64,000 nt of DNA. It comes from Apostichopus japonicus. Taxonomy: Eukaryota > Echinodermata > Holothuroidea > Aspidochirotida > Stichopodidae. Shown one piece after another: positions 1 to 64,000 of the stretch. Below the pieces are notes generated by a model. That model ran no database searches. It saw nothing but the letters and a program-made list of their open reading frames with translations, and was not told where the DNA came from. How positions within the stretch are numbered: the first letter of the stretch is position 1; every line of letters begins with the position of its first letter. The stretch is taken from positions 26,314,841-26,378,840 of the forward strand of contig NC_092575.1 in assembly GCF_037975245.1 (NCBI RefSeq), given 5' to 3'. Made by a program: the position numbers and the translations under genes.

Positions 1-504
1 TGTGTGCGGGAAAGCAATTGCAGCAAAACTGTTTTGAAATTGAAAACAGTTATCCACAACAAACTGTTCGCTATTTGCATGATGATGTCACTATAAAAGT
101 TAAACATTTTGCCAAATTTATTTTAGTATTTCCCACCATTTAATGATTTGTTTGGTCACCTGCTATCAACTTTTGTGACAACATAAACTAAACCCGAAAA
201 TAACTTATTGAAACAACATATAAAAAACATAAAAAAAAAGAAAATATGAATTATGAGCTGCAGGGATATTGAAGCTTGACATCACAATGTACATAAAGCT
301 TTATTTACAAAACCCGGAGTTCACTTATTTACACATTTCCACCTGACTCCAGTACTAATCAGATGGAAGTACCTAAGATTTATGACAGTAAAACAATGAG
401 TATATAGCAAACCACATTGAAACGAAGAAAGTAAATAAAATGTATAAAAGATTAATGATCTAGGCACATGACAAATCTCTTTTCAAAAATTAGCAATGAC
501 ATCC
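1..504. other. Non-coding stretch, left edge
   Basis: I see no supported exon here. On the minus strand an AATAAA hexamer lies at 300-305. It could be a polyadenylation signal for a minus-strand transcript reading through from the right, but nothing else supports that. Confidence 0.4.
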
Positions 505-2035
505 TTTAAAAGTTTATTGAAACTAATCAAAAGTAAACATACAATATCAACAAAACCTTACTGAAACTATTCAAAAGTAAACATGCAATATCACCAAAAC
601 CTTACCGAAACTATTCCAAAGTGAACAAACAATATTACCAAACCATACTTAAACTATTCAAAAGTAAACATACAATATCACCAAAACCTTACTGAAACTA
701 TTCAAAAGTAAACATGCAATATCACCAAAACCTTATCGAAACTATTCAAAAGTAAACAAACAATATAAAAAAAAACCTTACTGAAACTATTCAAAAGTAA
801 ACATACAATATCAACAAACCCTTACTGAAACTATTCAAAAGTAAACATACAATATCAACAAAACCTTACTGAAACTATTCAAAAGTAAACAAACAATATC
901 ACCAAACCTTACCGAAACTATTCAAAAGTAAACATGCGATATCACCAAAACCTTACTGAAACTATTCAAAAGTAAACAAACAATATAAAAAAAACCTTAC
1001 TGAAACTATTCAAAAGTAAACATACAATATCAACAAACCCTTACTGAAACTATTCAAAAGTAAACATACAATATCAACAAAACCTTACTGAAACTATTCA
1101 AAAGTAAACATACAATATCAACAAAACCTTACTTAAACTATTCAAAAGTAAACATACAATATCAACAAACCCTTACTGAAACTATTCAAAAGTAAACATA
1201 CAATATCACCAAAACCTTACAGAAACTTTTTGAAAGTAAACATACAATATCACCAAAACCTTATCGAAACTATTCAAACGTAAACAAGCAATATCAACAA
1301 AACCTTACCGAAACTATTCAAAAGTAAATAAACAATATCATCAAAACCTTACTAAAACTTTTCAAAAGTAAACACACAATATCACCAAAACTTTATCGAA
1401 ACTATTCAAACGTAAACAAGCAATATCAACAAAACCTTACCAAAACTATTCAAAAGTAATAAACAATATCATCAAAACCTTACTAAAACTTTTCAAAAGT
1501 AAACATACAATATCACCAAAACCTTACTGAAACTATTCAAAAGTAAACATACAATATCAACAAACCCTTACTGAAACTATTCAAAAGTAAACATACAATA
1601 TCAACAAACCCTTACTTAAACTATTCAAAAGTAAACATACAATATCAACAAACCCTTACTGAAACTATTCAAAAGTAAACATACAATATCACCAAAACCT
1701 TACAGAAACTTTTTGAAAGTAAACATACAATATCACCAAAACCTTATCGAAACTATTCAAACGTAAACAAGCAATATCAACAAAACCTTACCGAAACTAT
1801 TCAAAAGTAAATAAACAATATCATCAAAACCTTACTAAAACTTTTCAAAAGTAAACACACAATATCACCAAAACTTTATCGAAACTATTCAAACGTAAAC
1901 AAGCAATATCAACAAAACCTTACCAAAACTATTCAAAAGTAATAAACAATATCATCAAAACCTTACTAAAACTTTTCAAAAGTAAACATACAATATCACC
2001 AAAACCTTACTGAAACTATTCAACAGTAAACATAC
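505..2035. repeat. 44-bp minisatellite array with higher-order structure
   Basis: About 34 head-to-tail copies of an AT-rich unit of about 44 bp (core ACTGAAACTATTCAAAAGTA followed by AACATACAATATCACC). Successive CCTTA starts fall 44 bp apart, for example 556 and 600. Some units are 43 bp. A variant block starting at 1221 recurs at 1704, an offset of 483 bp or eleven units. An earlier block is repeated about 220 bp apart (five units). There is no open reading frame and no spacer-repeat alternation. The array lies beyond the 3' end of the TRAFD1-like gene. Confidence 0.95.
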
Positions 2036-2617
2036 AATATATCAACTATGACACAATTTGTTGTTATTTAATTGCCCTTTAGGGATGACTGTAAAACAGG
2101 TAAGACAATCAGAAGGTGATAAAGACTTAAAGGTAAAGTTTCTTATAATGCAGGGTACAGAAGGCACTGTGATGGTATCACTAGATGCACACACTTAGAA
2201 GCCAGTACTAGGGACCTTGCACCACCTGAGGAGAAGTATTCTACAATAGGTCAAAAAGTCAATCTATTACAGTACGTAACATCAGCAATGTAGATATGTA
2301 CATGTTCCTACACTCTTCAACAGATATACACTAATGTGTTTGGGAACATATACTGTATATATGTGCTAACAAAAATCGGATTGCACTTGGGTAAATAAGG
2401 TCACCTCTTTGACTCAGCTGTTCTAATAGGTTTTAATGCTGAGGTATTTTTCAACTTTGCAAAGACCAATATGGTAATGCATAATGGCAAAGAACAAAAA
2501 GTTTTGTTGCTTTAAGTGATGCAGCAGAAAAAAGAGAACATTGTATTTTAGGGTGAAAAAAAAAAACATCTTTGATCTAATTGGTTAGTTTGAAATTAAC
2601 GATATAAATCTTCTCAC

Positions 2618-2772
2618 CTGATTGGCCTCTCTATTGTTGTGACATCTTTGCATTCTTGTTTCTCTATTATCTCTTGCAATTCCTTGTTCTCCTCCATCAA
2701 AATTTGCCATAATTCTAAAGATATGAGCAAAATATGAAGAGATACCATCAGTATAAGGTTTGTAGTCTTACT
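2618..2772 (-). other. Possible coiled-coil exon(s), gene unknown
   Basis: On the minus strand, 2714 down to 2618 is open, with a good acceptor (CATATCTTTAG) and a good donor (CAATCAG/GTGAGA). It reads as a charged heptad-like peptide (LWQILMEENKELQEIIEKQE), typical of a coiled coil. A second open piece ending at 2772 (SEQEQLSQLK) has a donor GTAAGA and would be joined across a 57-nt intron, unusually short for this window. Exon 13 of the TRAFD1-like gene ends in a strong donor with a compatible phase, so these could be extra 3' exons of that gene, or part of another gene to the left. I do not recognise a family. Confidence 0.35.
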
Positions 2773-2828
2773 TGTCTTCAATTGTGAGAGCTGTTCTTGC
2801 TCGCTGTATTTTACCTCCATCAATTTCA

Positions 2829-3660
2829 AATAATGTCCTTGTACTCACCAAGCTGGATCTACATACCAAGTATGACTTTCAACCACAATGTACTTTTTGA
2901 CATATCATGTTTACAAGCAGGTGTCACCTACACACACACACAGATACACAGGTGTGTTTTACATTCCATTGTTCAAATCTACGTACCCTAACCTTAACAA
3001 TACCCCATAACAATAGAATTCTTTTGAGGACGTGGTGATTGTTTAGAAATCACATCCGAGGACCTGGAATTCTATTGTTCAAGTCCTCGGTCAGAATACA
3101 AAACAAGTGCACAGACACACACATCATCATCATCATTATGCATAGATTCCTTTTGCCTCTGACAAGGAATCTAGAATCCCTCCAGAATGTTTGTGAAAAA
3201 CATTACACATACTAGTAGTGTTTCTTCTGAGTATTGCTAGATAACAGTTCAAAACCAGCTGAATCAAATGTAACAATACCCTTGCTGAAATGTTACAAAT
3301 TGCACAGTTTTGCTGGTTCATAAAAATCCTTTGCAGAATAGTTGATGAATGCTCCGGGCATCATCTGGGAGTTCTTAATGCGAACAAACAGTCATAATTC
3401 TAAGGTTCAATATTAAAGAGTAAATTAGTCTGTGAACATGTGAGCACTTTAAATTTGAAAATCCTAGCTGAACATTAAAAAACCCAGGTCATTAATAGCT
3501 TCATTTCAAAATATAAGGTCAAAACTCAAAAACACATTGAAGATTTTCATTTTGAATAACCAAGAGAAATACAGTAAGTTGAACTATCACACAGCAAATC
3601 AATAACATTTATGCGTCTTTTTGGAGAAATTAAGACAATTTTTGGACAATTTTGTTTGAG
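2829..3660. other. Non-coding stretch with dispersed repeat debris
   Basis: No exon is supported here. The stretch 2830-2945 carries words (acatatcatgtttacaagc, CA-dinucleotide run) shared with 13620-13790, so it is probably a fragment of the same dispersed family as the 44.6-45.0 kb block. Two inverted stretches near 3010-3085 both contain 'tagaattct..gaggac'-like words, a small hairpin around 3017-3080. Confidence 0.4.
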
Positions 3661-3664
3661 TCAT

Positions 3665-3670
3665 TTTATT
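3665..3670 (-). terminator. Candidate polyadenylation signal of the TRAFD1-like gene
   Basis: AATAAA on the minus strand, about 250 nt downstream of the stop codon at 3920. The position suits a short 3' UTR if the transcript ends with exon 13. It is only a hexamer in AT-rich DNA, so it is weak on its own. Confidence 0.35.
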
Positions 3671-3919
3671 ATTTTATCTCATAATCCTTTGCTAAAGGTA
3701 AGTCCCTTTGGAACCAATTTCTTTTCGATCTGTTCAAAACAGTGAAGTTGGTTTATCAAAAATATGATTACAGTTCAAACCATGGCAGGACCGAACACCT
3801 TGACTGTCACAGGCTCTGAATTTTTGCTGAAAATGAATTTTCTAATCTATCTTAAACCAACATTTACGACTCATAAACTTAAGTCCTGCTTATCTTAAAT
3901 TGTCAGCTTTAATCCCAAC

Positions 3920-4410
3920 TTACCTATGTCTTCTTAGATTTCGAACTCCATCTCCATCGTTCTGCCGCCTCTCACTGGGGGGCTGTCTGTTCCTCCCATA
4001 AGTGGTCTTCGACGAAGAAGTACCACCACCACCACTACCCTTGTTCCTTGCCATGAATTCGTTCACATCGTTCAAATCTCTTCTCACAAAATCATTTTCA
4101 AAAGCCATCTCTGGCTCTTCGAGGTTTTTTACTGCCCTCCTTCGATTGGCCGCCGTGGAATTTCCTTCGAGGCTCTTGCCGTTTACTGCTTTCTTAAGAT
4201 TTGACGGTGACGAACCTTGAAACGGAAGAGACTTTTGAGCAGTCGTAGATCTAGGAGGAGTCACTCTGGATGATAAATTTGATGACGATAATGTTCTTTG
4301 AGACGTTCTCTGAGCAGTTTTCCTTCTCTGATCTTGTCCATCTTTTCTCTGTGGTTTTAGCATCGATGGTGATGTCACTACATTTTGCTCCCTATATTTT
4401 GGTTGTGCTG
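3920..4410 (-). CDS. TRAFD1: TRAFD1-like gene, last recognised exon
   Basis: Basic, serine-rich tail with a poly-glycine run ([10 protein letters not shown]) and an arginine-rich end. The frame reads into TAA, but that stop sits inside a near-perfect donor (CATAG/GTAAGT at 3924/3923). Either translation ends here, or the stop is spliced out and translation continues in an exon further left, for which 2618-2772 is the only candidate I see. Confidence 0.75.
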
Positions 4411-7400
4411 CTGTTTGGAAGAGACAAAACAATATATATAAGAGCAGACACCTAAAGGTAGTGGATTAGTGGGAAGGTGCTTGGGAGGGTAGGTGGACGT
4501 TTTGGATCACATTCTTGCAGCTGAAGAGGGTAGGATGGTTTGCAAAACAAACAGGAGTACAAAGGAATTATCAAAAATAAACATTATTGGTCAGAAAATT
4601 AATAATTTGTGATATTTCTGCCAACATTTTACATCATTTATGTCACTAGACCCTTTCTACTTCTGATGATGAAGTATTAAGTGAACCAAACAAACAAGCC
4701 TCCTCACCTCCTGATTTTACAGTTCCCTTTAAATTGAGGCTGGCAGCATTGTTCATATTCTCCAGAATGTCTTCCCAACTTTCCTCTCTTTCCCATTCTG
4801 ATGCAGGAGGCTCTGAAGTCATCATCGAATTGGAGCCAACTGGAAAATAATGAAAATAAAAATGCAGTTTGTGCCAAGTACGAAAACAGAATACAGGAAT
4901 GGAAATGCGTCTGTTTGCAAACTTGGTCCTGAAGTTATTATAATAAAGACTACTTTTGATCAAAGCATAAAATGGGAATTGTAGATGAAAGGCTGGATCA
5001 TACTCTTGAAGCTGAAGAGGGTGGGGTGGGTTTCAGGACTGTCGTACAAAGAATTGTGAACCAGAAAACCTATGGACATAGTGATACCTTGCAAACTATG
5101 ATGTGAGAACATTCAACAGAAACACTTTAAACCAGGTTTTTTTGTTAGCAGTAATTTACAACCAGTAATCCACGAGGCTCTTGCACTAATACAGACCTAC
5201 ATATTGAATATGAAGTTATCCAAGCTTTACTTTAAGAGATATCACGCTTAACAGGACTATGACTTCTGTTGACCTCAAATGACCTTTGGCCTCCACCCAT
5301 TCAACACATTCTAAAAACTTTCTTAAATGTAAGTTTCTCAAATTTTCTTTTCTACTACTAATGATAAAAGCCAAAGCGTAGAACAATCAAATGTCCGTAC
5401 CACCTGATTTAACTGTTTGCTTTGATTTGAAGCTAGCAGCATTTTTCATTTCCTCCCTCATGTCTTCCCAACTTTTCTCTCGTTTCACTTCTGATGGAGG
5501 AAACTCTGAGGTCATCACCGAATTGGAGCCGGCTGAAAAATGGTAATGAAACAAACATGTAATCTGTGCCAAGTACGATTACAAAAAATAAGAATATAAA
5601 TGCCCTACTTAACAGTGTTGCAAGATTGAGTATGGTGCAATGAGGTTTTTCCATCTTATCCAAACAGTAGTCTCACATATACACATGCAGGCACACAAAC
5701 AGACACACACAAATACACAGACAGAAGGCAAAACGAGAAAGAAAACATTAACCTCTGTAACATTAAAACAACAAATCTCCTGGCAGACATATCGGTATAT
5801 GAAAGGACGAAAAAACCAAAACAATGCACGACCTAGCGAGTGATCAAACAGGAACAATAATTAAAATAATGCAAACGGTGAAGAATGAATGGCTGGAAGG
5901 AGGAAACCATGTATGGAACCAACCAACCAACCATGGATGGAACTAACCAACCAACAAACCAACCAACCAACCAACCATGGATGGAACCAACCAACCAACC
6001 ATGGATAGAACCAACCAACCAACTATCCAACAAACCAACCAACCAACCATGGATGGAACCAACCAACCAAACAACCAACCAACCAATCAACCAACCAACC
6101 AACCAACCATGGATAGAACCAACAAACCAACCATGGATGGAACCAACAAACCAACCATGGATGGAACCAACAAACCAACCAACCGTGGATGGAACCAACT
6201 AACCAACCAACCAACCATGGATGGAACCAACTAACCAACCAACCAACCAACCATGGATGGAACCAACAAACGAACCAACCAACCATGGATGGAACCAACT
6301 AACCAACCAACCATGGATGGAACCAACTAACCAACCAACCAACCATGGATGGAATCAACAAACCAAACAACCAACCATGGATGGAACCAACAAACCAACC
6401 AACCAACCAACCATGGATGGAACTAAGAAACCAACCAACCAACCATGGATGGAACCAACCAACCAACCATGGATGGAACCAACCAACCAACCATGGATGG
6501 AACCAACCAACCAACCAACCATGGGTGGAACCAACAAACCAACCAACCAACCATGGATGGAACCAACCAACCAACCATGGATGGAACCAACAAACCAACC
6601 ATGGATGGAACCAACAAACCAACCAACCAACCATGGATGGAACCAACTAACCAACCAACCAACCAACCAACCATGGATGGAACCAACTAACCAACCAACC
6701 AACCAACCAACCAACCATGGATGGAACCAACCAACCAACCATGGATGGAACCAACAAACCAAACAACCAACCAAGGATGGAACCAACAATCCAACCAACC
6801 AATCAAGGAAAACCTGGTAATTTGTTTCCGACCATGAACAGAACGATACATCCAGATATTCATTAGATCACAGGGGAATCCTTACCTATATCATTTGGAT
6901 ATTTGGCTGATGATGTGATTAAATCGTCTTCATGTGTTGGCAGTCTATTTCGTGTACTGGATTCTCCCCATTTGTTGGTTGAAGAAGTTCCTATCAGATG
7001 AAAAAACAGAGAAGACAAAGAATAGATAGGAAATCCATTTATGCATTTCAGTTTACTTCTTTTTAACTTTTATATCAGAGAGGTTTCTCCTTAGCAATGT
7101 TGTGCATCGGTGGAACTTTGGTTTTTTGAAAACAAAACCATGAATGTCAAGCAAACCCATCAAATATGTAAATTATATCAAACAGCATTAGAAACAAGAA
7201 GCAAACCACCCAAAAACCGTCTTCAATCTGCGAATGGGGTAAACCCAACCCCTACCACAGTTATTTCTGCTCACCTCTTCTGTTCCGGATAACTTCCGAA
7301 GAAAGTTCAAAATCAGATCCTCTTGCATTCCTTCCATTACTAGTACCTGCCTTCTTCAAAGCTGACATTGTATTTTTTCCGTTACTATGAGCAGGTTGTG

Positions 7401-10400
7401 CTAGAGAATTGGCTTCAATTGTTCCATTGCGGGGTAAGTTCCTCAGCCTGCTTTCTCGTTGCATCTGCAAGGCCTTCTCTTTGGACACGACGCCGGCCGT
7501 CGGTGGATTGAAGGCAGAACGCTGGCTGTGCTGGAATGATTGATTGGCTATCTTTGGTTGTTGAAAAGCGGCCCTCTCTTTGCCCTTATTGACCAGTTTC
7601 TTCTGACCGGAAGTCTGAAGCATGTTCACAGTCTTCTCTTTCGAAACAACACTGACTTTGGTTTCTAAGAACGTCAAATAAAAGAGGCAGGGTAAAAGTG
7701 ACACTTTCCTTTTGATATTCATCTGATTAGTATGTTTTTACCCTTCAAACAAAAACTTAATAGCAATAACCCTTCTCCTACCTACCAAAGATCCATCCTC
7801 ATTTGTAACTATTACAATTATTTTCTATTGGAAGTTTCACAATTTTTGGTTAAATAGCCCCTTTGGGAGTCACAGATATACAGATTAAATTTCATGTAGG
7901 TTTACATTTCAACCAACATAACTGCTTTGTGTACAATACTTACAGCAATACTTTCACACTGTACCTAGGATACAACTTTAACAAAACTGTTTTTTTCGCA
8001 ACGAACCCATTCCCAGCAGGCAATCTTTTTTTGCAGCAACCTACGCTAACTTCCACACCACAAATTCATAAGCCAATGAATCATGAAGAAATGTATCGTT
8101 ATCTGTCATGACATAAATTTCACATTGATCTTGAGTTGCTCCTTGGGTGGTTTGAATGTCATACTGTCGTTTCATATCTGATCTCATTATATATCAATGT
8201 TTTCATGCAACAGAATGACTTACTGCCACAATACAGTAAAAACTCCAACTATCCGAAACTCTTTTATCCGAACCCCCGATCTTCCGAACTGGCCATCCGT
8301 TCATTAATAAAAAGTCTGGAGGCCCAGTGTTATCCATTCCAAGTACTGATATTATGTCCAACATAAACTTGTGAACTTACATAACGATCAGCTTTTTAAA
8401 TCTTTTGACAAAGAATGTATATTTTCATTCATTCTTCCATTGCCATCGAATAGATTAACACCTATTACATAAACATTGTTTGTATCAAGATTGTTACCAC
8501 TTTACAAAAAAGTCGTGATTTCCGATCATACATTCAAGACAATAAATGTTCATTAGGCTAGCGCTTGTGTGCTCAGCATGTCGGCTATGGCCTTCTATTA
8601 CCTGGTATCTGATACTAGTAGATTACAGTCATTGCAGCATTGTCAACTAAACACATTTTTGAATGAAAATCTACAGTGGTTTAATGACTTAGGATATGCC
8701 TCTTTATGGAAAAATTCAATGATATTTTTGTTATTTTCAACATAAGTTTGAGAATTATATTCTGCTTTGCTTCTTACCAACTTTTGGTGCAACCCGACTA
8801 TCTGTGAAGACTGGATCAGGCTGGTGTCTTCGAGCCCTACTTGGAGGTTCAGAGGGTATCTCCTGGTGTCTTCGAGCCCTCCTTGGAGGTTCCAAGGGTA
8901 TCTCCTGGTGTCTTCGAGTCCTACTGGGAGGTTCAGAGGGTATCTCCTGGTGTCTTGGAGCCCTACTGGGAGGTTCCAAGGGTATCTCCTGGTGTCTTCG
9001 AGCCCTACTGGGAGGTTCAGCGGGTATCTCTTCAACGAATGAACTAGTTGGTATTTGCCTTGCTCTCATCACCTCAGAATCTGGATTATCAAACCCATAT
9101 TCCTTCATGTCGTCTTGAATATAACCGTTTTGAGGATCACAACAGACCTAGAAACCAAGATGAAGCAAAACGTTAGCATCTCGCCAACAAAATAAACCAA
9201 CAAAAACACTATCAAAACGATTCAAAATGCTTTAAGGATGTCGTTTGTACCCGATAGATAAGTCGGACATTTTGTGCAAAAATGGTCCAGTTCTCACCTG
9301 ATGTATGGCAACCGCATCAAATGGGAATAACTCCTCACAAAATTCACAAGGAACCATACTACTTTCGTCGTCGTCGTCACTTGGTAGGTTAATTTCTCTG
9401 AAAAAGAGAGCAAATTTCAAAGTTGATGACATCATCAAGTCAGGGGATCCTCTGGTCATTGCAAACATGGGCAATCATTCAGTCATATTCCAGCTATATT
9501 TTAAAGGATGGCTTCTAGGCACAAAATTAATGTTGATATTTTGTAGACCGTTTCAAAAACAAAAATGAGTTATCATTATAGGTTGCAGTTCTATATCACA
9601 CCTATTATCAGTATAGGCTGCAATTTAAACATCTCAGGCTCATCTAAGAAAGTGGCTGGACAACTAAGTCTAAAACAAAGGTCATTAGGTCAGTTCCTCA
9701 GATGCAACATAAAACTCCATAGCAAAAACATAAAGAAAGTTATGGCCTAAAATCACATATTTAGGGATTACAAATTTGTGAAGGACAAATGATGTCGAGT
9801 GTCATCCGAGAGGGCACTGTTGTTTTACATGAAGTAAAAAGAACAAGTTTTCATTGAGTTATTACAATTCCTGAAACAATGGATTTACCTTTAACAATTA
9901 GGCCTACTCTGAGGAGTTGACCACATCCTAAATTTGGCTTTGAATATGCCTTAAGGCATCCTAAAATACCACCTCATTAGCATTTAGAATTCCTTCCAAA
10001 TAATCACTTTTATGACATTATTCTTCTTTCCTCTCATTTCTTATTTGTCTAATTAATCTTATTATTCTATACATTAATATACATATTACTTCTTTCTTAA
10101 AGGTCAAAATCATTGTTATTACTATTTTCTGCTTTTTCTATTGTCCTTCACATGCAACATTCTTCATTCCACTCTTTTATGAAATATTATCTGTATGACT
10201 TGCTTATGAGAGTTAATTTGAACATACTACAGCATGCAGTAAGCGAACAACCTGTTCAGCATATATATATAGGACAATAGTTACCTGTAGCCGTCATTTC
10301 TGATGGCCGATGTGGTCCCATTAGTTCCTGTTTGGAAGGGGTTTCTTGATTGGCTGGAAGGAGGCTGTCTGATATCAAGAAACGATGGAGACTGACGACC

Positions 10401-13400
10401 GGTTCCCAGATAGGGATTGAACAGCTCTTCATCTCTGGAAGGGTAACGCCACGCTGTGTCTGCAGGGGCATGATCAACTTCAACAACATTGTGGAAGTTT
10501 AGACCGTTACCGAGTCCGTTCTGTACGAGTTGACATTCCTCCTGGTAGTTATGATAACAAAAGCAAGTAAAATTAATCATTCGAAAACTGACTGGGAAAA
10601 TATAGAAAAAGTTGAAAAAGAGAAAAGAAATTTATGGCTAGATTCTGAGATATGAAAAAAGAGATTCATTCTCCTTCCTCGCTAGCAAATTTATGCAATC
10701 CTGTTTTCTTAGAATAACTGGCTGCAGTTCATAATCACATGACACTTATAAGAGTCCATGCAAACTTACCAGAGCTACAATTTGGAAACTATTGTGAACT
10801 TATCTTTGGCTTACCTGATGTGCGTTAAGTATTGTTGAAGATATCAACTGATTACAGAACTCGCAGGGAATCTCAAAGTCACTAGGGAGATCCGCCTCCT
10901 CCTGGGCGTCGTCAACGCTGAAACTTGTGTCTGTGTTTCTGGGCGCTCTGTTGAAATTGGCATTAGCAGGAGGCGACGAATGAGGCGCAAGTCCTAACAG
11001 GGCCAAGTCGGTCGGTGAGACATTGGAAGTGCTCTGTGACGGTTGGACTGCAACGCTGTCTGCTTCGATGTTAGCAAGCTGAAAGGCTAAGAGGTAATCT
11101 TCCTGCTCCTGTTGTTTTGTGGGGGAGCTTCCATCTATCTCTAAATGATGATGATAATGATGATGAGGATGATGATGATTAATACGAGAAGGACAAATGT
11201 TGCAAAAGTGGAAATTGAAGATCTGGTGCTACTAGTTTTATTCAGATGATGTTTCTAGGACTTCAATGGGATGCTGTCATTGTAATGTAATCTTAATCAA
11301 AATCTAAAATGTATGGACCATGCCCCCTACCCCCCCCCCCTCCTGTGCCTACATTCTTGAATAGTTATATGACATTAGATACCCTACCTAAACCTATAAG
11401 AGCAATATAATCTAGTATAAATGCTTGTGCTTTATTCAAAACTTTTAGCTTCCAATGAGTGGATAAGAAAAAGATATGCCTGTGCTGAATCATTCTGAAT
11501 TTGGATACATACTACCCATTGTTATTTAAACTTGGCATCCAAATATCTATACGTTCTTTAATGTTTACAGCCGACCGCACACTGCCCCAACTGGTCAAGA
11601 CCAGACTAAACTCCACCATTGTGACCCAGTATTCGATAGTTGTTAAGGCCCTTGGTCTTACAACTGACCTTGTACACTGTGCCACTGATTATCACACACG
11701 ACAACTATTCACTGCTAACGGCTGGTGTTCATTTAGTCACAGGCAAAGTTACTTGATTGGTTAAAACTGTTAAGACTGGGTAATTTTAGTTATGAACAAC
11801 CACGCAATGCCGACAGCCGATCAGCAAAAGGCTACATGTTCTGTTTTCACGACTGAAGCAGACACAACTCAAAACTGGCAAACACTTGATAAGTCGTAGT
11901 CTTAAGTTCACATGAATACTGTCGACTATCCAGGAACAACGATGGTCACGTTGAGTTTATAGGGTCGTGTGGTCAGAGTGCGGCAAGCTTCAAAGCTTAG
12001 CACATCTGAAAAAACGGCCGCATTCCTGTTTTAGCCATATACACAGAGAGACCAACAATACTAACACCCACTGATGGATGAGAAAATAGTACAGGAGTAA
12101 GAGTATATTTACCATCTGTCGGGGGACAATATAAATTCTGAACAGTTCTTTCATTTTTTTGGTTGTGCCTCTGAGTAGTTTCGTTTTTCAAACTCCTCCT
12201 CTGACCGATCATTGAATTCGAGTCCAATTCTTCCATGACTGTCTGGCGGTAATACGGCTCGTGATGGAAGGGTACGTCTTCCGGAAAGAAGTCCACGACA
12301 TGGTTTCCTGGCCAAAGACTTGTTTGCTCTGGTCCTCTTGTGTAGGTCAAAGGTTGTTTGTAGGGATTCATCCCATTCTGCCCAAGGCTTCTTTCTTGGC
12401 AGCCGTTATGTTCGTGCAATATCTGATCTCTCAACTTGACAAATTTCTTACACTTCTCACACTTCTCGGTCCTACTTCCGCAGAAATCTTTGTGTTCGGA
12501 CATTTTTTCAAAGGTCAAATCTATTTCGCAGTACTCACATTTAACCTTGCGAAGTCGACACCCATTTTCCTAAACGTGAGAGACAATGATACACAGTGAC
12601 ACTTTTAAACTGACAAATAAAAATAATTGCATGCATGGGTTTACACATTCATTGTGCTTGTATTGTTCCTAGGATTAATAAAGGTTACCATGGCGCCACC
12701 AACAAAGTATTATATATTCATGAAGTGTGAGCAAGACTGCGCAAATACTACCATTTCAATTTACGCCTTCATGGAGAAATGGAAAAAGGAACAAAACTAC
12801 ATATTATTAATTACTGTACAAGAGCAGAAAAAAAACGACACATGATATTGAAGTTTTCATTAATTAATCTGATAAATGTTCGTGCTTTTCTTGTTCGTCT
12901 TAGAACTTGCAGCTCTCCATAGATCTGTCAAGTCATTTAAAAATATCTGATCAATGATATTCAGAGCATTGAGAATTTGTTTAAAAAAAATGGTCTTCCA
13001 AACTGTAAAACAAACGAAAATCCAAACTAAGCTAAAACTTTCAATTGCATAGCCACCCGATGTGCAGTGTTTATGTATTAAGCCATTGGGCCTCTCCCAC
13101 ACACATATGTGTGGCTGCTAAAGTATTTCACTTTTCTCCCCCTTTTGGTTTTTTGTTCCTTCCTCCTCCTTTTTTGTTGTCTACGTAAAATCATTTATAG
13201 AAAACATAATGGCTAGGAAGCCAGCCATTAGCTCATATTTATCTTTTTGTGATGTGATGATTGTGGATAAATTATCATCAAGTAGCAAGTCCTCCTTTGT
13301 AAAAAAATTGATTGGATTGGGAGGATTAGAGGTTGGTTTTATAATTTTTCAACTTTAATTGTTACCATGTGTATACTTATTAAAAGTGATATCCAATATC

Positions 13401-16400
13401 TGGTTGGATATCCCCCCCCCCCCAATAAAAATCAGAATGCAAAAATGCATTGTGGTTTCGATGATATAACATGAGCAGTTTTTCTTCATGAAATCTGACA
13501 TAATGGGGTGTAAACGTTTATAAGTGTTTCACAATTTGACCTCTGATGTACCTTTGACCTCTATCCAAACACAATAGGAATTTTTAACTCAATGTGGTAT
13601 TATCTACACACTAAATTAGAGGTGGGCCCAAGCTGCCAGTATTGATATATCGTGTTTACAAGGTTTTCACAATTGACCCCTGGTACTACTACAAACTAAA
13701 TATGAAATTTGTCTGACCTTCCCTTCTTGAGATCTCTCATGTTTACAAGCTGGGCATCACAAACGCACTAACTCACACACACACATACTCCATCATGAAT
13801 GCATAGGTTACGATTATCATCGAAACCAAAAATGGGGTTTGGATTTTTTTGGTTATACGATTTGGAAGACCATTTTTGATATATGCCACTAAAGACTTAA
13901 TCTGTCAATAAGTTAGATCAGGTAAATTGGTATCAAAAGTTCCACCTGATACGTCACCTCCCCACTACATCCCCTCCCCCTCCTCTCAGCCCCCCTCCCC
14001 CTCCTCTCAGCTCCACCCCTCATCCCAGGAAAGCAACATGCAACTTACCTACTACACATAATGAATAGTTCAAGCAAATGTGTGTGAGAAGCCCAATGGC
14101 TTATTACATACCTTTGACATCGGATGGCTATCCAATCCACAGCTTTTATATACATGTAGCTCATGTCAGATATTTTTCATTTTATGATTTGGAAGAGCTC
14201 AAAATGTCAAGTTATCGTTGCTTACCTTATGAGACTCCATCTGTTCTTTTTCAAAACTTTCCCCACATTCACAAGGCTCCTAAAGCATAGAAGGAATAAA
14301 ATGATGCAAGAAATAATTTAGGATCAGTAAATTAATTAAAATTAGTTATGTCACCTTGCTGATTTCAACAGCTGAAATCCTGAGTCAGAACACTTGTAAA
14401 CCTCAAGTAAACAAAAGCTAAACATCCTGGGTTTCCTGACTAAATTTGTAGAGCAATATAGACTGTTTTCTTACAAGACCTTGGCTTTCTAGATCATGTT
14501 ATTTTGCCGCTTTGCTTTAGGTGTTATTTGTTGATCACTAATTTCTCTACGCTTTTCCGTTTTCTTGACATGCTTCTTTGCAATGTCTTATATTTTCAAC
14601 CTAATTCTAGTCTTGTGATGAATACAGTCCATATTGCAATTTCTTCACTCCTGTTTGCACCATGTTTGTCATCAAAATCTTACACCCCAAGAAAGCAACA
14701 TGCAACTTACCTACTACACATAATGAATAGTTCAAGTAAACATGTGTAAGGAGCCCAATGGTTTATTACTTACACTTCACCTCGGGTGGCTATGCAATCC
14801 ACAGCTTTTATAGCTCATGTTGGATATTTTTTTCACACATAAAAGTTAGATTTACTCAATGGTTTGGTGAAGGTCTTCAGCTATCGAACTAGTATTCACC
14901 CCCTGTAATGCGGTCACGGCATTGTTTATAGTTCAAACATGAACAGTTTATTCGTCCTTTAATGCTTACAAATGAACCAATCTCTGTTGCCTGTAACTGT
15001 ACAATGGGGTCCTCCAGCCATGTGCAATATCAACAGAGGGCACTCTCATACTTGGTCCTATCTAGAACTGCAAAAACTTGACCAGCTGCGGTCTATGACC
15101 GCAGATCAGCCTGAGTTTATCATTAGTAAAAAAACATTTTTGCAGGTAACTGTTAAAGCAGAGATCTTGTTAAACATTTTTTTCAAAGTTCCAAGTTATT
15201 GTGTAAGGCACCTTAAAATGTGTCTTCTAAAGCATAGTTTAGGCCAATGTTCCCCAAGCTTGTGATCGCTTTCACACAATTGTGTTACTTTTGATTCTGT
15301 AAACACAACAGATCACCGATATTGTGTCCAAAACGACAGTGGTCTCAGTTGATACGCTGGGGAAACCTGTTAGAAATTGAAAGAGTATTCTCTCAGGTTA
15401 TCAAAAGGAAAGTCCAGGTAATAATTTTATATTTGACCGATGAAAGAGGAACCTCCCTCTGTCCATTTATCCTTCCATTCATCCAATTTTGTAGCAATCT
15501 TTGCGTCAACAATTTCCTGGTGACACAAAACTTTTCACAACATATCTATATAAGTTTCAATGCAGGATTGTAAATGCAGTGCATTCATGTCACCTTCCAC
15601 TAGCCAAGTGAACCGTTAATAGACAGAATTGGCAGATATGTTCCATTATTCCAATCCCGACCCTTAAATACGTTGACACGGCATTACAGCGGGTGCATTC
15701 TAGCTCGATAGCCGCAGACCTTCACCAAACCATTGAGTAAATCTAACTTTTATGGTAATAGGGCGTTTTCATGTTTGTGCACCGCGTCTATGGAACGCCC
15801 CATTGGTTGCTTCAAGTCCCAAATTAGAACTCATCTTTTTATCATGTACTTTACTGACTGATCTTGGTTTTTATTTGTCTTAACCTTGTTTATTTACTAG
15901 TTTTGTTAATTGATTTTTTCTTTACTGATTTCCTTTGACTACTTTATTCCTTTTATTACTCCGATGTATCATATGTATGAATATGTGTATATATATGTAT
16001 TGTGGGTGGTGGGGGTGGGGTGGGTGGGTTTTACGTATTTGGTTGGTGTGTGGGTGGATATAAGTGCTACTGAATACTTGTATTGTTCTCTTTATTTACT
16101 TATTGGAGCACTCTACTAGACAAGCCCTCTGGATTCTTTGTAGTGCTTCCTTTCACAACTTTCCCAGTTGTTGATATGTTTTGTCACTTAGTTAACTTCT
16201 CTGTATTTATATTGTGAAGAAACAAATGAATGAAATTAAATGAAATTTGTACCTTCTTCAGATTTTCCTCTTAGTAAAGTTCTTTAGAGATATTCTTCAA
16301 GTAAAGGGGCAAGGGCTACATTAATACATAAATTATTATTACTAAGCAGGACCTGCTGAATCATTGACATGCTATTTAGTGATAAATAAGTTTAAATCAA

Positions 16401-19400
16401 CGTTCAAGGTCTGTTTTGTCATTCCAGACATTGTATTACATACAGTTCACATGTTAAACCTTTCAACAGCTGTGGGAATGAATACTGGCACACACCTAAG
16501 TGCAACTGTGAATTCAGTATGAAGTTAATGTTATTCTCTATAAATGCTCTCAAGTAGTTTCATTCTTTGTTTTTCTGCCAAATTTGTTTAAATAAATTTA
16601 TTTATGGCAGTCTGATGGTCATTAGCATACATTAATACCCTGACAAACAAATAACAATCAAGAAAGAAAAAAAAACAACAGTGTGAAACATTTGATGATA
16701 TTCAGAATAAGGCTTGGTATATGTGCTACATGGTAGTAACACAGAAATAGCTAAATATATATATTTCTATGGGAGAGACGGGTGGTCGGGGGGGGGGGGG
16801 GGTTACTGCCTTTTACTCTGACTAAACATCTGTTGTCAAGGACAATACTGTACCAAACTTACACTGCATTTTGCATTCATCCTATGGGTGAGAATACAAT
16901 TTTTGGATAGTGTGTGTACGCCCAATTGAAGAACACATAGTAATGTATAGTAGTAATTGATAATTTGAAGATAAGCAAAACTAAAACAATGTTTTTCCCT
17001 GCTAATCAAATTGGGATTCACCCCTGTCTTCACCATATATATAGAATACATATCTACCATTGAATGATCCAAAATTAATTGGTTTAGGTAAACTTAATTA
17101 TACCTCATTCAATACAGAACTGTAATTATCATATGAAGCTGTATGATCTTATTTGAATTGGCTGGTTTGGTCGACTGTATATCGACTTATTCATTTACAT
17201 AGGCCTGCCCTACAAACTCAGGCTATTTACTGGCCATTGCTCTAGATTGCGAGCAACAAACACATGATTTATTAATAGTCTCTCAAACAATTTGGGTTGA
17301 TTTCGGTACCTAACATAGGCCCCATATCTTTGCTGATTATCATCAAACATCTGTAGGCTGCTACCATAAGCTTGTACAGTAACTGAAGCCTGCTGTAACT
17401 CAAGAAAATGACAGTGGGAACTTGATTTTAGCCAGTAGCTGTTTTAAGCACTTGCATTTTTGAGCTAAAAGTGGCTAAAATTGTCAAGTTCTAGGCCTGT
17501 GACAGTTATACTAAAATCCAAATTTAATAACAATCTAGTAAAATAGTGTGAGCGATAAATCAATTTTTATCTCAAATAATTAGCTAGTAAGTTCTGAAGC
17601 AACACAATCGAGCTACAAAGGAGGGCTGCATTTTTTAAATTTTTTATTTCATTTCACAGCACATATATATGTTACCAAGTAGTGCTGTCAATGAAATCTG
17701 TATTGTGTTGAAATGTGAAAGTAAAGGTTCATATTACTCATACAGAACTATACTGATAAGACTGTAGGTCTTTCAATATGATATCAAACAGCTAGAAGTG
17801 GTATAAACCTTAGTAATCCCAATCATGATAAGATAATTTGTATTGTTATCTTGCTGGCTTTTAAGATAATCATTGAACTTGCTGCAGAGTACAGTACTTA
17901 GCAGTTACTGAATTTAGTATTTACATCAATTGCCATGTGATCTGTTTGGTGAAGCAACAACAGAAACTGTTGATGGTCTCGTCAAACATGAGAGTGACCT
18001 CTTGTGACATCACATGGCAAAATATATGCTAAATATGGTCACCATCGTTTTTCATTTCTGATTGTACGAAACTTTTATTGGAATACAAAATTTGAGATTT
18101 CTGGGAAAATGAAACAAGGGAATGAAACTGAACTTTGATGTGGAAAAATTCTTCTAATCCCTAACACTTGAAAGTCTATTGAAGATATGCCCAGTCATTG
18201 CGATTGTGTAAGGGGGAAGCAACACCAGTTAACAAATTCACAAAAAAAATGACCAAACTATTGGATTGCTTATTATCTCTAAAGTCTCTAAACAGAAGTG
18301 AAACAGCTTTTATTGAAAGAAGGAAACCATTACTTCTTGCACACTTCCAGGTCTCTTCACCCCATTTCATCAGCTTTCCTGCCAATGATGTCACTGGAAG
18401 CAACTTGGCTAGAACTCACAACAATGAGACTAGAAAGTACAATTGTTGACTCACCAGTATATGATACTCTTCCTCATGCGCCTCCATCTCTGATCGAGGT
18501 ACCGGTTCTTCGCATTTCTTACAGAGAATGAGGTTCCTCACACAGTGGGTCTGGTGCATAACAAAGTTAATTGCAGGTATCTCTCGCTTGCTGCGTGAAA
18601 ACAAACACAGAGGAAATGTTCATGAAAGCTCTCACTGGGATCTAAGGTTTACTGGACAAACTCTTTTCATAATCTTTCAAGTCTTTCAAAGGACAGATAT
18701 TCCACTTGTTTTTTTACATATTTATTCAACAATGAATATTCAACAATTTTATTGCAATAAAATTTATTGAATTCCGAAATGCCATGATGTCTTCACACTG
18801 TTTTATTCAGGGAGTCACTCAGCTTCAACAACTGTATTAGCTGAGGAAATGTCTACGATTTTTATGCAAATATTTTTTCAAATCTAGCGATTGCAAAATA
18901 AGCAAAAGTCAAATTTAACATCAAATTTAACATCATGGAGTGTTAGCTCAGTGGTTAACGCCGGTACCTTCCAATCATAACGTCCCTGTTCGACTCACTC
19001 CAAGATTAATGTATGTCGTCCAGAGTTAAAGAGTTGTTGACAATTGATAATTCATAATAATGGACGTTAAATATGAATCTAAGAGACTGACTTTGGTCAG
19101 CTTGCGGCTTCGATAAGCCAATGAGGCTCCTTCGCGAGTTTCTACTTGCAGGAGGATATAAAATACATACATACATCTCTCTTCAAAATGTTTTAATTAT
19201 GGCAACATTCTAACAAGTTGGTCTTTGGACCAAACATTTAACACTTTCCTCCATTTTGTCCACCTACGGACTTTTCTGTATATATACTGTAACTTTAGCA
19301 AACATTTATATTGTCATTCGATGGTACATACATTGCTATATAATGATATAGATAATTGATGTAAAAGTTGAACCCATGTCTGTGCATTCAAATCATACCA

Positions 19401-19474
19401 ATTACTGCAGTATTCTGTATCCTCTTCTGAAGAATCCATAATGGTGTTGTGAATACACGTATCAAGAAAAAGTG
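3920..19474 (-). CDS. TRAFD1: TRAFD1-like TRAF-type zinc finger protein
   Basis: Thirteen exons read from right to left: 19399-19474 (ATG at 19439), 18455-18590, 14226-14279, 12113-12569, 10815-11140, 10285-10541, 9298-9397, 8778-9147, 7275-7664, 6886-6990, 5401-5532, 4708-4839, 3920-4410. All junctions are GT-AG and phases agree. Residues about 11-110 form the TRAF-type finger series (C-x2-C...H-x3-H-C pattern; pieces such as [15 protein letters not shown] and [20 protein letters not shown]). The start [14 protein letters not shown] lines up with the vertebrate N-terminus. Two later C-x2-C...H motifs, PCEFCNQLI and PCEFCEELF, match the paired PCEFC motifs of vertebrate TRAFD1 (FLN29), a negative-feedback regulator of Toll-like and RIG-I signalling. 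At about 995 aa it is much longer than the 582-aa human protein; the C-terminal half is low-complexity, charged and unrecognised. An acceptor at 19475 implies an upstream non-coding exon. Function here is inferred from family. Confidence 0.88.
4708..5532 (-). repeat. Tandem exon duplication (exons 11 and 12 of the TRAFD1-like gene)
   Basis: Exons 5401-5532 and 4708-4839 are both exactly 132 bp, both phase 1 at each end, and encode similar peptides: [20 protein letters not shown] in one and [20 protein letters not shown] in the other, both ending VKSGG. Similarity continues about 70 bp into the upstream introns (shared 'tgtgccaagtacga'). This is a duplicated cassette. Because the phases are symmetric, either or both exons can be included without a frameshift. 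Confidence 0.9.
5401..6886. other. TRAFD1-like intron 10 dominated by a minisatellite
   Basis: Apart from the exon at its left edge and the 5914-6815 array, this intron holds only short CA-type simple sequence (about 5675-5720). No other exon is supported. Confidence 0.5.
5914..6815. repeat. (AACC)n-CCATGGATGG minisatellite
   Basis: About 900 bp made of short runs of AACC/CAAC alternating with CCATGGATGG. Unit length varies between about 16 and 40 bp because the AACC run varies. It gives long open frames on both strands (TNQPTMDG-type and [11 protein letters not shown]-type), but these are repeat artefacts. It lies inside the intron between exons 10 and 11 of the TRAFD1-like gene. Confidence 0.95.
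8232..8545 (+). mobile_element. Pogo/Tigger-like DNA element fragment, copy 1
   Basis: It starts with ACAGTAAAAACTCCAACTAT followed by repeated TATCCGAA words, the look of pogo-type terminal sequences. The interior (for example TTCATTAATAAAAAGTCTGG, 'cattcattcttccat', 'tttgtatcaagattgt') recurs in the same order at 58372-58655. No transposase frame is present. It lies in the intron between exons 8 and 9 of the TRAFD1-like gene. Confidence 0.65.
8820..9031 (-). repeat. In-frame 42-bp coding repeat in TRAFD1-like exon 8
   Basis: Five consecutive copies of a 14-residue unit, [14 protein letters not shown], with x alternating A, L, S, L, S. The DNA period is exactly 42 bp, so copy-number change keeps the frame. 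The exon is flanked by valid splice sites and lies directly after the second PCEFC finger, so the array is translated. The unit is rich in proline and arginine and looks like a disordered linker. Confidence 0.9.
11146..11190. repeat. ATG/CAT trinucleotide microsatellite at a splice acceptor
   Basis: A GATGAT-type run lies directly beside the acceptor of exon 5 of the TRAFD1-like gene (acceptor at 11142/11141). On the sense strand the sequence upstream of the AG is therefore a CAT run rather than a normal pyrimidine tract. Confidence 0.7.
13962..14172 (-). mobile_element. Dispersed element carrying a UBE3B exon-intron junction, copy 1
   Basis: On the minus strand this contains GAACTATTCATTATGTGTAG followed by TAGGTAAGTTGCATG, then a G-rich stretch ending GGGGATGTAGTGGGGAGGTG. 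The same order occurs at 63911-64000 across the end of the last visible UBE3B exon. The other side (14072-14172) matches copy 2 and contains 'ggctatccaatccacagc'. It lies in the intron between exons 3 and 4 of the TRAFD1-like gene, just left of exon 3 (14226-14279). Confidence 0.75.
14691..14835 (-). mobile_element. Dispersed element carrying a UBE3B exon-intron junction, copy 2
   Basis: Nearly the same as copy 1 from 'gaaagcaacatgcaacttac' through the 'gaatagttcaag' end and on into 'gcaatccacagcttttat'. The G-rich part of copy 1 is absent. A shorter related piece, in the other orientation, appears near 13045-13110 ('gcatagccacccgatg', 'taagccattgggcct'). Confidence 0.7.
14838..14915 (-). mobile_element. 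Inverted LINE fragment
   Basis: About 78 bp that is the reverse complement, with a few mismatches, of 15676-15754. That partner encodes the end of a LINE reverse transcriptase, so this is an inverted 5' piece of the same or a related LINE. Confidence 0.7.
15676..16245 (+). mobile_element. LINE 3' end (degenerate)
   Basis: The frame [14 protein letters not shown], then a frameshift, then [11 protein letters not shown] resembles the conserved 'YGdRaFs..aPrLWNsLP' end of CR1/L2-type reverse transcriptase polyproteins. It is followed by a non-coding tail ending in an AAATGAA-rich simple repeat at about 16215-16245. It is broken by stops and a frameshift, so it is a dead copy in the intron between exons 2 and 3 of the TRAFD1-like gene. 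Confidence 0.65.
18937..19176 (+). mobile_element. tRNA-derived SINE
   Basis: The head is tRNA-like. GGAGTG pairs with CACTCC, an A box TAGCTCAGTGG lies at 18943-18953 and a B box GTTCGACTC at 18988-18996. The unrelated body ends in an ATAC simple repeat (ATACATACATACAT). A direct repeat of 'caaatttaacat' precedes the head. It lies in intron 1 of the TRAFD1-like gene, opposite to the gene's direction. A functional tRNA is unlikely because the anticodon and T arms do not fold well. Confidence 0.8.
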
Positions 19475-22289
19475 CTGTATTAAAGAAGAAAAGAAATAAA
19501 TTAGGAAATATTAATTAAACATGAATCAAAGAGCAACATGTCTTGCATTCAGCTTGCAGTAAATATATTATTAAAGCCTTAGTCCCTGAACCCTTAGACA
19601 TGGTTGTGAAAACTTTCAAATTCAAAACTAAGAACCTCTAGTCATCTGTGAAGATTTTGATGATAAACATGGTGCAAATAGGAGTGAAGATATTGCAAAA
19701 TGCACTGTATTCTCCATTGTCAACTTTGATAGCAAAGTAACAACTGAACTGGATAAAATTGATAAAATCCAACAAGGAAACATCGACTATACAAATCCTA
19801 TATAATTGAATTAATCCAACTCAAAGCAGTTACTGCTATATAGTGTAAATCGACATTCCAAGATGGCAACAAAACTGCTACAAAAAGCAGATCACTGGTA
19901 TTTTGTAGTTTCTCCAAAAAGTAAGCATATTTTGCTCCGGCTATGACTCTCTGGAAATTAAACATGAATATTTTGGTTTAATTCTGAGTGACGTTCCTAC
20001 ATGTCTAATACAATGTTGATGCTGTAAATGTGTCCAATCACTATAACTTAACAGAGTAGTCTGGAAACCTAATGTGGCATGGTACGTAATATAGCATACT
20101 TTGGGAATTACATGATGTTACCATAGCAACTCAGAGTAGGCCATGCTTTAAGGATGCTTGCTAACAAGTCGCTCAATATGTTTTACACAAAAGTGAAGCC
20201 ACAAGATGATGTAAGTTTGATATTAAAATAGGTCAAATCACAATTCAGTAACTATATTTTTTTTTCTGCTAGGCAACTTCGATCAGGAAATGTATACATT
20301 CTTCTTGTTCCTATGATCATTTCTGATGTAAATATGAAGGAAAAAATCAAACCTTTCTTATTTGTAACATATTACATAGGACAGTATTTGTAACTCCCCG
20401 GAGGAGGAACAAATCGATTCCAGCTACATTCCACTCAAATAGACTTACTGCACTGTAACTTGTAAGACATCATACTTCAGTACCAATATTAATGACGATT
20501 TCACTGCAACAATTGCCCAGAATTTCATTCAAACAATTTTGAACAAAGTTTGAATACAATTATCTATGTGTAGGCTAGGTCACATTTGTATATGCTTGAT
20601 AAAGTAATCAATTACCATTCAAAGTTTAAGTCCACCTAATTCACGCTACCCTTACCACTCTCAAACATGAGTAACCAGCTAATCTGAGCTAACAATTTCT
20701 GTAACTTTAACTGTAGGCCTATATGCCTATTGTTTAGAAGTAATTTAAGCTATAGCTTTGCATAGGGCTATGTTAGATCAAAACCAGTCAGTGTTTGGCT
20801 TTAATTCTTTGGTGGGAGCTGTTTACCCAATCCTCAGGTAAATAAGGATGGTGCTCTTGCTTATTTAATCAACTGTTGATTGACTGCACATACTATAGCA
20901 TTTTTTGAACATCTGTCTAGGCCTGCATCATGGAAACCAGGAACTTTGTGCAATTTCTAAATGTACTCCTTGGATAATGCACAAATGCAAAAGTTTTTTC
21001 CAAGGCTTGATGCATCCAGTAATCGGTCACCAAGATTGATTGGGTGCAAGAACCCCATCCTTATTAAACTTACGATCGAGCAAATAGCTGCCACCAATTT
21101 CTTTTTTCCTAAATGTAATTGTTTACAGAGCTTATTAAGAGTGCAGTTAGGACTTGTCTACTTTATTATGAATGAAGCTATATAGGAAGCAGGATGTACG
21201 TTATAATATCTCAACTTTGCTGGTAGAGGATCTGAACTTGAGTAACGAACATATGCACCAACAAGTCTTTCGCCTTTACTGCAGTAGGTTAGCTTAGGCC
21301 TAGCCTAACGTTACTGTAGTTTACCTGTCTGAGGTCCTTTAGGACTAGACCCAAACTTAAACAAAAACACAATAAGAAAATCACCATTTCATTCTACATA
21401 CCAGCGAGAACAATTTAGAGAGGAATTCAGAGAAGCAGGCGTGTTACTGCATATCAAAGAAATTTATGTTGAACTTTTGCAGGACCAAAGAAGGATTGAA
21501 CAGAATATAGAAGTACGTTTCACCTTCGTTCGGTTTGATAATATTATAAGACAACAGATTTGCCATTGGTCTAACGTACGTACGTATGCTATGGTTACAT
21601 TAGCCTAGCCAATGACGGTTCAATTTCATGATGTCACTGATTGATCGAAATGGCAATGGGGGAATTCCCAATGTCAACACTGTATCGTCTGAGTAACACT
21701 CCCTCGCCCACACTGATTTCAGGGTGTCGGTCATTATGATTGTGAAATCTCGCCTCTGTTAAGGATATCACGACAAATTAACTTAATATTTATCAATAAT
21801 TTGGATTACTCATTTATTTTCATATGCATTTCACCAGGGAGACGGCATGCAGCCCTCGATCGATCGCGTTTTTCAACTTATATGTCTTGCCTGTAGCCTA
21901 TATAACTGTCGAGGTAACAATTTATCTGACCAACATATAAAATGACTATTATAGTTAGGAATTATCTTTGGTATTATGAAAATAGTAAAAAAGTGTGAAA
22001 ACATTAGATTCACAAGATCGACTGACTGGAAAATAAATTCATGTAACACTTTTTTTGCTGTTACCATTTTAATAGCATTAGATACATAATTTTGATCAAC
22101 ATCTTAAGCAAATGAGAGGATTAAATGATCATTTCTCAAGGCAGGTGAGCCTGCAGGGCATATAATGTATCCTTTAGTTTAGGCAAGCCCATCATTGAGA
22201 CTGATTGTTAATAATTCTGTTTCTGACAATCATTTACTTTAATGATATCGGATGTGAATGATAAATGTTCGTATATACTAAATAAAATG
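19475..22289. other. Upstream region of the TRAFD1-like gene, no coding exon seen
   Basis: No coding exon is supported on either strand. Because a splice acceptor (TTTAATACAG) sits directly at 19475, a non-coding first exon and promoter of the TRAFD1-like gene should lie somewhere in this stretch. I could not place them. Confidence 0.45.
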
Positions 22290-22297
22290 CCCTGCGC

Positions 22298-23149
22298 CAG
22301 GGGCGGCGATTTGTTTCAAATATTAGGGGTGGGGAGACATTTGCATGGTTACTGGTTGCTACAGCCTTCGGCAAATTTCATTACGGATGCGGTCCATCTA
22401 GTTAATTCATTTCGAAAAAAGTAAAACTACTTTCAGGTAAATTTAAGTCTGTGATGTTATTGGGTGATATTGAGTAACAAATTGTGACACGGTTAGACAG
22501 GCGCGTAGCGCGGAATTTGCCAAGGGAGGGCGAAACTTGTAGGCAAACTATCTAAGCGTACCGCCACCATGAGTTGGCGCGAAGCGTAAAAGAAAATTTT
22601 GGCCGAAATTACCTCCCAGATTGCTGGAAATGGCACTTCCCAGGCCTTGTAAGTTGCATCTTAGCATTTCCTACTTTGAAATTACTAGCAATATCATAAA
22701 AAGATACAACAAAATGCTCAAGGGGTGGAGGCGATTGCCCTTCCCCCTCCCCCATGGCTACGCGGCCTGCGGTTAGAATCTTGTAGAAAACAGGCCAAAT
22801 GGAAACCCAGTGAACCCATATCGATGTGGATCATATATATGATTGCACGTCGATCCTTAAACTCATACACAAGAGATGTACAGACATTATGATAATATGC
22901 TTTACAGTCACAGGTCACAGAAACGACCACGAAGTGTCATTTAGCTCATGCAGCATGTTTTGGATGAAGTTTAGGCCGCCGCCTAGTATGATTTGGACAA
23001 ATAATCTCACACATTATTTTCTATTTATAGCCACAAAATAAAAACGATGCCACCAAATATTGGGGGGGGGGATATTAGATACTATATCCCCACCTAAAAT
23101 ATTGAGGGGACATGTTCCCCCGCCCCCCTCCCCATAATCGCCGTCCATG
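22298..23149. mobile_element. hAT-like element with 8-bp target duplication, host of a nested insertion
   Basis: The left end CAGGGGCGGCGAT and right end ATCGCCGTCCATG are inverted (CAxGGxCGGCGAT). Flanks are CCCTGCGC (22290-22297) and CCCTGCAC (23150-23157), an 8-bp duplication with one change. The element is split by the insertion at 22498-22769. No transposase frame is seen, so it is non-autonomous. Confidence 0.75.
22498..22769. mobile_element. Nested hAT-like MITE with perfect 8-bp TSD
   Basis: Its ends are CAGGCGCGTAGC and the inverted GGCTACGCGGCCTG. It is flanked on both sides by CGGTTAGA (22490-22497 and 22770-22777). The interior word 'agttggcgcgaagcgta' is shared with 23614-24494. 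At 272 bp with no ORF it is a MITE inside the 22298-23149 element. Confidence 0.88.
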
Positions 23150-23613
23150 CCCTGCACTGTCCCTTTCAATAAACGAAACGTTGTTACTGTTTTCAATGTT
23201 TTTCAGTGCAATATCACCTGAATAAAAAATTAAAGATATTTCTATCGTGATTAGTAATCATAGCAGTGCGAAGGCGAGGTATCATCTTTTTGTTCTTGTC
23301 TATAATATTTCCGACATTTATCCACATATAGCAAATAAACTAATTAATTTGTACTGATATATTTAAAGGTCATAAGCATATCACGATCGAACTGTTTCAT
23401 GACCCCTAAATTTAGCACGCTAGACGGTTTGCAAAACTACTTTCCTATGTGATGCGATCCTCCAAATGAAAATGGATGGCTGCAGTTTAATGTTTGTTAA
23501 CATCTTGTATGAACATTCATGGATCGTGGCCGGATGTACTGATGAAGGTTTTTTTTAAAGGAGAAATATAGCCCAGGGGTCGTTGAAGAATACAGCCATG
23601 TAGGGGTATGGGG

Positions 23614-24494
23614 CAGGCGCGGCGGAACGGGAAAATTATTGGGGGGCTAATGCGTGGTGACTATCTAAGCGGAGCGCCACCATCAGTTGGCGCGAAGCGT
23701 ACAAGAAAATTTTGGGTTTTTAAAACCCCCAGATGGCCGGAAACGGCACTTCCCGAGTGTTTTATGCTGCGAATACCTAGCCCTAAAATATGGGTCTCAA
23801 GCCTGCAATTTCTCAGATTGCACGTAAAAATCTGTAAAAACATTGTAATTTGTATATTCGATGGTGTTTTAAGAGAGTAGCTATTACTCGTAGTGTACTC
23901 GCAAAGACGTTTTTGACTGTAGTAAATGACTACTTGCAATTAAATGCAATAATTAAATAAATGTCATAAGAAAAAACAGAAAGCATTTCTTAATGTCAAC
24001 AAATGGAAAATTCCAAAACCATGTGCAGTTGCCAACAAATCTCTATGAACCAAGCACTGTCACGAATGCATGTACCCTATACAGTACACGTGAATTAAAT
24101 GCTAATATTGTGTTTTTGTTCGTTTAATAATTGATTGTGTTTAAACATAGAGCCATGCTCTACGCCTTGCGTGTAATCGTAGTGTAAACGCAAATTTTGA
24201 TAAGTGTAGCGTTTAGCTTATTACACTCTTATTTAAAACACTAATATTCGATGAGGCATGATACAGACAAACAATTATCAGCAGTCCCCCCCCCCAGCAT
24301 TTACTAAAATTATTACACCTATATAGTATAGGCCTACGTGTGCATCGGACAGATCGACAAGTATGCATTGAAAAATGGGCAGATGCACGTTTCGGAGCCT
24401 TGGTAAATATTGGGGGGCTTATCATGCATTTGCCCCCTCAACTTTTTCATGGGGGGGGGCTGATCCCCCGAGCCTACCGGTTCCGCCGCCATTG
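23614..24494. mobile_element. hAT-like non-autonomous element with perfect 8-bp TSD
   Basis: Starts CAGGCGCGGCGGAAC and ends GTTCCGCCGCCATTG, inverted. GTATGGGG flanks both ends (23606-23613 and 24495-24502). About 200 bp of the left interior resembles the 22498-22769 MITE (both have 'ctatctaagcg' then 'gttggcgcgaagcgta'). No transposase is seen. Confidence 0.88.
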
Positions 24495-25022
24495 GTATGG
24501 GGGTCGATCCTCCCCTGAGGCAATGATATATATCCTAGGCTATAATGCGGTCTATTACGCAATTCAGGTACTGCTAATAAATACTTTTGATTTCTGACAA
24601 TGGCAAGTAAAAGGACTGGTCCCCTGTCCCCCTCCCGACTCATTTGCACACGCCACTGTATCTGTGTATCTGATACATACTGTTTAATTCCTACTGCAAA
24701 ATACCCGAGTAGGGAAATATGTCTCGAAATTGAATTTTGTGGCACATATCGGTGTGTCTGAAACTTTTGCAGTTCGGTAGTACTGGTAACGGTAATATTG
24801 GTATACTACCGTTTCCACATGGTCTCAACGAGGTAAATGATTCATTTACCTCGTTGCATGGTCTGCAAAAAATCTAGTGTGATTTTTGCACAGTATCATC
24901 GAGTTGGTTTGTACACAGCTATACGTCGCAGAATTCCTGTGCTTTACGTACGTACTTACACTTAGAATAGCAGGGAGCAGTTGACGATTTTTTCATTTTG
25001 GTTTATAATCCGTTCCGACAAG

Positions 25023-28000
25023 ATGGCTATGAACCTTACCCAGCAGCAGCAGATGCAAATTTTAGCAGACTTAGAGATCGAAATGATGGCTGATATGTAC
25101 AACAGGTCAGTTCATTTGCTATAGTTGAACCAACTCAGTTGTGACTCACAGTCACAGTTTTCGCGAATCTAGCCTAGCCGAGGCTTTGCGTATACTTTCT
25201 TTAGTCTCACTCTCTGTACTAAATGAAAAACTTAGATTATCGAAAACGCAGAAAACCAATTTAATAATCTAGAGATTTTAATTGAAATACTTTCTGCAAC
25301 TGATTCATAACATTGATGATTATGGTACTTTGTCATATAGTTTGCCAGATTTAGTTGTAATACTAACAGCAAATTACATTTATAAGACCTAGCCTAGTAA
25401 AGTACTACTATTTTTAACTAGGCTACTACTACTAGCCTACTACTAGTACTAGGCCTAGTGCGAGCAGAAGTACATACTAGTACAGTAGTAGCAGACCTAG
25501 TAAGTAGTAGTAAACAGGGCTCGAATTTCGTAATTTCTAGGGCAGGCCAACTGACCTTGGAATACATGTTTTTAGGGAGGGCATCAAGGCCAGTGGGGAG
25601 GGCAGCAAGGCCAATGCTGAAATTGTGAGCAGGGCACCAAGGCCACTTTGAAAAATGATGCGAAGAATGTCTCAATTTGTAACCTGTTTTATTTTCCTCA
25701 GCAAAAATTACTTATCGCAGAGAATTTCAGTTTAACACCAGTTTAACACCTGCATTTAACACCATGGGAAACCCTGTTCACTCCATCACTCAGAGGAGTC
25801 TGAAACACTGTCACTGAGGGGATCTTCCTCGATCAGGGGCAAGTCCCTTGGCTTACAGGATCTCATATATGGCCTTCTGACAGCCAATCCACCTGACCAC
25901 CACCTCTGCACCGCATCCTTGAAACAGATGGTGCCTGGTGCAGGTCCCTCGCTGCACACCCTCAGCAGGTCTTCCACGGTCTGGCGGCCCAGGCTCAGAC
26001 GGCCGTCACCCTGAAATCTCTTGATGAAGGAGAACTGTCTTTCCACCTGTGCCGTGGACACAGGCATCACCAGGATGATGCGCACCAGGTGCAGCAAGTT
26101 GGGATATTTGTCTGCCTTATCCTGCAGCATCTTCTGGAACAGGGGGATGAATTTGTCTTTTCTGTGATGCCTGCCAATGTCCACTTTCATCCTGGCCCAC
26201 TCCACTTTTTTCCCATCGGCGCCTTGCACTTAGCCCCACTCGATTTTACAGAAGTTTATGACACTCCGATATCACAGGCGATATCACCCGTACCACCGGG
26301 AATGATTTTTTTCCGAATACACACAGGCCCCCTCCCCCCCCAAAAAAAACATCATCGGCGAAAATATGCTCGAACTTTCATGATCATACCCGGACCCGCT
26401 ACGGTTTGGGTTCTCAAACCGCCGCGTAGCACTCCTCCATGAAACAGCATTATTATTATGAAATTCATACACAACGCCGAAACACTGTCGATAATACAAC
26501 TTAACTGCATATGCTTCCAGTGTACAACTCTCCACTACATAATTATTCGGTCTTCCGACTCCCGTCTGAAATTGGGTGTACTTGTAATTGCCAATAGTGA
26601 CACACCCTCCCGAAATAATCCTGTGTAACTTGACTCTACTGGGAATTTCCCAGATTCTACCAAGCACCTCGCATTCATGTAGTTGTTAAGCCAATAAGCG
26701 AGCACGATTCTGTGACGTCAATCAGCCAAGCTGTATAATGGTACTACTGTGTGCAGGTGTGGTTTGACCGTAGCTGCTACTGGTTGTAAACTTTTTCGAA
26801 CTTTCTTTCAATTTACGATAAATACAGGTATGTTATACATACATATACGTGAATGATATGGTTAGGAAGCTAAACATGTTCTCTCTCGGAATATGATGAT
26901 TTTGTTCACATTGTTGTCCCTGGAATAATTTCTTCGCGATTCTAGAAACACTGTATTGCATTACGACTGAATTTCCCACTGAACTACGTTACGAAAATGC
27001 AATGACAGCCCGCGGAGCGGTCGTATATTAATCAGTTGGATAGGCTCACATGCGTGTACCGTTAGAATGCGGTACGTTTTCACACCAACTACCAAGGTCA
27101 GTACTGTGATGATGTTCAATTTTCGATCACAGTTCGTTATTCACGTCCTGTGACCGCGATACGCTAGCATGCTCTTCATCATTTTCCGCGAATAATAGCC
27201 ACGCTTTTTCGGAACATATGATTCGTTTTTTTGTCATTCTCAAAGTCGCATTTGTCCAATGCCTATTCCTGCAAAAGGCACGGAGGCCAATGGGTAAAAA
27301 GGGCAAGGCCAGTACTGGCCTTGATAGTAGTAATTTTCCCTTGGGCATCGCGGCCAGTGGCGAGGGCACCCGCGGCCATGGCCGCACTGGCCGCCGCTTA
27401 TTTCGAGCCCTGGTAGTAAAGTACTGAATACTAGTAGTAGCACATAGCCCATGTAGCCTAACAGTAACAGCATAAATTACGGCTAGCTCCTAGGCCTTTT
27501 AAGGGCTTAGTTAGGCTTTCGCTGAAAATGGGGGGGATATTGTCCAGCCATACATAAGGCTCCAAAAATGTTTAGTTTCGGCCTAGGTCGAATTCAATGA
27601 CTTCGAATTGAGATTGTAGAAAAACCTTGGTTGTAAACATGGGCTTAGTAATATAGCCAAGGTTACTTGTCAAGGCAAGGTCCTAATTCCACTTTCAGCA
27701 AAACAATCAATTTAAAGGCAATGTGCTGCGCAACATAAATTATATGGTAGCAAATCCTGGTTGTCATACACACTAAGGTTACTATCACAGCTCAAGGTAA
27801 ACACTTACACAGTAAGTTAGAAATAAATAGGACAAACAAGAAGTAGCAGTTGCTAATCAGCCTAATGCTGCCATTGTTACTGTTCTCTGGCATACATAGC
27901 TTGGCCTCAAAGCTGAAAACTATGCATTTGAGTATTAACCATGTATATTAACTTATTTTCAGGATGACCACAGCATGCCAGAAGAAGTGTATTCCAAACA

Positions 28001-28149
28001 CTTACAAGGAAGGTGATCTATCTAAGGGGGAAGCTGTTTGCCTGGACAGATGTGTGGCAAAATACATTGAGATCCATGAGTCAATGGGAAAGAAACTGAC
28101 GGAAAAGTCTATGCAGGAACAGGCAGCTGCTACACCAGGCCAAAGCTAG
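25023..28149 (+). CDS. TIMM10: Mitochondrial import chaperone Tim10
   Basis: Exon 1 is 25023-25105 and exon 2 is 27963-28149. The donor AACAG/GTCAGT and acceptor TTTTCAG/G rebuild an Arg codon. The product is 89 aa (vertebrate form about 90 aa). The N-terminal helix ([15 protein letters not shown]) is followed by the twin CX3C motifs of small Tim proteins, CQKKC and CLDRC, which form the two intramolecular disulfides. Tim10 pairs with Tim9 in the intermembrane space to escort carrier proteins to the TIM22 complex and inner membrane. I chose the start at 25023 because a second in-frame Met two codons later is less like the usual length and the context ACAAGATGG is favourable. The 2.86-kb intron contains a hAT transposon. 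Confidence 0.96.
25515..27412 (-). mobile_element. hAT transposon in TIMM10 intron 1, intact ends
   Basis: The left end CAGGGCTCGAATTTCG and right end TTTCGAGCCCTG are inverted repeats (CAGGGCTCGAAAT type). GTAGTAAA is duplicated exactly on both sides (25507-25514 and 27413-27420). Both subterminal regions carry runs of GGCCAGT/AAGGCCA words. The element is 1,898 bp. A partial transposase lies inside on the minus strand. Confidence 0.93.
25786..26229 (-). pseudogene. hAT transposase, C-terminal part only
   Basis: An open frame of 147 residues. The central segment [19 protein letters not shown], followed by a paired-helix end, is the hAT family dimerisation region ('S...ER.FS..k.....R..L' signature). 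A full hAT transposase is several hundred residues, and the zinc finger and catalytic core are not present upstream. This is therefore an internally deleted or replaced copy and cannot move itself. Confidence 0.8.
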
Positions 28150-29139
28150 TTGCAGCTTTCCTTTCTGTTGAGGCAGATGGTATCTTCTATGCAACAAGAG
28201 AGATGGAAGATTTCAACCCATGGAGGGACAACTTGGAGGAAAGAAGAATATGTGATTCTGAATTTGTCAAGTAATGGATCTTACAATGCTGCCACCATCC
28301 ATGTACCATGGATATGTTAGTTCAAGGGTTTATTCAAGATTGGCATTAGTTAGCAACATCTGTTTCTATGTCAATTTTAAGCTGGATTGCATTGTAATGT
28401 AATGGAATGAGTCTAGGTAGAATGTAATTTGTTCATAGAAAAAAATATAATCAGAGAGAAAATTCTATTCCTATTTGGTTTTGAGGATATGAAGTATGTT
28501 AAATTAGATTGGTTTGTCTGTTTAACCTCCTCATGAAACTCAATTTTGCATCACATTAAGGGACCTTGTTAGAAGTTTTCCTGGAGTTTCATATAATCTT
28601 CTAGACACCACGGCTATATGTCCCTGATGAACTGACCTGTTTGTTAACCATATTATACAATCTACACTGACTCCTAATTTGTATTGACTTTCATTTCGCT
28701 TGCAAGGTTTTGATTGGGTGTTTTGTGAGCTATGAGCTCATCATTCCAGTCACTTTGATGAATGAGCCACCAACTATTTATAGCTAGTATTTTTAAAAGC
28801 CGTAAGTGGCATTATGAAGGTTTAACAATGTTGTTTTTAATGGTCTGTTACATATTTGTAAGGTCTTCAAGCACTGGCACCAATATGAGCAAGCTAGAAA
28901 CTGCTCAAAGTATAGCATTTTTCTAGAAGATTCTGACTCTTCTAATTATCCACATGCATGCATAAGAATTCAGTCAGACAATTGCATATTTCAGTGAGTG
29001 TGGAAGTGAAATATACCTTTTGAAGGTTGCGCATGAGTGACCATTATTTGAGATTCTACCATATATCCTGTAAGTCTTTCTTAGAGGCAACCTTTGATGC
29101 AACACAATTTAAGAACCTGGATATCTTATAGGTCATCAA

Positions 29140-29145
29140 AATAAA
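29140..29145 (+). terminator. Candidate polyadenylation signal of TIMM10
   Basis: The first AATAAA I found on the plus strand after the TIMM10 stop codon, about 1 kb downstream. It is a hexamer only; another lies at 29599. Confidence 0.3.
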
Positions 29146-31280
29146 AAAGGTCTTCAATTCGTGGTTATCATTTGGATGCATTTTTGGTGTAGAAAGTTAT
29201 TCGATAAATTCACGATGCTAAGAACACACAATTTTCTTACAGATTGGATGAGAATGCTTCTATTTTGCCCTGAATGTTTCAATTTCTTGCAAAAGATTTC
29301 AAATGAAACGAATGGAATGTCAGATACTTTAATGTTGTTTTGACCTGTTTTACCTAGAAATTGACATTGAGAAATGAAATGAATTAATGCACAATACGAT
29401 AAAGGATTTGTGCTTGCAATATTTCAAGTAATAATTGAACCAATATGATGTTAGCTGGTTACACATCAGCATATTTCAATGAAACAGGGTTTTACTTAAA
29501 TGAGTGTCATACAGTAAACATGGAACATATATTGAGTTTTTCCGATGTTAAAGGATTAGTTCAGGTGTCACAAATGTTTATGTTAGATGAAAGAGGACAA
29601 TAAAAGAAACCCAGTAGTGAAGAAATTATTGAAATATCTTCTTCCGTTTAGGAGATATTCAAGTTTAAAGTTCTATCTGATTGTGTAGAAACTGCTGATA
29701 TCAGACTAGCTGTGATGTCATATCCTCACATTCCTGAAAAGTCTTTGTTATTTTATTAAAATATTTTGTAAGAGTTTATGACTTACAACCAAAAGATACA
29801 TCAGGAGATCTCATATGTGTCAAGGGAAGTATTTTAGATTTTCTGAAGAATGTTTGATTATTTTTTTTAGATTTGTGAAAAAAAATGTAATTATTTTTTA
29901 AAGAAATATATTGACACATGTTAAGGAAGTGAGGATGTGACATCACACCCTCACAGTTAGTCTTTCTACACCAGTCATTTGCAAAGAAATTTTGAAATCT
30001 TCAAAGTGTGATATCTCCTTAACAGAGAATGCTATCATGGTAGTTTCTTCACTATTGTGTTCGTCTTTTTAAGCTCTTTCATACAAGATAGACATGTCAG
30101 ACACCTGAACCAATCAGCAGTTTTGTAAAACCCTTTGAGTTTTGAGAAAGTGGACATTTTTATAAACATTTGGATAGGAAACTATGGAAAGTCATTATTA
30201 GGATTTTCTAGTGTGATTGTGAAACTTTTATCAATGAGAAAATATTCTACACTGCTAGTTGGAAACACCATCTCAATATCATGTCCCTTGAGATACGGTT
30301 GATTGAATGTAGGCTGTTTCGATTGGCTAAACCTTCGACGACTACTCCAGGAAATTGGATCAGAGTAGGAGGTCTCTGATGTCATCTGGGTAAATGCTCT
30401 TCAAAAGGCTTTACTTATATTATTATAATATTCTTGGTGATTTTTCCATGAAACCTGATACATTTGGAATGTTTGCTCAGCTATCACAGATCTCTGTACT
30501 TAGAATTTCATCAAGATGTATCTCTTTTTGTAGAAATAACTTTTCCTCCTGGTTAAATGATTGACAAAGACAGTTTAAGCTGAATTGTTGTGAGGACATC
30601 ATCCATTCTGCTTTTGCCGGATTCATTTTCAAAATATCACCAAAAATTGAAAAATTCATAAAAAATGATACTAAATGCTATGTGGATGTGGTTTTCACAT
30701 AAAGATTCTGCTAAACATTCAACTTCCTGTGCAAGACAATCCTTTTAACTGCACAATTAGTAATTTTTGTTTAAGATTGCTACTATATTGACAGAAAGAT
30801 CTCCTTTTAAGTAATGAAACTTGGATAAGTTGACATGTATTGTGTGAACCTGTCCATACATAAAGCAATGGTTTCTTCATGTAACGAGATGGGTGTCTAC
30901 TGAATACCTTTTTCTCCAATTGAAAATGAAATTTCGAAAATAAAAGAAATTTCACAAATACTACCTTATCTTCACTTTTTCTTTATTACTGTAGTTTCAT
31001 CTTATTTACAAGCACTTAACATCTCCTTTACTTACACATATATTTAAATCCCCTTAGAAACAATAAAGTAAGATAAAAATAAAACAAAATGTTTATCCGA
31101 GGCTCCATATAATGGAGTATGGCTTACCAACAGTTAATGTTGCAGCAATATAAAAATTGCTATAGTTGTTTACATGTGCATGATTAAATTCTGAATCCCA
31201 TCTGCAATAAGTTGTTCTAGGTTTACTAGGCTAAAAGGAAATGTAAAATAAAGGATTTAAGGAATGATCTCAAGCAACAT

Positions 31281-31409
31281 GAAGTCTGTACATAAATAAG
31301 TCTGTACATAAATAAGTCTGTACATAATAAAGTCTGTACATTAAGTCTGTGCATGAGTAAGTTTGTACACAAGTAAGCATGTACACAAGTAAGTCAGTAC
31401 ATTGAGTAA
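31281..31409. repeat. Short ~15-bp tandem repeat
   Basis: About eight diverged copies of a unit like AAGTCTGTACATAAAT, getting less regular to the right. It lies between TIMM10 and the GPR143-like gene. Confidence 0.8.
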
Positions 31410-32669
31410 GTATTTGTGCCAAGCCTAACCTTTGCCTGAGCTTCCTTTGAAAATCACATATAAAAGATACAACTATCACATGTGCATCACATGTGCACCA
31501 CATGTGAAGCTGTGTATCACCATATCATCTTTGGGAATGAGTACCACATCACACTTGAGACTGGGTACCACATCACTCTTGTGTTGGGTACTGCATTCCA
31601 AGTCTTATCAATTTCAAATTTCATCAGGGCAATTGTTATTTTTTTCTAAAATGAACAAAAAGGAACAGAAAAACAAACTAAATACAAAAGAAATTGCAAC
31701 AAAGTTTTTTCAAAGGTGAAAAGCGAGCCTCGTTAAAACATCAAAATCAAGCAAAAATAGTAGTACTGGTAAAATATTTGAAACAAAATATAAATATTAC
31801 TCTTACTGTAGAAACTATAAAAACATCCTTATATTCAATAAAGTACAAATATGGTGATTAATAGGCAAGGTTTACATCACATTTTACATCAGTCGCTGTA
31901 GGTAATTACAACTGATACACCAGAACTTTTAGAAAGTTTTAATAACGTCTTTAAGTCACATATGAGACATCAGAAATTGTGATGGTTAATAGTAGTTCAT
32001 TTCTTTAAATAGTCATTGACTTTTACACTATTCAAATGAGGTAAAATTTCACAATGTTTGTGTCTTAAAAATAAGAAATGTTAATACATGATGCCAATTA
32101 ATTCAATCCACAAGTTGAACCAAGGTCTAATTATTGTCAGCCTTGTATAGTTATTTACACCACACCCTTCATACTGTGAACTATTAAGCTGCTTAATTAA
32201 ATGCAAAGTAATAACTACCAGAGAGGCTTGCCTCTCAAAATGAATTATTTTGGGTGGCCTGTATTTGACATTTCTCCGTCAATATTCAAGACCTCCACAT
32301 TTAGAGCCAAATTTGTACGCTATTTTGGAAAATGTTTATGCCAGATATGTAACACTGATAAAGATACAAACCAGTACTCTTTATTTGGAGATCATGAAGA
32401 GAAAATCTGACAAGCAAAATCGTGGAAGCACTTTCATAAATTTGAACAAATAATCAGGATAAATTGTAGCAGCAACGACAGATAAATAACACTAGCATAC
32501 TTGATCTACTCAAAGATTCCAATCTTTTGAAGAATCGAAACAAAGCTTTGCTACGACAATCCTCTTTTGTCCAAAAATGTTTTAGTTCTATAAATGCTAC
32601 AAACACCAGATTTTTGAATGCTGGTATCAAAAACATATATTTACACAAAATGATCCATATGTTGGTTTA

Positions 32670-33036
32670 TTAAAGGCATTGAAGACTCGCCCCGAACGGC
32701 GTGCCGTGCTCTGTAAAAGTTAACTTTCCGTTGCTTGCAAGTGAAGTTTTCTCTTGTCGCTACAAAATGCAGACAGTAATGAAACGTGATACCTTGTTAT
32801 CTTTAGCTGGACCTGAGATGTCCATTGCTGTATCGTTTTTACACTGTGCTGTGGGTATTGACCGCAGCTGTATGTACTGACTGTACACTAGTGTCTAATT
32901 ACCGACGGTAGCAAGCTGTGTGTGCATTTTCTGGGATCGATGGTGGTTTGTAATACTTCTGTTACACCTCATTCGAAACTAGGTCAGATTACCGGCATTA
33001 GACGTTTCTTTTTGCGCGAGTCTTCACACCCTTTAA
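32670..33036. mobile_element. TTAA-flanked MITE, copy A
   Basis: TTAA lies at both edges (32670-32673 and 33033-33036), with inverted ends AGGCATTGAAGACTCGC and GCGAGTCTTCACACCCT. There is no ORF. The same family occurs at 42299-42695 (inverted) and 55762-55970 (internally deleted). TTAA duplication is typical of piggyBac-type transposition, but the TIR sequence itself is not one I recognise. Its right end is 12 bp from the stop codon of the GPR143-like gene. Confidence 0.85.
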
Positions 33037-33047
33037 AAAGACCTGGT

Positions 33048-33254
33048 CTACAGCATCATACTTCGGAGTAGGGGTGTCTGTTCGCCTGTGCCCGTCGCGT
33101 TCAAGGAGGTTGGTCCCGACAACTTCCCAATGTAGCCAGCACTGTCTGTCTCCAGCTGTTGGCTTGTTTCTCGGCTGGTTTGTACTTTTGTACATCCTGC
33201 CGGACCCCAGTACACCAGGGCATTAAAAAATGCTTGCAACGGATTCAAAAGAGC
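33048..33254 (-). CDS. GPR143: GPR143-like terminal exon
   Basis: A strong acceptor (TTTTTCTCCTTTCTGAAAG) is followed by 68 codons and TAG. It encodes helix 7 and a tail of about 48 residues rich in S, T, G and Q. The MITE at 32670-33036 begins 12 bp after the stop, so the start of the 3' UTR is made of transposon sequence. Confidence 0.88.
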   Translation of the reverse strand, partial: ALLNPLQAFFNALVYWGPAGCTKVQTSRETSQQLETDSAGYIGKLSGPTSLNATGTGEQTPLLRSMML

Positions 33255-36200
33255 CTTTCAGAAAGGAGAAAAAGAATGCCGCAATTTTTATAATTCTCTC
33301 TGTTAATTTTATATAAGCTACAATGGAAGTGAAGGGTTAAACACTATATAGGTTTCAAGTTTCTTTGTAGAACACAATATTTCATAGCTTGAGTTTTTAC
33401 AGTTAGTTGTATATTATTTTACTGTTGAGAAAAATAAAGTGGTCCAGACTATTATGGCTACATTTTGTTTAATGAGTTTTCATCAGGTAAAACCAAGTTT
33501 ATTTTCCAGGTAATCAAAGGTTACAACAGACCTGATTAAAGGGGACACAAACCCAACTATCACCTTTACCTTAACTAATCCCAACTATCACCTTTACCTT
33601 AATTAATCCCAACTATCACCTTTACCTTAATTAAGCCCAACTATAACCTTTACCTTTATTAAACCCAACTATCACCTTTACCTTTATTAAACCCAACTAT
33701 AACCTTTACCATTATTAAACCCAACTATCAAATTTACCTTTATTAAACCCAACTATCACCTTTACCTTAATTAACGACAGGGACCAATGTGAAGACCAAC
33801 TCCCGAAAACATGTATTATGCAAATATCTTGTTCTGTACGGGAGATATCTTGGTTGAAAAGTCTTGCCTGGGAGCTGTCATTATGTAAATCTTCCAAGTC
33901 ACCATCCCACTAGAATCTGAATCCTGTCACTTAATCTTTTATTTTCATTTTCATATTGTCCAGGTAGAATATGACCAGTGTTGACCCTGAAACCTAAGCC
34001 ATCTTTATGTCATATTAAGAGCTTCGATAGTTTAGATTCAGCACTTGCAGTACTCATCTCCATTACAGAAAGAAACAAATCTTGTAATAAACAAAGAGAA
34101 GCAAAAATAATTTGAGGCAAGTGTCACTCGCATATGTAGACTTGATCAAGCCTTGGGCTTTGTCAGTTGCTATAGCAACAGTTTCCATGGTAATGGTTAA
34201 GTTTCCTGAGCAACTACTCCTGGGGTGTCACCCATGGTGGGGTAAGGCACGATGACTGAAAGTTCATGACTTGGGGGACGGGGGGAAAGGAGGGACAGTG
34301 GGGGGGTCGGGGGTCAAAATGTGTCCATTTGCATGAATGTGGGTGTGTGTCCAATTTTGTGTCAAAAACTCCTAAACAGCTGAGCAGATTTTCTTCATAC
34401 TCTGTGGGAAGGTACTCCACGGTGAACCAAAGTTCAGAGGTCAAATTTAGTGAAAATCATTTTGTTTTTGGCTTCAACACCAAGGGAAAACACTGAATTG
34501 ACATGGAACCTTCAGAAGCAAAATGGAAATTGGCAAGTACTATCGAGATATGTTGTTGCCATGGCAACAAACGTCACAATGTTAAAGGTCAAATGTATAT
34601 TTTTATTGCAATTTTGTGTAAAAAACTCTTCCTAAATGGCTGTGCCGATTTCACTTCAAACTTGGTGGGATGATCCTTCATGAAGACACACACAGCATGG
34701 GAAGTGCTCCATTAGGAAAATATTTGTTCATCAATTTTGATGTGAGCTGATCAGCTCAAAACATGGGACAGTGCCCCTAATAATCAATACTCTTACCATT
34801 GTTAGCCATATTGGTATGTAGATGCCACGGGAATCATGCGAATAATTGACACCGAGAGACAACTGAATACCCATGATGGCAGCATTGAGAATGTTCGGCG
34901 CCCAGCTGAAGAGAGAAATATAAGAAGAGAGAAATATGAGAATATTTGTTTCATGAAAATGGGAAACGTCTGTCGTCTCATAGCAAAGATGCTGCTACCA
35001 GGAAAAAAGAGCTATTTATGTTGTGATTATTCACAACTTTGATAACAGTTCTGATGAGCATGTGTGTGTCCTGTCCACCTTTGTGTTCCTCTTAGCCTGA
35101 TGATGTCATGTTGAACAGGGTGTCACACTATAAACTCTGTCTTTTGGAAGTTATTCTTCCACGTTAACTGATTAATTGGTAGCAACTTCTTTTGACTTCA
35201 CAAAAAATGGTTTACAATGTTCATGAATGTGCACTGTTTAACTTCCGATGACTATTTCTGCCTAAGAATCTTACATATTGACCGTATCATATAATTCAGC
35301 CCTATTAGAAAGAACATGTGCTTTAGACGATCTTTGAATCTATCAATGCTATTGCAAATTGGAATCTATCAACGTTATTATTCATGCAGATAGTGCTTTA
35401 GATAACCAGGGAATGGGAAAGGGTAGAGGGGTTAGGATGGGAATGGATAGAGGGGTTAGGATGGGAATGGGTAGAGGGGTTAGGATAGGAATGGGTAGAG
35501 GGGTTAGGATGGGAATGGGTAGAGGGGTTAGGGTGGGAATGGGTAGAGGGGTTAGGATGGGAATGGATAGAGGGGTTAGGATGGGAATGGGTAGAGGGGT
35601 TAGGATGGGAATGGGTAGAGGGGTTAGGATGGGAATGGGTAGAGGGGTTAGGGTGGGAATGGGTAGAGGGGTTAGGATGGGAATGGATAGAGGGGTTAGG
35701 ATGGGAATGGATAGAGGGGTTAGGATGGGAATGGATAGAGGGGTTAGGATGGGAATGGGTAGAGGGGTTAGGATAGGAATGGGTAGAGGGGTTAGGATGG
35801 GAATGGATAGAGGGGTTAGGATGGGAATGGGTAGAGGGGTTAGGATGGGAATGGGTAGAGGGACTAGGATGGGAATGGGTAGAGGGGTTAGGATGGGAAT
35901 GGGTAGAGGGGCTAGGGTGGGAATGGGTAAAGGGGTTAGGGTGGGAATGGGTAGAGGGGTTAGGATGGGAATGAGTAGAGGGGTTAGGATGGGAATGGGT
36001 AGAGGGGCTAGGGTGGGAATGGGTAGAGGGGTTAGGATGGGAATGGGTAGAGGGGTTAGGATGGGAATGGGTAGAGGGGTTAGGATGGGATTGGGTAGAG
36101 GGGTTAGGATGGGAATGGGTAGAGGGGTTAGGATGGGAATGGGTAGAGGGGTTAGGGTGGGAATGGGTAGAGGGGTTAGGATGGGAATGGGTAGAGGGGT

Positions 36201-39200
36201 TAGGATGGGAATGGGTAGAGGGGTAAGGATGGGAATGGGTAGAGCGGTTAGGATGGGAATGGGTAGAGGGGTTAGGATGGGAATGGGTAGAGGGGTTAGG
36301 GTGGGAATGGGTAGAGGGGTTAGGATGGGAATGGGTAAAGGGGTTAGGATGGGAATGGGTAGAGGGGTTAGGATGGGAATGGGTAGAGCGGTTAGGATGG
36401 GAATGGGTAGAGGGGTTAGGATGGGAATGGGTAGAGGGATTAGGATGGGAATGGGTAGAGGGGTTAGGATGGGAATGGGTAGAGGGGCTAGGGTGGGAAT
36501 GGGTAAAGGGGTTAGGATGGGAATGGGTAGAGGGGTTAGGATGGGAATGAGTAGAGGGGTTAGGATGGGAATGGGTAGAGGGGCTAGGGTGGGAATGGGT
36601 AGAGGGGTTAGGATGGGAATGGGTAGAGGGGTAAGGATGGGAATGGGTAGAGGGGCTAGGGTGGGAATGGGTAGAGGGTTTAGGATGGGAATGGGTAGAG
36701 GGGTTAGGATGGGAATGGGTAGAGGGGTTAGGATGGGATTGGGTAGAGGGGTTAGGGTGGGAATGGGTAGAGGGGTTAGGATGGGATTGGGTAGAGGGGT
36801 TAGGATGGGATTGGGTAGAGGGGTTAGGATGGGAATGGGTAGAGGGGTTAGGATGGGAATGGGTAGAGGGGTTAGGATGGGAATGGGTAGAGGGGTTAGG
36901 ATGGGAATGGGTAGAGGGGTAAGGATGGGAATGGGTAGAGGGGTTAGGATGGGAATGGGTAGAGGGGTAAGGATGGGAATGAATAGAGGGGCTAGGGTGG
37001 GAATGGGTAGAGGGGTTAGGGTGGGAATGGGTAGAGGGGTTAGGATGGGAATGGGTAGAGGGGTTAGGATGGGAATGGGTAGAGGGGTTAGGATGGGAAT
37101 GGGTAGAGGGGTTAGGATGGGAATGGGTAGAGGGGTTAGGATGGGAATGGGTAGAGGGTTAGGATGGGAATGGGTAGAGGGGTTAGGGTGGGAATGGGTA
37201 GAGGGGTTAGGATGGGAATGGTTAGAGGGGTTAGGATGGGAATGGGTAGAGGGGTTAGGATGGGAATGGGTAGAGGCGTTAGGATGGGAATGGGTAGAGC
37301 GGTTAGGATGGGAATGGGTAGAGGGGTTAGGATGGGAATGGGTAGAGGGGTTAGGATGGGAATGGGTAGAGGGGTTAGAATGGGAATGGGTAGAGGGGTT
37401 AGGGTGGGAATGGGTAGAGGGGTTAGGATGGGAATGGGTAGAGGGGTTAGGGTGGGAATGGGTAGAGGGGTTAGGATGGGAATGGGTAGAGAGGTTAGAA
37501 TGTGAATGGGTAGCGGGGTTAGGATGGGAATTGGTAGAGGGTTTAGGATGGAAAGGAATTGGTAGAAGACATAAAATTATCAAGTTGTCATTTGTTCACT
37601 TATGCATTCAATTTAAAATGAACACGGGGATAAATAACGCTATCTGATCTGGTTGGCTGAGAGTGAATGGGTATGGGGAGGGGGGTATCCAGGGCAGCGG
37701 GACCTCCTATTGTTCCTCTTACTTCGAGCTTACCAAACAGCGAAGACTATGACGATCCTCAAAAATTTCTTCTTTATCTGAGCCTTGACTTTCCTTTCAC
37801 GGTCTGTGTAAACTCCTCCTCTTTTAAGCATTGGAGAAACTGAATGAGAAGAGAGAGAAATATCAGTAAATTAGTCTGATGCATTTGCAAGACAGAATCC
37901 GGTTGCTCTATATCCTCGAGAAAATATATGTTTGGTGTTTTTTAAGCAACAATTGCTTTGCTTCGGCCTACAACACTTTCAGAGCAGGGTTACTCTGCAG
38001 ATTGGAGTAGACCAACTACGAAAGTGGAAGCAGCAGGATAATATCATCGCTATGGTTACTATACATCTGGATTTTCTTGGACATGTCCTCTTTATTGGTT
38101 TCTTATCAGAGCGCATTTTGTTACATGTACCTTGTCTCAGTCATTTCATATTTTTTCTTTCTTACTATTTTGCCAAAATAAAACCGACATGCCGAGAATA
38201 TCCTACAGTGATTCCACCAAAATTTTACTACAGTAGATTTCTGTTTTTAAATGCATTTGGCGTTTGGGTTGTCACTTTGTGTCATTAGGACCATTCTGTA
38301 ATCATAATAATTAACAGTTCTTATATAGCGCAACTTGCAATAAAGTCAATAAATTGATAACTTGTCACACCTACACACCAAAGTGTGCACACTTCAAACA
38401 ATCTCTCCTGGGGCACCACAGCCACGTGTCCCATGGGGAACTTCCCATAGGGTGCCGCCACAAACTGGCGCACGCAACTATATTTACAAGTCACCTCGCA
38501 AGTCCCCATTTATACACCTGGGTGAAGAGAGGCAATGGAGATAAAGTGCCTTGCCCAAGGCACAACTCAATGATCTGTCCAGGGCTCCAACCTGTAATCC
38601 TTAGATCACAAGTCCACTGCCTTAACCACTTGACCACAACGCCCACTGTATGTAGTTAGAAACATACATACAGCTGTGTGTAGTTAGAAACATACATACA
38701 GCTGTATGTAGTTAGAAACATTTTGTACACATTTCCTGTCAGAACTTCAGCAACCTGTTACAAACCCGTTGACCCGTTGAAGTTTATAATAAATTATTGC
38801 CAGATTTCGTGTTGCCTGGTGTGAGTTTAATGACACAGTTTATTATTTGCCTTCAGGTAGCCGCAAGATCAAATTGACAAGTTATGAAACTGGTGAACTT
38901 ACTTTGTCTGGAAGATAAAATATACAAAATAGGCATGGCAATAAACACAATGTAAAGGGCACAGTAGGATCCCCACATCAGCCATTTGCTGTGTTGTTGG
39001 TCAAATTTAGTGGAACACTCAAACTTTCTAGAAATAGAAAAAAAAGAGAACAAATTTAATACACTTGAAACATTTTCCTATATACAAATATAAATAAACA
39101 TATTGTTATGATGACTGCAGTCTGCAGCTTCTTTAAACTCTTGGACATTTTTGGAATACTTGTTATAGGGCAGTACCATTTTCCTGTCAGTCAGTCAGTC

Positions 39201-42200
39201 AGCCAGCCAGCCAGTCAGTCATGAGGTCATTCAGTGAGTAGGTCAGTCTGTGAGTAAGTGAGCCATGTCAGTAAGTGAGTGAGTCAGTTAGTGAGTGAAT
39301 CAGTCAGTGAGTGAGTCAGTCAGTCTTCAGTCAGTTAGAGAGTGAATCAGTGAGTCAGTCAGTCAGTTAGTGAGTCAGCCAGTTAGTCAGTGAGTGAATC
39401 AGTTAGTGAGTGAATCAGTGAGTCAGTCAGTCAGCTAGTGAATCAGTGAGTCAGTTAGTGAGTGGGTCAGTCAGTCAGTGAGTGAGACAGTCAGTCAGTC
39501 AGTCAGTGAAAGAGTCAGTCAGTCAGTCACTTAATGAGTGAATCAGTCAGTCAGTGAGTCAGTCAGCTGGTGAATCAGTGAGTCAGCTAGTGAATTAATC
39601 AGTCAGCAAGTGAGTGAGTCAGTGAGTGAGTCAGTGAATGAGTCAGTCAGTCAGTGAGTCAGTGAATGAGTCAGTTAGTGAGTGAATCAGTCAGTCAGTC
39701 AGTGAGATACTGACAATTACCTATAAGACACAGTAAACATGTGAGATATAGTTTGATGCAATTCGTTTGAGACTACATACCCCTTTTCATATTTACTGTC
39801 ATAGACAGAAATCAAAGTAGATGCGATAATAATGGCAGACAACAGCCAGGTGACACCAAAGTAAACCCAAAAGAGAAATTTCCTGCAAAAATAAACAAAA
39901 GAGAGAATAATCACCAAGGTTCTAACAAACCTGATTAAAAAGTGTCAGAGTAGTAAGAGTTATGTGTTATCCTGGAAGACTAAATATTACCTTATCATCT
40001 GGCCTATTTCCTATATATACATTAATATTTAAGAGAAAAAAAGAAAAACAGATTCAAACAAGGAAACAGATTGCTAAAATAATAAAGGTATATTTTGTTT
40101 GCTCTCGATATTGCTCTCAAGCTTGATACAAAGCCTAACAACAAAGCTTATGCTATAAATGCTGTTGAAGATTGTTGAATCTTATGGTGCATTTAGTTTA
40201 TCATTTAAGGTCAGCTAAGAGAGATATTAATAAGACATCATGTGCAGAGCAAATGAAATACTTGTAAAACTGAGAATTGAGACTGCAAAACTTTATATGT
40301 AATTTTTATATCTAAAGGCTGCATTAATGTTCAGCTACATCTAAGTGGACAAAGACATATCATAATTTGATCCAATTGAACCTAGTAACTTATGAAGGGT
40401 ATGGAGGGGAGGGGGGGGGGGAGTTTAAACTCTGACCAAACATATGAACAGTAACAATCAGTATTGTAAACAGTACCAAATACTCTCATTTGAAATGATC
40501 TTGTAAAAAAAATTAAAAAAAATTAATTAGGCTATTTGCTCTCTCCCTTCTCACATTCCCTACACAAAATACAATAGATAATGGGAAACATACAATCTCC
40601 CCCCCCAGTAAAAGGTACCCCCTCACCTCCCTTCCTTCACCCCTTTTCTGTACATTCTAAATGCGCTGATGATCAAACTTACCATTTGATTCCCTTCAAC
40701 ATCAGGTACACATCCAATGCATAGAACAACGACCAACAGTATGTTGCAAGGTAGAAGAACTGAACCCACGCCTGCACACAATGTGAAAATGTGAAACTTG
40801 AATTTCTCAAATTAATCAATTTCGATTAAGTAAAGTTACGATTTGTTCCATAAATTCAACCAGTCATTTCTTCTGATACAATTATTAATTTGACAAAAAA
40901 CAGCTAATAATGGGTGTCCCAAATCCTACCAGGTGTGGATAATTACGAGTGATGAGCTTACCTGTCTACTCACAACCTCGCTCTACCTGTCTAGGGTAAC
41001 CTGGTAACCTTTTAACACTATTCACCCCCCTATGGTGCAGTTTTTCCATTTCTCGACACTTTGGGGTTGGGGGGGGGATGGAGGGGTTAGAACGAGGAGG
41101 AGGGAGGGAATGGAAAGTGGCTGGTCATATAGGGGTACAATGTTGAAAGGTTGCCAGTTCACTTTTGACAGGGTAGAGTGAGATTGCTGAGGTTGTGTAG
41201 AGACAGGTAAACGAGGGAACAAGTAAATTTATGTTAATATTGTTGACAAAAGGTAATCTGTGTTCCATTTAGAACATAAAATTATCTTATAACAGTATTT
41301 TGATTGGGGGATATTTCGTGTAACTACTGAGGTCACACATACAAACAAATTTCAATTAACCTTCATTACAACAAGTATATTTAATTAAACCATTTATCAA
41401 TTTAAACATTTATCAAAAAAAGAAGGCTGAAGGTTGTCAACTTGCTTTTCAGCATGCAGCCTCTAATCCTATACTAAAACTCAAAGAAGTATGTCTATTT
41501 ATTTTTTTAAAGATTACATCCCTAGCAACAACCAATATTCAAAATCTAAATCTGATATAATCACCGAGTAGTTCCTGATTCAAATTTTACCTACCCCATT
41601 TTATGGAGTATACGGCACATGTAGCAATTGAGCCTATTTTGAAAACATATTCACTTCTTGTAGTCGAATTTCAATCCAGTGGATACCTCAAACCAGTGAA
41701 CCATGAACTTCTGTGCCTACAGTTTCACACAAGGGTGTCTGATTTCCTATACACTTCCTATGCGTGCTTATTCCCGATTTGCAACTTAGGTATACAGTAT
41801 ATAGCAATACCGTAATACATACAATTCACACCCGGACAGCAGTGTCATTGCAGGAAACAATTTAAATACGATATCAGATACATATCCGTACACAGGGTGT
41901 AGTGTAAATAGGGTGCTAATAGATTAGAGCATCTCAATGTCACTTAATAAAATATGACAATGTGTCCATAAGAGGATGTGATACTTCTGCTCAAGTTAAT
42001 AGATATTTACTTTCATTATATATATCAGCTCCATTGAATATAAAATAAAAATTGTCCAGTTATTTCTAACTCTTCTAACTCACGTAACTCTGTAATATTG
42101 CAACCAGCAAACCAATAAATAAAAAGGTAATAAGCTAAAAAATGGATTAATATGAAATTAAACAGTAAAAACAAAAAAACAAAAACTAGGAACTTCCCAG

Positions 42201-45200
42201 CATTGCTCTCATGATTGGAAAGAGAAACATCTTGTAGACAATGAAACCTGTCAATCGACGCCACTTGAAAGTTTACCATTTTAAATATTCTTATAAAGTT
42301 AATGGGTGTGAAGACTCTCGCAGAAAGAAACGTCTCATGCCGGTAATCTGACTTAGTTTCCAATGAGGTGTAACAGAAGTGTTAGACACCACCATCGATC
42401 CCAGAAAATACACACACAGCTTGCTACCGTCGATAATTAGACACTAGTGTACAGTCAATACATACAGCTAGCTGTCAATACCCATAGTACAGTGTACAAA
42501 GCAGCAATGTACATCTCAGCAGGGAGTTGTTATGGAACTCCCTGATCTCAGGTCCAGATAAAAGATAACAAGGTATCACGTTCCATTACCGTATGCATTT
42601 TGTAGTGACAAGAAGAAAACTTCACTTGCAAGAGACGGAAAGTTAACTTTTTCAAGTCGCGGCACACGGTTTGGGGCGAGTCTTCAATGCCTTAAGGAAT
42701 ATTTTGATCACGTAACTCTGCCAGGGTCAAACCAACAGAGTGAGTGGCAACTTTACTGAGAAGGGCTTCGGAAGGGAGCTCATCAGTTGGTAAAGAATTT
42801 AGAGTTGGCTGGTTAATATCGATATGGATCTTAACACCACAAGTTTTGCAACGTAAGAGTACTTGAACAGAATTCGCTATCTCTATTGCTATTATATATT
42901 GCACTACTGTCGAACAATATCAGTTCTCTCTACATAGTTTTTATTGCAATACAGTCTAGAGTCCCATGCTAATCTTTCTTTTTTTTTTTTGCTAGTTAAT
43001 TACCATTGCATTAATGTCACATGTACTTACATAGAAGTGATATTGTCAGAATATTGTCAGGGCAAATGTGTAACCTTTCAAAACAAATTTGAAACCTATC
43101 ATACTTTCATATGTTGTAATACCTAGCCTACTTTGCATATATTAGAGGCAAGCCTGAAGCTAAGAGCCAGCTAACTGCACTTTTTCGGATGACAAAGAAA
43201 AATCACAAGGACTAGAAACACAGAGTACTGAACACATGACTTGAGTGAACCTGGTCATAAGTGGAAAATAAAGGTTTTGAAATGCAACCATCTACCTCCT
43301 GAAAACAGCTTTTTGCATTTGATTCATAATATTTAACAAATCCCCACAATATTTCTCAAAGTTTGATTGCTAGGAAAGTGTAGGAAAGTTTTTTCCACCT
43401 AGTGAACCAGTATTAAGCAATAATATCATATAGAAATAAATATTGCAAATTGGATTACCTGTTCAACATTCAACTTGACTTGTTAACATGACTTGTCCCT
43501 CTAATGGTTTACATTTTAGTGTGATGCAAGGTTATGGAAGATCGTTGACTTGTAGTGACCTGTAGCTGAGGGCGTACGGTGTTAAAAGGGCTTTATACAA
43601 ATTCACTCTAGGGAAAGTAGAGTGAAAGTGCTGAGTTTTTGAGGGGACAGGTAAGGAAGTGAGCAGAGATAACGTATAGAACATTATCAAGAATATCATC
43701 AAAGTCAATCAAAACAAGTTGGCTTACTAAACCTCTCCTCAAAGCTGTATGCTCATGTGATATCCATAGGGAACCCAGTTATAAATAGCATATGACATCA
43801 TGATCACACAAACTCACATGTATAATAGTCTGTTCACCTTTTTGAACTCTCTGTTTTTGAGTAAAGCAATCGAAAGGGCTGATCTACTCCAACTTAAAAG
43901 GAAATAAACCTTCCAGGAAGTTAAAACTGTAGTTGCTTTGATTGCTTCATTCGATCCTCGTTGATAGAGTGCAGCTTGAAGAAGTTAAAATTCTGGGGAG
44001 TATTCAAAACTAAATAACCCACAAAATAAGAAATGTACATAAAAACCTAGGATATAAAGGGAAGTGAAACAAATTTAATTGACCAAGGCTATGACAACAG
44101 CAGCACACTAACTACAAGGACACTAATTACTGTACTTGGATGAATTTAAGTTGTGGAGACTTATGAGTTTTGTGATCACTTCCTCAAGTCTTTGATATAA
44201 GCCATGAACTGCATGGCCTGGAATAAGTACATATTGTTGTACATCTTTTGAAAGAAAAACAAAATCAATTTTTTTTTCTTTCAATTTTTCAACTTTTGGT
44301 ATGCTGTTAGCATTGTCCAACAAGCTGAATGTCGCTTAAAATCCCTCGTGTTTTTCATATTTTTAAGATAAATTTAGCATGCAACTGGGGTGCAAATCCT
44401 GGTTACCCCTGGCTGGATACTGTAGGTCAGTTTTTAGTTTCGATGAAATCTTTACCTTTGTAGTCATGCAGGCTGATGAGTGTGTGTACAGGTATGTGTG
44501 TGACGCCTTGCTTGTAAACACGTTATCTTAAGTCGGGAAGCTCAAACTAAGCGCATATTTAGTGTGTAGGAGTACCACATTGAGAAAAATATGCATATTA
44601 TTTTTGGGGGATGTCAATTGTCATTTGGGGTCACCAGGCGTCAAATTGTGAAAACCTTGTATACACGATATATCAGGAAGGGAATCTTTGACCAATCTGA
44701 TATTTAGTATGTAGTTGTGAAATGTTTAAGTACTAAAAGGGTATCGTTTTTGTGGATGTCAGAGGTCATTTGGAGTCACCAGAGGCCAAATTGTGAAAAC
44801 TTGTAAACAGGATAGCTCATGAAGGGAAGCTTGGAGCAATCTCATATTTAGTATGTAGTTGTGACACGTTAAGTTCAATATAAAGCCTATTAAGTTCAAT
44901 ATAAAGCATATTGTTTTTTGTGGAGGTCAAAGGTCATTTGGGGTCACTAGTGGTCAAATTGTGTACAAAAAGGTGTACTCGTGCACAAGCAGCGTTGCTA
45001 TTGGAACGAACGATATCACTGAATCATTGGTATTATATATTTGCTTCCCGTTGTTGAAGTTTTCCGTTGTATTTTGCAATTGTCGAGATTCAGTGCCGAA
45101 TAAAAACTACAGGTTTGGATACAGTTACTTCCGGGAAATGGCTAGGTGCCGATTACAAAACTTAACTGTCGCCTTGTTAGATTTTTATCAATGACCAATC

Positions 45201-48200
45201 TAAATGCGATTTAACTGTGTAAAATGGTTTGCTATCTGCACATGCGTGCATTACTTACGGGAAGTTTTCATGTGCGGAGATTGTTCACAACCTTCATGGA
45301 GCATTTACAAACAAACAGCGAAAGCATCATTTAAAATCTAATATAACTATTTATTAGAGGGACCGGTTTGAGCTTACGAAGTATGTAATGTGTTTTAAAG
45401 GCATTCATGTTGTGTTCATATATTAATTTCTCAACCAATTATTAAAAAATATTTCACCGTCGATATCACAGCGGCTTGGCAACCCCTGCACAGTAGAGTA
45501 TATGCAGGACTCCTAACAATAGGTATTGTTAAAAGGTTTGGTGTCAGAATACCAATACAATTTAGGTGGCCAAAATTTTGTGGCTTGGATTTGGCCCATT
45601 TAATAAGAACACAGGGTCACCTATTAAGAACACATGTACATTACAGGATCTTCTTGAAGATTGTAAACCTACTTAAACTTAAACCAGTTGTGTCTCAACT
45701 GACTGATATATCCACCATTATAGCTAGCTACCATTTTTTGAAATTAATGTACACGCACGTGTCCATAGAGCAAATGAAAGGACTGAATTTGCCACATCAC
45801 AACAGCTAGTAATATCAATTGTCGTTGACCTGATTATCAAATTCAATCAATAATACCGTCCAACTGGACGGCCCCTTCAATCAAAACCACTGACCTCTGG
45901 ACAGAGTACAGTATGTACAATGCAAAATAACTTGAAAGCATGCAAATAATTCATCTTTATTTTTGAAAATTCAATGGTAAATCTTGTGTTTATCTAGATG
46001 CATATGTTATTGTACTCTGGAAATGTGCTTATTAGAGACAGAATCAATTTAGGAATTTGTTTTTAGCAATTTAGCAATGGAAACTGAAAGCAATTTTGTG
46101 CACTGCTGGATCGAGGGGACATTAAGTTGTAGGGCAAAACAAAACTATCTACATGTTATAACAGAAAAACTCTTGGACATATGTACAGTATAGCAATGAA
46201 CTTGACAAATAACCATAGCATTGAGGTAAAATGTTAGGAAGATGGTTTCAGTGCACACAATATCTTCAACATCTCAAATACTAATACCAACATGTTTATC
46301 ACACACGACTTAAAAAACCTGTTACAGTTGCTGCAAAAGTTGGTACCTCCATAATTTCACTAATTCATGGCACCCTCTAGCAGCTGATTACAGGCATCGA
46401 CGTAACATAACAGTTCTTCTGTAACCAGTGAGTTTTATCCAAGTCAACAAACAGACAGCATGATGATATAAGAAGCCACCGAGTCCCCAGGAAACCGGTC
46501 CCAGCAGTGATAACATTCGAAGTCAACGTAAACTTAACATGCATTCATAAATTATGAACTCAACCCCTCCCACTTCCCAAAAAGGCTTTCTTTTTATCGG
46601 TAATAAAACAACCTTTTCCTCCATCGGTCACTCCAACTTTACAAGGCCGACAAATATTAACCAGACAAGTGGAGGTACGGACCTGATTCCTTCCTAGCAT
46701 GGTTGGGCGGTTTGTTACCATGGCGACACTTTGAGATGGGCTCTGCATCTTTATTTATCCTGTCTACTATGTACTTGATCTACTTTATGTATTAAGCACT
46801 GTTTAGGTGTCTTTTGGTGGGAGGGGGGTGGGGGTTGTGTGTGTTTTTTGTTGGTGGCCTGGCATTGATAAGCTTTGCTTCTGCCAGGTCTCCCCCACTT
46901 CACATCATTTGTATATATCAATTGTTTAATTCCTATGGAATGTATTTGTATTGTATATTCAAGTGTTATATGTTCACTTTGTTTATGTTATGGTGAAGTG
47001 GAAATAAATAGTTTTCAAATTCAATTTCAATTCACTTTTGCAGCTTAGGCAGTGAAAAACTGAATCTACATAGTACACACACACTCTATAGGACTCTCTC
47101 AGAGGATCAGATTTCACTCATAATACTTACTGTGAAAATGATACAGAGCAGGGATTCTCTAATAGTTCCTTCTGTTGGTACAGTTGAAGTATAATCCTGT
47201 AGTTCCACCATACAAAAAATTGCAAAAACAATAACACCTGAAGAGGAAGACGAGAGTAGGTAAGACTGGGAATACAGTACACTGCTATAATTAAGTAGGG
47301 CTCTGAACTAGATAAATACGATAGTAGGAGAAAGATCAATGCTAAATTTAAAAGAAAACTTGACGGTTGAAAAATCATAAAAAAAAACCCACTATAGTTC
47401 TAATCTTCTAGTCAATGGTGGATAAAAAAATAGTAATGAGTCCACTGTTAAATCTTCCTCCTGTATCCCATAATGTTCTGCAATTATTATACAGTACTGA
47501 TTAACAATGGAGAGTACAATGTCCAACCTCCCTTTCCCCCTCCCCCTATATCCCCACCCCCAAACAGTCCCAACAGAGAGAATCTGGACAGCACCTGCTG
47601 ATAGGGTTTTAGTCAGAATGACTGTAGGTAGGGCAGAGTCCCATGTCATGGCAGGGGTGTCAATCTAAAAGGCCAGGGAAAGAATTGATCAACTAAGGTG
47701 AGGTGTCAAAAATGGTGATCTCTGTGTTTACAAGCTTCTGAAGCAGACAATTGGGACTTCATTTATCGGCAGGTTCATGTGAAGTCTTCATCCATTCTCC
47801 ATCACTCTGGAAACATATCAACTTCTTATTGCTTTCTTCCAAACAGTCTCATGGCAGGCAAAGTATATACAGCGTAAATGAATATTCAGGAATACATCTC
47901 GTTCTTTTCTCATTTCTTGGTCGGTCCGAACTTCCAACAGATGACAGGGCATGTCGCAGGCTAAAAGCAAAGCCTCCTGGTTATATCTATGTTTGGTCCA
48001 TAATATTTGAGGCAGGGGGTGTATAGGGGGGGGGTCGGGGTGATCAGCATGGCTTCCCAATAATATGCACAGCAATGAAATACATGTATAGCAATTTTTA
48101 GACAAGTTTCTTAGCATCTTAAACCAGCATCATGAAGTAGGGATGAAAAGCTTACCCACGCATGCTATCAAATCTGATGCTGCCAGCCAGGACAGAATAA

Positions 48201-48432
48201 TTCTCTGTCTATCGTCTGAGACTGCATCTCGTCTTGTCCGTGGAACGCCCCTTTTGGGCACCAGGGTGATGGCAGTTCCTATGACGCTAACCAGCGCCGA
48301 TAGGAATAGTGTCGTAAAAAAGATATAACCAAGGACGAGGTCAGAGACATGTTTGTTATGTTTGGTAGGATCGGTCTGTGTCGTATTTTTTCTGAACAAG
48401 CAGCACAGTAAGTCAAGGCTTGGCGAGGCCAT
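33048..48432 (-). CDS. GPR143: GPR143 (OA1)-like seven-transmembrane receptor
   Basis: Eight exons, right to left: 48156-48432, 47131-47237, 40683-40771, 39781-39882, 38903-39027, 37734-37839, 34797-34905, 33048-33254. All junctions are GT-AG with matching phases, giving 373 aa (human about 404). Helix 1 is in exon 1 (residues about 32-55). Later hallmarks match the ocular-albinism receptor family: [33 protein letters not shown], a basic third loop ([20 protein letters not shown]), CWAPNILN in helix 6 and [16 protein letters not shown] in helix 7. In vertebrates this receptor sits in melanosome and endolysosome membranes, binds L-DOPA and controls organelle size; the role in an invertebrate is inferred. 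The cytoplasmic tail is shorter than the human one. The two outermost introns hold most of the repeats. Confidence 0.92.
33552..33775. repeat. 28-bp tandem repeat, 8 copies
   Basis: Eight copies in perfect 28-bp register (starts 33552, 33580, 33608, 33636, 33664, 33692, 33720, 33748), with unit CCCAACTATCACCTTTACCT plus TAATTAAT-like bases. It lies in the last intron of the GPR143-like gene. Confidence 0.95.
34330..34720. repeat. Diverged dispersed repeat with internal duplication
   Basis: Two similar blocks ('ccaattttgtgtcaaaaactcc..ctgagcagatttt' and 'gcaattttgtgtaaaaaactc..ctgtgccgattt') about 280 bp apart suggest a diverged tandem repeat. It has no coding potential and lies in the last intron of the GPR143-like gene. 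Confidence 0.5.
35409..37555. repeat. 24-bp G-rich minisatellite, about 89 copies
   Basis: The unit is GGGTTAGGATGGGAATGGGT plus AGAG, 24 bp, repeated for 2.1 kb with few variants. Since 24 is divisible by three it leaves very long open frames on both strands (762 aa plus, 733 aa minus), which are artefacts. A one-base deletion near 37156 shifts the phase. A variant block at 35911 recurs at 36487, 576 bp or exactly 24 units later. The plus strand has four or more G-runs per 24 bp. It lies in the intron between exons 6 and 7 of the GPR143-like gene. Confidence 0.96.
38290..38660 (-). mobile_element. Dispersed interspersed repeat ('atagcgc...ccttgcccaaggc' type)
   Basis: It contains 'ttatatagcgcaacttg' at one end, then 'gtgccttgcccaaggcac' and 'ccttaaccacttgaccac', a layout I know from interspersed repeats of many marine invertebrates. 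A related start ('tatatagcgctttatgcaa') occurs at 55181-55440. No ORF is seen, and orientation is uncertain. It lies in the GPR143-like intron between exons 5 and 6. Confidence 0.55.
38641..38722. repeat. Short ~29-bp tandem repeat
   Basis: Two to three copies of a unit containing GTAGTTAGAAACATACATAC, immediately right of the dispersed repeat. Confidence 0.75.
39188..39712. repeat. (TCAG)n / (TGAG)n microsatellite block
   Basis: About 525 bp of interleaved CAGT, GAGT and close variants. It lies between exons 4 and 5 of the GPR143-like gene and ends about 70 bp from the exon 4 donor. Confidence 0.95.
40957..41210. mobile_element. Foldback MITE-like element
   Basis: The left arm (from TTACCTGTCTACTCACAACC at 40957) and the right arm (ending GGTTGTGTAGAGACAGGTAA) form imperfect inverted repeats of about 75 bp around a G-rich/C-rich centre. 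A half-copy with the same arm words ('agtagagtga', 'ggggacaggtaa') is at about 43560-43665. There is no ORF. It is in the third-from-left GPR143-like intron, left of exon 3's acceptor. Confidence 0.6.
42299..42695. mobile_element. TTAA-flanked MITE, copy B (inverted)
   Basis: Same family as copy A, reversed. TTAA lies at 42299-42302 and 42692-42695, with ends TGGGTGTGAAGACT and AGTCTTCAATGCC. It carries about 32 extra bp forming a 9-bp hairpin (CAGGGAGTT/AACTCCCTG) that copy A lacks. It is intronic in the GPR143-like gene. Confidence 0.82.
44560..44960. repeat. ~140-bp diverged tandem repeat with nuclear-receptor-like half sites
   Basis: Three diverged units, each with 'gatgtca..tcatttgg.gtcacca' then 'tcaaattgtgaaaac' and ending 'tatttagtatgtagttgtg'. 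The last unit has AGGTCA-A-AGGTCA at 44924-44936, a perfect direct repeat with one-base spacing. Related sequence in reverse orientation is at about 13520-13770. It lies in the intron between exons 2 and 3 of the GPR143-like gene. Confidence 0.65.
46790..47035 (+). mobile_element. LINE-type 3' tail
   Basis: G-rich run, then a small stem (CCTGGCA...TGCCAGG), then a T-rich stretch ending in a 'ttcaaattcaatttcaattca' simple tail. The layout is like the tail of the LINE at 15.7-16.2 kb. No reverse-transcriptase frame is seen, so the call rests on layout only. Confidence 0.35.
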
Positions 48433-50289
48433 TGTTATTACTATAGTATCAACCTCCCTTCAAAAAAGTCTTCCACTGAGATCAGGAGTCAAGTGTGTTA
48501 CTGTACCATAGAAACAAGTGACTTTCTGTCTTGTGGTTGACCGGCTTGAGAATTTCCCCTCCGAAATTGTTGAGAAAGAACGAGAATCTACCATTAGATC
48601 ATACCACTTTTCCCTGACCATACAGTATGTATGACTGTGCAACTTGTGAAACTGAGTGTGTCCTGAAAATACAAAGAATTATGCAATTATGAACCAAAAA
48701 ACTCAAGGCATAGAAACACTTCATCATTCATGTATGAAAGTAAAACCTACTCAAAATTCAAATGACAATGGTTATGAGAGGAATAGCTGCATATCAGAAA
48801 TAATGCAAAACAAAAAAACAAGATAGCCCCATAAAAACATCTTTCACTTTCTTATGCTAATCTTTTATTACATCAATATATATTTGATTATTTCTGGATG
48901 GGTAGGGAACAAAAAAAAAAAACAAAACACGCATTGAAACTGCACATTATTCCTTTGTTCTGCATGATTTATATTTCACAGTTAAAATAAGAAATTATGT
49001 TTAAAGAGATAAAAAGGTCTAAAATGTCAAATTTTGCATCAAAGAGCAATTTAAAAGAAACACAAAGGTCCAACTCCCATTTAAATTCCATTTGCTGTAA
49101 GTTGGATCAATGTGCTTCGTTTCACAAGCTGAGTAAATTCAAATTTATATTTTGTAATCTTATCCTTTGTTGTTCCTTTAAGAACATAGTCAAAGGTATT
49201 CTCTCAGCTAATCTTGTCTCAACGTATTCCCCGATTTAAAAATAAAATCAATGCCGCCCTCTGTTATAGCGACAACAGATTCATTCATTTAACGTGGCAT
49301 TCTAGTCCTTAGCTATAAACAGGATATGGATCTGGGCACTGTTACCGTAAAGTTCTCAGGTGTCCTAGATTTCAATCGGTATCTCAGTTCTGCGTATCCT
49401 ATAGGCCTACTGTATAATTGTACTGTGTATTATGTGCGAGCAACTTGGTGCTAGCTGTACGCAATTTTTCGATTGGCTATGGAAAAATGCATTTTTCAGA
49501 GTAAAACAAATCCTCCATGCGACGGGGGCAAGCACTTTTTCCGGATTTTCGCTGGTATGTCGTAAGACATGTACAGACCGAGAGATCTGCTGCACTTGAA
49601 ATACTCGCATCGCTACTTTGTGATAAATTGCCCTTGTCCATTGGGTTAAAAGAAACTTTTTGGTAGATAAATAGTAATAAACTAAGTGTGCATCCTTTTT
49701 TCAATCCACATGTAAAAGTCAAACTAATAGTGATAAATGGCCAGCACAGTTTGGATATGTCTAATTTACGGTAGCCAAATAGTTAGTCGTGGTATCTGCG
49801 TAGACACCCCTATTCAATTGTTTTATTGAACAGGGAAACAACAGTATTGATAGAAAGACTTGCACTAGGCAATAGATGGAAAGGTCATCCAAGAACTTCT
49901 CACATTAGTTCAGCTGAAGATAAATTAGTCACACTGACAACTTTGACTCCTCAGGTGGTTTACATTTCTTCCTTTTCCAGTTAGTTGAGGCTCATATCAT
50001 GGGTTCTGTTTCTACTGTAAAGGGTGATTAGATATGGGTAAGGTCATGGATACCCTGGTAAGAGGAAGGCCTTTGTGTGTGTGGGGTGTGTGAATGCATA
50101 ACCATGTGAGTGCATAACCATAAAATGAGGCTGTGGGAGTACCAATCCGAGGGAAGGATAAGGGAGAGAAAACTGAAACCCAAAAGATGAAAGACCTTTC
50201 GGCACAGGGGTAAACTGGACTCCTCCAGCTGCCTTACAAAATTACTCCAAAATATGGTGGCTTCCACGGCAACTCTGGACCAAGTATAT
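48433..50289. other. Upstream region of the GPR143-like gene, no coding exon seen
   Basis: No coding exon is supported. The 5' UTR and promoter of the GPR143-like gene should begin here or further right; I could not place a transcription start. Confidence 0.4.
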
Positions 50290-50527
50290 ATGCTGTATTG
50301 GCCCCAAAGATACCAGATCTTCAAATATGGTTTACATTTGGTCAAAGTTCTGAAACTGTTTTTGTTACCACCTTGAAGGAAATTTACCTCACTGGGACAT
50401 TCAGCCATCTTATAATGCTTTCATTTACAATGCCTGAGAACAATTTGGAATGTAAAGACCTCTAGGAACGGTCTTTTTGAAAACTTCTAGCAATTACAGC
50501 ATGCTAAAGTTGGGGCCAATACAGCAT
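50290..50527. mobile_element. Possible MITE with perfect 18-bp inverted ends
   Basis: ATGCTGTATTGGCCCCAA at 50290-50307 is exactly inverted at 50510-50527. The interior is 202 bp without an ORF. I see no clear target duplication, so the class is unknown. Confidence 0.5.
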
Positions 50528-50579
50528 CTATCCTACCTTTAATATATCCTGTAACAAAGGGTTTCGACGGTAAAGAGAA

Positions 50580-51946
50580 TTTTGTGAACTATTAGATTAA
50601 TTTTGATTTATGTAGCAAGATAAATGGATGGACAGAGTGTGAGAACTTGAAGTTTTTGTCAGTAAACTTGAAGGGCGAAGCATTACAATTCTTCTGTGAT
50701 CTTCCTGAACCGGTTAAGACAAACGATGCAAAATAATCTACTCATTTTTTGACACGTTATGGTCCTCATGAGATTTGTATAGGGCTAGACTTTGTAGTCG
50801 TAGACAGGGGTGAGGGGGGGGGTCATTAGGTGAGCTATAGCAGCAGAAATTAGAGGACTTATATGCCTACCCAGATGTGCCCCTTACAACCAGGTTGCCA
50901 TTACTTCATCGAATCGCTTGGTAGTCCCATACTTTGGGTGATAACAAGAAGGGATAAACCTTATACTTTCAACAAAGCATTAGAACTTGCTATGGAGGAG
51001 GAAGCTATTGGGAAGTTGGAAAATTTAAAACAAGGGAAGTTGCTCCACCACTTCTGGCATCAGTAGGGTTGAAGGCCGAAGATTGAGATCTTACAACAAA
51101 TGATAAACAATTTAGGATATGCAAGTTAGACAATTAACAACTAAGGTGTCGGCATTAATGTCTGCTAAAAGTACTGACACCCAGAATATTTGTCAAATTA
51201 AAGGGAAACTTATAATTTTGGATGTTGGAATTGTGGGGACCCAAGACATTTCAGAAGAGATTGTCCCAGTGCTAGCCAAAGTCATTTTGCTCAAGAGGCA
51301 TTAAACTAGGCAGAGTTGTCCAGGGGGTCCCAGGACAACTCCAGGAAAAATTCCAGACCCAAGATGATGGGCAAGTTGTGTATGCTTACGGTTGTGTTAA
51401 TGGGGTTGATGTTAACTTTTTGATTGATACAGGTTCAAAGTGTACTATATTGCACCCTGAAGTATTGGTTACTTCCTTCTGCCATCAGGGCCAACTAGAA
51501 CCTTGTTGACTTTCACTGGTAGGGGCTGGAGGAGAACCGCTAGTTGTTGAAGGCAACTTAAAGTATACATCGGGCTTGGTAGAATTAGGACTGAGCTTGT
51601 TATTTTTGTTGCTAATATCATAAATTCTGGTTTTATGGGGGTCGATATTTTGCAGCGTTTTGGCGGAGTAGATGAGTTTAGGGAGTGCATGCCTAGGTTT
51701 GATACAGGAAATGTAAGGTTAGAAAAAGGAGCTCAACCTTGCCATCCTTTGTGTTGCAAGATTGGTCTTTCTGTGACAGTAACTGTACCGGGCCCTAACA
51801 GTGAAATGGACGTGCCTGGAAAATTATGGTTTCCTGAAAAGGGCTTCAGGGAGAGTATAGTTGAAGTTTCCGAGAAGTTTCATGAGAAAGACTTGAAGGG
51901 CTTCTTGTCGCTTGTACGTTGATGAAGGTGTCCAAATTCCAGTTAG
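50580..51946 (+). pseudogene. Degenerate Ty3/gypsy-type retrotransposon, gag-protease part
   Basis: Broken by stops and frameshifts. Visible parts in order are a capsid-like region (about 50640-50790), a CCHC zinc knuckle at 51223-51264 (C-x2-C-x4-H-x4-C, begins CWNC), and an aspartic protease active site DTGS at about 51426-51437. After these comes a frame (51635-51922) opening with the GVDILQRFGG-type end of the protease. The sequence seems to continue beyond 53311, right of an inserted element. No LTRs, reverse transcriptase or integrase were found. It is a dead copy. It lies between the divergent GPR143-like and UBE3B genes. Confidence 0.75.
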
Positions 51947-51954
51947 GGTGATAA

Positions 51955-53311
51955 CAGGGTTGTCACCAGCCCATTTTTAGAGCCGGGTAATTTGTGACAG
52001 TGATCCGCGTCCTGGGGGGAGGGGTATAAGGGGAGGGGGTGTCCCCCTCGCATTTTGAAAATTTTTCAAATCCTGATGGTGCTTACATGCAAAATGGTGG
52101 CATTTAGAAAGGGTTTTGATCCTCAAAATTCTCCTGAGATACCTTTGTTTTTTCATGTGCATCACTGAATTTTCCTGGGATCTTTTTTGGTATATTTTGT
52201 ATTTAGAGCCCCTCATCACTCACCCCAGTGTTAATGTGATTTAATTGCATGCTACAGTACTGTACAACATTCTTACGATGTGTGTGACACTTGTTCTTAG
52301 TTAAACTTGGCAAATCGCTAAGAAACGATTGGCAGTGGAACGTCTCTACATAGCGAAACAGCGAACAGAATCCAAAGCACCGAGTCTTGTCTCGACATGT
52401 TTTTAGAACAGTACTCAGTGCAACGTTTCCTAGCCTAATGTGCCTAAAGTCCACACAAAACGCGAGGCCTAATGTTACTATTAAACATGATATGTTACCC
52501 CGAAAGGATAAGGCACGAAGTTTCCTTCTTGCATTTTATTACTTCTGGTAACCAGAACATATCGGGGAATAAAATAAACACGTATCAAAAAGGTTTTGCC
52601 CTTCAACACGAAACTATTCTCGTTTAAAACTTTCTTTCAGTCAAAGTCGTGAACTTCGTACTCGTACACTGGCCTAATGTGCCTAAACTCCACACAAAAC
52701 GCGAGGCCTAATGTTAATACAAAAAATGGTCTGTTAGTGTTACGCCGAAAGGATAAGGCACGAAGTTTCCTTCTTGCTTTTTATTGCTTTTTATTGCTTC
52801 TGGTAACCAGAACATATCGGGGAATAAAATAAACACGTATAAAAAGGTTTTGCCCTTCAACACGAAACTATTCTCGTTTAAAACTTTCTTTCAGTCAAAG
52901 TTCGTAAACTTCGTACTCGTAGGCCTACTCTGGATGTTTACAATAAACAATTGTGATGCATATAACGTGTGTTGGTTACAAGCGATCGGTTTACGCTACC
53001 TCCACGCTATGAATAGCGTTGTATCGATCGGTTCACTCCCATTGTGTCGGTGGTGAATAGCGAGCGAGGGGAATTTGCGTTCCTTTATTTGGAGTGCGGG
53101 GAAAGTAGCGTTCCTTTATTTGGAGCGGGGTTAATTACAGCTAAGCTGCGTTTTGCACTGAATCGCGCTAATCTTTACCAAGTTACTTATTGGCGGTACT
53201 GTAGGCTAATTTGTGCCGGGCGGTAAGGCTGAAATTGACCTTGAGTACCGGGCGGAAATTTTGAGAGCTGGGTAGCACCGCCTGGCGCTGCCCGGCGTGG
53301 TGACAACCCTG
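51955..53311. mobile_element. hAT-like element nested in the retrotransposon
   Basis: The left end CAGGGTTGTCACCA is inverted at the right end TGGTGACAACCCTG. The flanks GGTGATAA and GTGATGAA look like an imperfect 8-bp duplication. A frame resembling the gag-protease/polymerase linker seems to resume after the right end. There is no transposase. It contains a 239-bp tandem duplication. Confidence 0.75.
52433..52925. repeat. 239-bp tandem duplication inside the hAT-like element
   Basis: Copy 1 starts at 52433 and copy 2 at 52672 (both begin GCCTAATGTGCCTAAA or close). They stay similar through 'ggataaggcacgaagtttcc' and 'cttcgtactcgta'. Copy 2 has a small insertion from a repeated 'gctttttatt'. 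Confidence 0.92.
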
Positions 53312-53329
53312 GTGATGAACCTATAAAGT

Positions 53330-55180
53330 GAACCTTGTACTCTTTATCAATGTCCACATAGCTAGCCAACCTGTCAATCAAGTGCATGAGTCTTCAAAGA
53401 TGAAGTTAGCACTATACTGGAAGAAGAAGAAGACTAAAGGCCTATTTGATTGATATAGCAGCCAAATAGCTCAATGTTTTCTAGAGTAGCAATTTACTAC
53501 GACAAAATTGGTGACATTTGGCAGACTTGGTAAAAGATATTTAAAATCCAGATATTGTAGGCAATATTGTAATTCCTTCTTGACGCCAAAGTAAGCCTGT
53601 AAAAACAAGTTATTTCCGGGAAATCCTGATGTCTGGTAACCCTACCATACCACTACTACTACTAGTGCTAGTTAGCCTACTTCCACAGGCACTAATGACT
53701 AAGTAATAGGCTTAACTTAATTGCTTAAGTTAGGCCTAACTTTAAATTACGCTATGCTACACGTTAAACTTGAGTTACCTTCTGTAACCTGTGTAGGCCT
53801 AGGCTAGAGTAATCACACTAACAGTAACAGACAATCAAAACCACGGGTAAAGCCCAGTAAAATTACAGCAACCTACCTAGAGTAAAATTAACACTGTTAA
53901 TTCGTTGATACAGTTTAGGTGTTTCCAATTCCATTGACTAAAATGACTCACAGTCACATATGGCCTATTATGAGAGTCAACTTTCCAAAACACTACGACG
54001 AATGGCGTGCGGTATGCAGTACGATGACGGTATTGTGTCAACCTAATTACTGTAATACCAAACAGCAAAGATTCTGGACTCAATGAAGTTAGAATCTTTG
54101 GTACGACAAACTACAAAACAAAAGCAAATGCTGTTCGCTACTGTTCATGTTTCAGCCTCTTCACATTTAACCACGCCCAGAAGAGACCACACCTTCTTCC
54201 ATCCGCAGGTATTAAACCTGGCGGATATTTTCAGAGGTGAAGCACCGATCCGGCCTTAATTTCCCGGGTTGGGGCAGGGTGGGGGAGGGGTTGGGGGTTG
54301 TCTCCCCAGAAATGTTTACCACGGGAGACTGTAGCTGGGTGTACTGGTAAAACTTTAAAAGAAAAACACCTTGAGATGCGATTTCCTGGCACATATATGA
54401 CAGCTCGCAAAATAGTACAACGTTCAAAACACACTGCACTATCTTCGCATTTTTTTTATATATCTAAATAACATAACTTTCATACTGTCGACTACCGCGA
54501 TACTAGGAAATACAACAAACCTATTGTGTACATGTAACAGGAGGTTGCTTGGGTTAGGGAGTTAGAGAGAATAAGGGGAGCAGAGGAAGAAATGAGGAGT
54601 TGATATATAGTCCAACGAATTTTCACAGCAATTTCTTTTAGCGAAATGAACTTCAATTTGAGCTTGAAAAATTGCGATACGATTGAAATGGTGTTCTTCG
54701 AAAATCGCCGCAACTTCCGGACAGGTTCGCCTACTTGAGCTCATCAGATCGATCCACACTTGACGGTCTCCTATAAATCCAATTTTTCTCTGCCTCCAAT
54801 AAGAAGTCCCCATCCCTCCAGAATGGTAAAACAAACTAACACCTAGGCCTAAAGGAAAACAAAAAATAAAGTTAAGAACTAAGTAAACTTACCTAGATAT
54901 ATTGAATAACTATATTCGATGTTAGCTTACGTGTATATCAAGTCGACAGCCCTTCATCAAATTAAACATTTAACGTCGTCTGTGTATGTTCTCTATCTGG
55001 TTGGTATTTGTGTTTGTGCAAGGAAGGAATGGGAATCCCCTGATAGTCATATGACACTAATGAATATTCATATTATGACAAAAATGAATATTCATGTTGT
55101 TGTTTAAGTCCAAAAGTCAGTTTAATGAATAAGAAAATACTGTAGAAGGCAGAACTACGGAAGCTTAAAAGTGCCACCAA
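53330..55180. other. Intergenic stretch, no coding exon seen
   Basis: Rich in 'aggcctag' words around 53660-53800, with a G-rich run at 54270-54305. I see no supported exon. A minus-strand AT-rich frame at 54492-54834 has no recognisable motif. Confidence 0.4.
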
Positions 55181-55440
55181 CATAATAATAATATAATAAT
55201 AAGCAAATATTTATATAGCGCTTTATGCAAAGGCCTCAAAGCGCTTAAAACAAGTACACAAATATGCAAGACAAATCACTGTAAATTTTGGAATAAATGT
55301 GTTTTTAAGAGACGCTTAAAACAGTCAACCGATGGTGCATTGCGAATTGAAGATGGTAGATTGTTCCAGAGATGAGGTGCAGCAGAGATGAAGGCTCTTT
55401 CTCCATAAAACTTTGTGTTTGGGGTATGGCTGGTAAGAAA
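55181..55440 (+). mobile_element. Dispersed interspersed repeat ('tatatagcgctttatgcaa' type)
   Basis: Starts with an ATAATA run, then 'tatatagcgctttatgcaaa', 'cctcaaagcgctta' and 'ttgttccagagatgaggtgc'. I know this layout from repeats in marine invertebrate genomes. Its start resembles part of 38290-38660. No ORF. Confidence 0.55.
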
Positions 55441-55546
55441 ACTTTGCCCCAATAAGTCAACATTTTACAGTAAATTGTTTAGATAACAAGATAATATCTT
55501 ATCAAAAATCATAAAATTGTTGGATTGCACAGTTGCTTTAACTGAG

Positions 55547-55618
55547 CACTTGAACATTTTTCTGCAAAATGTTTAATTGTTCGAACAATTAAACATTTTG
55601 CAGAAAAATGTTGAAGTG
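55547..55618. repeat. Near-perfect 72-bp palindrome
   Basis: The centre is TTCGAA at 55580-55585. A 60-bp core (55553-55612) is perfectly self-complementary and extends 6 bp each side with one mismatch. The arm word TTTTCTGCAAAATGTTTAAT recurs diverged at about 55630, 55690 and 55750, running up to the MITE copy C. Confidence 0.93.
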
Positions 55619-55761
55619 ATCACTTCATTCCAACTGAGTAATTTTCTGTAAAATGTTTAATTGACCACTAATCGTATCTCGTCAATTCAACACTTTTCTG
55701 CAAAATATTTAATTATTCACTTCATTCCAACTCAGCAATTGAACAACTTTCTGCAAAATGT

Positions 55762-55970
55762 TTAAAGGCAGTGAAGACTCGCCCGAAACGGCGTGCCACG
55801 CTCTAAAAAAGGTAACTCTCCGTTGCTTGCAATTAGTGAAGTTTTCTTCTTGTCGCTACAAAATGCAGACAATAATGATCGATCGAAACGTGATACCTTG
55901 TTATCTTTAATCTAGACCTGAAATTACCGGCATAGACGTTTCTTTGTGCGCGAGTATTTACACCCTTTAA
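55762..55970. mobile_element. TTAA-flanked MITE, copy C (internally deleted)
   Basis: TTAA lies at 55762-55765 and 55967-55970, with ends AGGCAGTGAAGACTCGC and GCGAGTATTTACACCCT. At 209 bp it lacks about 160 bp of the interior seen in copy A; otherwise the order is the same. Confidence 0.85.
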
Positions 55971-56519
55971 TTGACAACTTATCATATTTTTTGGGCAAAA
56001 TGTTAACAATAATAGCATGTCAATTAAATATTTTGTGTCAAATTTTTGAATAGGCTCACATCATAATGTCATCATTTCACCATTGTGCAGCAAAATTTGA
56101 ATGCAGCGAAACTGAATCATTAATTAACATTTTTACGCTGTGATTTAAAGCAGAACTGCGCGTTAAACACGGACAACGGCAGATGTCAGAATTATGCTGG
56201 CAGTTGCGAATGGTATTTGCATTGGAGAAACAAATTTGGTCGAATAGGTCTTGAATTCTGGCAGTTTGCTATTCTGAATAATAAAATATTTGAAGCTGAA
56301 ATAAGCAAAAATTTTATCCTACGAAACAAAATAAGAAAATCTTCTTTTCGACCTTGTGACCATTTTTCAATTAATTTTACGATGTTCCTAATGAAGCACC
56401 GTACTGACTATATTTACATCTGGGCTTAAACTCATCCACTTATACTATTAGTACACAATAAAATCATATTGTATGCCGTTCTCTACCGCAGGACTAAATA
56501 CGCGAAGTGTAATGTTACG

Positions 56520-59500
56520 ATGTTTCAGCAGGGCGATTTGTCCAAGAAAGGACAACTGCTAGATAAAGCAAAAGCCGCAAGAGAAGAGAGAGCCTTGACG
56601 AAAAAGAAAGAAGAAGCAGCAGTAAAGATACAGGTGATCTACACCATGACGTGATACAAATAGTGTATTCCAAACCTTCACTGAAGTAGGCCTGCCGAGT
56701 ACTGTATGCTACACTGTCACTGTCTCACGATAGGCTATACTTTAATTGTTAATCTTATAAACCGCAGGCCATACTCACTTACAAATACAAATCAGGGATT
56801 TGCCCAGGAATGTTTGAGTGCCGTACAGATTTGTGCGGTAGTGTGATCCACGTCATGGGGAGGGGTATTAGAGGTGGTCCCTTCCCTTTGGAATTTGTTT
56901 GCAAATGAAGTACTGTATGCTTAGGCCTATAGAGGCTACTGTAGATGGCAAATTGTGCTAATGCTATCTTTCTCCTATTCTGGCACTAACTTCAGTGCCA
57001 AATATTCTCCTATATTTCGGTGATGGTAAAATCTGATAAAAATAGTCATAAAAAAATGTGCCGGGCGAAAATGTTTAAGAACTGGTCGTGCTGGGAGCAT
57101 TCAGAACTGCCGGGGATGTAACCCCCGGGGGTTACATCCTGGTGGCCACCACCCCCCACACCGCCTGGCGTGAGTACATTCCGGCAAGTGGGGTTGTTAC
57201 TTTGGAACTGACTGTTGTGATTGTGTTTAACTATGTAAGTTGCAATGTTGTGACTCAATAACATTGGTTGGCATGAAAGTCAATCCATTCCCATCTATAT
57301 ACATACAAACTTTATCTGACAGTTAGGCCTAGGCTAGTGTAATTATTTAGACCAATGGTATGATGGGACTTGGTAGGTGCCTAGGGTTATGATTATATAT
57401 GTTAAACAAATTGTTAGAACAGTTCATTGCCAAAGTTAACATACAGTCTGGTGGTTTACTAAGGGCATTGAAACTTATATGAATTGTTTTGTGTGTGACC
57501 ATCAGTTGCTTCTACAGTTGATATCCTCCAAAATTCTACTTTTAACAAGTATAGTCACACATTTCTAAAGTGACCTATAACTATTGTAAATGATAAGGGT
57601 TAGTTAAGTTTAGTTTAGTAGAAAAAAAGGTCAGGAGGGACACTCATCTCCCATCAAGGACATCCCTTTAGGAGAGAAAAAAACTGAAGACACAAACACT
57701 AAGACCCTATTACAATGCTGATAGTGCTTGTCCAAAGCATTCTTAAACCCATTGACACTACTTGCAAGTACACCTTTCTCAGGCAAACCGTTCTACTCAT
57801 TCACAAGCCTATTAGAAAAAAGTAATGCCGAATATTAATCCTAAAAATACTTTGTGAATTTTTGGAGTTTAAGACAATGGCCTCTGGTAAAAACTACTAT
57901 TAGCAAACATGAAAAAGTCAGTGAAGGATTAATTGTCAAAACTATACACAATCTTGAAACCCTAAATCAAGTTACCACATAACCTCCTAAGCTCCAGTTT
58001 GGTGAGATTCAACAGTTGTAACTGCCTATAATAAGGAACACCCTTTAAGGAACTAATCATCCTAGTAGCCCTCCTTTGGACCACTTCGAGGTCCAGAGGG
58101 TAAGTCACCGTTAGCAAAAGTTTTCTTATTTTTTTCTCAACCAACAGGCGCTTGTGAGAGGCTTTCTGAGTCGAAGACGATTCCAACATTTGATGCTACA
58201 AAGTTTGGACAAACTTCTTTCCGATTGTGGTGCAGAGCAAACATTTCCCAAAGAGTCATTGAGACCTTGTGAGTAAAAGAAAAAGAAGTGAAAGTAGAAA
58301 TGTTTAATGTTGCACAGTTTTTGAGGAAAAGTTAGTTTCTTAGTTTTGAAGATTTCTGTAATTGGACATGTACAGTATATGCTGATTATCAGAATCCCTG
58401 ATTTTCCAAACCGGCCATCTGTTCATTAATAAAAAGTCTGGAGGCCTAGTGTTATTGATTCCAAGTACTGTACTATACTCATATTATGTACAATGTAAAT
58501 TTTTTAATTTACATCATAACGATCAGTTTTTAATTCTTTTGACAAAACATGTCTATTTTCATTCATTCTTCCATGGCTTTATATATCGAATAGATTATCA
58601 CCTACTACAGAAATGTCTGATTGTTATTTGTATCAAGATTGTAACCTCACAACGGTAATATATACTATTGAACATGTGGTCAGAGTATTGAAATGACAAG
58701 GAAAAATATTAGAGCCTTATTTTATCTTTCTTTTATAAACACAGAACAACCATTTCTGATAACTACTAGCAAGCAATCACATAATTGCCATGAGGTGCCT
58801 TTTCCCCGGCAGTTTGGCCCCTTGTTTTCTTGGCAATCAACGTTGGTAATTCAGTCAAACTTCCAAATGCCAGAAGTGACATTCACAGATAACATATTTA
58901 CCATAAACATAAATATTTGGAATTTTTTCCCCCACTTCCAGCATTGGTGTTTTATGCAGCTTCTCAGAAGTTCCTGTTCATCCACAGAAGACAAAATATC
59001 AAAGATGAAGAAAAGGTTTGCATTAAAGATGATTGTTCTCAGGCAGAAGATTGATGCCGAACATGTTTTGATGACAAAATAGCTGCCTTCCTTAAATTTC
59101 CAAATATCTCATAGTACAGTCCTAGCAAGTTAAATCAGGCAGCAAAATTAATCTATTTAAAGAAATGATGAACTTGATCATGATATGCAGCAGAAGCATA
59201 AAAGAATGATGATTGTTGTATTTGTTGTATCATTGGTGTATTTCCCTAAATTGTCTGCTTCTGGAATACCCCTTTAATATCGGTTGACCGTAGGCAGACA
59301 TTTAGGTTTTGAATGTCATAGTCTGACCAAAAAAAGAAGCGTTAAATTTCTGAAAATCCAGTTCTCACCTTTAAAACGTATGCTATTTAGTTAATTTATG
59401 CAGGGCGAGCCAGGAATTATTTTAAGCTTGATTTTACTCTCGAATTTTTTTGTCTCCTAAAGAACAAGGTGAAACGAATAAAAAAAAGAACAGATTTTAA

Positions 59501-62500
59501 TTTAGTTGGATTCGTTAATTGGGGATGCAAGTCCAGAACCGAAATTGAGTATATCCAATTTATTCGTTAAAATTTTACACCGTTGTGAGATGTTTTTATC
59601 ACCAAAAAGGAAATTCACCATCTCAATTTTAAGTGTATTTTTTTCTGCCCTTCAGAAAGTGGAACAGATGTGCCGTTACATCCTTACCAGTATGGATAGC
59701 ACCGATCCAAAGGTACGGTTCTGTTCCAATTCTAAGTTCATCTAAATTTTTAATAATGCAAATTCCATCGATCAAATTCTATTGTTCTATTGTTACAAGC
59801 TCTGTGACCAGATTTGCAAGCTCTTTCCAAGCTACATCATCTGACACACATCAGTGTACAAGCTACATTACTCTGAATTCATGCTTCCTGGGATGAATGC
59901 TGTACTATAAGTATTAGGTACCATATCAAAAGATGGTTGCTAAGGGGGCTGCAGCCATCTGCAGCCAGGCTGTGTATGACATCATCTATTGTGCAACACA
60001 GGTTCACATACAATAGACACTGCAGGTTGACAGAAATGATCTCTTTCTTCTTTGATATTGATTCATCCTTTGCTGCGCAGGATTATTTTGAATGTGTGTT
60101 CTTATCACTGGAGTACTAGTTTGCAGGATCGATCTTTTGAACGATGTCATTTGTTTTAAAAAGTGATACATTGATATTTTATCGAATGAACTCTACCCAA
60201 AGTAACTTTCTCTGTGTGTAAGATCTCAACTTTATAACTACTTCAGTACTACTGTGTGAGATCTCATCTTTATACCTACTTCAGTACTACTGTGTGATAG
60301 ATAGTAACATGAACTTTTCCTTTGTTTCATAGGAATGGTATGTTTCAGTGGCTCTGTCTAAAGACCATTTGATGGGTTGGATTCAACAGATTAAGGAACT
60401 CCTATGGCTAGCCTGTCAACAGATGAAGAAATTAAAGGTAAAAGTAGTGTTTAATGTTTGTTCTTATAGGCTGCACTAAACATGATAGTCAACAGTGATG
60501 ACAACTAAGACCCAATTAGATGTGGGAGGTGAAGAAAATTACATTGTGTGAAAAATTGGCTGTCACATTTGGGTCCATGTTACATTAATGAAAGAATGAT
60601 TTGACTACAACATTGTCACTGGTCATGTGTATGACATCTTGCTTTTCTTCAACCAGTGTTTCTCAACCCTATGAATGCACCTATTCCCGCAACAACAAAA
60701 AAACACCTGTCTGTATTGTGTGTGTGTATTTGTCCCTTCTGTTACTGTAACTTGTCATTCAGCCTCTGAAGAAGATCCTGCTAGGATCGAAACGTCAGGC
60801 CCTTACTTTTACACCACAAAAATAGACGTATGTCATTATATGGAAATGAGAGCGCAGAGAGTTCTATGTCTTGTCCATCTATGATGTTGAAATATCCTAT
60901 CACTAGTTGTAGCTATATGCATACTGCTCCTGCAATACATAATGCATATGTCATGTCTTCCCTTGCTACAGGCTACAGTCTTTGTCGGCCCTATACTAAG
61001 GGTTCTGAAAGCTTGCTGGCAGGCTGCAGAAAATTTACCTGCTAGCTGCATGTGGCCTGGGGGCCACACTATGCTTAACTGTGTGTTACATTGTTAAAGG
61101 ATGTAACCAAACAGATGTCTCTGTAGATCTATGAAACTTGTTTACATGTGTATTTAGCACTGCTGTTACATAATGGCTACTTTGCGTATTTAGCACTGCT
61201 GTTACATAACGACCATAAATGTATTTTTTCAATTTATAGCCTGAAAATCCTTCAGATGCCAAGTTGTTATCACTGTACCTTCACATGCTAGTGAAATTTA
61301 CTAGTACAACTACATGGAAGATTGTAAAAGTTCCTGGAGGTAGGTAAGAGGTTGATATTCCTAAGTTTTAACACTGTGCTCTCTCCTCTGTAAGTAATAG
61401 TAAACCATTCACCATTCAGGTATCCTGAAGTCAAAATTTGGCCTGCCATGGAAATTGTTTGAGAGCTTGTTAGGTCTCAGGAATACTGACTGTAGTTATA
61501 ATTGATTTAAGAGTGTGATCTCGAGGTTGATGAAGGCATGTTTGGGACCACCAGAGACTCCATCTATGAGCATAGACAGGCTTAAACAAGCAGGACAAGG
61601 TATTATAGGGACGTGATTGAGGATATGGAGGGTGTTGTAAGGATTTTATCGATGAATTTTTGATGTCGTGCTGTGTTTTGTCCTTCAAGATATGCTTTCT
61701 TGTATAAAGTCTTAACAATGTTCCGTGGATATGAAAAGTAAGAACGAATTTCTCGGTCTTGAAAGATGATCAATTTTTGTGTACTGGTGAAGTTCACAGT
61801 GATGTGAAATTAAGGATTTTTGTCTCACCAAAAACGTAGTTAGTAAACTTTATAGTAACCAAATGTTAGCTCTTTTATCTAGAAAAAAAATTAATCATGG
61901 TTTTTGATGAAACAGTTTGTACTCTTCTAGACTTTCTTCCCTCACTTTCATATGATTCCAGCTGAAGGGCTTCTACCAAGCCTGAATCAACTATGTGCAA
62001 ACATCATGGGTCATTTAGTGTCCAAGGGCCTCTATCCTGTATTGAAGGACCTGCTAGAGAAAGGCCTCGCAAGGTCAAAGCCAAGTTTCTCCAAACCAGT
62101 ATTAAGTGCAATATTCACAGTAGCCTGGAGGTTAGTATTTTTAATTGAAAGTTTGCTTCATCTGCGGTTTTTTACAATGCTCTCTATGGAAAATCTGATA
62201 GCTTTTGAGTCTTTTAGAACAAGTTAAAGTCAACATCAGCTCTATTCAAGGTTGTTGAAAGAAGAGCAAACACAAAAGAACACAGAAACTGAAAAAGGCA
62301 GTTTGGGCGAACTGACTACTTGATAATGTTATGGTCGAAACCTTGCACCTTCTGTTCCTGTGTAGGCTTTAGATGTTAAACCCACCGAAAATACTGACAC
62401 TTGTTATGAAAGCGGTGCCCAGATGGTGTATATTACTTGAAATGTTCTTGGTTCTGGGGAGCTTCCTAATTGGTGAACAGCACATGTTCGTTACTACTTC

Positions 62501-63931
62501 ATTACTGCCCTCAGCGCAACAGTAAACAAACCATCCATTGCACAGCCCAGAGAGGTACAGAAACTACCCCCGAAAGTAGGACTCAGAGCAAGGAACCACT
62601 TATGTAATATACCAAACCGAAAGGGGCTAACACATGTCGTTGCATAAATAAAAATAAATAAAAATAAAATAACATTAAATGAGTACAGTTTGTCACATCA
62701 TAATAGAAATACCCCCACATTAAATATGCCTGTAATGATGGATATTCTTGTCTCTACTTCAGACCTTTTATCGGTAGCAACCTCTCGCCTCATCTTACTC
62801 ATGTCTTCATCCTTTATATCTTCTCTGTGCCTGGCTTGATCATTCATCTCAACAGACTATCCCCTGAGGTAAGATTCTGTAAATATACAGGTCTGTGTGA
62901 ATGATCAGTGGGGTCACCTAATGGTCACACATAACTAACATATCTTGTACACAGAACCAAACTTACCCACAAAAGACGATTGAGAAACAATTGACATCAG
63001 CTGGTATAAATTATCACTCTGCTTTGCTTCTGGACAACAATACAGCCTAGCTTTCACAACAAAATCCAAAGAAACTTCAAATTTCAAAAGTTGTAATTTG
63101 TTAAAAAAGCAACCCTGTCATAGCAATAACATTCAGAGAGAAACCTTCCTCCTCCCACCCCACACCCCACATCCCCCACCCCAACCCCCACCCCTTCAGC
63201 TTATTTGTTGCATTCCTATTGGTATGAATAGTGACAGATAGTTTTAGTTTTTACATAAGTACAATGAAACTCGGGTTCTAGGATAGGATGGCCTCAGACA
63301 GCATGTAAAGCCAATAACATTCCACATTGAATCAAATCTTTTTTATTGTTAAGTTTGTTTTTGTCTGACCTCTGACCTCCAGATTCAATCTTAGCTACAA
63401 AAGATGATTTGTATTTTTAAGTCAGAGAGAGAAATGAAATTTGTTAACACTGAAGATGCAGCAACCCATTGTTAAGTCCTGTAATCTTGAGACCATTCTG
63501 GGACCTGTTTCGCTTGAGACCGAAATGGAGCTGTTAAGATGGTTTGTGCTTGGAAATCAGGGATGGTTGTGTATTAAAGGAAGTTATAAAATACTGAAGA
63601 TGCATCAACCCCTTGTTGAGTCCTGTAGTTGAGAGTGCTGTACAAGCTGAATGGCTCACACTGGGATGGAGCAGGACAAATTGAAATGTAGATTTCATTG
63701 TATGAAAGCAATACACACCAGGTGATAATAAATATTTTATCCAAGCCTACTGGAAGTCTGTCCAATGCCTCATCATGTAGCAAAATCATCTTGGTTTGTT
63801 TCTATTTCAGAGCTTAGCTGTTTTGAAAAAACACAAGTTATTTTCTCATATCCTAACCTACTTTGATAACAAAGACAATGCAAGGAACCTTTTCACCTCT
63901 TTGGATGGGAACTATTCATTATGTGTAGCAG
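56520..63931 (+). CDS. UBE3B: Ubiquitin-protein ligase E3B, N-terminal part (runs off the window)
   Basis: Nine exons: 56520-56633, 58148-58268, 58942-59015, 59656-59712, 60333-60437, 61240-61339, 61962-62130, 62763-62868, 63811-63931. All are GT-AG with matching phases and give about 322 residues. Residues 20-55 hold an IQ motif split by intron 1 (AAVKIQ/ALVRGFLSRRRF), expected to bind calmodulin. Family landmarks follow: EWYVSVALSKDHL, GWIQQIK, QLCANIMGHL, and the segment SLDGNYSLCVAG at the end. The C-terminal HECT catalytic domain lies beyond the window. UBE3B is a mitochondria-associated ubiquitin ligase. I chose the start MFQQGD; an in-frame ATG at 56469 would add 17 residues without family support, and an acceptor-like site near 56491 suggests the ATG is in a second exon. 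Confidence 0.93.
56790..57200. mobile_element. Relative of the 51955-53311 hAT-like element
   Basis: Shares 'gtgatccacgtcatggggaggggtat' style sequence (similar to 51990-52030) and a later 'gccgggcg' / 'accgcctggcg' end with the 51955-53311 element. It lies in UBE3B intron 1. Ends were not resolved. Confidence 0.5.
57640..58115 (-). pseudogene. LINE reverse transcriptase C-terminal fragment
   Basis: A minus-strand frame (58189-57962) reads LEVVQRRATRMISSLKG, then YYRQLQLLNLTKLELRRLCG, the well-known 'lEkVQRRATkmi..l..l.Y..RL..L.L.sLe.RR' end of CR1-like LINE polyproteins. It continues with stops to about 57640. It sits in UBE3B intron 1 and ends about 30 bp before exon 2. Confidence 0.85.
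58372..58655 (+). mobile_element. Pogo/Tigger-like DNA element fragment, copy 2
   Basis: Same order of words as 8232-8545 ('gattatcagaat', TTCATTAATAAAAAGTCTGG, 'cattcattcttccat', 'tttgtatcaagattgt'). Same strand orientation. It lies in UBE3B intron 2 and has no ORF. Confidence 0.65.
60762..60800 (+). ncRNA. Hammerhead-like motif remnant
   Basis: GCCT, CTGAAGA, hairpin GATCC-TGCTA-GGATC, GAAA, CGTC, AGGC. The layout is that of a hammerhead core with one changed core base (CTGAAGA for CTGATGA), and the outer GCCT/AGGC also pair. Similar motifs occur in Penelope-like and other retroelements. The changed core makes catalysis doubtful. It lies in UBE3B intron 5. Confidence 0.4.
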
Positions 63932-64000
63932 GTAAGTTGCATGTGCTTTTGTGGGTGGGGGGGGGGGGTGGGTGAGGGGAGGGGATGTAGTGGGGAGGTG
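63911..64000 (+). repeat. UBE3B exon-9 end plus intron start, shared with TRAFD1-intron copies
   Basis: From GAACTATTCATTATGTGTAG through the donor GTAAGTTGCATG and on to GGGGATGTAGTGGGGAGGTG at the window edge, the order matches the minus strand of 14071-13962. The last 20 or so bases of the coding exon are included. The shared part may continue past the window. Confidence 0.75.

What the first reader, a model, noticed from the sequence alone, without database searches (positions are those of the whole stretch)
63911..64000. A UBE3B exon-intron boundary recurs inverted inside a TRAFD1 intron
The last 20 or so coding bases of UBE3B exon 9, its splice donor, and about 65 bp of intron match the minus strand of 13962-14071 almost base for base, with a second shorter copy at 14691-14735. 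The peptide SLDGNYSLC lines up with the conserved family, so the coding part looks native. This suggests a mobile element captured a piece of a gene including a working donor site and spread it. The copies put cryptic donors in the sense direction inside the TRAFD1-like gene.
Basis: partly seen in the sequence, partly recalled or inferred. Interest (0 to 1): 0.75.

Follow-up and report, generated by a model that had tools for sequence, protein, structure and literature searches.

The report
Gene-fragment copy patched into another intron
A 226-base piece of one gene (the end of an exon, its splice signal and some intron) was copied once into an intron of a nearby gene and part of it was copied again there; the likeliest cause is patch-like DNA repair, not a mobile element carrying it around the genome.

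Summary
The match is real and longer than reported. UBE3B 63909-64134 (the last 134 bases lie beyond the window) matches TRAFD1-intron 14071-13839 (minus) at 187 of 207 ungapped positions; a shorter second copy spans 14733-14683. Its core occurs at only these three sites in the 671.6-Mb genome at up to 3 mismatches, and a probe in the intron part only at the two longer ones. So the proposed spread by a mobile element is not supported. What is dispersed is different: a SINE-like repeat in the UBE3B intron and, as a separate copy, next to the fragment in TRAFD1, and a HINE-like (Helentron) element whose 5' end lies 6 bp from the long copy. The second copy sits in a 295-bp patchwork of three near-abutting pieces copied from 0.5-5 kb away, about equally diverged. 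I read this as templated insertion by template switching during break repair, from UBE3B to TRAFD1 and then within TRAFD1. The copied donors (TAG|GTAAGT) do lie in the sense direction of the TRAFD1-like gene; use of the nearer one would extend an exon into a stop codon, but whether it is used is untested. Known kind of event, mildly interesting case.

The parts
63811..63931 (+).
   Evidence: open frame between a TTTCAG acceptor and the donor; acceptor of the next exon at 66156-66163 of the extended sequence, frame continued by hand as ANLINLAHLDIEA; one match of the exon 9-10 peptide in the genome at E<=1, this one
63909..64000 (+). UBE3B source segment (exon end, donor, G-rich intron); it goes on beyond the window to extended position 64134 (G000:C15:26378749-26378974)
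13839..14071 (-). copy T1 of UBE3B 63909-64134, in the intron downstream of TRAFD1-like exon 14226-14279; its last 42 bases (13880-13839) are the start of the truncated SINE of the UBE3B intron
   Evidence: the SINE part by itself is weak (E 0.0086)
14072..14196 (-). SINE-like repeat fragment directly upstream of T1 (another insertion than the one in UBE3B)
   Evidence: nhmmer 14196-14080, E 4e-16, with a profile built from 16 dispersed copies
14683..14733 (-). copy T2 of the UBE3B exon end and donor, most likely second-hand from T1
14734..14831 (-). SINE-like fragment of T2, copied together with 14683-14733 from T1 (14021-14177)
   Evidence: nhmmer 14836-14737, E 1e-21
14838..14914 (-). T2 patch piece matching 15678-15754 (+), 70 of 77 bases equal
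14620..14681 (-). T2 patch piece matching 19651-19712 (+), 57 of 62 bases equal
13430..13832 (-). HINE-like (non-autonomous Helentron) element; six bases separate its 5' end from T1
   Evidence: dispersed (2399 candidates at first look, 40 scored); in the 10 fetched copies the match starts at 13829-13834, and their upstream flanks differ from this one; 3' end by eye; 5' end rechecked
14226..14279 (-). TRAFD1-like exon [18 protein letters not shown] between T2 (upstream intron) and T1 (downstream intron)
   Evidence: CTTTAG acceptor and AAG|GTAAGC donor; frame at 12569 that follows it matches Pfam TRAFD1-XIAF1_ZnF, E 1.3e-11

Best explanation
A 226-bp stretch of UBE3B (end of exon 9, its splice donor and the start of intron 9, running about 42 bp into a truncated SINE) was copied in inverted orientation about 50 kb away into an intron of a TRAFD1-like gene, joined to a resident SINE fragment there. 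Then, or in the same event, a 295-bp patch was made in the neighbouring intron from three nearby templates: the T1 segment, 15678-15754 and 19651-19712. The most likely mechanism is templated insertion by polymerase template switching during break repair (MMBIR, FoSTeS or theta-like end joining). Shown: the copies, their number at the stated stringency, the mosaic, and the similar divergence of its pieces. Inferred: the mechanism, the order of events and the direction from T1 to T2. The donors are by-catch; use in splicing is possible but untested.
For: Three sites genome-wide for the 26-base core at up to 3 mismatches, 0 for the reversed control; 2 sites for the 34-base intron probe, control 0. 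In DNA searches the non-SINE part matches only these places, apart from one 48-bp G-rich match on C16. All five matches between UBE3B 56401-64330 and window 1-24000 at E<=1e-4 are accounted for: T1, T2, two SINE pairs and one dispersed repeat (42 matches). T2 is a run of three pieces with gaps of 6 and 1 bp; the two outer ones have one other match each in the genome search, 0.8 and 5 kb away. Mismatches 7/77, 17/149 and 5/62 do not differ (p 0.72) and UBE3B-T1 is 20/207: one age fits all. Polarity: the UBE3B SINE runs over profile positions 173-320, in T1 over 171-210, and nothing like the rest lies in the same orientation in 12980-13430 beyond the HINE. T1 and T2 share a T for C and an added T against UBE3B, so one transfer from UBE3B is enough.
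Against: No empty site could be examined (no relative of this genome is held), so breakpoints, order and polarity are inferred. Junction microhomology is at most 2-3 bases by eye and was not tested. The exon-and-donor part of T1-T2 is less diverged than the SINE part copied with it (2/51 against 15/98, p 0.055), which hints at later gene conversion or constraint. The DNA search skips very common words and gives lower bounds. The rate of such patches elsewhere in this genome was not measured.
Confidence: 0.7

Rival explanations
1. A mobile element captured the UBE3B exon-donor piece and carried it into TRAFD1; the candidate carriers are the SINE beside it or the Helentron-like HINE next to T1.
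For: A HINE-like element begins 6 bp after T1's end; Helentrons can capture gene fragments (PMC4067079, passages read); a SINE adjoins the fragment at both loci.
Against: Only 3 sites genome-wide at up to 3 mismatches. The fragment lies outside the HINE, upstream of its 5' end, and no match to this HINE was found near the UBE3B source in the extended sequence to 70960; the nearest is 44431-44963 (E<=1e-8). The SINE next to T1 and T2 is not a copy of the UBE3B SINE made with the fragment: 70-78% identity against 90% for the fragment, and it lies on the other side of the fragment.
Confidence: 0.1
2. A plain, larger inverted duplication of UBE3B DNA into TRAFD1 that was later cut down by deletions and by the HINE insertion.
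For: One colinear 226-bp block with 90% identity; the HINE sits almost exactly at its end.
Against: No further UBE3B-like sequence in the same orientation in 12980-13430 beyond the HINE, and none unaccounted for in window 1-24000; it does not explain the three-piece T2 patch.
Confidence: 0.15
3. The copies are kept by selection because their donor acts in TRAFD1 splicing, for instance as a poison extension of exon 14226-14279.
For: Both copies keep an intact TAG|GTAAGT; the T1 donor lies 177 bp downstream of the exon's own donor, and reading on in the presumed frame meets a stop after 8 codons; the donor part looks less diverged than the SINE part (p 0.055).
Against: Not significant; UBE3B-T1 shows no such contrast (3/47 against 16/138, p 0.41); a crude scan found no acceptor-like AG within 400 bp upstream of the T2 donor; no RNA data.
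Confidence: 0.06

Closest known systems
Templated sequence insertions, class 2 (Onozawa and Aplan, PMC5110952; abstract read)
   Same: a sequence copied from elsewhere is inserted as a patch without transposon hallmarks
   Different: those are human polymorphisms templated from distant regions; here all templates are within about 50 kb, the event is old (about 10% divergence) and the animal is probably a sea cucumber
MMBIR / FoSTeS template-switch insertions (PMC8421209, PMC5120786; starts of abstracts seen in the listing) and short-range template switches in apes (PMC7954356; abstract read)
   Same: several adjoining pieces from nearby templates in both orientations
   Different: no empty site here and no tested microhomology; one template carries an exon end with a complete splice donor
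Helentron/HINE gene-fragment capture (PMC4067079, passages read)
   Same: a HINE-like element is adjacent
   Different: the UBE3B piece is outside the element and is not dispersed

Membership tests
Class 2 templated insertion / template-switch patch | insert matches a template elsewhere that is still in place | tested here: met
   UBE3B, 15678-15754 and 19651-19712 all present
Class 2 templated insertion / template-switch patch | several templates joined in one insert | tested here: met
   T2: three pieces with gaps of 6 and 1 bp
Class 2 templated insertion / template-switch patch | no target-site duplication, no poly(A), junction features of break repair | not testable with these tools
   no empty site available; junctions seen by eye only
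Mobile element that captured a gene fragment | fragment lies between the element's ends | tested here: not met
   T1 lies outside the HINE 5' end
Mobile element that captured a gene fragment | dispersed copies of the fragment | tested here: not met
   3 and 2 sites for two patterns at up to 3 mismatches
HINE (for 13430-13832) | subterminal inverted repeats, 3' palindrome, T-rich boundaries, often central repeats | tested here: met
   by eye only: TGGTTTCGATGAT near the 5' end, ATCATCGAAACCA near the 3' end, AATGCATTTTTGCATT palindrome, T runs; central units of about 144 bp in other copies such as L032; description from PMC4067079
HINE (for 13430-13832) | autonomous Helentron partner | not tested
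   no search made
tRNA-derived SINE (dispersed repeat) | tRNA-like head | tested here: inconclusive
   longer copies read like A and B boxes by eye (motif recalled), but ARAGORN found 0 in 10 copies and Rfam 0 in 6

The most novel reading that the evidence does not exclude
One repair event switched template at least four times over 50 kb between and within two genes on opposite strands, and so planted two working splice donors in the sense direction around a TRAFD1 zinc-finger exon; the nearer one is now used as a regulated poison splice site of this gene.
Probability: 0.05. Interest if true: 0.5.

Novelty: new member of a known kind. Interest (0 to 1): 0.22.

Why it matters
It shows how a complete splice donor with its exon end can be copied between genes apparently without a transposon, by an old, probably repair-made patch in an animal outside the usual study species. 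It also warns that an exon-intron boundary found more than once is not by itself evidence of gene capture by mobile elements.

Tried and rejected
Circular permutation (UBE3B has fragment-then-SINE, TRAFD1 has SINE-then-fragment, suggesting a circle or tandem array): rejected because the two SINEs are 70-78% alike while the fragment is 90% alike. Exonised repeat (the UBE3B exon end derived from a repeat): rejected because the exon end is not seen in the dispersed repeat and the protein frame continues. A comparison with human UBE3B rests on a fragment that I recalled (aligned without gaps over 33 residues) and counts only as a lead; the peptide had no significant match among solved structures (best E 1.9) and no Pfam family. 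Strong conservation of the donor core: not significant. The DNA match of 13516-13832 to 44431-44808 looked like another local template but is a dispersed HINE-like element. The match of 8264-8498 to 58386-58646, between the two gene regions, is a dispersed repeat with 42 listed matches. A match at 12986-13101 is an inverted, independent SINE copy.

Not done: RNA-seq, other sea cucumber genomes, base rate of such patches, junction statistics.

Full report
Setting. The window is G000:C15:26314841-26378840 of a 671,581,487-base, 35-contig genome. Size and contig number resemble the Apostichopus japonicus assembly (671.60 Mb, 23 chromosomes, 34 scaffolds; PMC10344927, passages read); this identification is an inference from size and contig number alone. 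The plus strand from about 56 kb to beyond the window carries UBE3B-like frames and the minus strand at about 9-18.6 kb a TRAFD1-like gene (Pfam TRAFD1-XIAF1_ZnF, E 1.3e-11).

Observation. It is confirmed and enlarged. With the 7 kb beyond the window, one block, 63909-64134, matches 14071-13839 on the minus strand (E 1.4e-41), 187 of 207 ungapped positions. The second copy covers 63909-63955 against 14733-14686 (E 3e-13, 3e-12). These values exclude chance.

Copy number. The 26-base exon-donor core has 3 sites in the genome at up to 3 mismatches and the reversed control 0. A 34-base probe in the intron part has 2 sites and control 0. DNA searches with the UBE3B end, T1, T2, the UBE3B intron and the T2 patch give 4, 8, 17, 30 and 19 matches. 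In one search, 28 of 30 matches start at query position 148 or later, in the SINE-like part; the other two are the query itself and T1. In one search the fragment part is matched only by the query, T2, UBE3B and one 48-bp G-rich piece on C16. Counts from that tool are lower bounds and it skips very common words, so the pattern searches are the firmer evidence. Stretches that read N are not covered.

What is dispersed. First, the SINE-like repeat: each of the 20 fetched copies overlaps at its best point with at least 16 of the other 23 sequences compared, with ragged 5' and fairly sharp 3' limits. A profile from 16 of them finds it at 64094-64250, 12987-13120, 14836-14737 (-), 14196-14080 (-) and, weakly (E 0.0086), at 13880-13839 (-). 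Its longer copies look tRNA-headed by eye, but ARAGORN (0 of 10 copies) and Rfam (0 of 6) did not confirm this. Second, a HINE-like element at about 13430-13832, with 2399 first-look candidates (40 scored, 104 matches). In the 10 fetched copies the match starts at 13829-13834; two of them, L030 and L033, have flanks like each other's. Its subterminal inverted repeats, 3' palindrome and T-rich ends, seen by eye, agree with the description of HINEs in PMC4067079 (passages).

Source and copy. In UBE3B the frame runs through exon 9 and, read by hand, on into exon 10. The UBE3B SINE covers 148 profile positions, while T1 carries only about the first 40 of it, and nothing resembling the rest in the same orientation lies in 12980-13430 beyond the HINE. 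Hence UBE3B is the likely source. T1 and T2 share two changes against UBE3B, so T2 came from T1 (or the reverse) rather than separately from UBE3B. A comparison of UBE3B 56401-64330 with window 1-24000 at E<=1e-4 gives five matches: T1, T2, two SINE pairs, and 58386-58646 with 8264-8498, which is a dispersed repeat (42 matches).

The patch. T2 consists of 14914-14838 (matching 15678-15754), 14831-14683 (matching 14177-14021) and 14681-14620 (matching 19651-19712), with 6 and 1 unmatched bases between. The outer two pieces have one other match each in the genome search. Mismatches 7/77, 17/149 and 5/62 fit one age (p 0.72), and so does UBE3B-T1 with 20/207. Against this, within the middle piece the donor part (2/51) is less diverged than the SINE part (15/98), p 0.055. 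Three adjoining pieces with three separate partners are most simply explained by T2 being the recipient of a template-switch patch. The 15678-15754 partner overlaps an open frame that looks like a LINE C-terminus by eye (recalled motif); Pfam did not confirm it.

Splicing. T1 and T2 lie in the introns after and before exon 14226-14279, and their TAG|GTAAGT donors point in the sense direction. From the exon to the T1 donor, 177 bp past the exon's own, the presumed frame meets a stop after 8 codons, so use would truncate the protein. A crude acceptor scan found none upstream of the T2 donor within 400 bp. Whether either is used is unknown.

Literature. Searches for templated insertion with template switching (15 of 22 papers listed), templated sequence insertion (5 of 5), duplicated splice donor with pseudoexon and template switching (10 of 11), Helentron/HINE (7 of 7) and sea cucumber SINE (1 of 1) showed no title or abstract start that describes this locus; beyond the listings I saw only the abstracts and passages named above. 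The mechanism is known in principle; this is a further case.

Noticed in passing
window 13430-13832 (-); also 44431-44963: High-copy HINE-like (non-autonomous Helentron) family with central tandem units of about 144 bp in the probable sea cucumber genome; 44431-44963 is a more diverged copy.
   Followed up: partly
window 12987-13120 (+), 14080-14196 (-), 14737-14836 (-); extended 64094-64250 (+): Old SINE-like family, mostly 72-87% alike, 28 matches to the UBE3B intron copy; the published annotation of A. japonicus lists SINEs at only 0.02% of the genome (PMC10344927, passage).
   Followed up: partly
window 58386-58646 (+) and 8264-8498 (+): Dispersed repeat of about 260 bp, 42 listed matches genome-wide (40 of 51 candidates scored), several 80-87% alike.
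   Followed up: partly
window 15678-15861 (+) and 55276-55464 (-): Frames FYGNRAFS... and FYGERAFISAAPHLWNNLP... look like C-termini of LINE reverse transcriptases (recalled motif; Pfam gave no match for the first, the second was not searched).
   Followed up: partly
window 508-2040, 35413-37566; extended 65219-66130: Long tandem arrays (periods about 88, 72 and 74 bp judged from BLAST offsets); the last lies in UBE3B intron 9 just before exon 10.
   Followed up: no
window 14021-14177 and 14683-14831: Direct repeats flanking TRAFD1 exon 14226-14279, about 500 bp apart; recombination between them would delete the exon.
   Followed up: no
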